From Paracoccus zhejiangensis (GTDB lineage Bacteria > Pseudomonadota > Alphaproteobacteria > Rhodobacterales > Rhodobacteraceae), in NCBI RefSeq assembly GCF_002847445.1, contig NZ_CP025430.1:124001-188000 (forward strand): DNA of 64,000 nt, given 5' to 3'. Shown in pieces: positions 1 to 64,000 of the stretch. Within the stretch, counting starts at the first letter, position 1, and each line of letters opens with the position of its first letter. The position numbers and the translations under genes were made by a program. A model generated the notes under the pieces. It did no database searches, had not been told where the DNA came from, and saw nothing but the letters and a program-made list of their open reading frames with translations.

Positions 1-461
1 CGCCCCTTGGGCATCATCGGCATCTGGTCCTGACGCCAGATCGGCGCCGCGCCCAAGCCGATGAAGCCCGCGCCCATGTCATCCGCCACCGATTTCACCT
101 CGGCCAGATGCTGGTTCACCTCGTCGCAGGTCTGGTGAATGGTCTCGAGCGGTGCGCCCGACAGTTCCAGCTGGCCGCCGGGCTCGAGGCTGACATTGGC
201 CAGACCCTTCTGCAGCCCGATGATATTGCCCTGCTCCAGCACCGGGTCCCAGTCAAATCGCTCGGCCAGGCCGTTCAGCATCGCCTTGATCGAACAGTCG
301 CCCTCGTAGGGCAAAGGCAGCTTGCCGGCCTTGTCATAGCCGAATTTCTCGTGCTCGGTGCCGATGCGCCAATCCTCGCGGGGCTTTTCGCCACGGGTGA
401 TGTAATCGGCCAATTGGTCACGATGCTCGATCGGGCCGCCGCCCTGCTGGGGAATGGACAT
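1..461 (-). CDS. gshA: Glutamate--cysteine ligase, N-terminal part (runs off the window)
   Basis: The first ~153 codons of a protein starting MSIPQQGGGPIEHRDQLADY are visible; the rest lies before base 1. The segment EDWRIGTEHEKFGYD is the conserved start of the plant/alphaproteobacterial-type gamma-glutamylcysteine ligase, which joins glutamate and cysteine with ATP as the first step of glutathione synthesis in the cytoplasm. The family is about 450 residues long, so roughly two thirds is missing from view only because of the window edge. The ATG at 461 is chosen because the conserved N-terminal motif begins right after it. The next gene on the strand, the membrane protein at 531-1028, lies upstream of it. 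Assignment rests on recognising the N-terminal motif. Confidence 0.88.
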   Translation of the reverse strand, partial: MSIPQQGGGPIEHRDQLADYITRGEKPREDWRIGTEHEKFGYDKAGKLPLPYEGDCSIKAMLNGLAERFDWDPVLEQGNIIGLQKGLANVSLEPGGQLELSGAPLETIHQTCDEVNQHLAEVKSVADDMGAGFIGLGAAPIWRQDQMPMMPKG

Positions 462-530
462 AAGGTCGCAGCCTTTCTCGGTCTTGGAAGGACACAGGTG
501 GCAACAGCGCCGGGGCGAGTCAAGCGGGGA

Positions 531-1028
531 TCAGCGCGGCCTCACCCAAAGGGTGCGCACGGCGGCATCGGGATGGTTCAGCGCCGCCGAGATCTCGCCC
601 ATGCGAATCCCAGGCAGCGCGGCGAAGGCATCGGCCAGTCCCGCAGCACCCGCCGCATCCAGCGGGATCAGCAGGGCCTGCGCATCGGTGGATTTCAGCC
701 GCCAGTGTGGACGGCCCTGCAAGGGCAAGAGCCGGATCTCGCTGAGGTCGCGCAGCGCGATCTCGCCACCCAGCAGCCTTGCACCGTAATAGCGGATCGC
801 CCCCTCGTCGATTTCCACAACGCCCGGGCCGCCGATATCGCGGCGGAAGGGCAGGCGACGGATCGCCGCCAGCAGCCAGGCCAGCGACACGAAGCCGCCG
901 CCAAGGCCGATCAGGCCGAAGAACCAGCCACCAAGCGTCAGGAACCAGAGACTGACCAGAAGGGCGCCAATGGCGCTCAGCGGCTCGGACCACCGGCGGA
1001 GTATCTGGCGCAACTCGGGCCGGATCAT
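531..1028 (-). CDS. Conserved hypothetical membrane protein, 165 aa
   Basis: I do not recognise a named family. The first ~60 residues hold two hydrophobic segments (roughly 18-38 and 40-56) joined by a short glycine-rich turn, followed by a soluble domain of about 100 residues rich in short hydrophobic strands. This layout resembles small PH-like inner-membrane proteins, but that is only an impression. It lies 40 bp downstream of moaE on the same strand, and gshA follows it, so it may be cotranscribed with the pgsA-moaD-moaE group. Codon use matches its neighbours, which supports a real gene. Confidence 0.7.
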   Translation of the reverse strand: MIRPELRQILRRWSEPLSAIGALLVSLWFLTLGGWFFGLIGLGGGFVSLAWLLAAIRRLPFRRDIGGPGVVEIDEGAIRYYGARLLGGEIALRDLSEIRLLPLQGRPHWRLKSTDAQALLIPLDAAGAAGLADAFAALPGIRMGEISAALNHPDAAVRTLWVRPR

Positions 1029-1068
1029 CGGGCGCCCCGGAGGCCGGCGATCTGGGCGCGGGCGATGC

Positions 1069-1503
1069 TCACCAGCGGGTCAGCGCGTCTTCGTCGCTGT
1101 CCTTGGCGGCAACCCAGTCACCGGTGCCATCGGGGCCGATCTCGCGCTTCCAGAAAGGCGCGCGGGATTTCAGCCAATCCATCAGGAATTCTGCCGCCTC
1201 GAAGGCGGATTTGCGATGCCGCGCGGCGGTGGCGACCATCATGATCGGCTCGCCCACTTTCAGAGGCCCGTGGCGGTGGATGACCAACCAGCCGTCCAGC
1301 CCGAAACGCCGGGCGGCCTCGCTGCCGTAATCCTCCAGCGCGGCTTCGGTCATGCCGGGGTAATGCTCGATCTCTAGCCCCTGCATCTGGCCGCTGTCAT
1401 CGCGCACGAGGCCGGTGAAGGTGACCACCGCACCCGACCCCGTACCAAAACCCTGCAATTCCGCAGCAAGGTCGAAGGGCTCGGTCTGGACGCGGGCGCT
1501 CAT
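1069..1503 (-). CDS. moaE: Molybdopterin synthase catalytic subunit MoaE
   Basis: This 144-residue protein is the large subunit of molybdopterin synthase, which transfers two sulfurs from MoaD thiocarboxylate to precursor Z (cPMP) to make molybdopterin. The family signature is visible: the segment DWLKSRAPFWKRE carries the two lysines (of LKSR and WKRE) that match the active-site lysines of E. coli MoaE, and it is followed by the conserved acidic tail AAKDSD. Length is normal for the family. It lies 3 bp downstream of moaD, its partner, in the order pgsA-moaD-moaE on the minus strand. Confidence 0.95.
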   Translation of the reverse strand: MSARVQTEPFDLAAELQGFGTGSGAVVTFTGLVRDDSGQMQGLEIEHYPGMTEAALEDYGSEAARRFGLDGWLVIHRHGPLKVGEPIMMVATAARHRKSAFEAAEFLMDWLKSRAPFWKREIGPDGTGDWVAAKDSDEDALTRW

Positions 1504-1506
1504 CGC

Positions 1507-1758
1507 TCAGCCCCCGGTCATCGGCGGGAAGAAGGCCACCTCGCGGGCACCGGCCAGCGGGCTGTCGAGGCTGACCAGCTTCTGATCGACGGCACAGCGC
1601 ACGGTGGCCATGTCGGCAAAGGCGGCGGCGTGCCAATCATCCATCGCGGCAAGTTCGGCGACCAGCTCGCGCACGGTCGCGGCCTCGGTCTCGATCCGCT
1701 CGCGCGGCTGGCCGATGCGTTCGCGCAACCAGGCGAAATACAGGACATCAAGCGTCAT
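1507..1758 (-). CDS. moaD: Molybdopterin synthase sulfur carrier subunit MoaD
   Basis: An 83-residue ubiquitin-fold protein that ends in Gly-Gly, the residue pair thiocarboxylated by MoeB-type adenylation. It starts MTLDVLYFAWLRERIG, the normal MoaD beginning. It donates sulfur to MoaE, encoded 3 bp downstream. Its ATG lies inside the last codons of pgsA (11-nt overlap), so the three genes are probably translationally coupled. Length is typical (80-85 aa). Nothing is missing. Confidence 0.95.
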   Translation of the reverse strand: MTLDVLYFAWLRERIGQPRERIETEAATVRELVAELAAMDDWHAAAFADMATVRCAVDQKLVSLDSPLAGAREVAFFPPMTGG

Positions 1759-2380
1759 CGCGCGGCTCCCGCAGGTAGGGCATCGCCTTGACGAAGTAAT
1801 CCCAGCCTGTCCACGCCGTCAGTGCCGCCGCGATCCAGATCAGCAGCAGGCCGGTCCAGGTGGCCAGATCGGCCCAGCTGTCGAAGAAGGGCAGCCGCGG
1901 CTCGCCCACCAGCGGCGGGCGGCCATGCTCGACATAGGCAAGCCCGGTGCCGAGGAACAGGACCGAGATGGCGACCATCTGGAAGGTGGTCTTCCACTTG
2001 GCCAGCTTGGTGACCTTCAGCAGCTTCGCGTTCGGTCCCAGGAACTCGCGCAGGCCGGACACGAAGACCTCGCGGAACAGGATCACCGTCGCGGGCAGGA
2101 TCAGCCATGGGTTCATGCCGGAATAGCCGGTGATGACGACGATGGCGATGACCACCATGGCCTTGTCGGCAATCGGGTCCATCGCCGCGCCGAAGCGGCT
2201 TTCCTGACCCCAGGCGCGGGCCAGGTAGCCATCGAACCAGTCGGTGATCGCCGCCAGCATGAACAGCGCCAGCGCCGCCAGATCGGCCCATGGCCGCTGG
2301 AAATAGAGGAACATGATCGGGACACCCGGCGCAGCCAGAAGTCTCAGGACGGTCAGAAGGTTGGGCAGGTTCCAGCGCAT
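1748..2380 (-). CDS. pgsA: CDP-diacylglycerol--glycerol-3-phosphate 3-phosphatidyltransferase
   Basis: Integral membrane enzyme that forms phosphatidylglycerol phosphate from CDP-diacylglycerol and glycerol-3-phosphate. The CDP-alcohol phosphatidyltransferase signature (D-G-x2-A-R-x8-G-x3-D-x3-D) is complete at residues ~47-72, seen as FDGYLARAWGQESRFGAAMD followed by PIAD. Several hydrophobic helices flank it. Length (210 aa) is normal. The ATG at 2380 follows directly on the family start MRWNLPNLLTVLR. It overlaps moaD by 11 nt, an arrangement I believe is common in roseobacters. Confidence 0.94.
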   Translation of the reverse strand: MRWNLPNLLTVLRLLAAPGVPIMFLYFQRPWADLAALALFMLAAITDWFDGYLARAWGQESRFGAAMDPIADKAMVVIAIVVITGYSGMNPWLILPATVILFREVFVSGLREFLGPNAKLLKVTKLAKWKTTFQMVAISVLFLGTGLAYVEHGRPPLVGEPRLPFFDSWADLATWTGLLLIWIAAALTAWTGWDYFVKAMPYLREPRDDA

Positions 2381-2417
2381 GGCCGCAAGCTAGTCGCTGT
2401 GGCGGCGCTTTGGAAGG

Positions 2418-2450
2418 GGCGGGCGGTCGCATTTCTGTGCGCCGCCCGCC
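2418..2450. terminator. GC-rich hairpin downstream of the 2471-2884 gene
   Basis: Perfect 9-bp arms GGCGGGCGG (2418-2426) and CCGCCCGCC (2442-2450) lie in the ~90-bp gap between the pgsA start and the stop of the upstream minus-strand gene. No clear T-run follows on the minus strand, so it may be a weak terminator or only a stabilising stem-loop. Confidence 0.4.
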
Positions 2451-2470
2451 GCAAGGTCTGAACCTGCGGC

Positions 2471-2884
2471 TCAGCCCTCGGCCAGTTCCTCGGGGAACAG
2501 CTCGAAGGCGCGGCCGGCGATGGTCAGGCGCAGGGCCTTGATATGGGTGTCGCTGGTATTGCGCGACAGCCGTCCGGTGACCGAGACCGCATCGCCCGGC
2601 GCCGCCAGGCGCTCGGTCAACCCGGCGCTCAGCATCCGGTCGCGGCTGACCAGTTCGATGGTCCAGTTCAGCCCGTCGCGGGCGCGAACCTGCAGGCTGG
2701 GATTGCGGCCCGAGAGGGCCAGATCGGTGATGGTGGCGTCCAGGCTGGTCAGTTCGTCCTCGAATCCCGACCAGTCACCAGCACCAGTATCCGCCGGGGC
2801 ATGAAGCGGATGACGACGTCGGCCGGGCAGGGGGCAATAAAGCATGATCGCGTCCTTTGGCTGAATCGGTTGGTGAAGCCGCAA
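2471..2884 (-). CDS. Small conserved hypothetical protein, possibly DUF6152-like
   Basis: A 137-residue frame with good codon use. The middle (about residues 48-125) consists of strands with the pattern ...LQVRARDGLNWTIEL...GDAVSVTGRLSR, which recalls the OB-like DUF6152 family of small bacterial proteins (a strand pair, a W-x-hydrophobic-E-L segment and a VTG strand). I am not certain of this family. No signal peptide is evident. The second ATG at residue 14 (about position 2845) is a possible start. It stands alone between uvrC and pgsA on the minus strand. Confidence 0.6.
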   Translation of the reverse strand: MRLHQPIQPKDAIMLYCPLPGRRRHPLHAPADTGAGDWSGFEDELTSLDATITDLALSGRNPSLQVRARDGLNWTIELVSRDRMLSAGLTERLAAPGDAVSVTGRLSRNTSDTHIKALRLTIAGRAFELFPEELAEG

Positions 2885-2967
2885 TCATAGCGTGCCGAAC
2901 CGCGAGTCCGGGGGTAAGGACTTACCTGACTCCGCCAATCGGCGGATTTAGGGCAAATGAGCAAATG

Positions 2968-4821
2968 TCAGGCGTGGAAATGGTCATAGATCGACTGCGC
3001 CATGGTCGCGCTGATCCCGTCCACTGCCTGCAGATCGGCCACCCCCGCGCGGCTGACGGCCTTGGCGCTGCCGAAATGCGCCAGCAGGGCGCGCTTGCGC
3101 GCCGCGCCGACGCCCGGCACCTCGTCCAGCGGGTTGGCCAGCGCCTGCTTGGTGCGGCGCGCGCGGTGGGTGCCGATGGCCCAACGATGCGCCTCGTCCC
3201 GCAGGCGCTGGATGAAATAGAGCACCGGGTCGTTCATCCTCAGCGCCATGGGCCGCGCGCCGGGGCGGTGGAATTCTTCCTTGCCGTGGTCGCGGTCGAC
3301 GCCCTTGGCGACGCCGATGATGGGAATGTCCTCGACGCCGAGATCGGCCAGAATGCCTTCGACCGCCGAAACCTGCCCGGCGCCGCCATCGATCAGCAAC
3401 AGATCGGGCCAGGCCTCGGTGTTGCGGTCGGGGTCTTCCTTCAGCAGACGGGTGAAGCGGCGGGTCAGCACCTCGCGCATCATGCCGAAATCGTCGCCCG
3501 GGGTGATCTCGGTGCCCTTGATGTTGAACTTGCGATACTGGTTCTTCATCCAGCCCTCGGGACCGGCGACGATCATGCCGCCCACCGCCGCCGCGCCTTG
3601 GATATGGCTGTTGTCATAGACCTCGATCCGCCGGGGCGGGCTGGGCAGGTCAAAGGCCTCGGCCAGACCTTCCAGCAGGCGCAGCTGCGTCGCGCTTTCC
3701 GACATGCGGCGGGCGAGGCTTTCGCGGGCATTTCGCAGCGCGTTGGCGACCAGTTCGGATTTCTCGCCCCGCTGCGGCACGGCCAGCTCGATCTTGCGCC
3801 CGGCGCGTTCCGACAGCACCTCGGCGGTCAGTTCGGGGTCTTCCGGCGCGTCCGACAGCAGCACCAGCCGGGGTGGGGGCTTGCCGTCATAGAATTGCAG
3901 CAGGAAGGCCTGCATCACCTCGTCGGTCCGCTCGGCCCCGCCGAGCCGGGGATAGAAGTCGCGGTTGCCCCAGCTTTGATGGCCGCGGATGAAGAAGACC
4001 TGCACGCAGGCCTGCCCGCTTTCCATGTGCAGCGCGATGACATCTGCCTCGGCCACGCCCTTGGGGTTGATGGCCTGCACCGATTGCACCGCCGTCAGTG
4101 CCTTGATCCGGTCGCGCAGCGCGGCGGCGCGTTCATATTCCATCGCTTCGGCGGCAGTCGCCATGTCCTTCGCCAGCTGGGCCTGAATGGCCGTGGTCTT
4201 GCCCTGCAGGAAGCGTTCGGCATCACTCACCAGCCCGAGATAGTCCGTTTCCGAGATCCGCCCGGTGCAGGGGGCACTGCAACGCTTGATCTGGAACAGC
4301 AGGCAGGGGCGGGTGCGGCTGTCGAAGGTGCTGTCGGAACAGTTGCGCAGCAGGAACACCCGCTGCAACTGGTTCAGCGTCCGGTTTACCGCGCCGGCGC
4401 TGGCGAAGGGGCCGTAATAATCGCCCTTCTCGGACTTGGCGCCGCGATGCTTCTTGATCTGCGGGAAGGGGTGGGACTTGGCGACGAGGATATTCGGGAA
4501 GGACTTGTCGTCACGCAGCAGCACGTTGTAGCGCGGCTTCAGCTGCTTGATGAGGTTCTGTTCCAGCAGCAGCGCCTCGGTCTCGGTGCGCGTGGTCAGG
4601 AACATCATCGAGGCGGTTTCGCGGATCATCCGCGCGATGCGGCCGGAATGGCCGGTGGGCCGGGCGTAGTTCGACACGCGCGCCTTCAGGTCACGGGCCT
4701 TGCCGACATAGAGAACCGCCCCCTGCGCATCCAGCATCCGGTAGACCCCGGGGCTGGAATCAAGATTGCGCAGGTAATTCTGGATCACGGCGGGGCCGGT
4801 AGGGGCGGGCGTCTGGGTCAT
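2968..4821 (-). CDS. uvrC: Excinuclease ABC subunit C
   Basis: 617-residue nucleotide-excision-repair nuclease that makes the two incisions around a lesion after UvrA/UvrB loading. Domains in order: GIY-YIG endonuclease near residues 24-100 (SSPGVYRML ... [17 protein letters not shown]), the cysteine cluster C-x3-C (RCSAPCTG), a UVR UvrB-binding motif around 205-240, the RNase H-like 5' nuclease with [12 protein letters not shown], and C-terminal helix-hairpin-helix repeats ([19 protein letters not shown]). Length is normal. It is monocistronic, with about 310 bp of non-coding DNA upstream. Confidence 0.97.
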
Positions 4822-5134
4822 GCACTCTATCAGATGATTCTCGGCCTTGGCTGCAAGTTCTGAGGCCCGGCTTCAAGGATAATTCTGTCCACGCTTTCTG
4901 TGGATAAGTTTGTGGGCAAAAGCCGCGGCACCGGTGAATTGCCAGCGTTTGCTGGCCGGAAGCTGGATTGCCTAAACTTTAAGCAGTAATTTAATCTCTT
5001 GTTTTGTCATGATATTTTATGTGATCGCGGCAAGGGACTGAATCTTCTCGCAGAATCGTGACGCCTCCGTGACGGGTGTGCGAGGGGTGGACAAGTCCCG
5101 CGAGTCGGGCCGGATCGGCCCTATTAAAGCCCTG
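4822..5134. other. Intergenic region upstream of uvrC with one DnaA box and an AT-rich patch
   Basis: No gene is seen in these 313 bp. They separate the 5' end of uvrC from the 3' end of the SDR gene (both minus strand), so they should hold the uvrC promoter and the SDR terminator. A stretch at about 4972-5028 is markedly AT-rich compared with everything around it (for example TTTAAGCAGTAATTTAATCT), and a perfect DnaA-box sequence lies at 4899-4907 inside a weak stem-loop (TCCAC, 7-nt loop, GTGGA). Confidence 0.6.
4899..4907 (-). promoter_or_regulatory. Perfect DnaA-box consensus
   Basis: TGTGGATAA on the plus strand is the exact complement of the 9-mer TTATCCACA. Only one perfect copy is present; GGTGGACAA near 5087 is a two-mismatch relative. 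A single site could bind DnaA as a regulator of the downstream repair gene uvrC, or occur by chance. Confidence 0.4.
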
Positions 5135-5908
5135 TTAAGAATTGAGGATATCCGGGGTTTTCCAGCCCAGATGCTGGCCGCCATCGACGCAGATCAGCTG
5201 TCCGGTGACGGCTTTCGCGTCCAGCAGATAGCCCAGTGCGGCGGTGATGTCGCCGGCATCCGCCCCGCGCTGAAGGACGGTGGCGGCGCGCTGGCGGTCG
5301 AAATGATCCTGGCTCTGGCGGGCGCCGATCATGGTCGGGCCCGGACCGATGGCATTCACGCGGATCGCCGGGGCAAGGGCCTGTGCGGTCGTGCGGGTCA
5401 GCGCCCAGAGCCCGGCCTTGGCCAGCGAATAGGTCATGAATTCCGGCGTCGGTTTCAGCACCCGCTGGTCGACCATGTTGACGATCAGCCCTGTCGCGAC
5501 GGGCTCTCCCTCGGCATCGCCCGCTGGGGCCGCCTGGGCCGCGAAGGCCTGGATCAGCTGGAAGGGCGCGCGCAGGTTCGAGCCGATGTTGCGGTCCCAG
5601 CTGTCCATCGTGGCGCTGCGGATATTGTCATAGTCGAAGATCGAGGCATTGTTCACCAGCACCGACAGCTGGCCAAGCTCCGCCGTCACCGCCGGGACCA
5701 GCGCTGCGGTTGCGTCTTCGTCCAGCAGATCGGCTTGGAACACCTCGGCGCGCACGCCAAGGGCGCGGGCGGTCGCCGCCGTCGCCTCGGCCTCGTCGCG
5801 CGAGCGGTCGTAATGGATGGCGACATCGAAGCCGCGCCCGGCCAGGTAAAGCGCCATCGCCCGCCCCAGCCGGCGGGCCGCGCCGGTGACCAGCGCCGCG
5901 CCACTCAC
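5135..5908 (-). CDS. Short-chain dehydrogenase/reductase, pteridine-reductase-like
   Basis: 257-residue Rossmann oxidoreductase. The cofactor loop reads TGAARRLGRAM, the TG-x3-R-x-G form typical of pteridine reductases (FolM/PTR1) rather than the classical TG-x3-G-x-G. NNAS and YSLAK (catalytic Tyr-Lys) follow, as does a normal C-terminal substrate region ending in TGQLICVDGGQHLGW. The start is a GTG at 5908 that overlaps the TGA of the exchanger gene by 4 nt; the cofactor motif begins seven residues later, so longer frames are rejected. Likely NADPH-dependent reduction of a pterin or related carbonyl in the cytoplasm; the substrate is inferred only from the cofactor motif. Confidence 0.82.
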   Translation of the reverse strand: MSGAALVTGAARRLGRAMALYLAGRGFDVAIHYDRSRDEAEATAATARALGVRAEVFQADLLDEDATAALVPAVTAELGQLSVLVNNASIFDYDNIRSATMDSWDRNIGSNLRAPFQLIQAFAAQAAPAGDAEGEPVATGLIVNMVDQRVLKPTPEFMTYSLAKAGLWALTRTTAQALAPAIRVNAIGPGPTMIGARQSQDHFDRQRAATVLQRGADAGDITAALGYLLDAKAVTGQLICVDGGQHLGWKTPDILNS

Positions 5909-6831
5909 AGCAGGATGCCCACGTAGAGCGCGTAGCCGGCCAGCAGGCCAAGCCCGACGCGCTTGCCCATGCGCACGCTGCGGAAGAGGAAGGGCCAGAG
6001 CAGCGCCGAGGCCGCCAGCATCACCCAGAGGTCCAGTTGCAGCATCTGCGGCGGGATCGGCAGCGGCTTGATCAGCGCGGTGATGCCGAGGATGGCGAGG
6101 ATGTTGAACAGGTTCGAGCCGACGACATTGCCAAGCGCCATGTCGGCCCGCCCGGCGCGCGCCGAGGCGATCGAGGCCGCCAGTTCGGGCAGCGAGGTGC
6201 CGACCGCCACCAGCGTCAGCCCGATGACCGCCTCGCTGATGCCGAAGCTGCGGGCAATATCGGTCGCGCCGGTAACCAGCAGCTGCGCCCCCACGGGCAG
6301 CGCCACCAGCCCGATGGCCAGCCACAGCGCGATCTTGCCGCCGCTGGCCGAGGCATCCGCCCCCTCCAGATCGCCCTCGCCCCCGGCCCCTGCGGTCGAC
6401 AGCTGCCGCCACAGGACCAGCCCCAGCATCGCCAGCAGCAACAGCCCGTCGATGCGTCCGATCGGCCCCGAGACCGCCATGACGATCAGCACGACCGAGG
6501 CCGCCATCATCATCACCCAGCTTTCATTCAGGTCCAGCCCCTTGGTCGGAATTCCGGTCAGCGCGGCGCAGGCGCCAAGGATGACAAGGACATTGGCGAT
6601 GTTCGAGCCGACGACATTGCCCATGGCGATATCGGTCGAGCCCTTCAGCGCCGCCGAGACCGAGACCAGCATCTCGGGCGCCGAGGTACCGAAGGCCACC
6701 ACGGTCAGCCCGACCACGGTAGGGGTGACGCCAAGGCGCAGGGACAGGTTCACCGCCCCCTTGACCAGGTTGTCGCCACCCAGGACCAGCAGAACAAGGC
6801 CGGCAAGGACCAGCAGGCTATCAACGATCAC
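5905..6831 (-). CDS. Calcium/sodium antiporter, CaCA family (YrbG type)
   Basis: 308-residue polytopic inner-membrane exchanger. The two inverted alpha-repeats are plain: GNVVGSNIANVLVILGA in the N-terminal half and GNVVGSNLFNILAILG in the C-terminal half, each preceded by a G(T/S)S-x-P-E segment (GTSAPEM and GTSLPEL) that forms the cation site. About ten hydrophobic helices are present. Translation starts at GTG 6831, which lies inside the last codons of a 38-residue membrane peptide, and ends in a GTGA overlap with the SDR, so the chain is translationally coupled. Confidence 0.92.
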   Translation of the reverse strand: MIVDSLLVLAGLVLLVLGGDNLVKGAVNLSLRLGVTPTVVGLTVVAFGTSAPEMLVSVSAALKGSTDIAMGNVVGSNIANVLVILGACAALTGIPTKGLDLNESWVMMMAASVVLIVMAVSGPIGRIDGLLLLAMLGLVLWRQLSTAGAGGEGDLEGADASASGGKIALWLAIGLVALPVGAQLLVTGATDIARSFGISEAVIGLTLVAVGTSLPELAASIASARAGRADMALGNVVGSNLFNILAILGITALIKPLPIPPQMLQLDLWVMLAASALLWPFLFRSVRMGKRVGLGLLAGYALYVGILL

Positions 6832-6937
6832 GGCGCGAGATCCCCAGAAATTTCAACAGAAAACGGCGAAAACCCGGACCGGCCAGAAAGGCGATCAGGA
6901 TCATGACGAGCAGGAAGGTCAGGACGATCTTGACCAT
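6821..6937 (-). CDS. 38-residue single-helix membrane peptide
   Basis: A small frame reading MVKIVLTFLLVMILIAFLAG, then a Pro-Gly turn and a basic tail ending SRRDR. One hydrophobic helix covers residues 3-19, followed by positively charged and aromatic residues, so it should insert with its tail in the cytoplasm. Its ATG overlaps the sppA stop (TGATG) and its last codons overlap the GTG start of the exchanger by 11 nt. It therefore sits as a link in a translationally coupled chain sppA-peptide-exchanger-SDR. No family is recognised. It could be an accessory subunit of the exchanger or simply a coupling peptide. Confidence 0.65.
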   Translation of the reverse strand: MVKIVLTFLLVMILIAFLAGPGFRRFLLKFLGISRRDR

Positions 6938-7746
6938 CAGCGGCTGATCCCGAAGCGGGCAAAGGCCGCGCGCTCATCCGCGGCACCCATCAGAGCCTCG
7001 GCCGAAAGGCCGAAGCGACGATACCAGGGCTGGCGGATGCCGTAGCGTTCAAAGCGGACATCGCCGAACAGCTCGCGCATCTTCGGCTCCAGGTGGGCGA
7101 TGCCATCGGCGAGGCCCAGATCGACCGCGCGGCGGCCGGTCCAGAAGGCGCCGGTGAAGAGGTCGGGATCATCGGCCAGCTTCTCGCCACGCCGCGCAAG
7201 GACGTGGTCGCGGAAGGTCTCGTGGATGGTGTCCAGAATGCCGTCCAGCCGTTCGACATCCTCGGGCTTCTCGGGCCGGAACGGGTCGAGCTGCGATTTC
7301 GAGCGTCCGGCGGTATGGACGCGCCGCTCGATCCCCCAGCGCTCGATCAGGTCGGTAAAGCCGAACCCCGCCGAGATCACCCCGATCGAGCCGAGGATCG
7401 AGCTGTCATCGGCCCAGATCCGGTCAGCGGCGCAGGCCAGCCAATAGCCGCCCGAGGCCGCCACATCCTCGACAAAAGCATGGACCGGGACCTTGTGCTG
7501 CTCCGACAGCCGGCGGATGCGCGCGCCGATCAGCGAGGATTGCACCGGCGAACCGCCGGGCGAGTTGATGACCAGCGCCACGGCCAGCGGTTTCCGGCGG
7601 GTAAAGGCGCGATCCAGCAGCGGCTGCAGCCCGGCATCGGAGAGGCCGGCGGCACCGGGACGGGAGGCGGCGCCGATCAGGCCCTGCAGGCGGATGACGG
7701 CGACGCTCGGCTTGCGGTTAAGGAATGGGATTTTCATCCAACCCAC
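6937..7746 (-). CDS. S49-family serine peptidase (SppA/SohB-like)
   Basis: 269-residue protein of the signal-peptide-peptidase family with the Ser/Lys dyad: Ser98 in DVAASGGYW and Lys150 in GRSKSQLDPF. INSPGGS (61-67) forms the conserved oxyanion/strand region. It is short compared with E. coli SppA (618 aa) and matches the single-domain forms of alphaproteobacteria. No strong N-terminal membrane helix is seen, so it is probably peripheral or cytoplasmic-facing. Role inferred: clearance of leftover signal peptides or membrane-protein fragments. A second ATG three codons in (MKIPFLN) is an equally good start. Confidence 0.9.
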   Translation of the reverse strand: MGWMKIPFLNRKPSVAVIRLQGLIGAASRPGAAGLSDAGLQPLLDRAFTRRKPLAVALVINSPGGSPVQSSLIGARIRRLSEQHKVPVHAFVEDVAASGGYWLACAADRIWADDSSILGSIGVISAGFGFTDLIERWGIERRVHTAGRSKSQLDPFRPEKPEDVERLDGILDTIHETFRDHVLARRGEKLADDPDLFTGAFWTGRRAVDLGLADGIAHLEPKMRELFGDVRFERYGIRQPWYRRFGLSAEALMGAADERAAFARFGISR

Positions 7747-7792
7747 ATAAGCGGCGGGGCGGCCCCGGGCAAGCGCGTCGGGATGCCTTGGG

Positions 7793-8815
7793 TCAGGGGA
7801 TGGCGCGGATGGTGTCGCCCGGCAGGAAGGTCGGCGTCAGCGCGACGACCCGGTCGGGCGGGGTGGCGTCCTTGCCGGCGATGATCCGTGCGGCGCGGCG
7901 GCCGATATCATGGCGGCGGGCATCGGTGGTGCTGAGCCGCACCGGCAGCCCGTCCAGCAGGTCGACCCCATTGAAGCCGGCCAGCCCGATCCGGCCCGGG
8001 ATGTCATAGCCCTGATCGAGGCAGTAAAGCAGCCCGCCCGCCCCGATCATGTCATTCGAGTAATAGAGGAAATCCAGATCCGGCGCGCGGGCCAGAATCC
8101 GCTCGGTCAGTTCGCGGCCCTTCAGCAACGAGGAGCCGCCCTGGTAATATTCCCGCGCCTCCAGCTGCACGCCCTTCTCGGCCAGCCCCTCCTCGAAGCC
8201 CACCAGCCGTTTCCGGGCGCGGTGATCCTCGGGCATGTGGGTGCCGACAAAGCCGATGCGGCGATAGCCGGCGGCAAGGATATGGTCGGCCATCTCGCGC
8301 CCGGCGCGGTGATGCGAGATGCCGACCAGCGTGTCGATGCCCTGACCGTCAGTATCCATGATCTCGACGATGGGGATGCCGGAATTCGACAGCATGGCGG
8401 TCGCGGCCTTGCTGTGCTCGAGCCCGGCGAGGATCACCCCCGAGGGCCGCCAGGACAGCATGTCGTAAAGCACCATCTCTTCGCGCGCGGGGGAATAGTT
8501 GCTGACCCCAATCACCGGCTGCAGCCCGGTATCGTCCAGTTCCGCCGAGATCCCGCCCAGCACATCGGGAAAGACCAGGTTCGACAGCGACGGAATGACC
8601 ACCGCGACGAGGTTCACCCGCTGGCTGGCCAGCCCGCCGGCGATCTTGTTGGGGACATAGCCAAGCGTCTTCGCGGCAGTCAGCACCTTCTCGCGCGTCG
8701 CCGCCGAGACATCGCCCCGGTTGCGCAGCACCCGGCTGACCGTCATCTCACTGACGCCCGAGGCTTCGGACACGTCCCGAAGCGTCAATGGCCGGCGCGG
8801 TTTCTGCGGTGTCAT
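7793..8815 (-). CDS. LacI-family transcriptional regulator (gluconate GntR-like)
   Basis: 340 residues: an N-terminal LacI helix-turn-helix (TLRDVSEASGVSEMTVSRVL, about residues 10-29, with the hinge helix near VPNKIAGGLAS), then a periplasmic-binding-protein-like sensor domain beginning VAVVIPSLSNLVFPDVL, which resembles gluconate repressors. The ATG at 8815 is chosen because the HTH starts about nine residues later; the frame stays open far upstream only because it reads through the antisense of a tRNA. It stands alone without neighbouring sugar genes, so its targets are elsewhere. An inverted repeat upstream may be an autoregulatory site. Confidence 0.9.
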   Translation of the reverse strand: MTPQKPRRPLTLRDVSEASGVSEMTVSRVLRNRGDVSAATREKVLTAAKTLGYVPNKIAGGLASQRVNLVAVVIPSLSNLVFPDVLGGISAELDDTGLQPVIGVSNYSPAREEMVLYDMLSWRPSGVILAGLEHSKAATAMLSNSGIPIVEIMDTDGQGIDTLVGISHHRAGREMADHILAAGYRRIGFVGTHMPEDHRARKRLVGFEEGLAEKGVQLEAREYYQGGSSLLKGRELTERILARAPDLDFLYYSNDMIGAGGLLYCLDQGYDIPGRIGLAGFNGVDLLDGLPVRLSTTDARRHDIGRRAARIIAGKDATPPDRVVALTPTFLPGDTIRAIP

Positions 8816-8844
8816 GGCAATCCGATGGGCAATATATACCTTAT

Positions 8845-8859
8845 TAACAAACAGTGTTA
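8845..8859. promoter_or_regulatory. Inverted repeat upstream of the LacI-type regulator
   Basis: TAACA-AACAG-TGTTA is a 5-bp inverted repeat with a 5-nt spacer, 30 bp upstream of the regulator start. On the minus strand a TATATT-like -10 box (about 8831-8836) lies just inside it, so a bound repressor would cover the promoter. Short arms make this tentative. Confidence 0.3.
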
Positions 8860-8923
8860 GCGCATGACCCCGGCACGGGCAAGCTTGCCAATGTCGCAGT
8901 TTCCCGGCACAAGATGCCGCAGC

Positions 8924-9000
8924 GGCCCCGTGGCTCAACTGGATAGAGCAGCCCCCTCCTAAGGGGCAGGTTGCAGGTTCAAATCCTGCCGGGGTCACCA
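8924..9000 (+). tRNA. tRNA-Arg (anticodon CCT)
   Basis: A complete 77-nt cloverleaf can be folded by hand. The acceptor stem GGCCCCG pairs with CGGGGTC (one G-U); the D stem is GCTC/GAGC with loop AACTGGATA; the anticodon stem GCCCC/GGGGC encloses loop CTCCTAA with anticodon CCT; the T arm is GCAGG-TTCAAAT-CCTGC; and the CCA end is encoded at 8998-9000. It decodes AGG arginine codons. tRNA 3' ends are frequent integration sites, and DNA of different character starts directly after it. Confidence 0.97.
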
Positions 9001-9235
9001 AGAAAATCAAGTACTTAGGTTGATATAAAACACTTGAATTGTCCGTCCCGGAACGAAACCCCGGGTGCAGTTTCTGGGTACAACGAATAATTTGGCTTGC
9101 GATTGGCCCATACTGGGGGAACAGGATGCCCATCCCGACGGCGAATTTTTTGCTCATGTCTTGAAATTGTGCTGGTCGATTTCGCCTTACGGGTAAAACG
9201 CCAATATTGCCCTCTGCGAACCTCATGGAGAGCAG

Positions 9236-9517
9236 ATGCCCAAGTCGACCACCACGCCGATCAATCAGCACCGGTTTCGATCACTTCTTAATCGCCTGCG
9301 GCAGATGACGGCAAGCCAGATTGAGGATCTCTTGTCTGCTGCGACCGCGATCCGACGCACCCGTGCTTCCCTTGCAGAAATTGAAGCACGAACAGAGTGG
9401 GATCATCAATGTCCCCATTGTGACTGCTCTCGACGACAGAAGTGGGGCCAGACACGGACCGGGGTGCAACGATATCGCTGTACGGATTGGCTGCGCAGCT
9501 ATTCGGGGCTGACCGGG
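9236..9517 (+). mobile_element. IS1595-like transposase, N-terminal fragment
   Basis: The frame starting MPKSTTTPINQHRFRSLLNR reads like the start of IS1595/IS1016-type DDE transposases: a helical start (LLNRLRQMTASQIEDLLSA), then a zinc ribbon with CPHC at residues 59-62 and RYRC at 79-82. The second knuckle is damaged (RCTDWLRSYSG in place of the expected C-x2-C-G-R-(T/S)-F) and homology stops after SGLTG. The whole DDE catalytic domain is missing. It is a dead remnant, not a working element. Confidence 0.65.
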
Positions 9518-9757
9518 TCGGTCATCTGTGGTTTTTATCAGCATGATCTTTTTCCGGCGGCGAGGTCACGTCCGTCAAGCTGGTGTAAATTCCCTGATAG
9601 CCTGAGGGCATGATCAGGCCGCTTTTGTGGTTATGCTGAGAAAGGGGTCGATTACCGACATAGCGCTGCGTGAGCACACCGCGTATGGAAGCACATCGAT
9701 GGCGCCGGATGTCCCATGGGCGATCTGGCCAGAGCGGCCCTGACCCTCCACCGTCGA

Positions 9758-10402
9758 TCATCCCCCGTGACGCGGGCGCGCTTGCGCTGTGCTGTTCCGC
9801 TTCGCCACCGCGCCATGTAGCCTCGCCAGCCGGGGCCTGTCCGCCAGCGCGACGGGATCGTCGCCGAAGAACTCGGTCAGCATATAGGCATAGAGGTCCA
9901 GCGCGCTGATCCCCCCGGCCAGAAAGAACGGCCTGCCGGCGATGGCGCGGTCGAGCAGCGTGAACTGGTCGAGCAGCCGCTTGCGGGCATTGTCGACCAG
10001 GGCCGGATGGGCTCCCGGGTCGTCCAGGAACCGCTCGGGGTGGTTGAGTTGGACGAAGGTCATGTAGGGGCTTGCGGCCATGTAGATGAGCCAGCGCAGG
10101 AACGTCGCCCTGTCGGGGTGGTCGGGTCCGAGAACCAGCGGCGTGTCCGGGTGGCGTTCGCCCAGGGCGATGATGATCGCGGCGGTCTCGCCGATCACCT
10201 CGCCTGACGGGAATGCGAGGGCGGGGACCTGCCCGGTCGGGTTCACCGCCAGATAGGCCGGCGACCGGTGCGCGCCGGCAGCCATGTCGATGGCGACGCG
10301 CTCATAGGGGATCTGCATCTCTTCGAGCAGAAGCTCGATCACCATTGCCCCGGACATCCTCTCCCAGAAGAGGCGGTAACGACCTGTTTCGACCTGCGCC
10401 AA
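9758..10402 (-). CDS. Glutathione S-transferase family protein
   Basis: 214 residues. The N-terminal thioredoxin-like half contains RLFWERMSGAMVIELLLEE, a strand and VNPTGQVPAL with the cis-proline, then GEVIGETAAIIIAL, the glutathione gamma-glutamyl-binding region. The C-terminal all-helical domain includes FFLAGGISALDLYAYML, the N-capping motif region. No ATG lies in frame near the domain start. A TTG at 10402 is preceded by GGAGG with six intervening bases and puts the first strand at the usual place, so I take it as the start. Function in conjugation or detoxification is inferred; it follows the DUF4242 gene on the same strand. Confidence 0.75.
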   Translation of the reverse strand: MAQVETGRYRLFWERMSGAMVIELLLEEMQIPYERVAIDMAAGAHRSPAYLAVNPTGQVPALAFPSGEVIGETAAIIIALGERHPDTPLVLGPDHPDRATFLRWLIYMAASPYMTFVQLNHPERFLDDPGAHPALVDNARKRLLDQFTLLDRAIAGRPFFLAGGISALDLYAYMLTEFFGDDPVALADRPRLARLHGAVAKRNSTAQARPRHGG

Positions 10403-10551
10403 TCCATACCTCCATTTTGCCGCTTCCCACGATGCCGGACGGCCAGCGGGGAGGCGCCGATCTCTGTACGGGTCGGAAGATCCCGCAGAGGGCGCGATCT
10501 TCCGTTCGGACCCCGACAAGCCGACCGATCCGCCGGTCATCCAAGACAGTA

Positions 10552-10836
10552 TCAGCCCTTCGCCGTAAGCGGATCGATCACCTGCGGGACCTCCGTGACC
10601 GCGGCGACCGGGATGCCCGACAGCTCCGCATGCTTTCGGATCGTTGCCTCGCTGTCGGCCAGGTAGATGCAGAAGGTCTTGTCGCGGGCCACGTAGCTTT
10701 GGACCCACTGGATGCCCGTGCCGATCTGATCCAGCGCCTGTTTTGACGCGCGGGCGGCGGCGCAAAGCTCGGCAGCCGGCATCTGGCCGATCGCCGGAAT
10801 GTCGCGCTCGATCATGAAGCGTTTCAACTGTGTCAT
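10552..10836 (-). CDS. DUF4242 family protein
   Basis: 94 residues matching the small ferredoxin-like DUF4242 fold: KRFMIERDIP at the start, then LDQIGTGIQWVQSYV, KTFCIYLADSEATIRKHAE and PVAAVTEV. Relatives (such as SCO4226) have been described as nickel-binding, but the function is not established. The ATG at 10836 is preferred because AAAGGA precedes it at good distance and the conserved part starts at once. It precedes the glutathione-transferase gene on the same strand (about 150 bp apart). Confidence 0.82.
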   Translation of the reverse strand: MTQLKRFMIERDIPAIGQMPAAELCAAARASKQALDQIGTGIQWVQSYVARDKTFCIYLADSEATIRKHAELSGIPVAAVTEVPQVIDPLTAKG

Positions 10837-11064
10837 CTGAGGGTCCTTTCTCATGCAGGACTACTGGCAGCGCGTCGGCCTTCCGCTGTTGACGAAACTC
10901 TGGTCGCCAGCAAGGCACGCGCGGCAAGTGTATGAAGCTGGATCTGTTGCGAAGCAGGATGGCTCCGAACGATCTTGCCACCTAAAACAGCTCGGCTGGA
11001 GGCCATGGGCTGGGACATGCCCAACCGCGTCACCACCATTCAAGCATCCCGAGCCAAACCCTTA

Positions 11065-11985
11065 CTATTCCTCGCCCACCGACGCGGTGAAGGCCAAGAC
11101 GGCGTCAACGAAGCCTTCGCGATCCTGAACGGGACCACCGTGATTCGTGCCCTCGAGGACAGAGCCAGTTGCATTCGGCTGACAGCGCACCACCTCGTCG
11201 GCCATCATCGCGTCCAGCACATAGGCATCACTGCCCTGTATCACCAATGTGGGAACCTCGATCTTTGTCAGCCCGTCACAGTCGATAGGCTCGGCTGATG
11301 CGACGGCCTCGAGAAAGGGAGGAAGGGTACGCGCATTGTCATCCCACATCTGCTGGGCGAGGTCTGAATGCGTTTCTGCCTCGCCGGTCGCAAGCTGAAA
11401 GACAGCTTCGATCAGCCGTCGAACGGCATCCTTTTCCTCGCCCGCCTGTAGTGCCTCGGCCATTGGGCCGAACGAGGCGAATTTCTGGGCGATCGCGGCA
11501 CGTTCACCAGAAAGCCCGGCATGCAGGGATGCAACCGTGGGTTCGAAATGTGTGATCGAGCGAAACTTCTCGGGATAGCGCATGGCCGCCAGAAGCCCGA
11601 CAAATCCGCCATAGGACCAGGTCACCAGATGCACGGGGCCGGCATCCAGCGCATCGATCACAGCCGCAAGATCTTCTGCATGGGTTGCCACACTGAAGTT
11701 CCCGGCGTCATCAGGCCATTCGGCGGGGCCGAAATAGCGCTGATCATAGGCCACGAAACGGTAGTCTTCGGCGACGCGGTCGCGAATGCCGCCCCAGACG
11801 CGATGGTCGGACACCGCCCCATGCAGGAAAAGCACCACAGAACCGCTGCCGGCATCCTGATAGGTCAGGGTTGCATCGCCTACGGCGACTTCGCCACCAC
11901 GAGCGGGAAAGGTAGTCGGCAGAAACAACAAGGCGGCGGCAAGGCAGGCGCGGATGTAGGCCGGGATGAAGTCATGAGGTCTCAT
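11065..11985 (-). CDS. Exported alpha/beta hydrolase
   Basis: 306 residues. Residues 1-31 form a signal peptide (basic start, hydrophobic core AACLAAALLF-like, cleavage near ARGGE), so the enzyme is probably periplasmic. The hydrolase core shows the oxyanion HG (FLHGAV), the nucleophile elbow WSYGG with Ser124, an Asp in QGSDAYV and the catalytic His in GTNHGG. The ATG at 11985 has AAGGAG upstream; the more distal ATG lacks this. It is divergent from a membrane-anchored winged-helix regulator starting 130 bp away, which suggests it is that regulator's target. The substrate cannot be read from the sequence. Confidence 0.85.
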   Translation of the reverse strand: MRPHDFIPAYIRACLAAALLFLPTTFPARGGEVAVGDATLTYQDAGSGSVVLFLHGAVSDHRVWGGIRDRVAEDYRFVAYDQRYFGPAEWPDDAGNFSVATHAEDLAAVIDALDAGPVHLVTWSYGGFVGLLAAMRYPEKFRSITHFEPTVASLHAGLSGERAAIAQKFASFGPMAEALQAGEEKDAVRRLIEAVFQLATGEAETHSDLAQQMWDDNARTLPPFLEAVASAEPIDCDGLTKIEVPTLVIQGSDAYVLDAMMADEVVRCQPNATGSVLEGTNHGGPVQDREGFVDAVLAFTASVGEE

Positions 11986-12037
11986 CTTCAGCTCCTTTTT
12001 CTGTTCTACGATGCGAAAAAGCAGGCCCGAATCCCTC

Positions 12038-12074
12038 CTGAATGTCCTGACCATCATCTGAATTCTTTCTGAAT
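12038..12074. promoter_or_regulatory. Direct repeats CTGAAT in the hydrolase/regulator divergent promoter
   Basis: CTGAAT occurs at 12038-12043, 12058-12063 and 12069-12074. The last two are 11 bp apart, one helical turn, which is the usual geometry of OmpR/PhoB/CadC-type winged-helix binding sites. The regulator encoded next to it has exactly such a DNA-binding domain. Confidence 0.35.
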
Positions 12075-12114
12075 CGACGCTGGGGCGTTAACATGGACGG
12101 GTCTGGAGTGTGTC

Positions 12115-13713
12115 ATGGAGCTTGGTAATCACAGGTTTGATCCCCAGAGTGGTGATCTTTTCACAATCGACGGACAGCCCGTCCCGTTGAAGCGTCAGGC
12201 GCGCGCGCTGATGCAGGTGCTTGCTGCCGCAGGCGGTCGGGTCGTTTCCAAGGATACGCTCATGGACGCTGTCTGGCCCGATGTGACCGTCAGCGAGGAT
12301 TCGCTCTATCAGGCGGTCGCCGAAGCAAGGCGGGCGCTTGGCGCACACGGTTCCCAGATCATTAGATCGGTGCCACGCCAAGGCTATCTCATGGACGCGG
12401 CTGGTGCTGCAAGCAGGAGGGTCGGACGATGGCCAGTCATGGCCGGGTTCGCGCTCGCCGCCATGCTCGCAGGTGCCACCATCTGGACGCAAAGGCAGGT
12501 TTCGTCCGGCGACGCCCGGCATCCCGTGATCGCCGTCCTGCCCTTCGAGGCGGTAGCAGGCGATGGCATATGGCAACGCCGTGGTCTGGGTCTGTCCGCT
12601 GAAATCGCCACCGAGCTGGCGCGCAACGACTGGCTTGATGTCATTGCGCCTGAAGCCGCCGAGACGCTGGCAGGCTCGTCGCTGCAACCTGCCGCCGAGA
12701 AGCTCAATGCAAGGTTCCTGGTGGGTGGGACGCTGGCCGCAGAAAACGGCCTGCTCCGCGTGTCGGCGCGCATGATGGATCGCGAGACGGGAAAGCTGAT
12801 CTGGTCAGATCGCTGGAATCGCAACGAGGCGGGCTTCCTGGATCTCGAAGCGGATGTTCTCGACCGCATCGCAGGGCCTCTCGGCGGTGCGCTGACCGGC
12901 GTGATCGCCCAAGCCGAACTCGCCAACTCGCAAGCAAGGCCTCCAGCCTCGCTTGATGCATACGACCACTTTCTGCTGGGGCTCGCGGCGAAACATCACT
13001 GGAACCGGGAGGGGTTCATTCTTGCGGTGACCCATTTCAGGCGTGCCATCGAGCTTGATCCTGACTATGCGAAGGCATGGTCGTTTCTGTCGCTCAATCT
13101 CAGCTTCCTCGCGCTGGAATCGGACAGTCAGGACGAACGCGAACGGTTCTGGCGCGAGGCCCGGGCTGCCGCGGAGCGCGCCTATGCCCTTGATCCGGAT
13201 GATCCGGAGGTCTTGTGGCGTATGGCGCGAGAGCGGGGCGCGCAGGGCGACCTTGAACATGCCGCGAGAATGCTGCGCCGATCGGTGAAGCTGGCACCGG
13301 GCAATGCCGATGTCCTGATGGTCGCCGCGTGGACCAGCCATTATGCCGGCGTGCGCGGGGAAGAACCCTTGCTTTGGGCGCGCCGGGCTCATGAACTGAC
13401 GCCGATCCGGCCGGCAAAATACAGGATCAGCCTCGGGCTCGCGGCTTTCTCGGCGAAGGACTACCAGCTGTCCGTGACGACCCTGCGGAACGCACCGAAA
13501 TCGCCTGAGGTCCTTGCCCATTTGGCCGCGGCAGAGGCGCTTCTCGGCAATGTCTCGGCCGCCCGCGAATTGGCGCGGCAGCTTCAGGAAATTCGTCCTG
13601 ATTTCGTGGTCGACGACATGTTCGGGCCGGTCGGGCTGGCCGGGTTCGGCGATGTCCTGACGGACCTGCGGCAAGGTGCTGCCTTGGCCGGCCTTCCCGT
13701 CAGTCGATCGTAA
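12115..13713 (+). CDS. Membrane-anchored winged-helix regulator with TolB/FlgO-like and TPR domains
   Basis: 532 residues in a CadC-like layout. Residues 1-97 are an OmpR-type winged helix (GGRVVSKDTLMDAVWPD, the recognition helix in SEDSLYQAVAEARRAL, the wing in IRSVPRQGY). A single membrane helix lies at about 107-125. Residues 137-260 begin HPVIAVLPFEA, the sensor domain common in such proteins that resembles FlgO/TolB N-terminal folds. TPR-type helices follow (for example AVTHFRRAIELDPDYAKAWS). The DNA-binding domain would be cytoplasmic and the rest periplasmic. No receiver domain or kinase partner is seen, so the signal is probably sensed directly. It likely regulates the divergent hydrolase. 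Confidence 0.85.
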   Translation: MELGNHRFDPQSGDLFTIDGQPVPLKRQARALMQVLAAAGGRVVSKDTLMDAVWPDVTVSEDSLYQAVAEARRALGAHGSQIIRSVPRQGYLMDAAGAASRRVGRWPVMAGFALAAMLAGATIWTQRQVSSGDARHPVIAVLPFEAVAGDGIWQRRGLGLSAEIATELARNDWLDVIAPEAAETLAGSSLQPAAEKLNARFLVGGTLAAENGLLRVSARMMDRETGKLIWSDRWNRNEAGFLDLEADVLDRIAGPLGGALTGVIAQAELANSQARPPASLDAYDHFLLGLAAKHHWNREGFILAVTHFRRAIELDPDYAKAWSFLSLNLSFLALESDSQDERERFWREARAAAERAYALDPDDPEVLWRMARERGAQGDLEHAARMLRRSVKLAPGNADVLMVAAWTSHYAGVRGEEPLLWARRAHELTPIRPAKYRISLGLAAFSAKDYQLSVTTLRNAPKSPEVLAHLAAAEALLGNVSAARELARQLQEIRPDFVVDDMFGPVGLAGFGDVLTDLRQGAALAGLPVSRS

Positions 13714-14290
13714 CGCCTTTGATGCTGCCGAACTATGTGCGCCGATGAGATGCATTGGCGGCGATGCACACTATCGACACTGCGCCGACCACCTCGCCTA
13801 TACCCCGATGCCGATGGTCATCCGGATAAGGCCAGACTCGATCGAAACAGGTGCAGAACCTGAAGTCATCACATAGCCAGCCAAGACGTGCAGCGCCAGC
13901 AATACCTCCCGTGGCACATGGCTTACAATGCCCGCGTGGCTAACGGGCGGTTACAACAAGGACGGCAAAGCGCCGGGGGAGTCCGCGCAAAGCCCGAAAA
14001 GCGGACCAACACGACCTCGCGACATTAGTTTTTTTGAGGAGGGATCTGCGTTTTTGTTGTTCGAATACATCATTGCCGCGCTGCTGCTGCCTGCATGACA
14101 GCTGCGCAGTAAGGTACGCCCAACGGCTGTTTGCCGTCCGCTCCGGGCAAGTGTCCGTCGCTGCCGGCGGAGTGGGGGTGTTTCCACGGATAGGACTGCA
14201 CCCTGCCGCTGCTCATGGCCGCTCAGAACGGTCTTGTCGAAAGCATCGCTGCACTGATCTTGGGGGCACCGACGTCAATCAGCAGCGCTC
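13714..14290. other. Non-coding stretch, nothing recognised
   Basis: 577 bp between the winged-helix regulator (plus) and the flavoprotein (minus), two convergent genes. Short open frames here have poor codon use and no recognisable motif. Base composition is mixed (for example a T-rich patch near 14030-14060), as expected for decayed DNA in an island. I see no clear terminator, RNA or IS end. Confidence 0.5.
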
Positions 14291-15184
14291 TTAAGCCAGC
14301 ATCGACTGCTGGGCAAAGATCCCCGCCATCGCGCCCTGCGCCGAGGCCGTGGTGACCGAGGGCATCATGGGGTTGGCAAGATCGCCGGCGGCATAGATGC
14401 CAGGCAGGCTGGTTTCGCGGCGCTCGTCGACCTTGAGGGCCATGCCGAGGGGCGTATCGACCATGGCGAGGCCCAGGGATTCATGCAGGCTTGCGGACGG
14501 CCTGTTGCGCGGATGCGCGAAGAGGATGTCGACCGCGACCGTTGGGCCGGTCTCGAGTTTGACGGCGGCACTGTGGCCCCGGTCATGGGTGACCTCGGTG
14601 ATCCGGCCTTCGACGACGGGGATGTTGCGACCTGCCAGATCGGCCCGGATCGGGGGCGGAATGTCGTGACCGCTGGCGAACACTGTCAGCCTGTCGGTCC
14701 AGTCGAGGAACAGTCTGGCCTGGTTGAACGACTGCGGACCCGACCAGATCAGGCCCCAATGCTGGCCGGCGACTTCGAAGCCGTCGCAATAGGGGCAAGG
14801 GACGATGGCGGTGTCCCAGCATTCGGCAAAGCCTGGAACCTCGGGCAGCTGGTCGACGACGCCATAGCTGAGGATCAGGCGACGCGCGGCAAGGCTTTCG
14901 CCATCGCCTGTGAGGACCGAGAAATCGTCGATGGCGCCGGAGACGCTCTCGGCTCGGGCATTGACCAGCCTGATCGTGGGATAGCGCGAAAGCTGCCGCC
15001 GGGCCTCGGCCAGAATGTCCAGCGGCGGTTTGTGATCGTGGCCAAGCAGACCATGCGAATGGCCGGCGAAGCGGTTGCGCGGCAGGCCGGTATCCAGAAC
15101 GGTGACCTTGCGGCGGGCGCGGCCCAGTTGCAGGGCGGCGGCGAGACCGGCAAAGCTGCCGCCGATGATGATGACGTCATCCAT
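14291..15184 (-). CDS. NAD(P)/FAD-dependent oxidoreductase, thioredoxin-reductase-like
   Basis: 297 residues. The FAD-binding Rossmann motif is VIIIGGSFAGLAAALQ (4-19). The redox pair CPYC is at residues 130-133, followed by DGFE, as in thioredoxin reductases and the related disulfide reductases of natural-product pathways. A C-terminal GIYAAGDLAN binds the flavin. The second Rossmann motif (GxGxxA for NADPH) is altered to WSGPQSFNQARLF, so the electron donor may differ. It lies 90 bp downstream of a TetR-type regulator on the same strand, which probably controls it. Confidence 0.85.
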   Translation of the reverse strand: MDDVIIIGGSFAGLAAALQLGRARRKVTVLDTGLPRNRFAGHSHGLLGHDHKPPLDILAEARRQLSRYPTIRLVNARAESVSGAIDDFSVLTGDGESLAARRLILSYGVVDQLPEVPGFAECWDTAIVPCPYCDGFEVAGQHWGLIWSGPQSFNQARLFLDWTDRLTVFASGHDIPPPIRADLAGRNIPVVEGRITEVTHDRGHSAAVKLETGPTVAVDILFAHPRNRPSASLHESLGLAMVDTPLGMALKVDERRETSLPGIYAAGDLANPMMPSVTTASAQGAMAGIFAQQSMLA

Positions 15185-15273
15185 GGTGATGGGCTCCGGG
15201 TTAAAAGGGACGGGAAGGCGCAGACCAAAGCGGCCTGCGCTGGGTGTGGCGATGCTTGTGTCCGCTGCTCATG

Positions 15274-15957
15274 CTACTGCTTCTCTTGCGGCGACGAGGT
15301 TTCCGAAGGCTGGTTCTCAACCGGATCGCGGGTCTCGGCTGAAGTCGCCGTCGGCATTGGCGCCGCCCCTTTTGGACCAGCACCAGCGGACAAACTCAGC
15401 ACGTTCTTGGTGGCCGCTTCCAGGAACCCTTTCGACAGCTCCTCGTCGTTGACGGCGCGCGACAGGACCATTGCGCCGACCATTGACGACAGCATCGCCA
15501 TGGCCTTCTCGCCGGGCTCGGTGCCCTTGGCTTCACCAACCCAATGGCCCAGCAACGCGAGGTAGTTCTTGATCCCGGCTTCAAATGACGCCTTTACATC
15601 GGCGTTCTGCCTGGCGGCGTCCGAACCGAGCAAGGCGACCGGGCAGCCCTCCATCCGCTCTTCGCGATGTGCAGTGCTGAGATAGAGGCCGACTGCCGCA
15701 CCAAGGGGATCGTCGGGATTTGCCGCGCCAGCGCCCGAAAAGCGTTCAAAGGCATTGGCCATCGCCCGCCGCGACGCCTGCGCGGCCAAGTCGTTCTTCG
15801 AGGCAAACTGCTTGTAGAACCCGCCCTGGGTCAGCCCGGCCCCCTTCATCAGATCCTTGAGGCCAATGCCGTCAAAGCCATGCTCGCGAAACAGGCGGCT
15901 TGCCACATTGATGACGGTCTGGCGGTTTTCCTCGGCCTGAACGCGACTGACGCGCAT
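15274..15957 (-). CDS. TetR/AcrR-family transcriptional regulator
   Basis: 227 residues. The N-terminal three-helix HTH (residues ~10-57) ends with GAGLTQGGFYKQFASK, the standard TetR recognition region. The ligand domain follows, with a long disordered tail after about residue 190 (Ser/Pro/Glu-rich). It is divergent from the truncated RND adaptor gene and cotranscribed with the flavoprotein; such regulators usually repress both themselves and an adjacent efflux pump. Palindromic sequence in the divergent gap is its likely operator. Confidence 0.88.
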   Translation of the reverse strand: MRVSRVQAEENRQTVINVASRLFREHGFDGIGLKDLMKGAGLTQGGFYKQFASKNDLAAQASRRAMANAFERFSGAGAANPDDPLGAAVGLYLSTAHREERMEGCPVALLGSDAARQNADVKASFEAGIKNYLALLGHWVGEAKGTEPGEKAMAMLSSMVGAMVLSRAVNDEELSKGFLEAATKNVLSLSAGAGPKGAAPMPTATSAETRDPVENQPSETSSPQEKQ

Positions 15958-15972
15958 CCTCGATCTCCTAAT

Positions 15973-16023
15973 TTAGATTGCGTTCGTAATCCATATATCA
16001 TATAGATGGTGAATGCAATCTAA
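15973..16023. promoter_or_regulatory. Operator region between TetR regulator and RND adaptor remnant
   Basis: Two nested symmetries are visible. A 9-bp perfect inverted repeat TTAGATTGC (15973-15981) / GCAATCTAA (16015-16023) has arms 42 bp apart start to start, four helical turns. An imperfect 16-bp palindrome GATTGCGTTCGTAATC (15976-15991, 12 of 16 symmetric) has the normal size of a TetR site. They sit just upstream of the regulator start and at the adaptor start. Confidence 0.5.
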
Positions 16024-16042
16024 TTCAGCCAAGGGGGCGGCC

Positions 16043-16492
16043 ATGAAGAAGAGATCGATTCTCGTGCTTGGGGGCGTTTTGGTCGCGGTATCGGGGGTGG
16101 CTGCCTTGGCCACATTTGCCATTCCCACGCGGGACGCCCCGGCGATGAACGACCCGAGGCTGGAGGCGCCGCTGGTCAGGCTGATGACGGTCGCGCCGGT
16201 ATCCGGCTCCACGCGCAGCTTCACCGGCATCATCGGCGCAAGGGTCGAGAGCAATCTGGGCTTTCGCGTTCCCGGCAAGATCGTGGAACGGCTCGTCGAT
16301 ATCGGCCAGCAGGTCAGGGCCGGTCAGCCGCTGATGCGGATCGACGATACCGATCTTCGTCTGGCGCTTACGGCGAAGCGCAATGCCGTCGCCGCCGCGC
16401 AGGCGATTGTAGTTCAGACGGCGGCGGATGAACGGCGCTATGCCAGCTTGCGCGACGACGGATGTCCGCGGGCTCCAGCCTGTACACTGTGA
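16043..16492 (+). pseudogene. RND efflux membrane-fusion protein, C-terminally truncated
   Basis: Starts MKKRSILVLGGVLVAVSGVA with a signal anchor, continues into the lipoyl/barrel-sandwich half (NLGFRVPGKIVERLVDIGQQ, then GQPLMRIDDTDLRLAL) and the first hairpin helix (AVAAAQAIVVQTAADERRYA). Homology ends at about residue 145; the frame closes five residues later. Adaptors of this type are about 350-400 residues, so the second half of the hairpin, the beta-barrel and the membrane-proximal domain are lost, and no RND pump gene follows. An IS66 fragment lies immediately downstream and probably marks the event. Confidence 0.8.
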
Positions 16493-16582
16493 TTGTCGGC
16501 CGATGACCCAACAAAGTCGTAGCCCTGCACTGGGTCCTGAGCAGCGCACCGAACTGAGACGCACCCATGTTGCCCGGTCTCT

Positions 16583-16872
16583 GTCGACCTGGAGGTATGG
16601 CTGGCCGCTCAACTCGCCAAAAGTTCGGGCAAAGCCCCGCTTGCAAGCACTATTCGGTGCGCCCTGACCCGGATGGACCGCCTGCGCCGCGATCTCGATC
16701 ACGATATCCTGGAGTTGGAGACAGTGTTTCCGAACGCGGCAAGTGCGCGATCGCACCCAGTCGCTGGTACCAACTCTTCGTCGACACCGAGGCGGACGGC
16801 AAAGGCGCCGCCATCGACGACAAGCTCATGACCAGCTTCGAGGCAGCCATCGCAATCCTCGCCAGCATTCTA
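16583..16872 (+). mobile_element. IS66-family transposase (TnpC), frameshifted C-terminal remnant
   Basis: One frame reads VDLEVWLAAQLAKSSGKAPL then TIRCALTRMDRLRRDLDHDI, which matches the region before the last catalytic residue of IS66 transposases (...AIRYALTRW...L..DG...). After ELE the match moves to another frame: VSERGKCAIAPSRWYQLF then DTEADGKGAAI, matching ...NNxVERAxRxxALGRKNxLFxGSxxGGxxAAI. The gene is frameshifted and lacks everything upstream. It is a scar left by an element that likely truncated the efflux adaptor. Confidence 0.7.
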
Positions 16873-16895
16873 TGTTGGACCCGATTGACGCCCCC

Positions 16896-17513
16896 CTACC
16901 GCAGGGCGTAGTCGATCACCGATCCGTCCTCGGCGGCGAAGCGGACATGGACCAGCTTGCCACCCGCATACCACAGGTCCCGGTTCAACCCGCCGGAGAC
17001 GGCGTAATGGGTGGCCTGCACCGGGCCGGCGCCGGTCTGGACGCTTTCGGTGCCGAGATTGCGGACCTGGATGGCGTCGGTGCTGCCGTCGATGGTGTTC
17101 AGGACCTGCCTTGCGCCCACCAGATCGGCGGCCCAGAGGCTGGCCGGGATCAGCGAGGTTGCGCCCACGGAAATGTCATGCGGCGTGCCGTTGTCATCGG
17201 TCCTGGAACTCAGCGCGGCCAGTTTGCCGCCCTTCCAGGTCTCGGTGCTCTGCTGGTTGAACGTATAGACGCTGACGCCGACCACCGGCACCTTGACCTT
17301 CACCTCGGTGCGCAGATCGACGGTCAGGTTGGCGCTGTTGCCACGAAAGGTCAGGACATAGTCGCCGATATCCTTGCCCTTGCGGATCACGTCGAAGCTG
17401 AGCCGACCCGAGGCCGGGATACTGTCAGCAGGCGAGGCACTGGCGGCCAGCGAGGTCGCCGCAAGGCCAATCGTGACGGCGGCAAGAAGAGCTGCGGTTT
17501 GGATGCGTTTCAT
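16896..17513 (-). CDS. DUF6134 family exported protein
   Basis: 205 residues with a clear signal peptide (MKRIQTAALLAAVTIGLAAT, cleavage after ASASPA). The mature part is beta-rich: RLSFDVIRKGKDIGDYVLTF, repeated strands, and a C-terminal YAGGKLVHVRFAAEDGSVIDY. It matches what I know as DUF6134. It is the last gene of the five-gene minus-strand operon, 17 bp below the dioxygenase. It is probably a periplasmic lipid- or product-binding protein, but this is inference from fold style and place. Confidence 0.75.
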   Translation of the reverse strand: MKRIQTAALLAAVTIGLAATSLAASASPADSIPASGRLSFDVIRKGKDIGDYVLTFRGNSANLTVDLRTEVKVKVPVVGVSVYTFNQQSTETWKGGKLAALSSRTDDNGTPHDISVGATSLIPASLWAADLVGARQVLNTIDGSTDAIQVRNLGTESVQTGAGPVQATHYAVSGGLNRDLWYAGGKLVHVRFAAEDGSVIDYALR

Positions 17514-17530
17514 GATGGGATTTCCTTTCG

Positions 17531-18394
17531 TCAGATCAGGCCCATGCCGATGAACAGGTTGCGATTTGCGTCGGCGATGGCGCGGCGGCCATGCATGATG
17601 CGGGTATTGTCGAGGATGGCGATGTCGCCATCCTGCCAGTTGATCTCGTGGGTGACGCTTTCGGCGATGGCGCGGATCTCCTCGACCTCGTCCGGGGTCA
17701 CCTCCGAGCCATCGGCCAGGTGATAGCGCGGCGGCTCGTAATTATGTGACGGCCCCAACACGGCATTGGCAAAGCCGAGCGACTGTTCACCGAAGACCGA
17801 GGGGCGCACCGGGTCCAGCGTCAGCCGATAGGTCAGCGAGCCATCCGGATGCAGGTCGAAGCCCTGTCCCGGCACGGCCTGCTGGAAGTCCAGCACATGC
17901 TGCATCGTCACCTCTTCGGGACGCGAGATGGCGGGGTGCTCATTGGCCAGGTAACGCTTCCACAGCAGTTCCGGCAGCGTGCGCTCGACCGTCATCTTCT
18001 GCGACCAGCGAGCCTTGCGCGCCGGATCGAAGCGGTCCCAGACCTGCACGCCGTCGCAGATCGTGGTCTGAGAGCCCTCGAAGGCCGCGCGCTCGGCATA
18101 GAAGGCGACGATATCGGGGCAGCGCGGGGTATTGCCGTTCTCGATATGCAGCCCGATCGGGCCAAGCCCGGCATCGACCATCTGGGTTTTCTCGGTGCTG
18201 TGGGCGCGCGCGGGGTCAAATGTCACGCGACGGCACAGCCGGTCCACGAGGCCCGAGAACTCGGTCATGCCGGGCTGGAAGCCGCGCAGCAGCGTCCAGC
18301 CGTCGCGGGCCAGATCGTCGCGGATGCGGATCTGCAGGGCCTCGTCGGACAGGCCGCCGGCGAAGTCGCGTTGGCGCAGGATGTTATAGTCCAT
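17531..18394 (-). CDS. TauD/TfdA-family Fe(II)/2-oxoglutarate dioxygenase
   Basis: 287 residues. The iron-binding facial triad is visible as His83 and Glu85 in GLHIENGN (H-x-E variant) and the distal His268 in IMHGRR, whose arginines would bind 2-oxoglutarate. The H-x-E form and the Asn-rich loop resemble clavaminate-synthase-like enzymes that act on amino-acid or acyl-amino-acid products. The gene follows the SDR after 14 bp. It likely hydroxylates or desaturates an intermediate made by the AMP-ligase/SDR pair. Confidence 0.85.
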   Translation of the reverse strand: MDYNILRQRDFAGGLSDEALQIRIRDDLARDGWTLLRGFQPGMTEFSGLVDRLCRRVTFDPARAHSTEKTQMVDAGLGPIGLHIENGNTPRCPDIVAFYAERAAFEGSQTTICDGVQVWDRFDPARKARWSQKMTVERTLPELLWKRYLANEHPAISRPEEVTMQHVLDFQQAVPGQGFDLHPDGSLTYRLTLDPVRPSVFGEQSLGFANAVLGPSHNYEPPRYHLADGSEVTPDEVEEIRAIAESVTHEINWQDGDIAILDNTRIMHGRRAIADANRNLFIGMGLI

Positions 18395-18408
18395 GGGGTC
18401 TCCGTTGG

Positions 18409-19194
18409 TCAGGATCTCGTGTCTTTGGCGGCGGCAATGACCGCGGGGTCGCGGGCCAGCCGGATCAGGCTCTTGTCGATCAGGCCCGGCCAGCGCCGTT
18501 GCACAGCCACGAACAGCCGTTCGCGGGTGGGCGGAAACTGTTCGCGCTTGCGGTCGGTGATGGCGCGCCAGGCGTGGCGGGCGACGGCCTCGGGCGTGTC
18601 CAGCGCCATGGCCATGGGGCCGATCAGCTTGTGGAAATTCTGCGCCGCCTCGGTGCGGGCGGCGCGGGGGGCGATATAGGTGACGGCCACGGATTGCGGG
18701 GCCAGTTCGCGGCGCAGCGCCTCGGAAAAGCCACGCAGGGCGAATTTGGTGGTCGAATAGAGGGTGAAGAACGGAAAGCCGATATCACCGAAGACCGAGC
18801 CCATATTGACCACCTGCCCCTTGCGGCGGATCAGCGCTGGCAACAGCGCCCGGGTCAACGCGAGGGGCGCGGCGACGTTCAGCGCCAAAGCGGCGGCAAT
18901 CTGGTCGTCGGTGATCTCGCCTGCGGGGCCGGCCACGACCATCCCGGCATTGTTGACCAGGATATCGAGCCCGGTTCCGGTGACCGTGTCGGTGATCCGG
19001 GCGCGGCCCTCGGGCGTGGTCAGGTCGGCGGCAATGATCCGGTGCGGCTGGCGCAACCGGGTCGCCGTGGCTTGCAACGCCTCGAACCGTCGCCCGACAA
19101 GGATCGTGCTGTGGCCCAGGTGGTCGGCCTCGATGGCCAAGGCAGCGCCGATGCCCGAGCCCGCGCCGGTGATGAGGACGGTCTTGCCGCTCAT
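18409..19194 (-). CDS. SDR-family oxidoreductase of the hemolysin/AMP-ligase operon
   Basis: 261 residues, classical SDR: VLITGAGSGIG (cofactor), NNAG, MGSVFG (catalytic Ser) and YSTTK (Tyr-Lys). The ATG at 19194 overlaps the AMP-ligase stop by 4 nt (ATGA) and lies just before the cofactor strand. The C-terminal tail after residue 195 is longer than in minimal SDRs and has basic/aromatic stretches, which suggests membrane contact or a lipid substrate. It would reduce a ketone or act on an acyl group activated by the ligase upstream. Confidence 0.87.
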   Translation of the reverse strand: MSGKTVLITGAGSGIGAALAIEADHLGHSTILVGRRFEALQATATRLRQPHRIIAADLTTPEGRARITDTVTGTGLDILVNNAGMVVAGPAGEITDDQIAAALALNVAAPLALTRALLPALIRRKGQVVNMGSVFGDIGFPFFTLYSTTKFALRGFSEALRRELAPQSVAVTYIAPRAARTEAAQNFHKLIGPMAMALDTPEAVARHAWRAITDRKREQFPPTRERLFVAVQRRWPGLIDKSLIRLARDPAVIAAAKDTRS

Positions 19195-20576
19195 GCGAGG
19201 GCCTCCATCGCGCCGGCATAGGGCAGGGCGACGCGCCTGCTGGCCGGATCGGTGGCAAGCGCTGCGGCGACCTTGCGATCCGCCGTGCCCGAGGGACGGA
19301 TCAGGCCGGGTATGCGCGGGTCGGCAAGGATCAGGTGATGCGGTCGGGCATAATGCGGCAGGGACGACAGCCGTAAGGTCAGCGCCGTCATGTCGGGCGC
19401 GGCCATGGCGGCGGCGACCAGCACAAGCTGGTCGGCAGGCAGCAGGACCAGCGCGGCGGCGGGGATGGCGGGATCGGCCAGCGCCTCGGCCTCGACCCAT
19501 TCGGGGGCGATGTTGCGGCCCGACTGGCGCAGGATCATCGCATCGCGCCGGCCGAGCACCGTCAGCCGGCCATTCTGCAGCCGTCCCAGATCGCCCGTAT
19601 GCCGCGGCCCGGCCTGCGGCGGCTGATGCAGATAGCCCTGCATGACGGTCGCGCCATCGACGACGATCTCGCCATCCTCGATCCTTAGCGTCACCCCGTC
19701 CAGCACCTGCATGGCCGAGCCTTCGCGCGCATCCGACGGGGTCAGCGCCGCGACCGAGCAGGCTTCGGACAGGCCATAGCCCTCGGCCACCGGCAGGCCC
19801 AGATCGCGCGCCTCGGCCAGAAGCGCGGGCGCGACCGGCGCGCCACCCACGGCGACATAGCGCAGGCTGTCGGGGGCTTCTGCGCCGCGCTTCAGTTCGG
19901 CGACCCACAGCGTCAACTGGCGCGGGGCCAGCAGGGTGACGGTTGGCCGGGCGTCAAACGCGATGCGGGCCAGCGCCCGGCCATCGCCAGTAAAGAGGCT
20001 TGCCCCGGCCTCGCGGCTGATGACCGAGGGCGCGTCGGCGAGGATGGGCATGAACAGCCCGCAGATCTGTTCCAGCAGTTGCGCTTGCGGCAGCACCGAA
20101 AGATAGCGATCGCCGGGGCCGGGCCGCAAGGCCGCCGTCAGACCGGCAAGCGAGGCGGCGATCTGCCGGTCGCCCAGCACCACCCCCTTGGGCCGCCCGG
20201 TCGTGCCCGAGGTATAGATCACCCGCTCGGCCCCGCCGGCATAGTCGAGCGAAGCGGGCCGGTCCGCGTGCGGAAGGTCGCTAACCAGTTCCGCCCCGGC
20301 ATCCTGCATCAGATGGGCGATCTGGGCGGGCGAGAAGAAGCCGGGCACCGGCACCACCCGACGCCCCGCCAGCGTGGCACCCAGATCGGCGATGGCATAG
20401 TCGATCCCCGTCAGCCGCAGGCCGACCGTCTGCGGCCCCGCCGCAAAGCCCGCCGCCACCAAGGCGACGGCCTCGGCCAATTCGGCCCAGGTGATCCGGC
20501 GGCTGTCATCGATGATGGCGACCGCCTCGGGCTGCGTTCCGGCATGAGCCCGCAATGCGTCGAACACCGCCCTCAT
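19191..20576 (-). CDS. AMP-binding (acyl-adenylate-forming) enzyme
   Basis: 461 residues of the ANL superfamily. Motifs in order: P-loop YTSGTTGRPKG (121-131), the EGYGLSEAC-type A5 motif near 267, TGDLGRL (A7) near 338, the hinge LGRRDAMILRQSG, then NIAPEWVEAEAL. Length is shorter than CoA ligases (500-560 aa); the C-terminal lid is reduced and the final catalytic lysine context (PSGTADRKVAAAL) is kept in variant form. It activates a carboxylic acid as acyl-AMP. No carrier protein is encoded nearby. The ATG at 20576 overlaps the preceding stop (ATGA). Confidence 0.87.
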   Translation of the reverse strand: MRAVFDALRAHAGTQPEAVAIIDDSRRITWAELAEAVALVAAGFAAGPQTVGLRLTGIDYAIADLGATLAGRRVVPVPGFFSPAQIAHLMQDAGAELVSDLPHADRPASLDYAGGAERVIYTSGTTGRPKGVVLGDRQIAASLAGLTAALRPGPGDRYLSVLPQAQLLEQICGLFMPILADAPSVISREAGASLFTGDGRALARIAFDARPTVTLLAPRQLTLWVAELKRGAEAPDSLRYVAVGGAPVAPALLAEARDLGLPVAEGYGLSEACSVAALTPSDAREGSAMQVLDGVTLRIEDGEIVVDGATVMQGYLHQPPQAGPRHTGDLGRLQNGRLTVLGRRDAMILRQSGRNIAPEWVEAEALADPAIPAAALVLLPADQLVLVAAAMAAPDMTALTLRLSSLPHYARPHHLILADPRIPGLIRPSGTADRKVAAALATDPASRRVALPYAGAMEALA

Positions 20577-21157
20577 GCCAGTTGCACCCCGGTCGGCACC
20601 GCAGCGGGCCGAGGCATGAAACGCAACCGCTCTGCCCCCTCGTGGACGGCGCAGACCCAGGGTTCGCTGTCGTAATAGCGGCCCCAGCTTGCCGCGCCGG
20701 CCAAGCGTTCGGGCCGGGCCGGACACAGCTGCATCAATGGCACCCCGGCATGGCGCAACAGCCGCATCAGCGAGCCCGTCGCCGTGAACAGCCCCCAGCT
20801 TCGGCCCTGACGGCGACCTTCGGCGGTGATCGCCTCGATCAGCGGCAAGGTCGCCATCGGGCGGGGGCAGGCCATCGAGACGATCTCCAGGATGGTCTCG
20901 GGCAGGACCTGCAACCCGCTGCGCTCGGACAGCAGCGCGGCAATGGGCTGGTCCAGATAGACCTGCGAAAAGAAGCCCTGCGCCGCATCTCGCATCCCGG
21001 CCGCACCGAGGATTGCCCCCGAGCGGGACATGGCCACGGCCAGCCGCACCGCCGACAGGGTGATGGCCGCACCATGGGCGCGCGCGAAATGGGTTTCGAT
21101 CAGCGACGCCGCCGCCTGCCAGCCGGCATCGCGCCACGTCAGAAATTCAACCTGCAT
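20573..21157 (-). CDS. Thermostable hemolysin family protein (delta-VPH homologue)
   Basis: 194 residues. The pattern fits the T_hemolysin family named after Vibrio delta-VPH: FARAHGAAITL near the start, then AILGAAGMRDA, FFSQVYLDQPIAALL, and the C-terminal GLFTATGSLMRLLRHAGVPL and ASWGRYYDSEPWVCAV. The strand/helix order and the 'GAAG' and 'FTAT' strands recall acetyltransferase-like (GNAT) folds, so an acyl-transfer role is more plausible than a pore; that is inference. No signal peptide is seen. It is the first gene of the operon and divergent from a two-component system. Confidence 0.8.
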   Translation of the reverse strand: MQVEFLTWRDAGWQAAASLIETHFARAHGAAITLSAVRLAVAMSRSGAILGAAGMRDAAQGFFSQVYLDQPIAALLSERSGLQVLPETILEIVSMACPRPMATLPLIEAITAEGRRQGRSWGLFTATGSLMRLLRHAGVPLMQLCPARPERLAGAASWGRYYDSEPWVCAVHEGAERLRFMPRPAAVPTGVQLA

Positions 21158-21352
21158 TTTTTTGACTGCTCCTCGGCCTTCTTTCCTCCGTGTGACCAGC
21201 CGAAGCTTGCTGCAGGCTTACAGCCGCGCGGGGCGCACGTTCACGAAAGCGCGACCGGGCGGCCGCGACGGAAGCCGATTGAAATTCGCCCGCCGCAGCG
21301 CGATGACTGGCGGCGAATGACCGCCGGACACGGAGCCGGCAGGGGGACGCGG

Positions 21353-22006
21353 ATGCGGATTTTGCTGATCGAGGACGAGGCTGACATCGCCCATGCCGTG
21401 CTGCGCTTCCTGCAGGACGAGGGCCACGCGGTCGATCATGCTGGCGATTTCGCGGCGGCCGAGGCGGCGCTGTCGGTGGCGGGATTCGATGCGATCCTGC
21501 TGGATCTGGCACTGCCCGACGGTTCCGGGCTGGACCTGCTGCGCAGCCTGCGCCGGCAGGGCAACCGGGTGCCGATCATCATCGCCACCGCCCGTGACCA
21601 GATTTCCGATCGCATCGCCGGTCTGGATGCCGGGGCCGATGACTATGTGGTCAAACCCTATGATCTGGGCGAGGTCGAGGCGCGGCTGCGCGCCCATGCC
21701 CGCCGCGCGACCGGCGACCCGGCGACCGAGGCGACGCTTGGTGGGCTGCGGATCGACCGCTCGGGCGCGCGGCTGTTTCGCGGCCCGGAGGAGATCCGCC
21801 TGACCTCGCGCGAATGGGCGGTTTTCGATGCGCTGCTGTCGGCGCGCGGGCGGGTTCTGTCCAAGGCGGTGCTGGAAGAACGGCTTTACGCCTTCGAGGA
21901 CGAGATCGCCGGCAATGCGGTCGAGGTCTATGTCTCGCGGCTGCGCGCCAAGCTGGGGGCCGACCTGATCGAAACCCGGCGCGGCCTTGGATATCTGATC
22001 CCATGA
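21353..22006 (+). CDS. OmpR/QseB-type response regulator
   Basis: 217 residues. The receiver domain has the acidic pair ED (8-9), phospho-acceptor Asp51 in LLDLALPDG and Lys102 in VVKPYD. The winged-helix effector (~125-217) ends with VEVYVSRLRAKLGADLIETR, the usual recognition helix and wing. The start is an ATG after AGGGGG; longer frames only extend into the divergent promoter. The kinase gene follows with a 4-nt overlap. It faces the five-gene hemolysin-family operon and likely controls it. Confidence 0.93.
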   Translation: MRILLIEDEADIAHAVLRFLQDEGHAVDHAGDFAAAEAALSVAGFDAILLDLALPDGSGLDLLRSLRRQGNRVPIIIATARDQISDRIAGLDAGADDYVVKPYDLGEVEARLRAHARRATGDPATEATLGGLRIDRSGARLFRGPEEIRLTSREWAVFDALLSARGRVLSKAVLEERLYAFEDEIAGNAVEVYVSRLRAKLGADLIETRRGLGYLIP

Positions 22007-23211
22007 GCGCCGGCTGGTCCCTGACCGGGCGGCTTCTGCGCCGGGTGGTGCTGGGGGTCAGCATCGGCTGGCTGGTCGGGCTGGGCCTGTCGATGTGGGT
22101 GATCGCGCATGAAATGGGCGAGCTTCTGGATGACACGCTGGCGGAGTCGGCGCAGCTGTCGCTTGTGCTCTATCAGGCATCAGGGACGCTGGCGCTGCCC
22201 GAACAGGCGGGGGAATCGGCCATCCGCATCATCGACAAGGGGCGCGAGGTGGTCAGCGCGGACTGGCCGCCGCAGATCACGGATGGCGGGCAGGATGTGG
22301 GCGACTGGCGGGTGTTCCGCCTGTTGGACCGGGGCAGCGGCATCGTGGTCGAGACCGGCCAAAGCAATGAATGGCGCCGCGACGAGTTGCTGGAAAGCCT
22401 GCTGTCGATGCTACTGCTGATGCTGCCGGTGCTGCTGATCACGGTGCTGGCCGTCAGCCGGCTGGCGGCGCTGGCCCTGCGCCCGGCAACGGGCTTTGCC
22501 CGGCGGTTGCAATCGCGCAAGGCCACCGATCTCTCGCCCGTCCCCGAGGCCAGCCTGCCGCGCGAACTGGCGCCGATCCCGCTGGCGCTCAACGGCTATC
22601 TCGCGCGGCTGCGCGATCAGATCGAGGCTGAACGCCTGTTTGCCACCAATGCCGCGCACGAGCTGCGCAACCCGATCGCTGCCGCCTCGGCACAAGCGCA
22701 GCTGATCGCCCGCGGCGTCGCCGACCCCGGTGCCGCGCAACGCATGACGGTGGCGCTGGACCGTCTGGCCCTGCTGGTCGAACGGCTGCTGCAACTGTCC
22801 CGCGCCGAGGCCGGCATTCACGGCGAGGCCAGCTGCGATCTGGTCCAGGTCACCCGCATGGTCATCGCCCAGATCTGCCCCGAGGCCATTTTTGACGACG
22901 GCGACCAGGAACAGGTGACCGTCCCGGTACATCCCGATGCGGTGGCACTGATCCTCGCCAATCTGCTGCGCAACGCCAGCGATCACGGCACCGGCGATAT
23001 CCGCGTCCGGCTGCTGCCGGGCCCGGTGCTGGCGATCTCGAACCGGATCGCGCCGGAGGCCGAGTTCCGCCATGGCACCTTCGAGAAATCCCCAGCCTCG
23101 CGCGGCGCCGGGCTGGGGCTGAGCATCGTCGCCAAGATCGCCGAGAAGGAGGCCATCGGCCTCAGCTTCGGGAGCGCTGATGGCCGGGCAGAGGTCAGGC
23201 TGAAATTTTGA
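22003..23211 (+). CDS. Sensor histidine kinase
   Basis: 402 residues. Two membrane helices (about 15-36 and 134-155) flank a ~95-residue periplasmic sensor that begins EMGELLDDTLAESAQLSL. A short HAMP-like segment comes next, then the DHp domain with phospho-acceptor His219 in NAAHELRNPIA, and the ATPase domain with N box ANLLRNASDHG and G box GAGLGLSIV. The D box is weak, though overall length is normal for QseC-type kinases. ATG at 22003 overlaps the regulator stop (ATGA). Confidence 0.93.
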   Translation: MSAGWSLTGRLLRRVVLGVSIGWLVGLGLSMWVIAHEMGELLDDTLAESAQLSLVLYQASGTLALPEQAGESAIRIIDKGREVVSADWPPQITDGGQDVGDWRVFRLLDRGSGIVVETGQSNEWRRDELLESLLSMLLLMLPVLLITVLAVSRLAALALRPATGFARRLQSRKATDLSPVPEASLPRELAPIPLALNGYLARLRDQIEAERLFATNAAHELRNPIAAASAQAQLIARGVADPGAAQRMTVALDRLALLVERLLQLSRAEAGIHGEASCDLVQVTRMVIAQICPEAIFDDGDQEQVTVPVHPDAVALILANLLRNASDHGTGDIRVRLLPGPVLAISNRIAPEAEFRHGTFEKSPASRGAGLGLSIVAKIAEKEAIGLSFGSADGRAEVRLKF

Positions 23212-23617
23212 GTGGCTGTTTGAGGGCGCGGGTAGCAGGGATGTACACAAGCCTCGTGGATGCAATCACCCAAAGATTGATTTGGGAAAGCATCAGATCG
23301 TAGCTTTTCACCCTGACCGGTTGGATTTGGCGGGCAAAATGCATTGCTTGCCCGCGGAATTCGCAAAGAATCCGTTTGGCTGCGGGCGGACCTCAATGGC
23401 TGACTTTACTGTCTACCCTCCGCTTAAACCGCATTTTCAACGTCAAAACCGCTGGAAAAGCGGAATTCATCCCGATTTTGCGACCCCCACCTACCATCCA
23501 AACGCGCGTGGTATGCATGAGCGGAAGATGGATCACCGTGAAAAGGGGATCGCCTATCTGAAGGACTGGCTTTCGGCCAGGAACCGGTGAGGGTAAGGTG
23601 CGCTTCGGCGCCCTCCA
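23212..23617. other. Intergenic region with a stem-loop and a doubtful small frame
   Basis: 406 bp between the kinase (plus) and the MscS gene (minus). A perfect 8-bp stem GCGGGCAA (23330-23337) / TTGCCCGC (23348-23355) with a 10-nt loop lies 120 bp after the kinase; it lacks a T-run. A 102-codon plus-strand frame (23282-23590) ends with MDHREKGIAYLKDWLSARNR but has codon use unlike its neighbours and no ribosome-binding site that I can trust. It is left as unsupported. Confidence 0.45.
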
Positions 23618-24181
23618 TCACCCGCTCGCCTTGGCCCCAGACTCCAGCTTGATCATGGTATTCTGCGCCATGGTCCCGTTCGCCACGATGATCTTGCGGC
23701 CGTCGTCGGTGCGCAGGACGGTGAACCCCAGCGACATGTCCTCGACCACGCCCGTCTCGCATTCATTCGGCGTCGGCGCGGCGATCTGCAGCCGGTCGCC
23801 GCGGCGGAAGGGTTGGTAGAGGACGAGGCTGATCCCGGCCACAAGGTTCCCCAGCGTGGTCTGGGCGGCGAAGCCCACCACCACCGACATCAGGCTGACG
23901 CCTGCCAGCAGCGCGGTGCCGAGGCGGTTCAGAACCGGCACGAGATGGGCGTAGACCGTCAGCAAGATCAACCAGATGGCAAGGATCGACAGCTGGCTGA
24001 GAAAGGACAGCGCGATCTCGTTGATCTTTTCCGCCCGGTCATGGCTCAGCGCGGTACGCAACAGCCGCCGCACCGACCAGGAGAGGATCAGCCCAAGACC
24101 GAACAGGAACGCCGCCAGAACCAGAGCGCCCAGGGGCGTCGAGGTGTCTATATACCTGAGCAGGTCCTTGGTCGTCGTCAT
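23618..24181 (-). CDS. Small MscS-type mechanosensitive channel protein
   Basis: 187 residues, below the 286 of E. coli MscS. Two or three membrane helices come first (GALVLAAFLFGLGLILSW; LSILAIWLILLTVYA; a pore helix in SVVVGFAAQTTLGNLVAGIS). A short beta domain carries QPFRRGDRLQI and VEDMSLGFTVLRTDDGR, and the protein ends soon after the beta domain, lacking the C-terminal alpha/beta cage. The ATG at 24181 is followed directly by the soluble start MTTTKDLLRY. It probably forms a turgor-relief channel or a minimal MscS-like ion channel. Confidence 0.82.
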   Translation of the reverse strand: MTTTKDLLRYIDTSTPLGALVLAAFLFGLGLILSWSVRRLLRTALSHDRAEKINEIALSFLSQLSILAIWLILLTVYAHLVPVLNRLGTALLAGVSLMSVVVGFAAQTTLGNLVAGISLVLYQPFRRGDRLQIAAPTPNECETGVVEDMSLGFTVLRTDDGRKIIVANGTMAQNTMIKLESGAKASG

Positions 24182-24239
24182 CTGCCGCCTCGCTCCGCCT
24201 TTGCCGCCGGATTGGCACGGCGCGGCGCAAGGCGCAAGA

Positions 24240-25160
24240 TCAGCGCCCCCAGCGCAGGCTGATCGGGTCGAGCGGTCGCAACAGGCCCAGAAGCTCCGCC
24301 CGCGTTTCCGGCGACAAAGGTGCAATCGGATGGCGGCAGAAATCCGAGGCGATCACGCCGCCCTCCAGCATCGCCGCCTTGGCCGAGCGGAAGCCGCATT
24401 GCCGGTTCTCGTGGTTGATCGCCGGCAGGATGCGGGTGTATTGCGCCACAGCAAGGTCCCGGTCGCCGCCGCGATGGGTGGTGACAACCTCTTGGATCAG
24501 TTCCGAAATCATCGCCGAGCACATGGTGCCGGTGGCGCCCGCGTCCAGATCGGCGAGCATGGTGATGCCTTCCTCGCCATCAAGCGGGCTGACGATGGCC
24601 TCGCCGCCCTGCGCGATCAGCGCGCGCAGCTTGGTGGCGGTGCCGACGCTCTCGATCTTGAAATGCTGCACCATCGGGATCTCGCGCGCCATCCTGACCA
24701 GCAGCGGCACCGGCAGATCGACCCCCGACAGCGGCGCATCCTGGATCATGATCGGGATGCCGACCTCGCTGACCCGGGCAAATTGTTCATAGGTCTGTTC
24801 GGCCGAACCCTTCAACAGCGCGCCGTGATAGGGCGGCATCATCATCACCGCGACCGCGCCCAGCTGCTTCGCCAGCCGCGCCCGCTCGACCACGATGGGC
24901 GTCGCGTAATGCGAGATGGTGACGATCACCGGCAGCCGACCGGCCAGATGCTCGAGGCAAAGCCGGGTCAGGGTTTCGCGCTCGGCATCCGAGATCAGGA
25001 ATTGTTCGCTGAAGTTGGCGAGGATGCAGACCCCGTCGACGCCCTGGTCGACGATACAGTCGAGCACCCGGCGCATCCCCGGCAGATCGAGGCTGCCATC
25101 GGGATGAAAGGGCGTGGGCGCAACCGGCCAGGCGCCGGTCAGGGTTGCGGAATTGGCCAT
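24240..25160 (-). CDS. DapA/NAL-family class I aldolase, divergent active site
   Basis: 306-residue TIM barrel of the dihydrodipicolinate synthase family. The Schiff-base lysine is K168 in MVQHFKIES. Two other landmarks are altered: the usual G-x-T-G-E substrate motif reads LANFSEQF, and the catalytic tyrosine of the Y-N-x-P strand is replaced by Gln140 in IMIQDAPLSG. So it is unlikely to be true DapA and more likely works as an aldolase, hydratase or other pyruvate-linked lyase on a non-standard sugar or hydroxy-acid. A perfect TTGGTATACCAA palindrome lies 65 bp upstream. Confidence 0.85.
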   Translation of the reverse strand: MANSATLTGAWPVAPTPFHPDGSLDLPGMRRVLDCIVDQGVDGVCILANFSEQFLISDAERETLTRLCLEHLAGRLPVIVTISHYATPIVVERARLAKQLGAVAVMMMPPYHGALLKGSAEQTYEQFARVSEVGIPIMIQDAPLSGVDLPVPLLVRMAREIPMVQHFKIESVGTATKLRALIAQGGEAIVSPLDGEEGITMLADLDAGATGTMCSAMISELIQEVVTTHRGGDRDLAVAQYTRILPAINHENRQCGFRSAKAAMLEGGVIASDFCRHPIAPLSPETRAELLGLLRPLDPISLRWGR

Positions 25161-25224
25161 GGCTGTCCCTCCTCGATATCCGTCTTTGACCCGGAGTTAC
25201 CGGGGTAGGGACCGCCTGTCAATC

Positions 25225-25236
25225 TTGGTATACCAA
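25225..25236. promoter_or_regulatory. GntR-type operator palindrome upstream of the aldolase gene
   Basis: TTGGTATACCAA is a perfect 12-bp palindrome in the short gap between the aldolase start (25160) and the acylase stop (25239). It equals the core of the E. coli UxuR/ExuR site and of many FadR-subfamily GntR operators, fitting control of a sugar-acid type pathway. No GntR gene is visible in the window. Confidence 0.55.
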
Positions 25237-25238
25237 AG

Positions 25239-27674
25239 CTACTCGGTCGGCGGTGTGAGGCGGGTGATGCCGGTCGCGGCGGCGCGCGCCAGTTCAGGGT
25301 CCAGCGACATGCCAATATATTCGCCCCGCCGCCACAGCTCGGCCAAATCGTCGTAATGGCGCGACAGCGGATGCCCCGATTGCCCGGTCGAGATGATGAA
25401 AACCGAGCTGTCTGGATCGGCCAGGTCATAGACCCCGCGATAGCCCGCGCCGGTCACGTTGCGGAACGGATTGGCGCCGCTGCCCAGAAGCCCGCCCTGC
25501 GCCAGTGTGAAACCGTCGCCCGAGGTCGATTGCGACAGGTTCACCACCCAGCTGAGGCCGGGCAGGTGGCCGAGCGAGGGGTGGAACTGCGTGGCGACAT
25601 GGACATCGCCCCAGCGCCAGGTGGTCACGTCGGGGCCATAGCGGTCGGTCAGATCGAGGATCGCCGCGTCCAGCGATTGCCGGGCGATGGTGGCGCAATC
25701 CTCGACCGGCGCGCTTTGCGCCACGTCGCACCAGGCGGCGGCGCCGTTGCGGTTGCGGAACACCGCCTCGATGAAGGACGGGTAGAGCGCGGTGATATCC
25801 TCGGACAGCGGACCCAGCTCGTCGCGGATCAGCCGGTCCTGCAGGGCCAGCATCCAGGCGGAATAGATGGCGGGTTCGGGCAGATGTTCGTTCATCTCGC
25901 CATCCCATTCGGCCAGCAGGTTCAGCGCATCCTGACGCTGGCGCTCGGGCGTGCCAGTGGCGGCGGGCTCGCCGGTGAACCACAGATCGGCGCCGACCAG
26001 CGGCAGCAGCGACCGGGCGGCCGGGCTGACCACGTCCAGCTGGATGGCGATGAAGCTGTCGCGCGACTGCACCTCGCGGTCCTCGGCAAGGCGGGTCAGG
26101 CGGGCGAGGCGCGGCCCGACGGCACCCTCGCCGGTCGCCAGCACGATGCCATCGGCGCCGGCCTGACCGGGCAGGGCGCTGCCCAGAATCTCGGCGGCGG
26201 GGGCAAGACCCTGCCAGCTTGATGCCGGTTCCCAGCCCGGTGCGGGCATCCGGCCGCCGGTCGGATGGGCGGTATCGCGGCGCGGGGCGCGACCCGCCAG
26301 CTGCTGACCCACGCCGTCGCGGTCGGCCATCGTCACCTGCAGCGCGGGCGTCGTCACCTGTGCCAGCGCCGTGGCGGCGGTGCTGCGGTCAGGCGCGCGC
26401 ATCAGCCCGATTAGCCCGCTCATGGTGGCGTCGTCATCGCTGGCGCCGGTCCAGGCCAGCGCGGCGACATGGCCGCGCGGCGTCACATCGGCCAGATCGA
26501 AATCGACCCCGGGCAGCACCGCGCCATTGGCGGTCCAGCGCAGGGTGATCGGCTGGTCCTCGCCGTCGCGGATGCGGATGACCTCGCGGCGCGAGGTGAA
26601 ATCGGTCCAGCCATCGACGCCGCGATGGCGGGTGATGTCGCCGGGCTGCAATTCCTCGATGAAGAGGTCCGCATCATCGATGCCCGCCGGCGTGACGCCC
26701 CAGGCAAGCCCGGTATTCCGCCCCGACAGCACTGCCGGGATACCCGGAATTGTGCCGCCGATGACGCCGCCCTGCTGCAGTTCCAGCCGGGCGAGGTACC
26801 ACAGGCTAGGTGCGGTCAGCGGGCCTTCGGGGCTGTTGGCGAGGATCGAACCCTGAGCGGCAGTGCGATCGGGCGCGGCGGCAAAGGCGGTGGCGCTGAG
26901 GCCGAGGCCGGGGTCCAGGTAACCCGCCAGCGCCTCGTCCCAGCTGGGCGCGTCGGCGTCCGGCGCCGGCGGCATCAGCCGCGCGCCGGGAAAGAGGCTG
27001 GCGTAATCGGGCAGGGGCGCATCGCCCGGCAGCGCCGCCAGTTGCGGGCCGATGTCAGAACGCGCGATCGAGAGCCGGGCGTTCAGCACCTCGGTGCGGA
27101 TGGCGCTGGAACTGGTGGCGGCCACCAGCTTCAGCACCGCCAGAGAATCGGCGGGCTTCCAGGCGGCAATCTCGTCGGGAAACAGGAAGAATTCGGGGGC
27201 GCCCCGGCCCGCTGCATCGCGGTTGATCTGGGCGATCCACTCGTTCACCCCGGCGGAATAGGCTTCCAGCGCGGCCTTGGTATAGTCGTCCTGCGCCGCC
27301 AGCGACTCGCGCGCGTGGCGGTAAAGGCCGAGCCGCCGGGCCAGATCGTCGCCGCGAAAGGCGCTGGCGCCGTAGATCTCGGCCAGCCGGCCCTGAGCGG
27401 CGCGGCGCAGCACGGTCATCTGGAACAGCCGGTCCTGCGCATGGGCGACGCCAAGGGCAAAGAACACGTCGGCATCGCTGGCGCCGAAGATATGCGGCAC
27501 GTTCTCGGTCGAGCGCACGATCTCGACCGGCCCCGACAGGCCGGCCATCTGGTAGTTGGCATTGTAGTCGGGCAGCGAGCGTGTGGCGAAATACCAGACC
27601 AGCACGGTGGCGATCACCATGACAAGGATCAGCCCGACGGTCAGGCGCAGCAGCCAGCGGAAAAGGGTCAGCAT
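25239..27674 (-). CDS. Penicillin acylase family protein with altered nucleophile motif
   Basis: 811 residues with an N-terminal membrane anchor (LTVGLILVMVIATVLVWYF). The alpha-chain part (MAGLSGPVEIVRSTENVPHI, then FFALGVAHAQDRLFQMTVLR) and the beta-chain body (TAPSLWYLARLELQQGGVIG, TIPGIPAVLSGRNTGLAWGV) match the family well. At the self-cleavage junction, where the family has S-N-x-W and later ANDPH, this protein reads LSATAFAAAPDRT and ANSPEG. Either the nucleophile is a serine with changed surroundings or it is lost. Expected role: periplasmic amide hydrolysis (acyl-amino acids, homoserine lactones); activity is doubtful. Confidence 0.88.
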   Translation of the reverse strand: MLTLFRWLLRLTVGLILVMVIATVLVWYFATRSLPDYNANYQMAGLSGPVEIVRSTENVPHIFGASDADVFFALGVAHAQDRLFQMTVLRRAAQGRLAEIYGASAFRGDDLARRLGLYRHARESLAAQDDYTKAALEAYSAGVNEWIAQINRDAAGRGAPEFFLFPDEIAAWKPADSLAVLKLVAATSSSAIRTEVLNARLSIARSDIGPQLAALPGDAPLPDYASLFPGARLMPPAPDADAPSWDEALAGYLDPGLGLSATAFAAAPDRTAAQGSILANSPEGPLTAPSLWYLARLELQQGGVIGGTIPGIPAVLSGRNTGLAWGVTPAGIDDADLFIEELQPGDITRHRGVDGWTDFTSRREVIRIRDGEDQPITLRWTANGAVLPGVDFDLADVTPRGHVAALAWTGASDDDATMSGLIGLMRAPDRSTAATALAQVTTPALQVTMADRDGVGQQLAGRAPRRDTAHPTGGRMPAPGWEPASSWQGLAPAAEILGSALPGQAGADGIVLATGEGAVGPRLARLTRLAEDREVQSRDSFIAIQLDVVSPAARSLLPLVGADLWFTGEPAATGTPERQRQDALNLLAEWDGEMNEHLPEPAIYSAWMLALQDRLIRDELGPLSEDITALYPSFIEAVFRNRNGAAAWCDVAQSAPVEDCATIARQSLDAAILDLTDRYGPDVTTWRWGDVHVATQFHPSLGHLPGLSWVVNLSQSTSGDGFTLAQGGLLGSGANPFRNVTGAGYRGVYDLADPDSSVFIISTGQSGHPLSRHYDDLAELWRRGEYIGMSLDPELARAAATGITRLTPPTE

Positions 27675-27814
27675 CGGGTGTTGCGCGGTCCTTGGGCCTT
27701 GGGTCAGCGGCGGGTCAGCGGCGCTTGACCTGCACGCGCCGGGATGGTGGTGTGCTGTCTAGGACAGCGGCCGCCGCAATTCAACGCAGGCCGCGCAGGG
27801 ATCGAGGGGACAGT

Positions 27815-28681
27815 ATGGCGAAAGTGACTTTTCTGGGACTGGGCGTGATGGGCTATCCGATGGCCGGGCATCTCAAGGCGGCGGGCCATGACGTGACCGT
27901 CTATAACCGCACCACCGCCAAGGCCAAGAAATGGGCTGAGCAGCACGGCGGCAACTGGGCCGCCACCCCGCGCGAAGCCGCCGAGGGTGCCGATTTCGTC
28001 ATGGCCTGCGTCGGCAATGACGATGACCTGCGCTCGGTCTGCCTTGGTCCCGACGGTGCCCTTGCCGGGATGACCAAAGGCGCGATCTTCGTCGATCACA
28101 CCACGGTCTCCGCCGCCGTCACCCGCGAGCTGGCCGAGGCCGCCCAAGCTGCCGGTCTCGGCTATGTCGATGCTCCGGTCTCGGGCGGGCAGGCGGGGGC
28201 CGAGAACGGCCAACTGTCGGTGATGTGCGGCGGTGATGCCGCCGAATATGACCGGGCCGATCCGGTGATCGACGCCTATGCCAAGATCTGCCGCCGCATG
28301 GGTGGCACGGGCGCCGGGCAGATGGCCAAGATGTGCAACCAGATCGCCATTGCCGGGCTGGTGCAGGGCCTGTCGGAATCGCTGGCCTTCGCGCAGAAGG
28401 CCGGGCTTGACCCCGAGAAGCTGGTCGAGGTGATCAGCCAGGGCGCGGCCGGAAGCTGGCAGATGGTGAACCGCCACAAGACCATGGCGGCGGGCGAGTT
28501 CAACCACGGCTTTGCCGTCGACTGGATGCGCAAGGACCTGGGCATCTGCCTTGACGCCGCAGACGAGTTGCAGGTGCCGCTGCCGGTCACCGCGCTGATC
28601 GACCAGTTCTACAAGGAGGTGCAGATCATGGGCGGCGGCCGTTGGGACACCTCGTCGCTGATCGCGCGGCTGACCCGCTGA
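27815..28681 (+). CDS. NAD(P)-dependent beta-hydroxyacid dehydrogenase (3-hydroxyisobutyrate dehydrogenase type)
   Basis: 288 residues. The cofactor motif is FLGLGVMGYPMAGHL (6-20); the substrate loop VDAPVSGGQAGAENG is the family signature, and GAGQMAKMCNQ carries the catalytic lysine. It oxidises a short beta-hydroxyacid such as 3-hydroxyisobutyrate, tartronate semialdehyde or a gamma-hydroxybutyrate-like substrate. ATG at 27815 follows GAGGGGAC. It is divergent from the acylase homologue and stands alone. Confidence 0.9.
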   Translation: MAKVTFLGLGVMGYPMAGHLKAAGHDVTVYNRTTAKAKKWAEQHGGNWAATPREAAEGADFVMACVGNDDDLRSVCLGPDGALAGMTKGAIFVDHTTVSAAVTRELAEAAQAAGLGYVDAPVSGGQAGAENGQLSVMCGGDAAEYDRADPVIDAYAKICRRMGGTGAGQMAKMCNQIAIAGLVQGLSESLAFAQKAGLDPEKLVEVISQGAAGSWQMVNRHKTMAAGEFNHGFAVDWMRKDLGICLDAADELQVPLPVTALIDQFYKEVQIMGGGRWDTSSLIARLTR

Positions 28682-28928
28682 CGGGCCTGCACCGGGGCGG
28701 GCAACGCCTCCGTGCCGCTCGCGCAACTGTCATGTCGGGGTAAATCGCTCGGGCTTGACTTTGCGCGGTGGCGACAGAAGAACGGCGCGGCCAGCAAGTG
28801 CGCGTGGGGAAACGGTTATTCGGGTTCCAGCCACCGGCTCGCGCGCGGCGGGATCGCCCGCCAGATGCCTTTGACCGGTCCGCCCCGAGGGGCGAGACCC
28901 CCTGTCACCCCCCGAAAGGATATTGCCC

Positions 28929-29324
28929 ATGAACTTCCTCGCCCCCATCGAGCCGCAGCTGCGCTCGGTCCTGCGCATCATGTCGGGCCTGCTGCTTCTG
29001 CAACACGGCACCACCAAGGTGCTGGGCTTCCCCGTGAGCCAGATGAACGGCATCTCGCTTTCCTCGCTGCCGGGCATCGCCGGGATCATCGAACTGGTCT
29101 TCGGTGTGCTCTTGGTGATCGGCCTCTTCTCGCGCTTCTCGGCCTTCATCGCCAGCGGCCTGACCGCCGCCGCCTATTTCATCGCCCATTCGCCGCAGGG
29201 CTTCTTCCCGTTGCTGAACGGCGGCGAACTGGCGGCGCTTTACAGCTTTGTCTTCCTCTACCTCGCCGCTGCCGGCCCCGGCCCCTGGTCGGTCGATGCC
29301 GCGCGTGGCAAGAACGCGCTCTGA
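28929..29324 (+). CDS. DoxX family membrane protein
   Basis: 131 residues with four hydrophobic helices. The typical DoxX opening is LRIMSGLLLLQHGTTKVLGF, and the pattern continues with GIIELVFGVLLVIGLFSRF, then AAYFIAHSPQGFFPLLNGGE and LYSFVFLYLAAAGPG. DoxX proteins are small integral membrane proteins linked to redox homeostasis; the exact reaction is unknown. ATG 28929 has AAAGGA upstream; a TTG two codons earlier is less likely. Confidence 0.85.
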   Translation: MNFLAPIEPQLRSVLRIMSGLLLLQHGTTKVLGFPVSQMNGISLSSLPGIAGIIELVFGVLLVIGLFSRFSAFIASGLTAAAYFIAHSPQGFFPLLNGGELAALYSFVFLYLAAAGPGPWSVDAARGKNAL

Positions 29325-29346
29325 TCCGAGAGATCATCTTGCCAAA

Positions 29347-29370
29347 GATCGCGGCGGCAGCGCCGCGATC
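29347..29370. terminator. Bidirectional hairpin between convergent genes
   Basis: GATCGCGGCG (29347-29356), loop GCAG, CGCCGCGATC (29361-29370): a perfect 10-bp stem in the 55-bp gap where DoxX (plus) and the CoA-transferase operon (minus) converge. Long T-runs are absent on both sides. Confidence 0.6.
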
Positions 29371-29379
29371 CACCCGGCC

Positions 29380-30015
29380 TCAGAGGTGGATCTTCGCCCC
29401 GGTCAGTGCCTGCACCTCGGCCAGGCTGTTCCCCGGCGTCAGTTCGACCAGCCGGAACCCCTCGGGCGCGATATCCAGAACCGCCAGGTCGGTATAGACG
29501 CGGCTGACGACCTTGAGCCCGGTCAGCGGATAGGTGCAGCGCTCGAGCAGGCGCAGACTGCCATCCTTGCCCACATGGTTCATCAGGATCAGGATCGTCG
29601 GCACCCCCGCGACCAGGTCCATCGCCCCGCCCACCGCCGGGGGGTGGCGGTCCTCCAGCGTCGCCCAATTCGCAAGATCGCCCGTCTCGGCCACCTGGTA
29701 GGCACCCAGAACCGCGATATCGATATGGCCGCCACGCATCATGGCGAAGCTGTCGCACTGGTCGAAATAAGCCGCGCCGGGCACCGCCGTCACCATGCGC
29801 TTGCTGGCATCGATCAACTCGCGGTCCTCGCGGCCCGGTTCGGGCGGCGGGCCGACGCCCAACAGTCCGTTTTCCGACTGGTACATCACCTCGCGCCCTG
29901 CGGGCAGATGCGCCGCGACATGGGTGGGCTTGCCGATCCCCAGGTTGACATAGGCGCCATCGGGAATGTCCCGCGCCACGCGCGCCGCGATCTGCGCATC
30001 GCTGAGACGGTTCAT
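29380..30015 (-). CDS. CoA-transferase subunit B (3-oxoacid/acyl type)
   Basis: 211 residues of family I CoA transferase. The catalytic glutamate is Glu48 in YQSENGLLG, which forms the acyl-glutamyl anhydride. It starts MNRLSDAQIAARVARDI and carries NLGIGKPTHVA; the C-terminal ELTPGNSLAEVQALTGA is also standard. The ATG at 30015 overlaps the subunit A stop (ATGA). It works as an A2B2 enzyme with subunit A, moving CoA between succinyl-CoA or acetyl-CoA and a 3-oxo- or fatty acid. Whether it serves acetoacetate or 3-oxoadipate cannot be told from the sequence. Confidence 0.92.
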   Translation of the reverse strand: MNRLSDAQIAARVARDIPDGAYVNLGIGKPTHVAAHLPAGREVMYQSENGLLGVGPPPEPGREDRELIDASKRMVTAVPGAAYFDQCDSFAMMRGGHIDIAVLGAYQVAETGDLANWATLEDRHPPAVGGAMDLVAGVPTILILMNHVGKDGSLRLLERCTYPLTGLKVVSRVYTDLAVLDIAPEGFRLVELTPGNSLAEVQALTGAKIHL

Positions 30016-30680
30016 GGCCGCACCGCGTAGGCGCAAAGGCTGGCGATGAAGATGCCCGGCGTCACCACTCGTTCCGGGTCCAGCGGCTCGGTCGAGAGGT
30101 GCCGCACCTCGGCGATGCTGTGCCGCGCGGCCATGGCCATGACCGGGTTAAAGTTCCGCGCCGTGGCGTGATAGGTGAGGTTGCCCCAGCGGTCGCCCGC
30201 CTCGCCCCGGATCAGCGCGAAATCCGCCGAGAGCGGCGGCTCGAACAGGTAACCGCGCCCATCGATCACCCGCGTCTCCTTGCCCTCGGCCAGCCGGGTG
30301 CCATAGCCCGTGGGGGTGAAGAATCCGCCCAGACCCGATCCCGCCGCCCGCATCCGTTCGGCCAGCGTGCCCTGCGGCATCACCTCGAGCGCCACCTCGC
30401 CGGCCTTGTAGCGACGTTCGAACCAGACCGAGCCGGGCGTGCGCGGATAGGAGCAGATGACCTTTGCGACCAGCCCCAGCTTCAACAGGGCCGCGATCCC
30501 CGCCTCGCCCTCGCCCGCGTTGTTCGAGATGATGGTCAGGTCGCGCGCGCCCTTTTCGGCCAGCGCGTTCAGCAGGCCGTAAGGGATGCCCGAGGTGCCA
30601 AAGCCCCCCACCATCACCGAGGCGCCATCGCCGATGGGCGCGATGGCGGCAGCGGGGTCGGCACAGGTCTTGTCGATCAC
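30012..30680 (-). CDS. CoA-transferase subunit A
   Basis: 222 residues. The CoA-binding loop VMVGGFGTSGIPYGLLNAL and the conserved ISNNAGEGEAGI, then CSYPRTPGS, identify the alpha subunit. The start is GTG at 30680 (V-I-D-K-T-C-A-D), preceded by GAAAGGAC; no ATG lies in frame close by. It is the first gene of a two-gene operon with subunit B, and is divergent from the omega-aminotransferase across 228 bp without other genes. Confidence 0.91.
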   Translation of the reverse strand: MIDKTCADPAAAIAPIGDGASVMVGGFGTSGIPYGLLNALAEKGARDLTIISNNAGEGEAGIAALLKLGLVAKVICSYPRTPGSVWFERRYKAGEVALEVMPQGTLAERMRAAGSGLGGFFTPTGYGTRLAEGKETRVIDGRGYLFEPPLSADFALIRGEAGDRWGNLTYHATARNFNPVMAMAARHSIAEVRHLSTEPLDPERVVTPGIFIASLCAYAVRP

Positions 30681-30908
30681 GCGGGCGGTCCTTTCCTCGT
30701 CCCGGCAGGCTGCAAGCTGCGGCACCGGGTTGCAACGCGATTCTTCCCCCGCGTCCCGGACCCGCCGCCATTCTGCCAGATATCCCCGGCACTTCGTCCG
30801 AGTTCCCCGCAGCGCGGCAGGCGCTTCACCCGATCCCGTCGCGGCCCCATTGCGCGGCCAACGCCGCCCGGATAGCCTCCGGCCAAACCCGAACCGGAGG
30901 CCCAATCG

Positions 30909-32273
30909 ATGAACAACCCGCAAAGCTGGGAAGCCCGCGCCGATGAATATTCGCTCTATGGCTTCACCGATCTGCCAAGCGTGCATGAACGCGGCGCGGT
31001 GGTGCTGACCCATGGCGAGGGGCCCTATGTCTTCGACGTGAACGGCAAGCGCTACCTCGACGCCAATTCGGGCCTGTGGAACATGGTTGCGGGCTTTGAC
31101 CACAAGGGTCTGGCCGATGCGGCCAAGGCGCAATACGATCGCTTCCCCGGCTATCACGCCTTCTTCGGCCGCATGTCCGACCAGACGGTGATGCTGTCGG
31201 AAAAGCTGGTCGATGTCTCGCCCTTCGATCATGGCCGGGTCTTCTACACCAACTCGGGTTCCGAGGCGAATGACACCATGGTCAAGATGCTGTGGTTCCT
31301 GCACGCCAGCGAAGGCAACCCCAAGCGCCGCAAGATCCTGACCCGCTGGAACGCCTATCACGGCGTCACCGTGGTCTCGGCCTCGATGACCGGCAAGCCC
31401 TATAACGAGGTCTTCGGCCTGCCGATGGAGGGCTTCCTGCACCTGACCTGCCCGCATTACTGGCGCTTTGGCGAGCCGGGCGAGACCGAGGAACAGTTCG
31501 TTGCCCGGCTGGCGCGCGAGCTGGAAGAGACGATCGAGCGCGAGGGCGCCGACACCATCGCCGGGTTCTTCGCCGAGCCGGTGATGGGCGCGGGCGGGGT
31601 GATCCCGCCGGCCAAGGGCTATTTCCAGGCGATCCAGCCGATCCTGAAAAAGCACGGCATCCCGCTGATCTCGGACGAGGTGATCTGTGGCTTTGGCCGG
31701 ACCGGCAATACCTGGGGTTGCCAGACCTATGGCTTCACGCCCGACGCGATCATTTCCTCGAAGAACCTGACTGCCGGCCTCTTCCCGATGGGCGCGGTGA
31801 TCCTTGGCCCCGATCTGGCTGACCGGATGCAGGCCGCCGCCGAGAAGATCGAGGAGTTCCCGCATGGCTTCACCGCCTCGGGCCATCCGGTCGGCTGCGC
31901 CATTGCCCTGAAGGCCATCGACGTGGTGATGAACGAGGGGCTGGCTGACAACGTCAAGCGCCTTGCCCCGCGCCTCGAGGCCGGGCTGCGCGCGATCATG
32001 GAGCGCAGCGAGCATATCGGCGAATTGCGCGGCATCGGCTTCATGTGGGCGCTGGAGGCGGTGAAGGACAAGGCGACCAAGACCCCCTTCGACGGCTCGC
32101 TGTCGGTCAGCGAACGCATCGCCAATACCTGCACCGATCTGGGCCTGATCTGCCGGCCGCTCGGCCAGTCCATCGTCCTCTGCCCGCCCTTCATCCTGAC
32201 CGAAGCGCAGATGGACGAGATGTTCGAGAAGCTGGAACAGGCGCTGAACAAGGTCTTTGCCGAGGTCGCATGA
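30909..32273 (+). CDS. Pyruvate-type omega-aminotransferase (class III)
   Basis: 454 residues. PLP lysine is K285 in IISSKNLTAG; the phosphate cup NSGSEAND (115-122) and the cofactor aspartate in LISDEVICGFGRTG are intact. From memory the sequence is very close along its length to the crystallised omega-transaminase of Paracoccus denitrificans, starting with SWEARA...YSLYGF. It transfers an amino group from a primary amine or beta-amino acid to pyruvate. A methyltransferase gene overlaps its stop codon, so the two are cotranscribed. Confidence 0.95.
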   Translation: MNNPQSWEARADEYSLYGFTDLPSVHERGAVVLTHGEGPYVFDVNGKRYLDANSGLWNMVAGFDHKGLADAAKAQYDRFPGYHAFFGRMSDQTVMLSEKLVDVSPFDHGRVFYTNSGSEANDTMVKMLWFLHASEGNPKRRKILTRWNAYHGVTVVSASMTGKPYNEVFGLPMEGFLHLTCPHYWRFGEPGETEEQFVARLARELEETIEREGADTIAGFFAEPVMGAGGVIPPAKGYFQAIQPILKKHGIPLISDEVICGFGRTGNTWGCQTYGFTPDAIISSKNLTAGLFPMGAVILGPDLADRMQAAAEKIEEFPHGFTASGHPVGCAIALKAIDVVMNEGLADNVKRLAPRLEAGLRAIMERSEHIGELRGIGFMWALEAVKDKATKTPFDGSLSVSERIANTCTDLGLICRPLGQSIVLCPPFILTEAQMDEMFEKLEQALNKVFAEVA

Positions 32274-32872
32274 GCGCCGAGAACCCGGCGCTGGCGCTCT
32301 ATGCCGCCCATGGCGCGGCGCTGGCCGCGCGTTATGAAACCGTGGCCCCGGCGCAGCTTTTTGCGCCGGTGGCCGATCTTCTACCACCGGCGCCCGCGCG
32401 GGTCGCCGATCTGGGGGCCGGCTCGGGCCGCGATGCCGCGTGGTTTGCCGGGCAGGGCCATCAGGTGACGGCGGTCGAGCCGGTGGCGGAACTGCGCGAG
32501 GCCGCGCGCCACCGGCACGCGGGTGCGGGGATCGACTGGGTTGCGGATCAGCTGCCGGGTCTTGCGGGGCTGGATGGTCGGTCCTTCGACCTGTTGCTGT
32601 TGATCGCGGTCTGGCACCATCTTGATACGGCGCAGCGGGCCGAGGCGATGGTGCGGTTGCATGACCTCTCGGCTGAGTCGGCGCGCGTGGTCCTGTCGCT
32701 GCGTCACGGGCCGGAGCAACCGGAGTCGGGCGCCTTTGCCCCCGATGTCGAGGGCACCATCCGGATGGCCGAGGCCAAAGGTTTTACGCTGCTGCGCCGG
32801 GTCGAGGCCGAGGCGCAGCAGCGTCAGGATACTGCCGGGATCAACTGGACATGGCTGGTGCTGGCGGCGTGA
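32270..32872 (+). CDS. SAM-dependent class I methyltransferase
   Basis: 200 residues. Motif I is ARVADLGAGSGRDAAWFA, followed by the acidic strand end TAVEP, then DLLLLIAVWHHLD (motif II/post II) and RVVLSLRHG. ATG at 32270 overlaps the aminotransferase stop (ATGA), so it is translationally coupled. The substrate is unknown; small-molecule or quinone-type methyltransferases look alike. Its stop codon abuts the comEC stop from the other strand. Confidence 0.85.
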   Translation: MSAENPALALYAAHGAALAARYETVAPAQLFAPVADLLPPAPARVADLGAGSGRDAAWFAGQGHQVTAVEPVAELREAARHRHAGAGIDWVADQLPGLAGLDGRSFDLLLLIAVWHHLDTAQRAEAMVRLHDLSAESARVVLSLRHGPEQPESGAFAPDVEGTIRMAEAKGFTLLRRVEAEAQQRQDTAGINWTWLVLAA

Positions 32873-35113
32873 TCAGAACCTTGCCCATGGTCGCCTGCCG
32901 CCAGCATCTGCAACGGGTTCGATCTGCGGCTCGCCATCCCGAAACCTGATCGCCAGCGCCCCCGAGCGGCGCAGCGACGACAGATCCACCAGCCGGCAGG
33001 GCCTATCCTCCCCCAGACCCTCGGCCACCTCGTCGACCACAAGGATCACCTGCGCCGCGCAGTGTCCGGCGGCGCGCAGGCCCGCCTCCTTGCCGGTCAG
33101 ATGCACCACCCGCCAGCCGGTCCCGGCAATCGCGGCCTCGCGCGCGCGCTTGTCGCCGCTCCAGGCCGAGCGGGCGGCCGAGACCTCTTGCGTTGCCGTA
33201 TCGCCATCCTCGATCAGCCAGATCTCGACCACGAAAGACCCGCCTGTCGGCTTCGACACGGCGCGACCCGTGGCGGTCATCAGGCCAACCGCCTCGCCTT
33301 CGGGGCCGATCAGCAATTGCGGGCGTTCGGCTGTCATCCAGATCGCGAAGGCCGCAAGCACCAGCGCGATCCCGAAGCCGCAGCTCAGGAAGGGCCCGGA
33401 AAACCCCGGACGCATCCGCCCGCGCCGCCAAGCCAGCACCGCCAGCACCGCGCCCGTGCCCAGCAGCGGCAGGACAGTTGCCGGGGGCATCGGGATCGCC
33501 GTCACCGCGCCGTTCAGCCCGGCGACAAAGCCCGCCACCGCCAGCATCCAGCTTGTGCCCAGCGCCATGACCCACAGCGCCGGACCGGCCAGTCCGACCG
33601 GGGCCAAGAGCGCGGCGATGACCCCGGCGGGCACGACCAAGGCGCCCATCACCGGCACCGCCAGCAGGTTAGCCAGCAGCCCGTATTGGGCCATGCGGCT
33701 GAAATGCGCGGCGGCGATGGGCGCGGTCGAAAGGCCCGCGACCAGCGACGAGATGATCAGCATCAGCACCGGGCGCAGCCACCAGGGCAGGGCGGGCGAG
33801 ATGCGCGCCCAGGGACCGTAGATCAGGATCAGCGCGATGGTGGCGGCAAAGCTCATCTGGAAGCCGGGCGAGCCAAGCGCCTCGGGGTTCAGGATCAGGA
33901 TGATGGTCGCGGCCAGCGCCACGCTGCGCAGCGAGATGGCGCGGCGGTCGGCGAGGATCGCGGCCAGCATCACCGCGACCATGACAAAGGCACGCTCGGT
34001 CGCGACGCCGCCATCCGCGAGCCACAGGTATCCCGCTGCCGCCAGCATCGCGATCCCGGCGGCGATCTTGTGCGCCGGCCAGACCAGCCGCAGCCCCGCC
34101 CCCTGAGCCCCGACCAGCGCCAGCCGCAGCGCCGCATAGATGAAGCCGGCCAGCATCCCCATATGCAGGCCCGAGATCGAGATGATGTGATACAGGTTCG
34201 AGGCCCGCATCAGCTCGTTGGTGGCCTCGGTGATGCCGGAGCGGTCGCCGGTCATCAGCGCCGCTGCCACCGCGCCGGACTGGCCGCCGATCTGCGCGCG
34301 CATCGCCTCGGCGAGGGTCATCTGTACCCGGTGCATCGCCCAGATGCCGCCCTCGGGCGGGGTGACGGTCAGGACCGGGTTGCGGCTATAGCCAACGGCG
34401 CCCAACCCCTCGAACCAGGCGAAGCGGCGGAAATCGAAGCTGCCGGGCGAGGCCGGGCCGGGTGGCGGTGACAGGTGGCCGGTCAGCATCACCCGTTCCC
34501 CCGGCACCGGCAGGTCTTCCGCTGCTGCATCGGTCAGCGACAGCCGCACCTTGCCGGGCGTTCGTCCGGGCGGAAGGTCACGCAGGGTCACGGCGTCCAG
34601 CGTGATCCGCATCCGGTCGCGGGCCGAGCGGTCGATGGCCACCACCCGCCCCTCGATCGGGCCGTAATAGCGCCAGCCGAGGACCGGCGCCGCGACGCGT
34701 TCGGATCGCAACCCGGTCAGCGCCAGCCCGGTGGCGACGAGCAGCACTGCCCAGCCTGCCAGCCGCAGCGCGTCTGAGAGACGCCAGCCGATCCGCCCGG
34801 TCTCGGCCCAACGGACGGCGCGCGCGGTAAGCCAGAGGGCCAGCATGCCCACAAATGCTACAACGACATAAAACCGCCCTCCCGGCTGGAAGGGCAGGGC
34901 GAACCAAAGCCCGATGCCGCAGGAGAGCCCGACCGGCAGCCATGGCACCAACCCGGCGCGTGCAGCCGCAGCCGGTCGCGGGGGGCGAGCCAGCCGAACC
35001 GGCGGCCCGACAGCAGCGCGCGCGGGCAGGGGGACCAGTGCCTGGGCCGTCGGGGCCGTCAATTCTTGTTCTTCCGTCCGGGCTTCTCTATTCCTCGCCG
35101 GGAACCCTGCCAC
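32873..35113 (-). CDS. comEC: ComEC/Rec2 family competence membrane protein
   Basis: 746 residues. The N-terminal DUF4131-type OB region (RVVAIDRSARDRMRITLDAV) follows two or three helices. The Competence domain contains LYHIISISGLHMGMLAGF and at least seven further membrane helices. The C-terminal 170 residues lack the metallo-beta-lactamase motif found in Bacillus ComEC, as is usual in Rhodobacterales. It would form the inner-membrane channel for transforming DNA. The start GTG 35113 with AAAGGAC upstream is preferred; the frame stays open far upstream only as the complement of gltX. Confidence 0.88.
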   Translation of the reverse strand: MAGFPARNREARTEEQELTAPTAQALVPLPARAAVGPPVRLARPPRPAAAARAGLVPWLPVGLSCGIGLWFALPFQPGGRFYVVVAFVGMLALWLTARAVRWAETGRIGWRLSDALRLAGWAVLLVATGLALTGLRSERVAAPVLGWRYYGPIEGRVVAIDRSARDRMRITLDAVTLRDLPPGRTPGKVRLSLTDAAAEDLPVPGERVMLTGHLSPPPGPASPGSFDFRRFAWFEGLGAVGYSRNPVLTVTPPEGGIWAMHRVQMTLAEAMRAQIGGQSGAVAAALMTGDRSGITEATNELMRASNLYHIISISGLHMGMLAGFIYAALRLALVGAQGAGLRLVWPAHKIAAGIAMLAAAGYLWLADGGVATERAFVMVAVMLAAILADRRAISLRSVALAATIILILNPEALGSPGFQMSFAATIALILIYGPWARISPALPWWLRPVLMLIISSLVAGLSTAPIAAAHFSRMAQYGLLANLLAVPVMGALVVPAGVIAALLAPVGLAGPALWVMALGTSWMLAVAGFVAGLNGAVTAIPMPPATVLPLLGTGAVLAVLAWRRGRMRPGFSGPFLSCGFGIALVLAAFAIWMTAERPQLLIGPEGEAVGLMTATGRAVSKPTGGSFVVEIWLIEDGDTATQEVSAARSAWSGDKRAREAAIAGTGWRVVHLTGKEAGLRAAGHCAAQVILVVDEVAEGLGEDRPCRLVDLSSLRRSGALAIRFRDGEPQIEPVADAGGRRPWARF

Positions 35114-35170
35114 GAGCGTCCTTTCCGGAAGGTTAAGACCCGTGGCGCGACTTGAGACAAAGGCCCCGCC

Positions 35171-36571
35171 ATGACCTCCGATCCCATCGTCACCCGCTTT
35201 GCCCCCTCGCCGACCGGCTATCTGCATATCGGTGGCGCGCGGACGGCGCTGTTCAACTGGCTCTATGCCCGGGGCCGGGGCGGCAAGTTCCTGCTCAGGA
35301 TCGAGGATACCGACCGCGCGCGCTCGACCCCCGAGGCGACGGCAGCGATCCTGCAGGGCCTGACATGGCTGGGCCTGGACTGGGACGGCGAGCCGGTCAG
35401 CCAGTTCGAGGGCATGGCCCGTCATGCCGAAGTGGCGCGGGCGATGCTGGAGGCGGGCAGCGCCTATCGCTGCTACTCCACTCCCGAGGAGATCGCGGCA
35501 TGGCGCGAATCGCATCCGCGCCAGCCCTTCCAGAGCCCGTGGCGCGACAAAGGCCCCGAGGACTGGCCCGATGCCCCCTATGCCATCCGCCTGCGCGCGC
35601 CGCGCGAGGGCGAAACCGTCATCGACGACCAGGTGCAGGGCGAGGTGCGCTTTGGCAATGACCAGCTGGATGACATGGTGCTGCTGCGCAGCGACGGCAC
35701 CCCGGTCTACATGCTGGCGGTCGTGGTCGACGATCACGACATGGGCGTGACCCATGTGATCCGGGGCGACGATCACCTGACCAATGCCGCGCGGCAGGTT
35801 CAAGTCTTTGACGCGATGGGCTGGAAGCGCCCGGTCTTCGCCCATATCCCGCTGATCCATGGCGAGGATGGCAAGAAGCTGTCCAAGCGTCACGGCGCCG
35901 TCGGCCTGCACGAATTCGCGGCATTGGGCTATCCGGCCGAGGCGATGCGCAACTATCTGGCGCGGCTGGGGTGGAGCCATGGCGATGACGAGCTGTTCGA
36001 CGATGCCAAGGCGCTGGAATGGTTTGATCTTTCCGGAATCGGCCGGGCGCCGGCGCGGCTGGATTTCAAGAAGCTGGAACATGTCAGCGGCTGGCATATC
36101 GGCCAGATGCCCGGTGATCGCCTGCTGATTGAACTGGACGCTTTCCTGTCCGAGACCGGCCAGCCGGCCCTGACCCAACGTCAGAAATCATGGCTGACGC
36201 CGGCGCTGGATGCGTTGAAGGACAAGGCAAAAACCCTGCCGGCGCTGCTGGATCAGGGGCGCTTCGCGCTGGTCGAACGGCCGGTGGAGCTGGACCCGAA
36301 GGCAGAGGCTGCGCTGGATACGGTATCCCGTGGTATGCTGAAATCGTTGACTGCCGCACTGCAGCATGCTAGCTGGACGCGAGATGATCTGGAACAAGCT
36401 GCCAAGCAGGTCGCCGAAGAAAACGGCGTCGGTCTGGGCAAGGTCGCAGCACCGGTCAGGGCCGCTTTGGCTGGCCGGACTTCGACCCCCAGCGTGTTCG
36501 ACATGATGATGGCGCTTGGCCGCGACGAAACGCTGGCCCGGCTGAACGATCAGGCAGATCAGGCGGGCTGA
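35171..36571 (+). CDS. gltX: Glutamate--tRNA ligase
   Basis: 466 residues, class I aminoacyl-tRNA synthetase. The HIGH motif region is [19 protein letters not shown] (10-28); the KMSKS loop is KKLSKRHG near residue 235. The C-terminal anticodon-binding helical domain is complete (about 330-466). It charges tRNA-Glu, and in organisms lacking GlnRS also tRNA-Gln. It is divergent from comEC (57-bp gap) and followed 69 bp later by gltA. Confidence 0.97.
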
Positions 36572-36640
36572 GCCCGTACGCATTTTTCGGTGTGCCACCC
36601 GTCCGGTTGCACACCGCCTATCCGAGAGAGGGAGTCCCAG

Positions 36641-37933
36641 ATGGCCGACACCAAATCCGCGAAGCTCGTCCTGAACGACCAGTCCTATGACCTGCCGATC
36701 CTCACCCCGACCATTGGTCCCGAAGTGCTGGATATCCGCAAGCTCTATGGTCAGGCCGACGTTTTCACCTACGACCCCGGCTTCACCTCGACCGCAAGCT
36801 GCGACTCGACCATCACCTTCATCGATGGCGACAAGGGCGAGCTGTGGTATCGCGGCTACCCGATCGAGCAGCTGGCGGCCAAGTCGCATTACCTCGAGGT
36901 CTGCTACCTGCTGCTTTACGGTGAACTGCCCGATGCCGACCAGCTGAAGGATTTCGAGAGCCGCGTGACCCATCACACGATGGTGCACGAGCAGATGAAC
37001 AACTTCTTCCGCGGGTTCCGCCGTGACGCCCATCCGATGGCGACCATGGTCGGCGTGGTCGGTGCGATGTCGGCCTTCTATCACGACAGCACCGATATCG
37101 CTGATCCCTGGCAGCGCGAGGTTGCGGCCATCCGGCTGATCGCCAAGCTGCCGACGATCGCGGCCATGGCCTACAAGTATTCGATCGGCCAGCCCTTCGT
37201 GTACCCGCAGAACGAACTGGATTACGCCAGCAACTTCCTGCACATGTGCTTCTCGGTCCCGGCCGCGAAATACACCGTCGATCCGGCCCTGGCCCGCGCC
37301 ATGGACCGTATCTTCACGCTGCACGCCGATCACGAGCAGAATGCCTCGACCTCGACCGTGCGCCTGGCCGGTTCCTCGGGTGCAAATCCGTTTGCCTGCA
37401 TCGCTGCCGGCATCGCCTGCCTCTGGGGGCCGGCACATGGCGGCGCCAACCAGGCGGCGCTGGAAATGCTGAAAGAGATCGGTACGGTCGACCGCATCCC
37501 GGAATACATCGCCCGGGCCAAGGACAAGAACGATCCGTTCAAGCTGATGGGCTTCGGGCACCGGGTCTACAAGAACTTCGACCCGCGCGCCAAGGTGATG
37601 AAGGAATCGGCTGACGAGGTGCTGGACCTTCTGGGCATCCACAACAACCCGACGCTGCAGGTTGCCAAGGAGCTGGAGAAGATCGCGCTCGAGGACGAGT
37701 ATTTCATCGAGAAGAAGCTGTACCCGAACGTCGATTTCTATTCGGGCATCATCCTTTCGGCGATGGGCTTCCCGACCTCGATGTTCACCCCGATCTTCGC
37801 GCTGTCGCGCACCGTCGGCTGGATTGCCCAGTGGAAGGAAATGATCGGCGATCCGCAGAACAAGATCGGTCGCCCGCGCCAGCTTTATGTCGGCAGCAAC
37901 AAGCGCGACTACGTGGATGTCGCCAAGCGCTGA
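36641..37933 (+). CDS. gltA: Citrate synthase
   Basis: 430 residues, hexameric type. Catalytic histidine regions are seen in [16 protein letters not shown] and [15 protein letters not shown], and the catalytic Asp in YPNVDFYSG. It condenses oxaloacetate and acetyl-CoA as the entry step of the TCA cycle. ATG 36641 follows GAGGGAG; a strong rho-independent terminator lies 27 bp after the stop, so it ends its own unit. Confidence 0.98.
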
Positions 37934-37959
37934 TACCCGGATCGGGTGATGACTTTGCA

Positions 37960-37985
37960 GGGGCCCTTCGGGCCCCTTTTGCTTT
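37960..37985 (+). terminator. Rho-independent terminator of gltA
   Basis: GGGGCCC (37960-37966), loop TTC, GGGCCCC (37970-37976), then TTTTGCTTTT. A 7-bp GC stem with a T-rich tail directly after the gene is a textbook terminator. Confidence 0.9.
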
Positions 37986-38072
37986 TCCGGCCATATTTCG
38001 CCTGTCAGCCGGCTGTGCTACGGGTAAGATACTGTATTTGCCAGATCATTCAGACAACAGAGGCACCGATTC

Positions 38073-38537
38073 ATGGACAACCTCCCCGAGCCGCATCCGC
38101 TTGCGGTTGAACATCTGCCCGGTTTCATCACCGCGCCCGGCCAAAGCGACGGGCTGCTGAATTTCGTTATCATTTTCCTGGTCATCGCGGTCATCCTGAC
38201 CGGGGTGTTCTATCTCAAGCTGCATTCCCTGCCCGAGCGGATGATGCATGGCGCCCATCCGGCACAGTTCCAGATCGTTGCCGTTCTGGGCCTGATCTCG
38301 CTGTTGACGCATAACCAGATCTTCTGGATCGCCGCCCTGCTGCTGGCGATGATCGACATTCCGAGCTTCCTCGCACCGCTGACCTCGATGTCCCGATCGC
38401 TGCACCGCATGTCGATCGCCCCGGCGCGCCGGGGCCGCCGTGCCGCCCCGCCGGAGGCCGAGATCACCGAGGACGCGCCTGCGCCCGTAACGACGCCCGT
38501 CACCACGGCTGACCCGGTCGAGGGAGGGCGCGGCTGA
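38073..38537 (+). CDS. Inner-membrane protein, YibI (DUF3302)-like
   Basis: 154 residues. A hydrophobic helix (LLNFVIIFLVIAVILTGVFY), the segment LHSLPERMMHGAHP and a second hydrophobic stretch (IVAVLGLISLLTHNQIFWIA) follow the order of DUF3302 proteins such as E. coli YibI, including the IPxEIA...HPH-like loop. The ~45-residue tail after that is Pro/Ala/Thr-rich and probably disordered. The stop overlaps the start of a HlyD-family gene (TGATG), the same pairing as yibI-yibH. Function unknown. Confidence 0.75.
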   Translation: MDNLPEPHPLAVEHLPGFITAPGQSDGLLNFVIIFLVIAVILTGVFYLKLHSLPERMMHGAHPAQFQIVAVLGLISLLTHNQIFWIAALLLAMIDIPSFLAPLTSMSRSLHRMSIAPARRGRRAAPPEAEITEDAPAPVTTPVTTADPVEGGRG

Positions 38538-39769
38538 TGCTGGAATTCATCCTCTGTTCGCTGGTCACCATCCTGCCCGACTATCTCTATCGCCGCTTTG
38601 CGCAGGGCAAGCGGATCGGCCGCGAGATCACGCTCTATTCCGTCTGGTACGAGCTGCGCTGGGGCATCACGGTCTGCGTGCTGCTGACCGTCAGCATCAT
38701 CACCATGGTGTTCTATTTCCATCCCTCGACCACCAATGTCACCAAGGCCTATCGCACCATCACCATCCAGCCGGAATCGATCGGGCGGGTGGACGAGGTC
38801 TTCGTGACCCGCTTCCAGCACGTGAATGCCGGCGATCCGCTGTTCTCGCTCGATGACGAGCGCCAGCAGGCGGCGCTGGAAACCGCCCGGCGCAGCCTGG
38901 CCGAGATCGAGGCCGCGGCCCTTGTCACCGAGACCGAGCTCGAGGGCATCGATGCCCGCATCGCGCAGGCGCAGGCGGCACTCGACCAGGCGCGTGATGA
39001 TCTGCAGACCAACCAGGACCTGCAGCAGCGCAATGCCTCGACCGTCGCCCGCACCGAGCTGACCCGGCTGGAAACCGCGGTCGAGGGGGCCGAGGGCGAG
39101 CTGGCGGCCGTTCAGGCCAGCAAGCGGACACTGGAGACCCGGATCGGCACGCTGCTGCCGGCGGAAAAGGCCAGCGCCGAGGCCAAGGTGCAAGAGGCGC
39201 AGGTGGCGCTGGACCGCACCCTGGTCCGGGCCAGCGTTTCGGGCAACCTGCAGCAGTTCACCCTGCGCCCGGGCGAGGTCATCAACCCGCTGATGCGCCC
39301 GGCCGGCGTGCTGGTTCCCGATGATGCCGGGGACGAGACGCTGGTTGCCGGCTTCGGCCAGATCGAGGCGCAGGTGCTGAAGGTCGGGATGATCGCCGAG
39401 GTCTCCTGCATCTCGCAGCCCTTCCAGGTGATCCCGATGGTGGTGACCGAGGTGCAGGATGTCATCGCCAGCGGACAGGTCCGCGCGACCGACCAGTTGA
39501 TCGACGTGCAGCAACTCGCCACGCCGGGGACGGTGACCGCGACGCTCGAGCCGCTTTATGCCGGTCAGCTGGAAAATATCCCGCGCGGCAGTTCCTGCGT
39601 CGCCAATGCCTATACCAACAACCATGACCGTCTGGCCTCGGGCGAAACGGGCACGCTGGAGGGCATCTTCCTGCACGCCGTCGATGCGACGGCGCTGGTC
39701 CATGCAATGATCCTGCGCATCCAGACGGTGATGCTGCCGGTCAGGACGCTGGTGCTGAGCGGCCACTGA
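38537..39769 (+). CDS. HlyD-family membrane fusion protein (YibH-like)
   Basis: 410 residues. A membrane helix near the start (WGITVCVLLTVSIITMVFYF) is followed by the lipoyl half-motif SIGRVDEVFVTRFQHVNAGD then PLFSLDD, a long coiled-coil hairpin (~residues 110-225, Glu/Ala/Gln-rich), the second lipoyl half (ALDRTLVRASVSGNLQQF), and a beta domain. It lacks a neighbouring ABC, RND or MFS pump gene; only the small DUF3302-like protein precedes it. It probably acts as the periplasmic adaptor of a tripartite exporter whose other parts are elsewhere. Confidence 0.88.
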   Translation: MLEFILCSLVTILPDYLYRRFAQGKRIGREITLYSVWYELRWGITVCVLLTVSIITMVFYFHPSTTNVTKAYRTITIQPESIGRVDEVFVTRFQHVNAGDPLFSLDDERQQAALETARRSLAEIEAAALVTETELEGIDARIAQAQAALDQARDDLQTNQDLQQRNASTVARTELTRLETAVEGAEGELAAVQASKRTLETRIGTLLPAEKASAEAKVQEAQVALDRTLVRASVSGNLQQFTLRPGEVINPLMRPAGVLVPDDAGDETLVAGFGQIEAQVLKVGMIAEVSCISQPFQVIPMVVTEVQDVIASGQVRATDQLIDVQQLATPGTVTATLEPLYAGQLENIPRGSSCVANAYTNNHDRLASGETGTLEGIFLHAVDATALVHAMILRIQTVMLPVRTLVLSGH

Positions 39770-39777
39770 ACCACGCG

Positions 39778-39809
39778 GCGCGGGCCGGCTCGACCAAGCC
39801 GGCCCGCGC
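39778..39809. terminator. Strong hairpin after the HlyD-type gene
   Basis: GCGCGGGCCGGCT (39778-39790), 6-nt loop, AGCCGGCCCGCGC (39797-39809): a perfect 13-bp GC-rich stem 8 bp after the stop codon. No T-run follows, so it may work with Rho or only protect the 3' end. Confidence 0.6.
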
Positions 39810-39893
39810 ATGATCCGCCCTGGATCCGGCCAGATGCGGGCGCGCACCGTGCAGCCCCTTGCGCAAGCGCAGGGCCGGTGGCAAGAGGCGAAG

Positions 39894-40547
39894 ATGACCG
39901 AGAACACCCAGAAAATCGCGCTGGTCACCGGCGCCTCGCGCGGCCTTGGCGCCGCCCTTGCCGAAGCGCTGGCCGCCGAGGGCTGGCATATCCTCGCCGT
40001 CGCCCGCACCGTGGGCGCGCTGGAAGAATTGGACGACCGCATCCGCGCCGCCGGTGGCAGCGCCACGCTGGCGCCGATGGACGTGACCGTGGCCGAGGCG
40101 ATGGTGCAACTGGTCTCCTCGGTGCAGGAGCGCTGGGGCGGGCTGGATCTCTGGGCGCATACAGCCATCCACGCCGCGCCCCTGGCGCCGACCTCGCATA
40201 TCGATGCCAAGGACTGGGCCAAGTCGGTCGAGGTGAACGTCAATGCCACGCGCGGGCTGATCGGTCTGGTCGAACCCCTGCTGATCGCCCGCAAGGGCCG
40301 CGCACTCTTCTTTGATGATCCCCATGCCGGCGAGAAATTCTATGGCAGCTACGGTGCCACCAAGGCCGCGCAGATCGCCCTTGCCCGCAGCTGGCAGGCC
40401 GAAACCACCAGCACCGGCCCGCGCATCCTGATCGCCCAGCCCGCCCCCATGCCCACCGCCACCCGCGCCCGCTTCCACCCGGGCGAGGACCGCGCCCGAC
40501 TGACCCCCACCCGCGACGAGGCCGCAAGGATCCTGGCGGGGGTTTAG
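39894..40547 (+). CDS. SDR-like oxidoreductase with incomplete catalytic set
   Basis: 217 residues. The cofactor motif LVTGASRGLGAALAEAL is normal, and YGATKAAQIAL gives the Tyr-Lys pair. The Asn region, usually NNAG, reads AHTAIHAAPL, and the catalytic serine strand, usually (S/G)S, reads ALFFDDPHAG. So Ser and Asn of the tetrad are not where expected. ATG 39894 is four residues before the strand. It is the last gene before the defence island and probably an ordinary chromosomal gene. Confidence 0.75.
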   Translation: MTENTQKIALVTGASRGLGAALAEALAAEGWHILAVARTVGALEELDDRIRAAGGSATLAPMDVTVAEAMVQLVSSVQERWGGLDLWAHTAIHAAPLAPTSHIDAKDWAKSVEVNVNATRGLIGLVEPLLIARKGRALFFDDPHAGEKFYGSYGATKAAQIALARSWQAETTSTGPRILIAQPAPMPTATRARFHPGEDRARLTPTRDEAARILAGV

Positions 40548-41202
40548 GGGCGGCTCTGGTCGACGCGAGCCGTCTGGACGACTGGCTTTCCTCGGCCTGA
40601 TCTAAGTAGCAAGTGTTAGAACTAGTTTCACTCCACGCCCCAGCTACGTGGCCGAAGATCGGTGCGGATAAAGAGATTTCGCCGACGCTAGCAAAACGTT
40701 GGTCACCCCCTCGACAGACCAGCACCAAGGGCTCTGTCAGGATGCGTCTTGGACTCGAATTGGGGTAATGGCGGAGCGAGTGTAACAAATACCGAACTCT
40801 CTCCCGTGTCGATGGCTTCGGCACGGGATCGCCGCAAAAATCTGCGCATCAACGACCGTCAGACACTCGGTCTTTAGCCTGAAGAGACGCTCCGCCCGCC
40901 CGCACCATCAACCGTTACTAACTGGCGCACGGCCACCAGATGGCTCGATTGAGTGCTCCGCGGCGGCATGCTTCTCTGCCACCATCAGGTCATCCCGCCA
41001 GCGCGAGGGGATCTTCCCAGCACCTCGTTGAAGTGTCGGTCGAGAGAGACCACGCGGCCCCCGCTCGGACCATGCCGTCCGACAAAGCAGTTCTTCACAC
41101 CTCTGATGGGCGCGCTAGCAGTATGGCCCGCGATCAGCCGCGGCCAGCATTGGACTGGCTTGCCCCAGCTTACCCTGATATGGTCAAGAAAAAGAGGGCG
41201 AT
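40548..41202. other. Gene-free boundary DNA before the restriction island
   Basis: 655 bp without a supported gene. Codon use of the short frames here is poor, and composition is mixed and less GC-rich than the SDR gene before it. The promoter of the restriction operon must lie at its right end. No tRNA, integrase, clear att repeat or IS end is recognised. A short minus-strand segment near 41000-41090 reads GGRVVSLDRHFNEVLGRSPR and may be the tail of a decayed gene. Confidence 0.5.
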
Positions 41203-41418
41203 ATGATGGCGGATGCGGCTGACCAAGCCATGACCGTGCGAGATGTGGCTGGCTACCTGAACGTCGACGAAAAGACGGTTTATCGGCTCGCCAAGCGCGG
41301 CGATCTGCCGGGTTTCAAAGTGGCCGGCGCATGGCGCTTCAAGAGGTCAGACCTCGATGGCTGGATCGATCTGCAGAAAAAAGCTGCGAAAAAAGAAAGT
41401 TTGAGGGGGCCCGAGTGA
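41203..41418 (+). CDS. Helix-turn-helix (excisionase-type) protein of the restriction operon
   Basis: 71 residues, MerR-like HTH_17/excisionase fold: TVRDVAGYLNVDEKTVYRLA, then GDLPGFKVAGAWRFKRSDLD, followed by a basic tail. It is the first gene of the type I operon, and its stop overlaps the GTG start of hsdM (GTGA). Small HTH proteins of this kind often precede hsdM and may tune expression of the modification and restriction subunits. ATG at 41203 or 41206 are both possible. Confidence 0.82.
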   Translation: MMADAADQAMTVRDVAGYLNVDEKTVYRLAKRGDLPGFKVAGAWRFKRSDLDGWIDLQKKAAKKESLRGPE

Positions 41419-43547
41419 GCGATCTGAACATCAGCAATTTTATCTGGAACATCGCTGATGATGTTCTGCGCGATGTCTATGTTCGCGGCAAATACCGGGA
41501 CGTCATCCTGCCGATGACCGTCATTCGTCGGCTCGACGCCGTGCTTGAACCGACCAAGGACGCGGTCTTGGCTATGAAGGCGCAGCTGGATAAAGCAGGA
41601 GTCGCCAACCAGCACGCGGCTCTTTGCCAGGCGTCGGGCGAAGCCTTCTACAACACATCGCAGTTCCGGCTTCGCGACCTCACGTCTCGCGCGCGCCGCC
41701 AGCAGCTGAAGTCGGACTTCGAGGCCTACCTCGACGGCTTCTCCCCGAACGTTCAGGAAGTGCTCGACAAGTTCAAGTTCCGCAATCAGATCCCAACGCT
41801 TGTCGAAGCGGACGCGCTCGGGTTCCTGATCGAAAAGTTCCTCGACCCATCAGTTAATCTCAGCCCTAAGCCCGTGTTGCACCAAGACGGAAGTGTGCGT
41901 CTGCCCGGGCTCGACAACCACTCAATGGGAACAATATTCGAGGAGCTTATCAGGCGGTTTAACGAAGAGAACAACGAGGAGGCCGGAGAGCACTTCACGC
42001 CTCGTGACGTGGTCGAGCTCATGGCGTACCTGATCTTCATGCCGATCGCGGATGAAATTCAGTCAGGCACCTATCTCGTCTACGATGGTGCCTGCGGCAC
42101 AGGAGGCATGCTGACGGTCGCGGAAGAGACGCTGATCAAGTTGGCGACCGACCACGGGAAAGAGGTGTCGGTCCACCTCTACGGGCAGGAGGTCAATCCC
42201 GAGACATTCGCCATCAGCAAGGCGGACCTCATCCTAAAGGGTGAAGGGGCCGAAGCCGAGAACATGAAGTATGGCTCGACGCTCTCCAGCGATGCATTCC
42301 CATCGAGTGAGTTCGATTTCATGCTTTCGAACCCTCCTTACGGCAAGAGCTGGAAATCCGATCTCGACCGGCTCGGCGGCAAGAAAGACATCGCCGACCC
42401 CCGCTTTGTGATCGTGCACGATGGCGATCCCGAGTACAGCCTGATCACGCGCTCCAGCGATGGCCAGATGGTGTTTCTAGCCAACATGCTGAGCAAGATG
42501 AAGAAGGCCACCAAGGTCGGCAGCCGGATCGCCGAGGTCCACAATGGCTCATCTCTGTTCACGGGCGATGCGGGATCGGGTGAGAGCAATGTGCGGCGCT
42601 GGGTCATCGAGAATGATTGGCTTGAGGCCATCATCGCGCTGCCGCTGAACATCTTCTACAACACCGGTATCGCGACTTACATTTGGGTGCTCAGCAATCG
42701 CAAGGCAGAGTCCCGCAAGGGCAAGGTCCAGCTGATTGATGCGACGGCGTGGTTCAAACCTCTGCGGAAAAACCTCGGCAAGAAGAACTGCATTCTCGGG
42801 CCGGATGACATCAAGCGCATCTGCGACAGCTTCCTCAACAGCGAGGAAAGCGAGCAGTCGAAGATCTTCCCCAACGCGGCGTTCGGTTACTGGAAGATGA
42901 CGGTCGAGCGGCCCTTGCGCTTGAAGGTCGAACTGTCCGCGAGCGCGCAGCGTCGCTTCGCGAAGACGTGCGCGGAGGCTGCTGAAGAGCCCCTCATTGG
43001 CGTTGTGGAAGCGGTGGCTGAGCGGCTTGGCGAAGGCCCCCATCTCGATTTCAACCGCTTCCTTGAAGAAGCCGAAGCTGTGGCGGGCAAGCGCGGCGTC
43101 CGTATGACAGCCAAGCGCCAGAAGCTCCTGATGGCAGGGTTGTGCATCAAAGATCCCGGGGCGGAACCTGTGATCAAGAAGGTGTCCAAGATCAAGCCGG
43201 GCGCCGATGCTGAATCTGATGCGCTCTACGGCAACTATCATCTTACCGTCGGTGGCGAACCAGCGATCATCGAGTTCGAGCCGGACACGGAGTTGAGGGA
43301 CACCGAACAGGTGCCGTTTTTGGAAAACGGCGGTATCGAGGCGTTCTTCCGTCGCGAGGTTCTGCCTCATGCGGCCGACGCCTGGATCGATCCCTCCAAG
43401 ACGGTCATCGGCTATGAAATCTCCTTCACGCGGCACTTCTACAAGCCGCAGCCGCTGCGGACGCTCCAAGAGATCGAGGCCGACATCCGGGCTCTTGAGC
43501 AGGAAACCGAAGGCCTTCTTGAAGACGTGCTAACGGGAGGCCGCTGA
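41415..43547 (+). CDS. hsdM: Type I restriction-modification methyltransferase subunit HsdM
   Basis: 710 residues. N-terminal HsdM helical domain (1-150), then the N6-adenine methylase core: [13 protein letters not shown] (191-203), SAM motif [10 protein letters not shown] (224-232) and motif IV NPPYG (306-310). The C-terminal 150 residues (up to [16 protein letters not shown]) are longer than in E. coli HsdM and carry the region that contacts HsdS. The start is a GTG at 41415; the frame stays open upstream but the domain starts [17 protein letters not shown]. It methylates adenine within the bipartite target as HsdM2S. Confidence 0.95.
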
Positions 43548-43549
43548 GC

Positions 43550-45346
43550 ATGGCCACCCAACGGTACTCAGTCACCCCCCATCCGATCGAAACCCTGCTT
43601 ACCTGGGTGAAGTCCGGCGAGATCGCGATACCGGAAATCCAGCGCCCCTTCGTTTGGGATGCGACCAAGGTCCGCAACCTTCTGGACTCGCTCTATCAGG
43701 GCTATCCGGTCGGCTATCTGATCGCCTGGCGGAACCCGTCGGTCAGGCTGAAAGACGGTTCCACATCCTCGGGTAAGCGCATCCTGATCGACGGGCAACA
43801 GCGCGTCACCGCGCTTATGGCCGCGTTGCTCGGTCAGGAGGTGCTGACCAAGGATTACGAGACCGTACGCATTCGGATCGCGTTCCACCCGGTCGAGGAG
43901 CGCTTCGAGGTTTCGAACCCGGCCATCCAGAAGGACGCCTCGTGGATCCCTGACCTGGCAACGGTCTTCGCGCCTGATGCTAGCCTGACCAAGCTTACGC
44001 GCGAATATACAGCGCGCAATCCGGACGTTGATCAGGACCAGATTTCATTAGTGCTGGAGAAGGTCCGCAAGATCATCAACAACCAGGTCGGCATCATCGA
44101 GCTGGCCGAAGACCTCGACATCGAGACGGTCACTGAGATCTTCATCCGGGTGAATTCGGCCGGGGCATCGCTCAGCCAGGCGGATTTCGCCATGTCGAAA
44201 ATCGCGGCGAACGACACCTATGGCGGCAACATGCTGCGCAAGGCGATCGACTATTTCTGCCATCTCGCCGTCGCGCCCGAATTCCTGCCTCGCATCGAGA
44301 AGGGCGACAAGGCATTCGCCGCTTCCGAGTTCCTGCCGAGGATGCGTTGGCTGAAGGACGTGAACGACGACCTCTACGACCCGTCCTACACCGACATGCT
44401 GCGCGTGGCGTTCACGTCGGAGTTCCGCAGGGGCAAGCTGCAGGATTTGGTCGCCCTGCTGTCGGGACGTAACTTCGAGACGAAGCAGTACGAGGAAGCG
44501 GTCGCCGAGGAGGCCTTCGATAAGCTGAAGGCCGGGGTCCTCAACTTCATCAACAAGACTCACTTCGACAGGCTGACGATGATCCTGCGCTCAGCTGGGT
44601 TCGTCACCTCCGGCCTGATCCGTAGCCAGAACGCCATCAACTTTGCGTACATCCTCTACCTTCGTGGCCGCGCCGAAGGCATGCCGGCCGCCGACATCGA
44701 GCGTCTCGTTCGGCGCTGGTACGTCATGTCGCTCCTGCGCGGGCGTTATTCGGGCAGCCCCGAAACGGCCTTCGATTTCGATATCCGTCAGATCGAGTCC
44801 CGCGGCCTGGCCTCATACACCGACGCGGTGATCGACGCGGAGCTGCCCGAAAGCTTCTGGAACACTCTTCTACCACAGGAGATGGACACCTCCTCCGCCT
44901 CGAGCCCCTATTTCCTTGTCTACCGGGCAGCACAGGTAAAGCTCGGCGACCTCGGCTTCTTGTCGCGGGACATCACCGTGCGTGACCTGTTACTGAACCG
45001 CAGCGATGTGCATCACGTCTATCCGCGCAACCACCTCAAGGGCCAGGGGCTGACGCGCGGCCGCTACAACCAGATCGCCAACTTCGTCCTGGCCCAGAGC
45101 GAGATCAACATTGGCATCGGTGACCGCGACCCGAAGACTTACTTCGCTGAGCTAGCGGACCAGTGCAACGGCGGCGCCAAGAAGTATGGTGGCATCACGA
45201 CGATTGAGGAGATGCGGGCCAATCTTCGGATGAGCTGCTTGCCGGAGTGCATGCTGGACGGAGAGATTCCATCCTTCGATGACTTCCTGGAACAGAGACG
45301 CAAGCTGATGGCGCAGAAGATCAAGACCTATTTCGAGGGACTTTGA
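43550..45346 (+). CDS. DUF262 / HNH (GmrSD-like) nuclease inside the type I operon
   Basis: 598 residues. The N-terminal DUF262 (ParB-like) domain has [11 protein letters not shown] (27-37) and the hallmark DGQQR (81-85), which together bind and hydrolyse NTP in this family. The C-terminal region carries [11 protein letters not shown] with a later N-x2-ANF, the H-H...P and Asn pattern of DUF1524/HNH nucleases. Relatives with this pair (GmrSD, BrxU, SspE) cut DNA with foreign modifications, or protect alongside a host modification system. It starts 2 bp after hsdM stop, so it is in the operon and not an unrelated insertion. Confidence 0.88.
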
Positions 45347-45386
45347 ATTGTTCGCTGAATACGCTGTCAGAATGGGGAAATGGTGA

Positions 45387-46445
45387 ATGGCTGAACGGGA
45401 CGATCTTCTGGCTTCGATTGCAGCGACAACCGTCGACTATCGTGAGGGCGACCTGCCTGCGCCGACGCCGGATCACGTCGGCAGATGGATCTCGCAATTC
45501 GATGCAGATCTGAGATTGCCTATGCTTCGAGAGATGGATTATGTTCTCCAGAGAACATACTTTTCAAAGCGCGAAATCGAGAAAGAACTGGCCGACCATG
45601 CGCGAGTAATCGGCGATGGAGGCAAGGACTTAGACGACAACGCTGCAATAGCCTTTTGGCGCGGAACCGAAATTCTCAACATCCAACAACGAGGCCGCAG
45701 CCAAGCCGACATTAACGAGATATTCGAAGGAGCGTTGCGCGAGCGCTTTGGATTGCGCCTCGCAGACTGCCAAGGTGGAGATAGGAGGTTCGTATACTTT
45801 GATGACATCCTGTTTTCAGGCGACCGCGTTCAAAATGACCTTATGGCTTGGCTGGACAATACCGCGCCGAACGAGGGGCATGTCTCGATTGTTCTTCTAA
45901 TCTCGCACTGCCTCGGAAAATGGGAGACAGAACGAAACCTAAAGGAAGCGATTGCGAGATCAGGCAAGAAGATCACCTTCGATATTCAGGAGCAGATAGT
46001 CCTCGAGAACAGGAAACGATATCGCAACGATGCCGACGTGCTGTGGCCGACTGAGCTTCCGGACGATGACATAGTGCAAGAGTATGCGGCAGCCCAAAGG
46101 TTCCCGTTTGAACCTCGAGCGCCGATCCCCACTCCTCATACGAACATTTTCTCATCTGAAGCCGGTCGCCAATTGCTGGAACGAGAGTTCCTCTTAGCGG
46201 GACTGAAGATCATTAGCTTTTCCAGAAACCCTGCTCAGCGCGTGCGGCCGCTTGGGTACGGGAGATATGGCCTTGGGTTCGGGTCTACCTTGGTAACTTA
46301 CCGGAACTGCCCAAACAACGCCCCTCTCGCGCTGTGGTGGGGAGATCCAAATGCAGCGCCGGGGCATCCGTTTAGGCGTTGGTACCCGCTTCTGCCTCGG
46401 CGCACCTATGAACAAGGTGTGGTAGCACATGACTTCGACTTCTAG
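45387..46445 (+). CDS. Phosphoribosyltransferase-fold conflict protein (PRTase-CE-like)
   Basis: 352 residues, visibly AT-richer than hsdM and hsdR. The middle has RRFVYFDDILFSGDRVQND (133-151): a hydrophobic strand, Asp-Asp and a Gly-rich loop, the form of the PRPP-binding motif of phosphoribosyltransferases. The helical N-terminus (GRWISQFDADLRLPMLREM, then YFSKREIEKEL) matches the lead-in of PRTase-CE proteins described from predicted NTP-regulated conflict systems. It overlaps the next gene by 17 nt. It may make or sense a nucleotide signal; no toxin domain is seen. Function is inferred from domain type only. Confidence 0.72.
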   Translation: MAERDDLLASIAATTVDYREGDLPAPTPDHVGRWISQFDADLRLPMLREMDYVLQRTYFSKREIEKELADHARVIGDGGKDLDDNAAIAFWRGTEILNIQQRGRSQADINEIFEGALRERFGLRLADCQGGDRRFVYFDDILFSGDRVQNDLMAWLDNTAPNEGHVSIVLLISHCLGKWETERNLKEAIARSGKKITFDIQEQIVLENRKRYRNDADVLWPTELPDDDIVQEYAAAQRFPFEPRAPIPTPHTNIFSSEAGRQLLEREFLLAGLKIISFSRNPAQRVRPLGYGRYGLGFGSTLVTYRNCPNNAPLALWWGDPNAAPGHPFRRWYPLLPRRTYEQGVVAHDFDF

Positions 46446-48579
46446 CGCGCCCCACAACAATCAGACCCGGGTCTATGACCGAGAGACAAGTGTCGTCTTC
46501 CTGAAGACCAAGGAACGCTTCGGGGGGCTGTCGAACATGGCGGCGGGCTTCCCCCTGCGCGTGAACGGGGTGCGCATCAAGACGTCGGAAGCGCTGTACC
46601 AGGCATGTCGCTTCCCGCACATGCCCGAGGTGCAGCAGCTCATCATCGGCGAAAATAGTCCGATGACAGCGAAGATGCGCAGTAAGCCGTATCGGCGGGT
46701 TTCCCGGCACGATTGGGACTTTGTCCGGGTCAAGATCATGCGCTGGAGCTTGCGCGTGAAGCTGGCGCAGAACTGGCGCGAGTTTGGCAGGCTGCTGTTG
46801 TCGACGGGTGACCGACCTATCGTCGAGCAATCCCGCAAAGACGATTTCTGGGGAGCGAAGGTTGCCGACGATGGCACGCTGGTCGGCATGAACGTGCTCG
46901 GGCGGCTGCTGATGGAGTTGCGCGAGCAGCTGAAGGGCGATGAGGCGGAGAGCCTGCGGTTCATCGAGCCGTTGGCGATCTCCGAGTTCCTGCTGTTCGG
47001 CCAGCCCATCGAGGCGGTCCAGGCCGCGCCCAATGCCGAGATCCCCGGCTGGACCCCTCGGCGGCCATCCCAGGCCGATACCGCCCCAACGCAGCCCAGA
47101 GACCCCCAGCCCTCCTTATTTGAGCAGCCAATGATTTCAAACGCCGAACCTGTCTCTGCCCCGTCGCTCCCCACTCTCGCCAGAGATGATGATTCACAGA
47201 AGCATCTCTCAGACTATCACCCAGCAGTGCGCGATTGGCTTGGCGATCTGCCAAGCAGATGGGACGTGCTTAGAAGCAAGTATCTGTTCCGCGAGATCGA
47301 CGACCGGACCGACACCGGGACGGAAACCCTACTGTCCATGCGACAGGCGCATGGTCTGATCCCCCATGCGAAGGTATCGACGAAGCCGGTCACGCCGGAA
47401 GAGCTCAAGGGATACAAGCGCGTCCGCACCGGCCAGATGGTGCTGAACCGCATGCAAGCGTCAAACGGCATGTTCGCGGTTGCGCGCGAGGATGGTCTAG
47501 TAAGCCCGGACTATGCGGTATTCCAACCACTCCGGCCGATGGAGCCTGACTACTTCGTCGACCTCTTTAAGACCACCATCTACCGCGCAAAATTCCGGCA
47601 GGAATCGAAAGGGCTTGGAACCGGCATGTCCGGCTTTCTGCGCCTCTACTCGGATCGTTTCGGGGCCATCCATGTCCCGCAACCGCCGGAGGAAGAGCAG
47701 CGCAAGATCGTGCAGTTCATCCGGTCCTTTGACCATCGCGTCCGACGCTTGATCCGCAACAAGCGGCGGCTGATCGGGTTGTTGAACGAGCAGAAGCAGG
47801 CGATCATCAACAGGGCCATCACGCGCGGCCTGAACCCCGAAGCCCCCATGAAGCCCACCGGCATCGACTGGATGCCCGAGGTTCCGGCGCATTGGGCCAT
47901 TAAGCGGATAAAGAACGTAGTTCGTGAGAGAGATGCCAGAAGCGGCACTGGCACGCACGAACTTCTTTCTCTTACACGCAAACATGGTCTTGTTCGGCAT
48001 TCGGACGTAGCAAGTCGTCCAGCGAGCGCTTCTGATTTTACAAACTACAAAGTATGCCTGCCGGGCGAGATCGTGATGAACCGGATGCAAGCTTGGTCAG
48101 GGATGTTTGGCCTAGCGAGCGAAGAAGGCATGGTCAGTCCAGACTATGCGGTATTTGCCCCCGCGGGCGATTGCGAGGCTGCATACTTGGTTACACTCTT
48201 CAAGACGCCGATATTCGTTCATCAATTCGCCATGCGCTCTCAAGGAATTGGTGATGGCTTCAACCGGCTTTACACACCGACCATGGGGGGCATTCCGATT
48301 GTTGTTCCTGCGATTTCTGAGCAGCGCGAGATTTTGAAGCATATCGAAGCTGAGACCCGAGAACTCAGCCAGTTGCAGGTTCGCTTTGAAAGTGAAATTT
48401 CACTTATCCAAGAATATCGTAATCGACTGATTGCCGATGTCGTCACCGGGAAACTCGATGTTCGGCAGATCGAGATCGCCGCACCTGCGGACGGCCCGAT
48501 CGCCGACGAGGACGACGCGCTGGAGGAACTGGACGGTGACGACGCCGAGGTGATGGAGGGGGCCGATGCCGACGACTGA
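46429..48579 (+). CDS. hsdS: NADAR domain fused to type I specificity subunit HsdS
   Basis: 716 residues. Residues ~20-168 are a NADAR (YbiA/DUF1768) N-glycosidase-like domain: GLSNMAAGFP (33-42), SEALYQACRF (53-62) with the key Glu55, DDFWGAK (138-144) and NVLGRLLMELR (155-165). A Pro/Gln-rich linker (~200-255) leads to a full HsdS: first target-recognition domain about 265-425, conserved helices (RRLIRNKRRLIGLLNEQKQA), a second one about 475-640, and a closing helix. HsdS directs HsdM/HsdR to a split target. The ATG lies in the end of the PRTase gene; no internal start for a separate HsdS is evident. Confidence 0.88.
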   Translation: MTSTSSAPHNNQTRVYDRETSVVFLKTKERFGGLSNMAAGFPLRVNGVRIKTSEALYQACRFPHMPEVQQLIIGENSPMTAKMRSKPYRRVSRHDWDFVRVKIMRWSLRVKLAQNWREFGRLLLSTGDRPIVEQSRKDDFWGAKVADDGTLVGMNVLGRLLMELREQLKGDEAESLRFIEPLAISEFLLFGQPIEAVQAAPNAEIPGWTPRRPSQADTAPTQPRDPQPSLFEQPMISNAEPVSAPSLPTLARDDDSQKHLSDYHPAVRDWLGDLPSRWDVLRSKYLFREIDDRTDTGTETLLSMRQAHGLIPHAKVSTKPVTPEELKGYKRVRTGQMVLNRMQASNGMFAVAREDGLVSPDYAVFQPLRPMEPDYFVDLFKTTIYRAKFRQESKGLGTGMSGFLRLYSDRFGAIHVPQPPEEEQRKIVQFIRSFDHRVRRLIRNKRRLIGLLNEQKQAIINRAITRGLNPEAPMKPTGIDWMPEVPAHWAIKRIKNVVRERDARSGTGTHELLSLTRKHGLVRHSDVASRPASASDFTNYKVCLPGEIVMNRMQAWSGMFGLASEEGMVSPDYAVFAPAGDCEAAYLVTLFKTPIFVHQFAMRSQGIGDGFNRLYTPTMGGIPIVVPAISEQREILKHIEAETRELSQLQVRFESEISLIQEYRNRLIADVVTGKLDVRQIEIAAPADGPIADEDDALEELDGDDAEVMEGADADD

Positions 48580-51541
48580 CACCAGCGAAAAAGGCCTCGA
48601 AGCCCTCATCGTCCGCTCGCTGATCGACGAGGCGGGTTACGTCGCTGGCACCTCGAAGGATTTCGACCGGGACCACGCCATCGACCTAGCCAAGCTGTTC
48701 GACTTCCTGAACGCCACGCAGCCGGAGGCTGTTGAGGCCCTCGGCATCGGCGAAGACGGTCCCAAGCGGCTGCAGTTCCTGCACCGGCTGCAAGGCGAGA
48801 TCGCCAAGCGCGGAGTCATCGACGTGCTGCGCAACGGCCTGAAGCACGGTCCCGGATCGGTCGAGCTGTTCTTTGGCACGCCGACCCCCGGCAACGCGAA
48901 GGCCGAAGAGCTGTTCGCCGCCAACGTGTTCAGCGTCACTCGGCAGCTGCACTATTCCAAGGATGCGACCAAGCTGTCGCTCGACGCTGCGCTATTCATC
49001 AACGGCCTGCCCGTCGCCACCTTCGAGTTGAAGAACAGCCTGACCAAGCAGACAGTCGAGGACGCGATCGAGCAGTACAAGCGCGACCGCGATCCAAAGG
49101 AGCTGATGTTCCAGTTCGGCCGCTGTGTGGTTCATTTCGCATTGGACGACCACGAAGTGCGGATGTGCAGCCACCTGAAGGGCAAGGCGTCCTGGTTCCT
49201 GCCGTTCAACAAGGGCTGGAATGACGGTGCGGGCAACCCGCCGAATCCGCATGGCCTGAAGACCGATTACCTTTGGAAGCAGGTTCTGACCAAGCGCAAC
49301 CTCACCGACATCCTGGAGAACTATGCGCAGGTGGTCGAGGAGACGGACGAGCGCGGAAAGAAGAAGCCGCCGAAGCAGATTTTCCCGCGCTTTCACCAGC
49401 TCGACGTGGTGCGCAAGCTGCTGGCTGACGCCGAGGCCTCCGGCGCCGGGCGGCGGTACCTGATCCAGCACTCGGCAGGTTCGGGCAAAAGCAACTCGAT
49501 TGCCTGGCTCGGCCACCAGCTGATCGGGCTGGAGACCGGCGGCAAGCCGACCTTCGACACCGTCATCGTTGTCACCGACAGGCGCAATCTCGACAAACAG
49601 ATCCGCGACACGATCAAGCAGTTCGCGCAGGTATCGTCCATCGTCGGAGCGGTCACGGAAGGTTCGCAGCAGCTTCGGACGTTCCTGCAGCAGGGCAAGA
49701 AGATCATCATCACCACGGTGCAGAAGTTCCCGTTCATCCTGGACGAAATCGGGGACAGCCATCGCGGGCGGACCTTCGCCATCATTATCGACGAGGCGCA
49801 TTCCAGCCAAGGCGGCCGGACCTCGGCAAAGATGAACATCGCGCTTGCCGCGAATGGTGCCGAGGAGGAAGACGAAACCGTCGAGGACACCATCAACCGC
49901 TTGATGGAGGCGCGGAAGGTTCTGCCGAACGCGAGCTATTTCGCCTTCACCGCCACGCCCAAGAACAAGACGCTGGAGATTTTCGGCACGGCGGTCCCCG
50001 AGGGCGGGAAAGTCAGGCACGTCCCTTTCCACAATTATTCGATGAAGCAGGCCATCGAAGAGGGCTTCATCCTCGACGTGCTGAAGCACTACACGCCGGT
50101 CGAGAGCTATTACCGGCTCATGAAGACGGTGGAGGACGACCCGCAGTTCGACGCCAAGCGGGCGCAAAAGAAGCTCCGCCGCTATGTCGAATCCCATGAC
50201 CATGCCATCCGCAAGAAAGCTGAGATCATGGTCGACCACTTCCACGACCAGGTTATGGCCCATCGCAAAATCGGCGGAGCAGCGCGCGCCATGGTGGTGA
50301 CCAGCGGGATCCACCGGGCCATCCAGTATTTTCACGCCTTCGGGGAGTATCTGAAGGAGCGCAAGAGCCCGTACCAAGCCATCGTCGCCTTCTCGGGCGA
50401 GCATGAATATGGCGGCCAGAAGGTCACCGAGGCGTCGCTCAATGGCTTTCCCAGCAACAAGATCGAGGAGTTGATACAGAAGGATCCGTACCGGTTCCTC
50501 ATCGTCGCCGACAAGTTCCAGACCGGCTATGACGAGCCGCTGCTGCACACGATGTACGTGGACAAGACGCTGTCCGGCATCAAGGCCGTGCAGACGCTGT
50601 CGCGCCTGAACCGGGCGCATCCGCAGAAGCACGACACCTTCGTGCTGGATTTCATGAACGACGTGGATGGCATCAAGGCGTCGTTCGAGGACTACTACCG
50701 CACGACGATCCTGAGCGAAGAGACCGATCCGAACAAGCTGCACGACCTGAAAGCGCGGCTCGATGGCTATCAGGTCTATTCCTGGGAGCGGGTGGAGGAC
50801 CTCGTGGCGCTGTATCTCGGTGGCGCCGACCGCGACAAGCTCGACCCGATCCTCGATGCGTGCGTCGCGGTCTACAAAGCCGATCTCGATGAGGATGGAC
50901 AGGTCGACTTCAAGGGCAAGGCGAAGGCATTCACGCGCACCTACGGATTTCTCGCGGCCATCCTGCCCTATACGAACGCGGAATGGGAGAAGCTCTCGAT
51001 TTTCCTGAACTTCCTGACGCCGAAACTGCCTGCTCCGGAGGAGCAGGATCTGTCGAAGGGCATTCTGGAGGCCATCGACATGGACAGCTACAGGGTCGAG
51101 GCGCAGGCGACGATGGCGATTGCGCTTCCCGATGCCGACGCGGAAATCGGCCCTGTGCCGTTGGGCGGAGGCGGTCGCAAGCCTGAGCCGGAATTGGACC
51201 TGCTCAGCAACATCCTCAAGACGTTCAACGAGATGTTCGGCAACATCGACTGGAAGGACGCCGACAAGATCGGGAAGGTGATAGCTGAGGAGTTGCCCAC
51301 GAAGGTCGCGGCCGACAAGGCCTATCAAAACGCGATGCAGAATTCGGACAAGCAGAACGCCCGCATCGAGCACGACAAGGCACTGGAGCGCGCGGTCATC
51401 GAACTGCTATCTGACCATACCGAGCTGTTCAAACAGTTCAGCGACAATCCATCGTTCAAGAAATGGCTTTCGGAGACGGTTTTCGCGGCGACCTATGCCG
51501 ACAAGGCGGCGCAGGCCGGTTCGGCTGCTACTCGCAGCTGA
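48566..51541 (+). CDS. hsdR: Type I restriction endonuclease subunit HsdR
   Basis: 991 residues. N-terminal PD-(D/E)xK nuclease with LPVATFELKNS (~150-160); helicase motor with Walker A IQHSAGSGKSNS near 302, motif Ia VVTDRRNLDKQI, DEAH in IIDEAHSSQGG near 409, motif III FTATPKN, and later ADKFQTGYDEPLL and TLSRLNR. The C-terminal helical part ends near TVFAATYADKAA. It translocates DNA and cuts far from the target. It overlaps hsdS by 14 nt. Length is typical. It closes the operon. Confidence 0.96.
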   Translation: MPTTDTSEKGLEALIVRSLIDEAGYVAGTSKDFDRDHAIDLAKLFDFLNATQPEAVEALGIGEDGPKRLQFLHRLQGEIAKRGVIDVLRNGLKHGPGSVELFFGTPTPGNAKAEELFAANVFSVTRQLHYSKDATKLSLDAALFINGLPVATFELKNSLTKQTVEDAIEQYKRDRDPKELMFQFGRCVVHFALDDHEVRMCSHLKGKASWFLPFNKGWNDGAGNPPNPHGLKTDYLWKQVLTKRNLTDILENYAQVVEETDERGKKKPPKQIFPRFHQLDVVRKLLADAEASGAGRRYLIQHSAGSGKSNSIAWLGHQLIGLETGGKPTFDTVIVVTDRRNLDKQIRDTIKQFAQVSSIVGAVTEGSQQLRTFLQQGKKIIITTVQKFPFILDEIGDSHRGRTFAIIIDEAHSSQGGRTSAKMNIALAANGAEEEDETVEDTINRLMEARKVLPNASYFAFTATPKNKTLEIFGTAVPEGGKVRHVPFHNYSMKQAIEEGFILDVLKHYTPVESYYRLMKTVEDDPQFDAKRAQKKLRRYVESHDHAIRKKAEIMVDHFHDQVMAHRKIGGAARAMVVTSGIHRAIQYFHAFGEYLKERKSPYQAIVAFSGEHEYGGQKVTEASLNGFPSNKIEELIQKDPYRFLIVADKFQTGYDEPLLHTMYVDKTLSGIKAVQTLSRLNRAHPQKHDTFVLDFMNDVDGIKASFEDYYRTTILSEETDPNKLHDLKARLDGYQVYSWERVEDLVALYLGGADRDKLDPILDACVAVYKADLDEDGQVDFKGKAKAFTRTYGFLAAILPYTNAEWEKLSIFLNFLTPKLPAPEEQDLSKGILEAIDMDSYRVEAQATMAIALPDADAEIGPVPLGGGGRKPEPELDLLSNILKTFNEMFGNIDWKDADKIGKVIAEELPTKVAADKAYQNAMQNSDKQNARIEHDKALERAVIELLSDHTELFKQFSDNPSFKKWLSETVFAATYADKAAQAGSAATRS

Positions 51542-51728
51542 ACCAGCGCATGGCGGTTTGGATCAGATGGTCATGATCCCCGCTTGTAGCCTCTTGGTAG
51601 AACGCATCGATCTCTTGCTGTGAGAGGCCCGCTTCTTTTGCGGCCCGTCGGCACAATCCGAGGATCATAAAGGCATTGCTGTCGTGTCCAGTCAGCTGGA
51701 CTGTTATGTTTGGATACTTGGGGGGCAT
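51528..51728 (-). CDS. Small conserved protein of the KYPxxTVxL type, 66 aa
   Basis: Starts MPPKYPNITVQLTGHDSNAF and ends SGDHDHLIQTAMRWFSCE. I recall many small proteins with the same plan (KYP-x-V-T-V-x-L, G-x-D-x-N-A-F-x-I, SGDYDHLLQT) in actinobacteria, plasmids and phages; their function is unknown. A strong GGAGGAGCC precedes the ATG. Its 3' end overlaps the hsdR 3' end by 14 nt from the opposite strand. Confidence 0.8.
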   Translation of the reverse strand: MPPKYPNITVQLTGHDSNAFMILGLCRRAAKEAGLSQQEIDAFYQEATSGDHDHLIQTAMRWFSCE

Positions 51729-51833
51729 TGACCGGCTCCTCCAGCGCAGTAGGTACGAAGCCCAGAACGCTCACTTATTCATTATTATCAACAGGATAAG
51801 GCGATTTTGTTCGCGCTTTTTCCATTGCAGTGT

Positions 51834-52097
51834 TTAAGGGCTTCGGCTGCGACAACTTCGCGCCTGATCCCGCATGACGCTGTAATCGGCGATCATCTCG
51901 GCGATAGCCGTCGCCTCCGGCAGCAGATTGAGCTCGTCGGCCGCGCGCGCGTGGAACTCACGGCTGTACTCGATGACGGGAGGGCAGACGGTTGCGAGGC
52001 GCGGTTCAGAAGCGACCGTTGCGCAGCCGGTCAGCAAGCTCGTCGCGGTCGCGAGGACGGCGAGCCGCCGCATCCAGCATCCGGCGTTGAACATCAT
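51834..52097 (-). CDS. Outer-membrane spanin-like lipoprotein (Rz1-type)
   Basis: 87 residues, with the lipobox LLTGC about 25 residues in, so the mature protein begins at a lipidated Cys. The mature part CATVASEPRLATVCPPVIEY then forms a short helical stretch. Its start (ATG-ATG at 52097, with GGAGGAAA upstream) lies inside the inner spanin gene in another frame, the classic Rz/Rz1 nesting. It should link with the inner spanin to fuse the outer and inner membranes at phage lysis. Confidence 0.68.
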   Translation of the reverse strand: MMFNAGCWMRRLAVLATATSLLTGCATVASEPRLATVCPPVIEYSREFHARAADELNLLPEATAIAEMIADYSVMRDQARSCRSRSP

Positions 52098-52263
52098 TGG
52101 TTTCCTCCAATGTTTCGAGGCGTTCGGCGAGGCGGCCCGCTCGTTCCCCTGTGCGCCGAAGCGAAAGCAGGAACAGGAGCACTGTGAGCGCGATGGCGCC
52201 GTAGCGGAGAGCCGTCCGGGCCCACGGGTTGGTGGCGAACCCAGCGAGGAGCGCACCAATCAT
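52006..52263 (-). CDS. Inner-membrane spanin-like protein (Rz-type)
   Basis: 85 residues: one N-terminal membrane helix (TALRYGAIALTVLLFLLSLR) followed by a coiled-coil (AGRLAERLETLEETNDVQRR) reaching into the periplasm, ending RDRDELADRLRNGRF. The ATG at 52263 overlaps the stop of the endolysin gene (ATGA). Topology and place are those of an i-spanin, and the Rz1-like gene overlaps its 3' half. Confidence 0.72.
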   Translation of the reverse strand: MIGALLAGFATNPWARTALRYGAIALTVLLFLLSLRRTGERAGRLAERLETLEETNDVQRRMLDAAARRPRDRDELADRLRNGRF

Positions 52264-52934
52264 CGGCGGCCCCGCTTCCAATCGTCCAGCCGCGCGTAGA
52301 TCGTGATCGCGATCCCGCCGAGCGCCACGGCGATGAACACCCAGCGGAGCGTGTCGAGATACGGCACCAGCGGCAGGATGGCGGACTGGGTCTCAGCCAG
52401 GACGCTCTGGGCGACCTCTACGCCCGCGGCGCCCAGCGTAGCCACACCGGCGGCCCCGCCGCCCTTCATGGTGCGGCTGTCGGCCAGCACTTCGCGCGCA
52501 GGCGGCGTTTCAGCCGCGAAGGCTGTCGCCCGGATTTGGAAGCGCTCGCCCCACTGGCGAGCGGGCCCGAGATCGACATGGATGAATCCTGATCGCGGGT
52601 AGAATCCGAAGCCGAGGAACCCGACCTCCCGCGCTGCTGCCTCGAACGCCACCGGGTCATGGTTCGCCATGGCGATATCGAAGGCCGCGCCGTCGAGGTG
52701 CTTCGACCGGGTGGCGCCGCCCACGGCGCGGTTGTGCTCGGGGCTGCGATAGGCGGAACGCACGATCAGCGGTTTGCCCAACCGGTCGCGCAGCGCCTGC
52801 AGCCTGTCGAGCGCGGGCTCGTTGATGAGCAGCTTGCCGGTGCCCCGGCAGGCGATTTCTGCGGGCGAGAAGTTGGGCCAGCGCCAGGTGCCCTCGGGCG
52901 CCTCCCGCCAATGGTCGTAGAAGGTCGTGGTCAT
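52260..52934 (-). CDS. Phage M15A peptidase endolysin with C-terminal membrane helix
   Basis: 224 residues. The D,D-carboxypeptidase/endopeptidase zinc site is complete: His79 and Asp86 in SKHLDGAAFDIA, and His119 in GFIHVDLG. The first 130 residues are the peptidase. After a linker a hydrophobic helix (WVFIAVALGGIAITIYA, about 198-214) ends in a basic tail. Peptidoglycan cross-link cutting at lysis is the likely role. The C-terminal helix might anchor it or take over a holin function. SD GGAGGA precedes the ATG. Confidence 0.88.
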   Translation of the reverse strand: MTTTFYDHWREAPEGTWRWPNFSPAEIACRGTGKLLINEPALDRLQALRDRLGKPLIVRSAYRSPEHNRAVGGATRSKHLDGAAFDIAMANHDPVAFEAAAREVGFLGFGFYPRSGFIHVDLGPARQWGERFQIRATAFAAETPPAREVLADSRTMKGGGAAGVATLGAAGVEVAQSVLAETQSAILPLVPYLDTLRWVFIAVALGGIAITIYARLDDWKRGRR

Positions 52935-52951
52935 GTGGGTCCTCCAAAACG

Positions 52952-52974
52952 AAAAACCCGCCTCGAGGGCGGGT
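52952..52974 (-). terminator. Rho-independent terminator after the DUF6127 gene
   Basis: On the minus strand ACCCGCC-(CTCGA)-GGCGGGT is followed by TTTTTCGTTTT. It lies between DUF6127 (upstream) and the endolysin gene (downstream), so it separates the tail/holin-like part from the lysis part, or limits read-through. Confidence 0.8.
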
Positions 52975-53008
52975 CATTGCGGGCTGATGAATGGGGAATG
53001 GTGAGCGG

Positions 53009-53296
53009 CTACGGGCCGCCGCCGAAGATCTTCAGCTTGATCGCGATGCCCGCGAGCAGCGCCAGCATGACGCCGGTGGTGATCATGCGGACGGCCGTCT
53101 GCATCGCGGTGCGGCGCACCAGCCGGATGCAGTCCACCAGAGAGCGCAGATCGCGGATGTCGAGCGCGGCCTCGTCGCCGTCGAGCCCGACATCGGCCAG
53201 CGCGCGCTTCGCGCCTTCCTCGGCGGCGCGTGTCAGGATCGCCTCGAACTCGGCGTCGGGCATGCGCACGAAGCCTTCGGATCGGGGTGGTGTCAT
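53009..53296 (-). CDS. DUF6127 family phage protein
   Basis: 95 residues. A charged N-terminal part (EGFVRMPDAEFEAILTRAAE) precedes IRDLRSLVDCIRLVRRTAMQ and a hydrophobic helix (ITTGVMLALLAGIAIKLKIF) near the C-terminus. The family is found next to endolysins in alphaproteobacterial phages and may be holin-like. GGAAGGAGG precedes the ATG. A terminator follows it. Confidence 0.78.
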   Translation of the reverse strand: MTPPRSEGFVRMPDAEFEAILTRAAEEGAKRALADVGLDGDEAALDIRDLRSLVDCIRLVRRTAMQTAVRMITTGVMLALLAGIAIKLKIFGGGP

Positions 53297-53315
53297 CGGA
53301 TCCTCCTTCCGCCGC

Positions 53316-54386
53316 TCAGCCGACCTTGCAGCCCCAGAAGGACGTGTGATCGGCCGCGAAATAGCCGTCCGCGACCCGGAAATACCCCTGCAGTTCGACG
53401 GTATCGCCCGCGGTGAGCGGCACCATGGTCTGCAGCCAGATTGCGGTGGCGAGCGAGACGTGGGTGGCGGAGATTTCGCCGAGGGAGCCGCGGATTTCCG
53501 TCGTGCCGTTCAGGACGAGCCGCCCGCGCATGCGGGCCGTGGCGCTGGCGTTGATCTTGTAGAGCAGCGTCGCGCCGAAGAGGTAAGTGCCGTCCACCGG
53601 CGCCACGAAGTGGTTGTTCGCGGCGTCGAAAGCCCCCTGGTCGTTGTGGTCGGTGTTGTTGAGGCCGATCTTCGTCCAGGTCCCGACGCCGACGTAATTG
53701 TCGTAGTCGGTGTAAGCCTTGAACCGCGGCAGCCGGGGCTGATCGACGATGCCGGTGGCGTTGTCGACGCTGAGCCCGTCGAAGAAGGTGCTGCCGTCGG
53801 CGGAGACTACCAGCCGGAAGCGGTCCGAGCCGAACAGCCCTACCAGCGCCTTGGTAACGAAGTCGGTCTGCAGCGTCAGGCCGAGATCGTCGCCGGCCGC
53901 CTCCTTGTTCATGGTGTAGAACAGATCGCCGGTGCCACCCTCGGCCACCGTTTTCGCCGTCCAGAGCGCGGCGTTCAGCTTGGCCGAGAACGGGTTCGAC
54001 GTATCAGCCGTGGTCCCGAGTCCGAGGAGCGCCAGGTTCTGCAGCGCGTCCGGCGTGGTCCCGACCCAGCCCGCGCCGTCGTAGACCAACAGCAATCCTT
54101 CGTCCTCGACCCAAGCCCGCCACCCGGTCCGGGGTGGCAGGCGCAGCCAGGCGCCGTCGGTCCAGACCGCGACGTTCAGGTCCCAGCCCGCCCAGTCGCC
54201 GGTGGCTCCAGACGCCACGATATGCCGGTCGCCGTCTGCGGGGTTGACGGAGGGCGCTGTCAGGTCCCGGTCGAGGACGGAGAGCTGCACGAGCCCGTCG
54301 AGGATCCGCAGCGCCTCGTTGTGGGTGACATGCTTCTGGGTCTGCCCCGCGAGGATGTAGCGGAGGCACAGAGCGGAGCGGCTCCC
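53316..54386 (-). pseudogene. DUF2793 tail-fibre protein, start lost by a deletion
   Basis: The frame covers LRYILAGQTQKHVTHNEALR, then ILDGLVQLSVLDRDLTAP and a long beta-rich body, ending in a C1q/TNF-like beta domain (VAPVDGTYLFGATLLYKINA ... FWGCKVG). Family members start with a few residues, then LPYILAGQAQKHVTHNEAL. Here, directly upstream of that conserved region, comes GSRSALCLR and then the TGA of the head-closure gene in the same frame, with no ATG, GTG or TTG between. An internal GTG (54290) could make only a truncated protein. The 5' end and everything between were deleted. Confidence 0.72.
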
Positions 54387-54713
54387 TCACGCCTCGCCCA
54401 GCATCTCGAGACAGGCGCCGTCTTCGCTGGGCCGAGGGTCTTCCTTCAGGTCGAAGATCACCGCATCGATGACAGCGCGCCATTCGGAGGTGATGGCGCG
54501 GGTCTCGGCGCTGGCACGGATCGTCAGGATGGCCGGCGACTTCGAGACCAGCCGCGCTTGCATGACAGCCTCGGAGCCGCGCAGGTAATGGACATGGCAC
54601 CACAGGGTGAAGCGATCTTCCCATCCCTGGATCAGCATCCCGTCCGGATCGCGGATCATCACCGCCTCCTGGAAGGTGGCCCTGCGCCGCAGGCGCCCGG
54701 CAACCATGCTCAC
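54387..54713 (-). CDS. Phage head closure (head-tail adaptor) protein
   Basis: 108 residues with the head-tail joining layout: GRLRRRATFQEAV, then DGMLIQGWEDRFTLWCHVHY, RGSEAVMQARLVSKSPAILT and the C-terminal DLKEDPRPSED, as in SPP1 gp16/HK97-type adaptors. It closes the portal channel and joins the tail. ATG 54713 overlaps the connector stop (ATGA). Its TGA directly abuts the truncated fibre frame. Confidence 0.85.
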   Translation of the reverse strand: MSMVAGRLRRRATFQEAVMIRDPDGMLIQGWEDRFTLWCHVHYLRGSEAVMQARLVSKSPAILTIRASAETRAITSEWRAVIDAVIFDLKEDPRPSEDGACLEMLGEA

Positions 54714-55249
54714 AGCCTGATCCTGCGATAGGGGGCGAGCAGCGCATCCACGGCCATGGGCAGCGCCGATGGGCTGGTGCCCAGACTGACGGCCGCCCGG
54801 TTCTCATACCAATGGGCGATTAGCAGCAGCATGGCCTGGCGGATGGCGGCGGGGATCTCGGCGGGGGCGCCATAGCCCGCGGTGAAGGTGATCGCCGCAG
54901 GACGGCCAAAGCCCGCGAGAGGTCGCAACAACAGGCGTTGGTCCCGCCGGTCGATCCGGTAATCGAGATCGCCGCCCGCGGCATCGGTGAACACGGCGCT
55001 GTCGATCTCGCTGTCGGGAAACGGCAGCAGGATGGGTCCGGTGACGGCATCCAGACCCATCTGCCAGTTTTGGGTCACCAGGCAGCGGCCGAGGATGCCG
55101 GCAGGGCCGTCCAGCCAGGCGGTGGCCGCATCGATGCTGTGCTGGATCAACAGATCCTCGTCATCATGATCGACGCGGAGCTGGGCCTTGGCTTCGGCCA
55201 GCGTGATCGGCACCGCCGCAGGCGCCGTAATGCGGGTGAGCGTGAACAT
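54710..55249 (-). CDS. Head-tail connector protein (gp6-like)
   Basis: 179 residues. The N-terminal four-helix part (ITLAEAKAQLRVDHDDEDLL, then IDAATAWLDGPAG) is the classic QLRVD pattern of gp6/gp15 connectors. A beta insert and C-terminal AIRQAMLLLIAHWYENRAAV complete it. It attaches below the portal ring. It follows the 55304-55744 gene after a GC-rich hairpin. Confidence 0.87.
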   Translation of the reverse strand: MFTLTRITAPAAVPITLAEAKAQLRVDHDDEDLLIQHSIDAATAWLDGPAGILGRCLVTQNWQMGLDAVTGPILLPFPDSEIDSAVFTDAAGGDLDYRIDRRDQRLLLRPLAGFGRPAAITFTAGYGAPAEIPAAIRQAMLLLIAHWYENRAAVSLGTSPSALPMAVDALLAPYRRIRL

Positions 55250-55270
55250 GGTGAAATCCCTGATGCAGAG

Positions 55271-55294
55271 CGCGGGCGGCCTTCACCGCCCGCG
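55271..55294. repeat. Intergenic GC-rich hairpin (copy 1)
   Basis: CGCGGGCGG (55271-55279), loop CCTTCA with flanking C, CCGCCCGCG (55286-55294): perfect 9-bp arms in the gap between the connector start and the next upstream gene. No T-run; it resembles the second copy at 55778-55800. Confidence 0.55.
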
Positions 55295-55303
55295 ACATTG
55301 CCA

Positions 55304-55744
55304 TCACGCCTGATCGGCCTGCGGGTTGATCTGGCCGTGGCCCTTGATCACCAGCGCGGCGACGGGCGTGCCGGTGGTATGGGTGCCGGAAAACGCCGCC
55401 AGCAGCTTGAGGTAGCGCCTGGTCCCGACGTAGCCAAAGCGGTAGACTGCGGCGGTGGCATGGGCCGCGACCAGCGCCTTGACGATGCCACCTTCACCGA
55501 CAGCCGCGACCCCCAGCAGATCATCCACGGTGACCGCCTCGTAGCTGCTGTCGTCATCGGAATGGATCAGGGTGAACTCGATCTTGTCGGTGTCGCTGAA
55601 GGTGATGCCGCCCGCGCCAATGGCGAGGATGATCTCCGCGCCCTTGAAGCCGCGCAGATCAACGGCCGCGGGAGTGTTGTCGTCGGTGAGTGTGGCCGCG
55701 TCGATGGCCGCAGCTACTGTGAGGCCGGAATGCAGATCCTTCAT
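55304..55744 (-). CDS. Phage structural hypothetical protein between capsid and connector
   Basis: 146 residues. Pattern: LRGFKGAEIILAIGAGGITF, then FTLIHSDDDSSYEAVTVDDL and RFGYVGTRRYLKLLAAFSG; a beta-sandwich-like protein often found between capsid and connector genes in alphaproteobacterial prophages, possibly head decoration or stabilisation. The function is not known. GGAGGATCC precedes the ATG. GC-rich hairpins flank it on both sides. Confidence 0.75.
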   Translation of the reverse strand: MKDLHSGLTVAAAIDAATLTDDNTPAAVDLRGFKGAEIILAIGAGGITFSDTDKIEFTLIHSDDDSSYEAVTVDDLLGVAAVGEGGIVKALVAAHATAAVYRFGYVGTRRYLKLLAAFSGTHTTGTPVAALVIKGHGQINPQADQA

Positions 55745-55777
55745 CGGATCCTCCTGTGCAGGGATGAATGGAGTGAC

Positions 55778-55800
55778 GCGGGCGACAGACTGCCGCCCGC
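55778..55800. repeat. Intergenic GC-rich hairpin (copy 2)
   Basis: GCGGGCG (55778-55784), 9-nt loop, CGCCCGC (55794-55800). It lies between the capsid stop (55823) and the next minus-strand gene, and shares its stem sequence with the hairpin at 55271-55294. Confidence 0.5.
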
Positions 55801-55822
55801 GCGCTTGGGTCCAGCCGGGCGA

Positions 55823-57109
55823 TCAGCTCGCCGCGATCTTCAGCAGCTTGATGGCCTCAAATTCCTGCACTCCACCGCCGACCCGCTTGGTGGTGTAGAA
55901 ATGCACGTAAGGCTTGTTGGTGAAGGGATCGCGCAACACCCGGATGCCGAAGCGGTCGACGATCAGATAGCCGCGCCGGAAATCCCCGAAGGCCAGTGGG
56001 AAGGCCCCGGCAGCGATGTCGGGCATGTTGTCGTCATCGCTGATCGGATAGCCAAGCAGCGTCGCCGGCTGGCCGGCCTGAACCGGCGGCTGCCAGAGAT
56101 AGAGCTCCTCGGTCTTGGACTTCAGCTTGCGGATGGTGGCTTGCAGTGAGCGGTTCATCAGGAAACGGGCGTTCTGCCGGTAGCCCTGCTTCAGCCCGTA
56201 GACGAGATCGATCAGCGCATCGACGCCGTTATGGGTGGCATCGGTCAGCGCCGCCGCCACGCCCGAGGCGGTGTAGCCGATCTTGCCCCAGGCGTAGGAG
56301 GCATTGGCCACCGTGTCATAGGCCAGGATGCCGCGCGGCCGGTTCACCCCGTCGCCGGTGATGAAGGCGGTGGCCTCGGCCTCGGCGAAGGCGGTCGAGA
56401 CCTCCTCGGCCAGCCAGGCGGCGATATCGACGCGCGCATCGTCGAGCAGGGTCTGGGTCGCGGCGGGGTTGGCGTAGATTTCCATTGCCGGGAAGGCCAG
56501 TTCCGCCAGGGTGGGCGTGGCGGTCTCGGGCCGGGCCTGGCGTTCGCCGACCCAGCCGGCTGCGGCCCCGCCCTGATTGACCAGCTTCTTGTAGCTGCCG
56601 GCCGAGATCGAGATGACGCTGGCGATCGACCGCATGGCCGAGACCGAGCCCAGCACCCGGTCGATGGTCTGTTCCATCTGATCAGGCACGACATAGCCGC
56701 CATCGGGATCGCTGTCGGTGCGAAGCGCGGCCTTCACCTCCAGTTCCCGAAGCCCGGCCTCGACGCCGCGGCGGAAGAACTGGTTGAAGGCGCGGGCGTG
56801 CTCGCGGGTCTCGGGGCTGTCCGCCCGATCCGCGCTGCCACCACCGCCGCCGAGCCTGGCCGCCGCCAGCACGGCATTGGTCTCGTCGAGCGCGCCCTGA
56901 AGCCGGGTGATCTCTGCATTGATGCGCTCCACCTTCTCGGCCTGCACGACATCGGCGAACTTCGCGTTGATGCCGTTGATCTCGGCTTGATGCTCGTCCT
57001 TGAAGGCGGCAAAGGCGCGGTTCAGATCGGCGAGGATGGCGTTGGCGTCGCCGGCCTCGGCGCGCACGCGAACGGCCCCGCGAATGCGGGGGGATTTCTG
57101 GATGCCCAT
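55823..57109 (-). CDS. HK97-family major capsid protein
   Basis: 428 residues. An N-terminal coiled-coil delta/scaffold domain (about residues 18-105, NAILADLNRAFAAFKDEHQ...) is followed by the capsid fold: DGGYVVPDQMEQTIDRVLG, the E-loop and P-domain (AFAEAEATAFITGDGVNRPR), and KPYVHFYTTKRVGGGVQEFE at the end. The delta domain would be removed by the ClpP-like protease encoded just upstream. Length is normal. Confidence 0.94.
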   Translation of the reverse strand: MGIQKSPRIRGAVRVRAEAGDANAILADLNRAFAAFKDEHQAEINGINAKFADVVQAEKVERINAEITRLQGALDETNAVLAAARLGGGGGSADRADSPETREHARAFNQFFRRGVEAGLRELEVKAALRTDSDPDGGYVVPDQMEQTIDRVLGSVSAMRSIASVISISAGSYKKLVNQGGAAAGWVGERQARPETATPTLAELAFPAMEIYANPAATQTLLDDARVDIAAWLAEEVSTAFAEAEATAFITGDGVNRPRGILAYDTVANASYAWGKIGYTASGVAAALTDATHNGVDALIDLVYGLKQGYRQNARFLMNRSLQATIRKLKSKTEELYLWQPPVQAGQPATLLGYPISDDDNMPDIAAGAFPLAFGDFRRGYLIVDRFGIRVLRDPFTNKPYVHFYTTKRVGGGVQEFEAIKLLKIAAS

Positions 57110-57119
57110 GATGGTTTCC

Positions 57120-57989
57120 TTATGAGCGGATGGTGTCGATGAGCCGCCGGATGGCGCTCACGGGGATGCCAGCGTTCTGCGTGGCGGGTTCGGCAGCGTT
57201 GCGCGTGCCGGTAATCTGTTTCAGCATCGCGCGCCGCTCGCTGCGGGGGATGCCTTGCTGCGCCAGAGCCGCGTCGATGCGGCGCCGCGCCTGAATGTCG
57301 GGGCGGGCCTGCGCCATGGTGGGCGGCTCAGCTTCCACGCGTGGTCGGTTGCCTGTATCGGGCGCAATTCCGTCCGCCATCCCGGCGGCAATCGCCTCCT
57401 CGGTGCCCAGAAAGGTCTCGGCATCGAGCAGCGCGGCAATTTCCTCGCTGCTCCTGCCGCTGCGCGCGGCATAGATCCCGGTCAGGGCGGCGTCGAAGGT
57501 CTCAAAAAGCGTGGCGGCTTCGGCCATGTCGTGGCGATTGCCGATCACCACGCCCCAGGCATTGTGCAGCATCAGGAAGCTGCCGGGGCTCATGTGGATC
57601 TCGTCGCCGGCCATGGCGATAATCGAGGCCGCCGAGGCCGCGAGCCCCAGCACCTCAACGGTGACCGCGGCCGGATGGGCGCGCAGCAGGTTGTAGATGG
57701 CAATGCCCTCGAACATGTCGCCGCCCGGCGAGTTGATCTGCACCGTCACCGCCTGCGGGCCGATCCTGCTGAGCGCCGCTGCGATCCGGCGCAGGCTCAC
57801 CCCGCCGCCCATATCATCCTCGCCGATCACGTCGAAGATGGTGATGGTGCTGTCGCGCTCGGTGACGGAAGTGACCTGCACGGCGACCGGCATCTCGGCC
57901 CAGCGGACCAGCGCGTCCGATGGCGCATCGGCCTGGAACGCCGCGGGGCGCGGCAAGACCGGTCCGGCCGGAAGATCACGCAGGCTCAT
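57120..57989 (-). CDS. ClpP-related head maturation protease
   Basis: 289 residues. The ClpP fold shows INSPGGDMFEGIAIYN (86-101), catalytic Ser119 in GLAASAAS and His142 in FLMLHNAWG. The C-terminal 90 residues (after about 195) are a phage-specific extension. It processes the capsid delta domain during prohead maturation. The ATG at 57989 follows AGGACC. It is followed by the capsid gene after 10 bp. Confidence 0.93.
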   Translation of the reverse strand: MSLRDLPAGPVLPRPAAFQADAPSDALVRWAEMPVAVQVTSVTERDSTITIFDVIGEDDMGGGVSLRRIAAALSRIGPQAVTVQINSPGGDMFEGIAIYNLLRAHPAAVTVEVLGLAASAASIIAMAGDEIHMSPGSFLMLHNAWGVVIGNRHDMAEAATLFETFDAALTGIYAARSGRSSEEIAALLDAETFLGTEEAIAAGMADGIAPDTGNRPRVEAEPPTMAQARPDIQARRRIDAALAQQGIPRSERRAMLKQITGTRNAAEPATQNAGIPVSAIRRLIDTIRS

Positions 57990-58037
57990 CAGATGGTCCT
58001 TTCGGATGTGTGCGGCTCATAGCTGAACAAGAAAGAC

Positions 58038-58053
58038 CGGCAGTTTCCTGCCG
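58038..58053 (-). terminator. Hairpin with GAAA tetraloop upstream of the protease gene
   Basis: On the minus strand CGGCAG-GAAA-CTGCCG is followed by a pyrimidine-rich GTCTTTCTTG. The loop is a GNRA tetraloop. It stands between the inserted plus-strand gene and the protease start, where it could end read-through from the portal side. Confidence 0.4.
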
Positions 58054-58138
58054 CTCTCCGCGCCTCAGGCGCTTGTGATGGATAATCAGCGGCGGTTGTC
58101 GTTTATCTGCTCAACCAAGAGTATGACGGAGCAGACCC

Positions 58139-58564
58139 ATGCGTATTTTCCAGAAACTGGCCGTATTGGCCGTCACCGCCGCCACCGTGGTCGCTGTGCC
58201 GGCCTCGGCAGACCCGGGACGGGGCAAAGCCCATGATCGTGACCACTTCCGGACCAGCCAGGCAAGACACTGCCCGCCGGGGCTGGCGAAGAAGAACCCG
58301 CCCTGTGTTCCGCCCGGCCAGGCCAGAAAATATGACGATCGCAGGGATTATGATCGTCGGCGGCACCATGACCGCTACGGTGTCCGGATCGGCGATATCC
58401 TGCGGATCGACGATTACCGGGTCATTCGCGATCCTCGCAGGATGAATCTCGAGACCCGTGACGACTGGCGCTATTACCGCGATGGCCATCGCGCCTATCG
58501 GGTTGATCGCGAGACCCGGAAGATTCTCTCGGTCATCGAGTTGATCGACGCTTTTACCAACTGA
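58139..58564 (+). CDS. Exported RcnB-like protein inserted in the phage head cluster (moron)
   Basis: 141 residues, signal peptide MRIFQKLAVLAVTAATVVAV with cleavage after ASA. The mature protein is Asp/Arg/His-rich (DDRRDYDRRRHHDRYG) and ends with YRVDRETRKILSVIELI, the plan of RcnB-type and similar periplasmic proteins. It runs opposite to all morphogenesis genes, between portal and protease, and has its own SD (GGAG). That is the arrangement of a moron: a gene carried for the host's benefit. Function in metal or envelope stress is only suggested. Confidence 0.75.
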   Translation: MRIFQKLAVLAVTAATVVAVPASADPGRGKAHDRDHFRTSQARHCPPGLAKKNPPCVPPGQARKYDDRRDYDRRRHHDRYGVRIGDILRIDDYRVIRDPRRMNLETRDDWRYYRDGHRAYRVDRETRKILSVIELIDAFTN

Positions 58565-58594
58565 GGCAGCGCCGGCTGCATTCCGGCCCCGAGA

Positions 58595-59896
58595 TCAGGG
58601 ATCGGCTTGGGCGTCGGGATTGGTAGATTCGTCCTCCGCCTTACCGGCTTCTGCCGTCATGTTGGGCGGCGGATAATAGATGTCGCCGCCGGCACGTGGA
58701 TTCTGGTCCTCGAGCGCGCGGATCTCGTTGGGGCTCCACACCCCCCATTGCAGGCCCTTCACATAGGCCTCCCAGCGGGCCTTGATATCGCCCTTGACGA
58801 GGGCTGCGCGGTTGAAACGGGCATAGAGCAGATCATCCGCGCCGATCAGGTCGCGGTCGATCGCCTCCTCCCACATGGTCAGGTGATCCTCGAGCGTCCA
58901 GGCCACGAAGCCGATCGACTGCTGCTCGATGCCGGTGCCCCAGCTGGTGGACTTCTCGGTGTCGCCGATCATATGCGGCGGCACCCCGAAGAACATGGCG
59001 ATGTCGCTGCGGCTGAACTTGCGGCTCTCGATCCATTGCGCATCCTCGGCGGTCATCGCGATACGGGCGTAATCCATACCTTCCTCGAGAATGAGGTGCT
59101 TGCCTTCCTGGTCACCGCCGGCGCGGAACGCCTCGAGCCCGGCCTTGAGATTGGCCACCGCCTCGGGTCCGAGCTTCTGCGGGTGCCTGAGCACGCCCGA
59201 GACCCGGGCGCCATTGCGGAAGGTGGTGGCGCCGTGATCCTCCATCGCCAGCGCCAGACCGATGGTCTCGCGGGCATAGGCGATTGGTGAGACACCTCGT
59301 ACCCCGTCCAGCGTCAGCCCGACCATATGCAGCACCTCGTCCTGCGGCAAGCGCAGCCGCCGGCCATCGGGGCGGGTATAGAGAAAGCTCAGCGCCAGGT
59401 CCTCGCCCTGCACCACCTCGACCCGATCCGGATGCAGCGGGATCAGCGCCTGCACGGTGCCGCGCGAGCGCACGATCATGGCATAGGCATTGCCGCGCAA
59501 GAGCAGATGCGCCTGCAGCATCCGGCGGAACTGCGATGGCGTCTGCCAGCGATTGGGCCTTCGCCGCAGCAGCTGCCAGATCGGGGCATCCGAGGCATCC
59601 TCGCGGGTCCGGGCATCGATCCGGCGCTTGATATGCAAGGGCAGCGTTGCCACCGCGCCGGAAATGATGCGCACGCAGGCATAGACTGCCGCCACCCGCA
59701 TGGCGCTGTCCGGCGTCACCGCCATGCCGGAGCCGCTGGCTGCGCCGGCCCGGAGCGCCGCATCCAGTTCGGCGGCAGAGGTGATGACCAGCCCGCCGCC
59801 GGCTTCATGGATGGCAGCGCGTGGCGACGGGGCGTGCGGAGGTGAGGCCGCAGGCGGGGCGCCTGCAAACCAGCGGGACCAGAAGGACATGGGCAT
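58595..59896 (-). CDS. HK97-family phage portal protein
   Basis: 433 residues. Typical sequence: DSAMRVAAVYACVRIISGAV, then LPLHIKRR, RPNRWQTPSQFRRMLQAHLL, LRGNAYAMI, and near the C-terminus GVPPHMIGDTEKSTSWGTGI and EQQSIGFVAWTLEDHL. It forms the dodecameric DNA entry ring. The terminase large subunit gene precedes it by 21 bp. Tail after residue ~400 is acidic and disordered. Confidence 0.95.
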   Translation of the reverse strand: MPMSFWSRWFAGAPPAASPPHAPSPRAAIHEAGGGLVITSAAELDAALRAGAASGSGMAVTPDSAMRVAAVYACVRIISGAVATLPLHIKRRIDARTREDASDAPIWQLLRRRPNRWQTPSQFRRMLQAHLLLRGNAYAMIVRSRGTVQALIPLHPDRVEVVQGEDLALSFLYTRPDGRRLRLPQDEVLHMVGLTLDGVRGVSPIAYARETIGLALAMEDHGATTFRNGARVSGVLRHPQKLGPEAVANLKAGLEAFRAGGDQEGKHLILEEGMDYARIAMTAEDAQWIESRKFSRSDIAMFFGVPPHMIGDTEKSTSWGTGIEQQSIGFVAWTLEDHLTMWEEAIDRDLIGADDLLYARFNRAALVKGDIKARWEAYVKGLQWGVWSPNEIRALEDQNPRAGGDIYYPPPNMTAEAGKAEDESTNPDAQADP

Positions 59897-59917
59897 TCTT
59901 TCCGTAAGACGGGTAGC

Positions 59918-61690
59918 CTACAGCACCAGGATGCTGCGGCTGTCATAGACCGAGCGGCCGGCATTGACGTCGCGCAGGAGCGCCCGGCCGAGGGCGTTGC
60001 AGATCGCGACGATGCCGTCGATGCGCTCCGAGGAGCGTTCCTTGTCCGGCTTGATATTGCCGGCCGGATCATGGCGCACGGCGACATTCGAGGCATTCCA
60101 GCGCAGCACCGGATGGCCGCCATGCCACAAGAGCCGCGACACCGAGAGCCGCTCAAGTTCCGCGGTCGGCGCCGCCATGCTCAGAAACCCCTGACCGAAC
60201 TGCACCAGGTTGATCCCCTCATCCTGCAGATGCTGGACGATCTCTCCGGCGAAGGTGCGGTCGTAAGAGAGCTCGCGCAGATCGTAGCGCCCCGCGAGTG
60301 CGATGATCTCGGCCTCGATAAAGGCGAAATCGGTGGCATTGCCGGGGGTGGCGGAGAGGAGCCCCTGGTTGCGCCAGGTATCGTAGGGCACTCGATCGCG
60401 CTTACCCCGGCGCAGAATATCTTCCTCAGGCACCCAGAAGCGGGGCAGCACGATCCATTTCTCGGCCAGATCACCGAGCGCGGGGTCCCCCGTCGGTGGG
60501 AACAGCAGCATGAAGGCCGAGAGGTCGTTGACCCGGGCGAGATCGAGCCCGCCATAGCATTCGCGGCCCAGCAGCTTCTGCTCCAGATCATCCAGCCCGG
60601 CGCGGATATCTCGCCAATCAGCCCCGTCACCCGGCCCGCCCTCGGCCCAGACGCCCATGTCGAGCCAGCGGGTGACCTGTTCGGTCCATTCATTCAGCCG
60701 CAGCCGCCGGATGGCGTTCTGCTGCGCCGGCATCTCGCGGGCCTCGTCGATCTGACGCTTCAGATCGTCGCGTTTCACCGTCACTCCGAGGCTGGGATTA
60801 GCCTTCACCCAGACCGCAGGATCAGTCCAGTCATCGCCCGCGTCGATGGTGGCGATGAAGGCAAACCAGCTGTCGGCCGCGTCATGCGGCACGCTGCCTT
60901 CCAGCGCCTTGACCGAGAACTCGTGATGCTGGCGACAGACCGAATGGCGGTCATGGCCGGCGGTGGTGATCTCGACGATCAGCGGCTGGCGCCGGGCACC
61001 GGTGGCGGTGTTGAGCTTCTGAATGATTTCCGGTCCGGGATGTTCATGCACCTCGTCCACGGCGGCCAGATGCACGTTGAGCCCGTCCATCTTGCTGGCA
61101 TCGGCCGAGAGCGGTCGGAACCAAGACGCGGTCGGCAGCACCGCGAGGTTGTTGACGGTGCGGGTGACCCTTGCCGTCAGGGCCGGGCTCGCCGCCACCA
61201 TGCGCTCGGCCTCGCCAAACACGATCCGCGCCTGATCGCGGGTGGTGGCGGCCGCATAGACATGGGCGCCCGGCTCCCCATCGGCAATCAGCGCATAGAG
61301 CGCGATCCCCGCCAGCAGCGCCGATTTGCCGTTCTTGCGCGCAACCTCGACGTAAGCGGTGCGGAACCGGCGCAGCCCATCGGCGCGTTTCCAGCCGAAC
61401 ACCGCGCCGACGACGAAGGCTTGCCACGGCTGCAGCACGAAGGGCTGCCCGGCCCACTCTCCGGTCGAGTGCCGCAGATGGGTGAAAAACTCGATCGCGT
61501 GCAGCGCCCCCGTGCGGTCCCAGGAGAGGCCGCGGGGCTTGCCGGAGGTCAGATCTGCCAGATGCCGTGCGCAGGCCAGCTTCACCAGCCGGCCCGCGGT
61601 GATCGTTCCGCCGGTGACTGCCTTTGCGTAGGCTGTGACCGGACAGGCCGGCAACTTCCGCCCGGTGCCGGTTTTACGCCTTGCTGCCAC
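59918..61690 (-). CDS. Phage terminase large subunit
   Basis: 590 residues. The packaging ATPase has Walker A VARKNGKSAL (116-125) and Walker B HLAAVDEVHEH (208-218, with acidic DE at 212-213); the C-terminal RNase H-like nuclease has an Asp in YGGLDLARVNDL and later ones in KERSSERIDGIVAICNAL. It moves and cuts concatemeric DNA into the prohead. It overlaps the small subunit gene by 17 nt. Confidence 0.95.
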   Translation of the reverse strand: MAARRKTGTGRKLPACPVTAYAKAVTGGTITAGRLVKLACARHLADLTSGKPRGLSWDRTGALHAIEFFTHLRHSTGEWAGQPFVLQPWQAFVVGAVFGWKRADGLRRFRTAYVEVARKNGKSALLAGIALYALIADGEPGAHVYAAATTRDQARIVFGEAERMVAASPALTARVTRTVNNLAVLPTASWFRPLSADASKMDGLNVHLAAVDEVHEHPGPEIIQKLNTATGARRQPLIVEITTAGHDRHSVCRQHHEFSVKALEGSVPHDAADSWFAFIATIDAGDDWTDPAVWVKANPSLGVTVKRDDLKRQIDEAREMPAQQNAIRRLRLNEWTEQVTRWLDMGVWAEGGPGDGADWRDIRAGLDDLEQKLLGRECYGGLDLARVNDLSAFMLLFPPTGDPALGDLAEKWIVLPRFWVPEEDILRRGKRDRVPYDTWRNQGLLSATPGNATDFAFIEAEIIALAGRYDLRELSYDRTFAGEIVQHLQDEGINLVQFGQGFLSMAAPTAELERLSVSRLLWHGGHPVLRWNASNVAVRHDPAGNIKPDKERSSERIDGIVAICNALGRALLRDVNAGRSVYDSRSILVL

Positions 61691-62144
61691 GGTTCAGATA
61701 ATCCTCGAATGGATCGCGACTGTCAGTGGGTTCGGCCATGCGTACCCGGCTGCGGCTGGAGGGCGTCATCCCGAATTCAGCTTCGATCTGTCCCATCTGT
61801 GCCAGGCATTTGTTGGCCACCGCCAGAAACGGGTTCTGGATGATATTGCCACCCACGGTCTTGACCACCGGGCCGCGGCGCTTGACTTCGGCCTCCGCCT
61901 CGAGCCAACGGCGCCAGATGACCACGTAGCGCGCCAGCGCCCCCACATCGAGCTCGGTCATCACCCCGTGGCGGGCCAGCAGCCCCGCCATCTCGGTGAA
62001 CTTCGCGGCCGCCGCCGCCTCGAGGTGATCGGGTGGCGGTGGTGTTGCCACAACCGGCTTCGGCTCATCGGCGCTGATCCGGTGCGGCCGTGCGGTGCCT
62101 TTCACCAGCTTCAACTGCGTCGGCAAGGGTTTGCGACCGGGCAT
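61674..62144 (-). CDS. P27-family terminase small subunit
   Basis: 156 residues. Starts MPGRKPLPTQLKLVKGTARP, the typical P27-family opening; a helical middle (LDVGALARYVVIWRRWLEAE) and GGNIIQNPFLAVANKCLAQM follow, then SRSRVRM. It recognises the packaging site. ATG at 62144 is chosen for the conserved start; the frame stays open to 62252 without family homology. Confidence 0.92.
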   Translation of the reverse strand: MPGRKPLPTQLKLVKGTARPHRISADEPKPVVATPPPPDHLEAAAAAKFTEMAGLLARHGVMTELDVGALARYVVIWRRWLEAEAEVKRRGPVVKTVGGNIIQNPFLAVANKCLAQMGQIEAEFGMTPSSRSRVRMAEPTDSRDPFEDYLNRGSKA

Positions 62145-62350
62145 GGCAGGTTCTTCCGCATCTTCTCCAATGCAACGGGCACGAAGAATACGAAACTCGA
62201 CGTCGACCCCTCGCAAATTGCGCGAGCGGACCCCATATGCAGTCAGCAACACTTGTTTTCGAATCTGCTCCTTTTCCGGCTCAGCTCTCGATCGTCAGCT
62301 TTGCCGGGTCGTTGCGTTGTGCGAACGACATACAGACAAGGAGTATCACG

Positions 62351-62557
62351 ATGGCCAATGGCACCGTGAAATGGTTCAATTCCGCCAAGGGTTTCGGCTT
62401 CATCCAGCCAGAGAGCGGCTCGAAGGACATCTTCGTCCACATCTCTGCGGTCGAGCGGGCTGGCATCCACCAGCTGAATGACGGTCAGGCCGTTTCATTC
62501 GATCTTGAGCGCGACCGTAACGGTCGGGACTCGGCAACGAACCTCGTTCTCGCCTGA
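62351..62557 (+). CDS. Cold-shock protein (CspA family)
   Basis: 68 residues. RNP1 KGFGFIQ and RNP2 DIFVHISAVE are intact after the start MANGTVKWFNSA. It binds single-stranded RNA/DNA as a chaperone. AAGGAG precedes the ATG. About 200 bp of non-coding DNA upstream lie opposite the terminase start, so a long 5' leader as in cold-shock genes is possible. It runs against the phage genes around it. Confidence 0.95.
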   Translation: MANGTVKWFNSAKGFGFIQPESGSKDIFVHISAVERAGIHQLNDGQAVSFDLERDRNGRDSATNLVLA

Positions 62558-62636
62558 GCGAAACATCCATCATGAAGGCTGGGCGGCGGCTTGGCGCGCC
62601 CTCCTTCACCCAGCACCGGGTGCATAGCGCTCCCGG

Positions 62637-62942
62637 GTGCCGAATTTCCTGAAAGAACTGACTTTGATAGAAATCCACTGGGGCAAACCGTTGTCCTTTG
62701 TCGTTTCGTCTGCGGGCGAGATACAGAACTTCTCCACAGCCGAACAGGTCCGCTACTGGTTGCGAAAGAAATGGCCCGTCACCGACCAGGCGCGTGATCG
62801 TGCGCTTCACCAGGTGGAAGCTGCCATGGACTGCATGGCATCGGTCGCGACTGCGCGCCGCGCCTTCATCGTGGCGGCCAGATCGGCCGGCTTCGTATCG
62901 CGGCACCTCGCAAGTCAACCAGAGTACCGCGTTAACGCGTGA
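62637..62942 (+). CDS. DUF982 family protein
   Basis: 101 residues, start GTG at 62637. The DUF982 pattern is seen: hydrophobic strand (KPLSFVVSSAGEIQNFSTAE), VRYWLRKKWPV, RALHQVEAAMDCMASVATAR, RRAFIVAARSAGF. The family is common in rhizobia and roseobacters and has no known function. It is transcribed with cspA and the 52-residue gene after it, in a plus-strand block within the prophage. Confidence 0.78.
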   Translation: MPNFLKELTLIEIHWGKPLSFVVSSAGEIQNFSTAEQVRYWLRKKWPVTDQARDRALHQVEAAMDCMASVATARRAFIVAARSAGFVSRHLASQPEYRVNA

Positions 62943-63040
62943 TCCACGTGAACGACCACCAGATCGGCGGGACGGTCCTTGCGCGGCGCTGACAATAATA
63001 CGACCGCAGTGAAGCAACCCCGCTCGCGAGAGGAAAGCCG

Positions 63041-63199
63041 ATGCCCGACTCCGAGGACCGAACCGACGCAGATCTCACATTTCTGATCCTGGAGAACTGC
63101 CACGACCTTGGCGTTGGCGACGGCCCTGCACAGGCGATGGTTGAGCGGGTGCTGAAAAACCGCCGGATGGCGCGGGCACCGAAGACCGCAGTCGAGTGA
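63041..63199 (+). CDS. 52-residue hypothetical protein
   Basis: Starts MPDSEDRTDADLTFLILENC and ends RMARAPKTAVE. GAGAGGAAA lies seven bases upstream of the ATG, and codon use is like its neighbours. Acidic first half, basic second half, one Cys. No family recognised. It follows DUF982 in the plus-strand block and ends 13 bp before the stop of the convergent DUF7220 gene. Confidence 0.6.
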   Translation: MPDSEDRTDADLTFLILENCHDLGVGDGPAQAMVERVLKNRRMARAPKTAVE

Positions 63200-63211
63200 C
63201 CGCGCGGTGTT

Positions 63212-63436
63212 TCATGGTGCACCCCGCATCCGGATCGCCTCGAACACCCTCCGCAAGGCGAAGGAACGGGCAATCGACATGACCGTGAATGCGGCGCCGA
63301 TCTTCAGGTTCTGCGCCAGCGTTATGTGCAGGCCGAAGATGGGAAAGATCAGGATCTGCGTGACAACCGCGACGCCGTAGCCGACGATCACGTTGGCGAC
63401 GGACTCGGCCAGCGACATGAGACGGGATTGTTTCAT
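63212..63436 (-). CDS. DUF7220 family phage membrane protein
   Basis: 74 residues: MKQSRLMSLAESVANVIVGY, two hydrophobic stretches (YGVAVVTQILIFPIFGLHI; LKIGAAFTVMSIARSFALRR) and VFEAIRMRG. I recall this family from alphaproteobacterial prophages close to terminase and methylase genes; function unknown. ATG overlaps the stop of the upstream methyltransferase gene (ATGA). Confidence 0.82.
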   Translation of the reverse strand: MKQSRLMSLAESVANVIVGYGVAVVTQILIFPIFGLHITLAQNLKIGAAFTVMSIARSFALRRVFEAIRMRGAP

Positions 63437-64000
63437 GCCGCCTCGCTCCGGCTGCGCCGCTTGCGGGCGGAGGCATCACTGTCAGCGTCGCCATCCGCCT
63501 CCGCAACCGTGCCTGCGTGTTCACCAAGCCGCTTGGCCTTCAACTCGGTGAAGGTGCGTCCGTCGCCGTCGAGGATCACATCGCGGCCGGTCTCGGCCTG
63601 CCACCGTTCGACGGCGACATCGACATAGGCCGGGCTGATCTCCATCGCGAAGACGCGGCGGCCATTGGCTTCGCCCGCCATGATCTGCGAGCCGGAGCCG
63701 GAGAAGGGCTCATAGCAAAGCCCGCCGCGCGCGACGTGCTGGCGCATCGGGATGCCGAAGGCGTCGAGCGGCTTCGGCGTGGGATGGTCGGGGCGCTCGT
63801 CCCTGGCGAAACTCGGCATCTCCCAGGTCGAGGGCAGCGTCTGATCGGCCACTTTCGGCGGGCGGTTCGGACGCCGCCAGCCCATGAAGCAGGGCTCGTG
63901 TTTCCACAGGTAATGCGACCGGGTCAGCACCCCGCGGTCCTTCACCCAGATGATCTGCTGGTGGACGAAGGCGCCGGCCTTTTCCCAGCAGGCTTCCAGC
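63433..64000 (-). CDS. Phage DNA methyltransferase, C-terminal part (runs off the window)
   Basis: The visible 188 residues start within the frame at the window edge (LEACWEKAGAFVHQQIIWVK) and include HYLWKHEPCFMGW, HPTPKPLDAFG, the SAM motif CYEPFSGSGSQIMA and VFAMEISPAYVDVAVERWQ. This order (catalytic part before FxGxG) is of beta-class methylases; such phage proteins often have an N-terminal ParB-like domain, not visible here. It would protect phage DNA from host restriction. Confidence 0.88.
   Translation of the reverse strand, partial: LEACWEKAGAFVHQQIIWVKDRGVLTRSHYLWKHEPCFMGWRRPNRPPKVADQTLPSTWEMPSFARDERPDHPTPKPLDAFGIPMRQHVARGGLCYEPFSGSGSQIMAGEANGRRVFAMEISPAYVDVAVERWQAETGRDVILDGDGRTFTELKAKRLGEHAGTVAEADGDADSDASARKRRSRSEAA

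Follow-up and report, generated by a model that had tools for sequence, protein, structure and literature searches.

The window analysed here, a 64,000-nucleotide stretch of the Paracoccus zhejiangensis genome, carries on its forward strand an operon of five genes (Table 1), among them those for HsdM, a two-TRD HsdS and HsdR, which is the gene set of a type I restriction-modification (R-M) system. The best explanation of the locus is a type I R-M operon that has taken in DS-32, an anti-phage module of two genes, the NADAR protein of the module being fused to the N-terminus of HsdS. The length of HsdM (738 amino acids) counts from the first start codon, the real start lying possibly further in. 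Both hsdM and hsdR remain under the respective TIGRFAM cut-offs (TIGR00497, 92 vs. 243; TIGR00348, 208 vs. 285 bits). The PRTase-CE gene is located directly upstream of the fusion gene and overlaps it by 17 bases.

Table 1. Genes and features of the operon (positions within the window)
Feature	Position	Strand	Remarks
hsdM, type I methyltransferase subunit	41331..43547	+	Pfam N6_Mtase and HsdM_N; PADLOC MTase_I 839 bits
DUF262/GmrSD_N-type protein, optional operon member	43550..45346	+	Pfam GmrSD_N 1e-29
PRTase-CE, DS-32 first component	45387..46445	+	Pfam PRTase-CE 188 bits; NF053875 376 bits (cut-off 250)
PRPP-loop-like motif FVYFDDILFSG of PRTase	45789..45821	+	residues 135-145
NADAR::HsdS fusion protein gene	46429..48579	+	716 aa, free of internal stops
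NADAR domain, DS-32 second component	46468..47010	+	residues 14-194
Pro/Gln-rich linker	47011..47199	+	conservation below 0.9 except for P206 and motif
QPSLF, clamp-binding-motif-like peptide	47107..47121	+	residues 227-231
Two-TRD HsdS part	47200..48579	+	PADLOC Specificity_I; halves 39% identical
hsdR, type I restriction subunit	48566..51541	+	Pfam HSDR_N, SWI2_SNF2 and ResIII; PADLOC REase_I 149 bits

Residues 24-169 of the fusion protein match Pfam NADAR (1.3e-25, 91 bits, cut-off 35.1), and residues 14-194 match NCBIfam NF053876, DS32_2_antiphage, across the full model (289 bits, cut-off 240); the closest solved sequence is that of YbiA (2b3w, 1.3e-18). The C-terminal part is found by two PADLOC type I specificity models, the best at residues 320-679 (302 bits) and the second at residues 262-681 (275 bits), and by Pfam Methylase_S modestly above the cut-off (29.5 vs. 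22). Its two halves are homologous, with 39% identity across 205 amino acids. An earlier note on this DNA had claimed a NADAR domain joined in a single uninterrupted frame to a two-TRD HsdS, and a defence setting for the protein; all of this is borne out by the matches and by the operon.

The active sites of both DS-32 components are conserved. Besides the domain match, the pocket residues place the N-terminal part in the NADAR superfamily: E54, R61, K82, R93, W96, E133 and W141 are identical in 122 of 122 aligned rows (107 different sequences). The catalytic glutamate named by the earlier note is among them, but is residue 54 rather than 55. The pocket retains the ribose and phosphate contacts of an ADP-ribose-bound NADAR but not the adenosine contacts. 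The PRTase belongs to its superfamily by a PRPP loop with two acidic residues; D139, D140 and G145 are invariant (45 rows of alignment A3), and the loop is weakly aligned with PyrR by profile (E about 0.5). A nucleic-acid substrate for the PRTase is guesswork.

DS-32 is a named anti-phage system of two genes. In the window both of its components, PRTase and NADAR, score above the respective NCBIfam cut-offs and are adjacent, in the order PRTase-NADAR. Because NADAR is fused to HsdS instead of being free, the pair is regarded as a DS-32 variant. The NADAR domain is not a lone add-on but half of a pair; the partner gene, which overlaps it upstream, was missed by the note. The equation of DS-32 with PRTase plus NADAR follows the NCBIfam names (NF053875 and NF053876), and the curated cut-offs are also passed by an E. 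coli-type pair, one stand-alone pair and one Hma-type pair. The DS naming stems from DefensePredictor, where validated units are named DS-n (PMC13092281); the main text of that paper does not mention DS-32 by name.

The PRTase-NADAR pair looks obligate. When loci were collected by their NADAR (best 80 of 212), a PRTase gene was directly 5′ in all 78 that could be evaluated; when collection started from the PRTase, NADAR followed immediately in every case (34 viral contigs, 3 plasmid-collection records and 2 genome matches). A locus of another genome (L035), with a PRTase-like frame of 23-26 bits, below the cut-off, and no NADAR in its stretch, was left uncounted. Pairing in both directions does not separate writer from eraser. 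Of 5426 E. coli genomes, 63 have matches to the E. coli-type pair (at least 80% of the query being covered in 43); in one record its place is a lambdoid prophage, with replication protein P on one side and ybcN/ninE on the other. A tblastn search of 50,697 phage records with the window's PRTase gave no match, divergent copies possibly escaping such a search; the pair is nevertheless present in viral contigs and one E. coli prophage.

The fusion is not a singular case but widespread across phyla. The NADAR part has 1023 protein matches (394-1253 amino acids), and a search for further N-terminal NADAR-HsdS fusions, as proposed in the note, was successful: 107 of the 120 proteins listed (of 1023), the window's own among them, carry both Pfam labels. 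In genomes the fusion is found at 42 of 80 loci (best 80 of 212), and since it recurs in this way it is neither a chance event nor an assembly join. At the fused loci hsdM and the PRTase gene are upstream in 40 of 40 with upstream sequence, hsdR is downstream in 41 of 42, and the DUF262/GmrSD_N gene is found in 18 of 42, broken in one of these (L055). NADAR is fused to HsdS in all 42 type I operons of the set, these having been recognised by their resemblance to the Hsd proteins of the window. At 38 of the 80 loci neither hsdM nor hsdR is detectable at a threshold of 100 bits; among these, weak matches of 60 and 48 bits lie on the opposite strand in L086, and in L097 an HsdS-like frame scoring 112 bits stands apart, about 7.7 kb upstream. 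Near home the fusion is sporadic: in 61 genomes searched with the whole fusion protein, 37 of them from the window's genus (its own included), the NADAR part was matched only in the window's own genome. One relative within the genus (G007) matches residues 187-716 and has an IS3-type transposase at the expected place of NADAR; it is taken as a disrupted relative of the fusion.

The module is not tied to HsdS alone; the same NADAR is also joined to HmaB methylases and to helix-hairpin-helix (HhH) domains. Six long fusions (1032-1308 amino acids) are assigned to HmaB, four of which (L070, L077, L095 and L113) were scanned and match it, the assignment of L087 and L099 following from length and place only. 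The NADAR-HmaB gene is located between HmaA and HmaC in both loci with scanned neighbours. On the tree the HsdS label needs at least two changes on starred branches, and eight by parsimony. This tree omits L017, L018 and L019 (outside the family) and L119 and L120 (loci identical to L033 and L034); five viral contigs were given the HsdS label from length, confirmed afterwards, and the viral contig L131 its HmaB label from length and place only.

Full-text searches of the published literature, not extending to bioRxiv, most subscription papers and supplements, yielded neither a description of the NADAR-HsdS fusion nor a mechanism for DS-32. The note's statement that no type I system with such a subunit has been described therefore holds for the fusion in the literature searched, but not for the NADAR as such, which belongs to the named DS-32. 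Two literature leads were rejected: "HsdS" in PMC11543638 refers to strain genotypes and "NADAR" in PMC13273231 to author names.

The Pro/Gln-rich linker described by the note is present, and it contains a conserved motif resembling those that bind the sliding clamp. In the stretch from residue 195 to 269 a conservation of 0.9 is reached at P206 and along QPSLF only (alignment A4, 62 rows), the values for the five motif positions being 0.95, 0.90, 0.97, 0.94 and 0.95. QPSLF fits the bacterial clamp-binding consensus, given as QL[S/D]LF or QxxLF (PMC12309361), which is reported to be frequently C-terminal (PMC4549789). Of the 120 long NADAR proteins listed, 109 have Qxx[LM][FL], as against a mean of 1.8 and a maximum of 7 after shuffling and 18 of 587 HsdS control blocks. 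The window's own protein is part of this set, as is at least one (P0107) without HsdS label; on the stand-alone side the test comprised 43 distinct tails out of 58 ORFs. Within a fixed stretch of 75 residues the strict motif is found in 37 of 42 fused loci and is absent from 5; counted by linker clusters it is present in 16 of 20 (shuffled mean 0.6, maximum 4). It is patchier at the C-terminus of unfused NADARs, where 14 of 21 stand-alone tail clusters lack it, and it is absent from all six long putative HmaB fusions, two of which carry K-P-x-L-F. Some motif-negative stand-alone tail clusters have near-variants or an internal copy. Among 15 NADARs without a PRTase nearby, 11 of which end near their NADAR domain, none has the motif in the last nine residues. 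In the genome of the window, QLDLF-D forms the end of DinB and QTSLF occurs in the main DnaE, but a second DnaE-like frame (L159) lacks a site of this kind. From these sequences we infer that the linker, assumed to be disordered, may bind the clamp; the peptide could instead bind another partner, e.g., the PRTase or HsdM.

The reading that we prefer, and to which as a whole we give somewhat less than an even chance, is that of a writer and an eraser. The PRTase would be the writer or effector and would attach a ribose-phosphate-type adduct to a base of nucleic acid, at an exocyclic amine. The eraser or antitoxin would be the NADAR N-glycosidase, tethered to host DNA twice, via the clamp-binding linker peptide and via HsdS. 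Adducts would be cleared at the host fork and on host-modified DNA; phage DNA, or a cell with a disabled restriction complex, would remain poisoned. We infer here the nature of the adduct, the toxic partner and the logic of self and non-self. DarT1-NADAR is a precedent for the pairing of a NADAR (PMC11543638), and the NADARs tested in two papers strip ADP-ribose from guanine, some, not all, being antitoxins (PMC11543638, PMC11125620). That HsdS brings the hydrolase to DNA, as the earlier note proposed, is plausible. The note also considered protection from DarT-type ADP-ribosylation; a Pfam scan found no ADP-ribosyltransferase (DarT-type) domain in the five operon proteins, which rules out a partner of this type among them, the partner being PRTase-CE. 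In our judgement, guarding against such ADP-ribosylation is less likely than action on the product of the own PRTase. In its widest form, which we consider rather improbable, the reading would make PRTase-NADAR in general a write-and-erase immune module with a phosphoribosyl instead of an ADP-ribosyl mark on nucleic acid. In most forms the clamp would steer the eraser to self DNA, with HsdS, HmaB or HhH domains as additional guides where these are fused to it.

An unlikely alternative is that the restriction complex, via NADAR-HsdS, sequesters a latent PRTase poison, as known from PrrC, until a phage anti-restriction protein frees the PRTase, NADAR mainly binding and inhibiting. In agreement with this, all 40 evaluable fused loci have the PRTase gene within the hsd operon, with hsdM before it and hsdS after it. 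EcoprrI/PrrC is a precedent (PMC3874165), and in type III retrons PRTase-like proteins are reported to be the typical effectors (PMC12548924). However, pure binding would not require the conservation of E54, E133 and W141 in every one of the 122 rows, and since PRTase-NADAR is commonly found (38 of 80 loci) where hsdM and hsdR are undetectable, it seems to be functional with no type I enzyme there to be guarded. We consider it more unlikely still that the effector is NADAR, as an N-glycosidase which HsdS and the clamp would carry to phage DNA for the removal of modified bases, and that the PRTase makes or tunes its ligand. It is indeed the NADAR protein that bears the clamp-like motif and is joined to the DNA-recognition modules (HsdS, HmaB, HhH). 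Against this, base excision is not seen in the passages on tested NADARs in the two papers, where removal of ADP-ribose from guanine and, for some, antitoxin function are described (PMC11543638, PMC11125620), and elsewhere it is the PRTase-like proteins that are effectors (PMC12548924). Lower again we rate the possibility that the fusion is a mere by-product of overlapping genes which fixes expression or stoichiometry, DS-32 and restriction being independent. Overlapping genes fuse easily, and the pair is found without hsd genes at many loci, including the E. coli prophage; yet the fusion to HsdS is without exception in the type I operons of the set, the module is fused to HmaB too, the HsdS label changes repeatedly on the tree, and the motif is retained within an otherwise variable linker. 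An assembly or annotation error merging two genes, the test that the note itself had named, has practically no probability left, being refuted by recurrence at 42 loci in separate assemblies from several phyla.

The fusions to DNA-recognition or methylation subunits and the clamp-like motif provide two handles on DS-32: the site of action, which would be host DNA and possibly the fork, and what each enzyme may do to the product of the other. In no fewer than two different systems, type I and Hma, restriction-type operons have taken a second defence into a single polypeptide. If the eraser is indeed steered, restriction specificity would mark the DNA that is spared the cell's own poison, a new way to discriminate self from non-self.

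Among known systems, Hma (HmaA-HmaB-HmaC) is a separate modification system absent from the window; the relatives L070 and L077 carry the PRTase-NADAR module there, fused to HmaB. EcoprrI/PrrC likewise has a second-line gene inside a type I operon (PMC3874165), whereas the window has a PRTase and a covalent NADAR-HsdS fusion in place of the anticodon nuclease. DarT1-NADAR shares the pairing of a NADAR with a sugar-phosphate-type transferase and the conserved acidic and basic pocket residues, but in the window NADAR is paired with PRTase-CE instead of an ADP-ribosyltransferase, has Arg61 in place of the pocket lysine and the YbiA-type Glu133 as acidic residue, and does not keep the adenosine contacts. 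From type I R-M systems (hsdMSR), with which it has HsdM, a two-TRD HsdS and HsdR in common, the operon differs by the N-terminal NADAR of HsdS and the inserted PRTase and DUF262 genes. With DS-32 the window shares both components and their order, each component scoring above its curated cut-off; the NADAR of DS-32, however, is free (about 205 amino acids), whereas in the window it is fused to HsdS within an hsdM-hsdS-hsdR operon.

The reading of the earlier note, in which a single frame joins a NADAR domain, a linker and a two-TRD HsdS, holds: the 716-residue fusion protein is real and is encoded in an operon whose genes overlap at the PRTase/NADAR and at the HsdS/hsdR junctions (see table). 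Nothing else in the genome matches the Pfam NADAR model. Right after hsdR, at 52260–57989 (−), ORFs are found that by eye resemble peptidase, capsid and protease genes of an HK97-type prophage or a gene-transfer agent.

Features of the operon with the NADAR::HsdS fusion (positions in the window)
Feature	Position	Strand	Remark
hsdM	41331–43547	+	first gene of operon
DUF262/GmrSD_N	43550–45346	+	between hsdM and PRTase; resembles PADLOC HEC-05 (109 bits)
PRTase-CE	45387–46445	+	directly upstream of NADAR::HsdS
NADAR domain	residues 14–194	+	part of frame 46429–48579
Two-TRD HsdS part	residues about 258–716	+	same frame 46429–48579, after linker
hsdR	48566–51541	+	last gene, after NADAR::HsdS

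A protein search with residues 1–200 as query, restricted to proteins of 394–1253 aa, matched 1023 proteins; 107 of the 120 listed, the window's own included, carry both NADAR and Methylase_S labels. Scanning a genome collection with an alignment of 21 NADARs yielded 212 loci; the counts that follow are for the best 80 of them (L-numbers denote single loci). A fusion of NADAR to HsdS is present in 42 of these best 80, with PRTase and hsdM upstream in 40 of the 40 that have upstream sequence (L041 and L072, which begin at or near a contig end, are left out of this count), hsdR downstream in 41 of 42 (in the exception, L096, the sequence stops after another 725 bases), and GmrSD optional (18 of 42). 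The remaining 38 all have a PRTase upstream, and in none does a search with the HsdM and HsdR of the window give a match above 100 bits (L086 shows weak hsd matches and L097 a distant HsdS-like frame). Because these 38 loci have neither the fusion to HsdS nor hsdM/hsdR, the type I operons of the best-80 set always have NADAR fused to HsdS.

The fusion is recurrent beyond this genome yet sporadic. Among close relatives the module is rare. Of 385 genomes from the class, 3 have a match above cut-off to DS32_2 (NADAR), one of two NCBIfam models of DS-32, a named two-gene anti-phage system; for the other model, DS32_1 (PRTase-CE), the figure is 3 of 398 genomes from the phylum. Of 61 related genomes searched, the window's own alone gave a match over the NADAR part. 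In a relative of the same genus (G007, locus L012, about 6730–9504) an hsdS-hsdR remnant has an IS3-type transposase at the expected NADAR site, apparently a case in which the module was lost naturally. HsdR of this relative has an extra N-terminus resembling, by eye, an HNH domain; HsdR is about 1180 aa long in L037, L038, L043 and L046 versus 991 aa in the window.

NADAR also occurs in other fusions. In 6 of the best 80 of 212 loci it lies inside proteins of 1032–1308 aa, and all four of these that were scanned with PADLOC match HmaB (L070, L077 and L095 with more than 1000 bits, L113 with 423 bits). The neighbours in L070 and L077 are HmaA and HmaC, so that the module there sits between helicase and methylase, fused to the methylase. 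Shorter fusions to a helix-hairpin-helix domain, with PRTase upstream, are found in Chloroflexota (L063, L092, L107). Cyanobacterial NADARs of 323–332 aa (L100, L111, L112, L114, L115) have a C-terminal part, for which L111, the one scanned, gave no Pfam match; more distant NADARs within proteins of about 650–1050 aa (L018, L019) have no PRTase in the stretch examined. A quickly built tree with 122 NADAR domains (107 different; 50 of 104 inner branches weak) has the HsdS fusions mainly in two clades, and the fusion label requires 8 changes by parsimony and at least 2 on starred branches; the fusion is therefore ancient, has arisen repeatedly, or both. Inside an HsdS-fusion clade, L053 and L056 are PRTase-NADAR pairs without detected hsd genes, and the end of L056 retains QPSLF, which suggests that the pair outlived the loss of hsdS.

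In the stretch from residue 195 to 269 of 62 aligned fused proteins, conservation reaches at least 0.9 only at P206 and at 227–231, which lie in the linker and read QPSLF. For bacterial clamp-binding motifs the consensus QL[S/D]LF, more generally QxxLF, is given in PMC12309361, and a frequent C-terminal position in PMC4549789. Qxx[LM][FL] within 75 residues after NADAR is present in 109 of the 120 listed long proteins of the 1023 (shuffled: mean 1.8, maximum 7), in 37 of the 42 fused loci and, once linkers are clustered, in 16 of 20 clusters (with shuffling, 0.6 on average and 4 at most), compared with 18 of 587 control blocks from the HsdS part. The last nine residues of stand-alone NADARs contain this motif or Qx[LM]x[LM][FL] in 26 of 43 distinct tails, where shuffling gives 0.3 on average and 3 at most; when the tails are clustered, the count falls to 7 of 21 (with shuffling, 0.1 on average and 2 at most). 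Examples are QPALF, QSELF, QSDMF and, in the E. coli type, QSLSLF. NADARs without PRTase in the stretch examined have it there in 0 of 15, 11 of these ending near the NADAR domain. In the host genome DinB ends in QLDLFD, QTSLF is present in the main DnaE (residue 923 of the frame), and a second DnaE-like frame has no such motif. The motif may bind the sliding clamp; the strict form is found in 0 of 6 long putative HmaB fusions, which counts against this.

The window's PRTase and NADAR exceed the NCBIfam cut-offs for DS32_1 (NF053875) and DS32_2 (NF053876). Three further pairs do so too: one of the E. coli type, one that stands alone and one from an Hma system. The DS names originate from DefensePredictor (PMC13092281), and DS-32 is listed for P. 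aeruginosa isolates in PMC12735699; since "DS-32" is absent from the main text of PMC13092281, the link to this system rests on the NCBIfam names. With PRTase as query, a NADAR lies directly downstream in all 34 viral contigs and both genome matches (PRTase alignment), and in all 3 plasmid-collection records, one of them of 5.4 Mb (query: the window's protein); this holds at identities to the query as low as 27%. The E. coli-type pair has matches in 63 of 5426 E. coli genomes, 43 of which cover 80% or more of the query; in one record the pair belongs to a lambdoid prophage, with the gene for replication protein P on one side and ybcN/ninE on the other.

Structure 8bau was identified with the NADAR of P. 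nicotianae on the grounds that an offset of two brings its numbering into agreement with the residues of PMC11543638, which describes the contacts of that NADAR with ADP-ribose. By alignment to 8bau, the contacts to the distal ribose and phosphates correspond to E54, R61 (Lys there), K86, W96, R100, E133, D138 and W141. E54, R61, W96, E133 and W141 are invariant in 122 rows, of which 120 keep R100, 115 keep D138 and 121 have K or R at position 86. The adenosine contacts are absent: the stacking Tyr is mainly D, K, N, E, Q or V, and the Asp is Arg in 122 of 122, as in YbiA. The riboflavin-pathway substrates of YbiA are ribose-5-phosphate N-glycosides, and a PRTase would form a bond of this type. 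On these grounds a phosphoribosyl mark is proposed. In the PRTase the acidic pair D139-D140 of the PRPP loop is invariant in 45 rows, and the profile aligns weakly with PyrR at this loop (E about 0.5).

The architecture of the fusion, the pairing of PRTase with NADAR and the conservation of the motif are demonstrated. On the inferred mechanism, the PRTase would be pictured as writing such a mark on nucleic acid and NADAR as erasing it from host DNA, steering of the eraser then separating self from non-self. As the earlier note had supposed of such a type I subunit, full-text literature searches listed no paper that describes the fusion, the motif or a pairing of the module with restriction systems; "clamp" occurs in the matched text of PMC11543638, PMC11125620 and PMC13092281 only as an author name. 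By analogy with PrrC (PMC3874165), a guard model is a serious rival to the writer and eraser, and it gains from the fact that type III retrons have PRTase-like proteins as effectors (PMC12548924).
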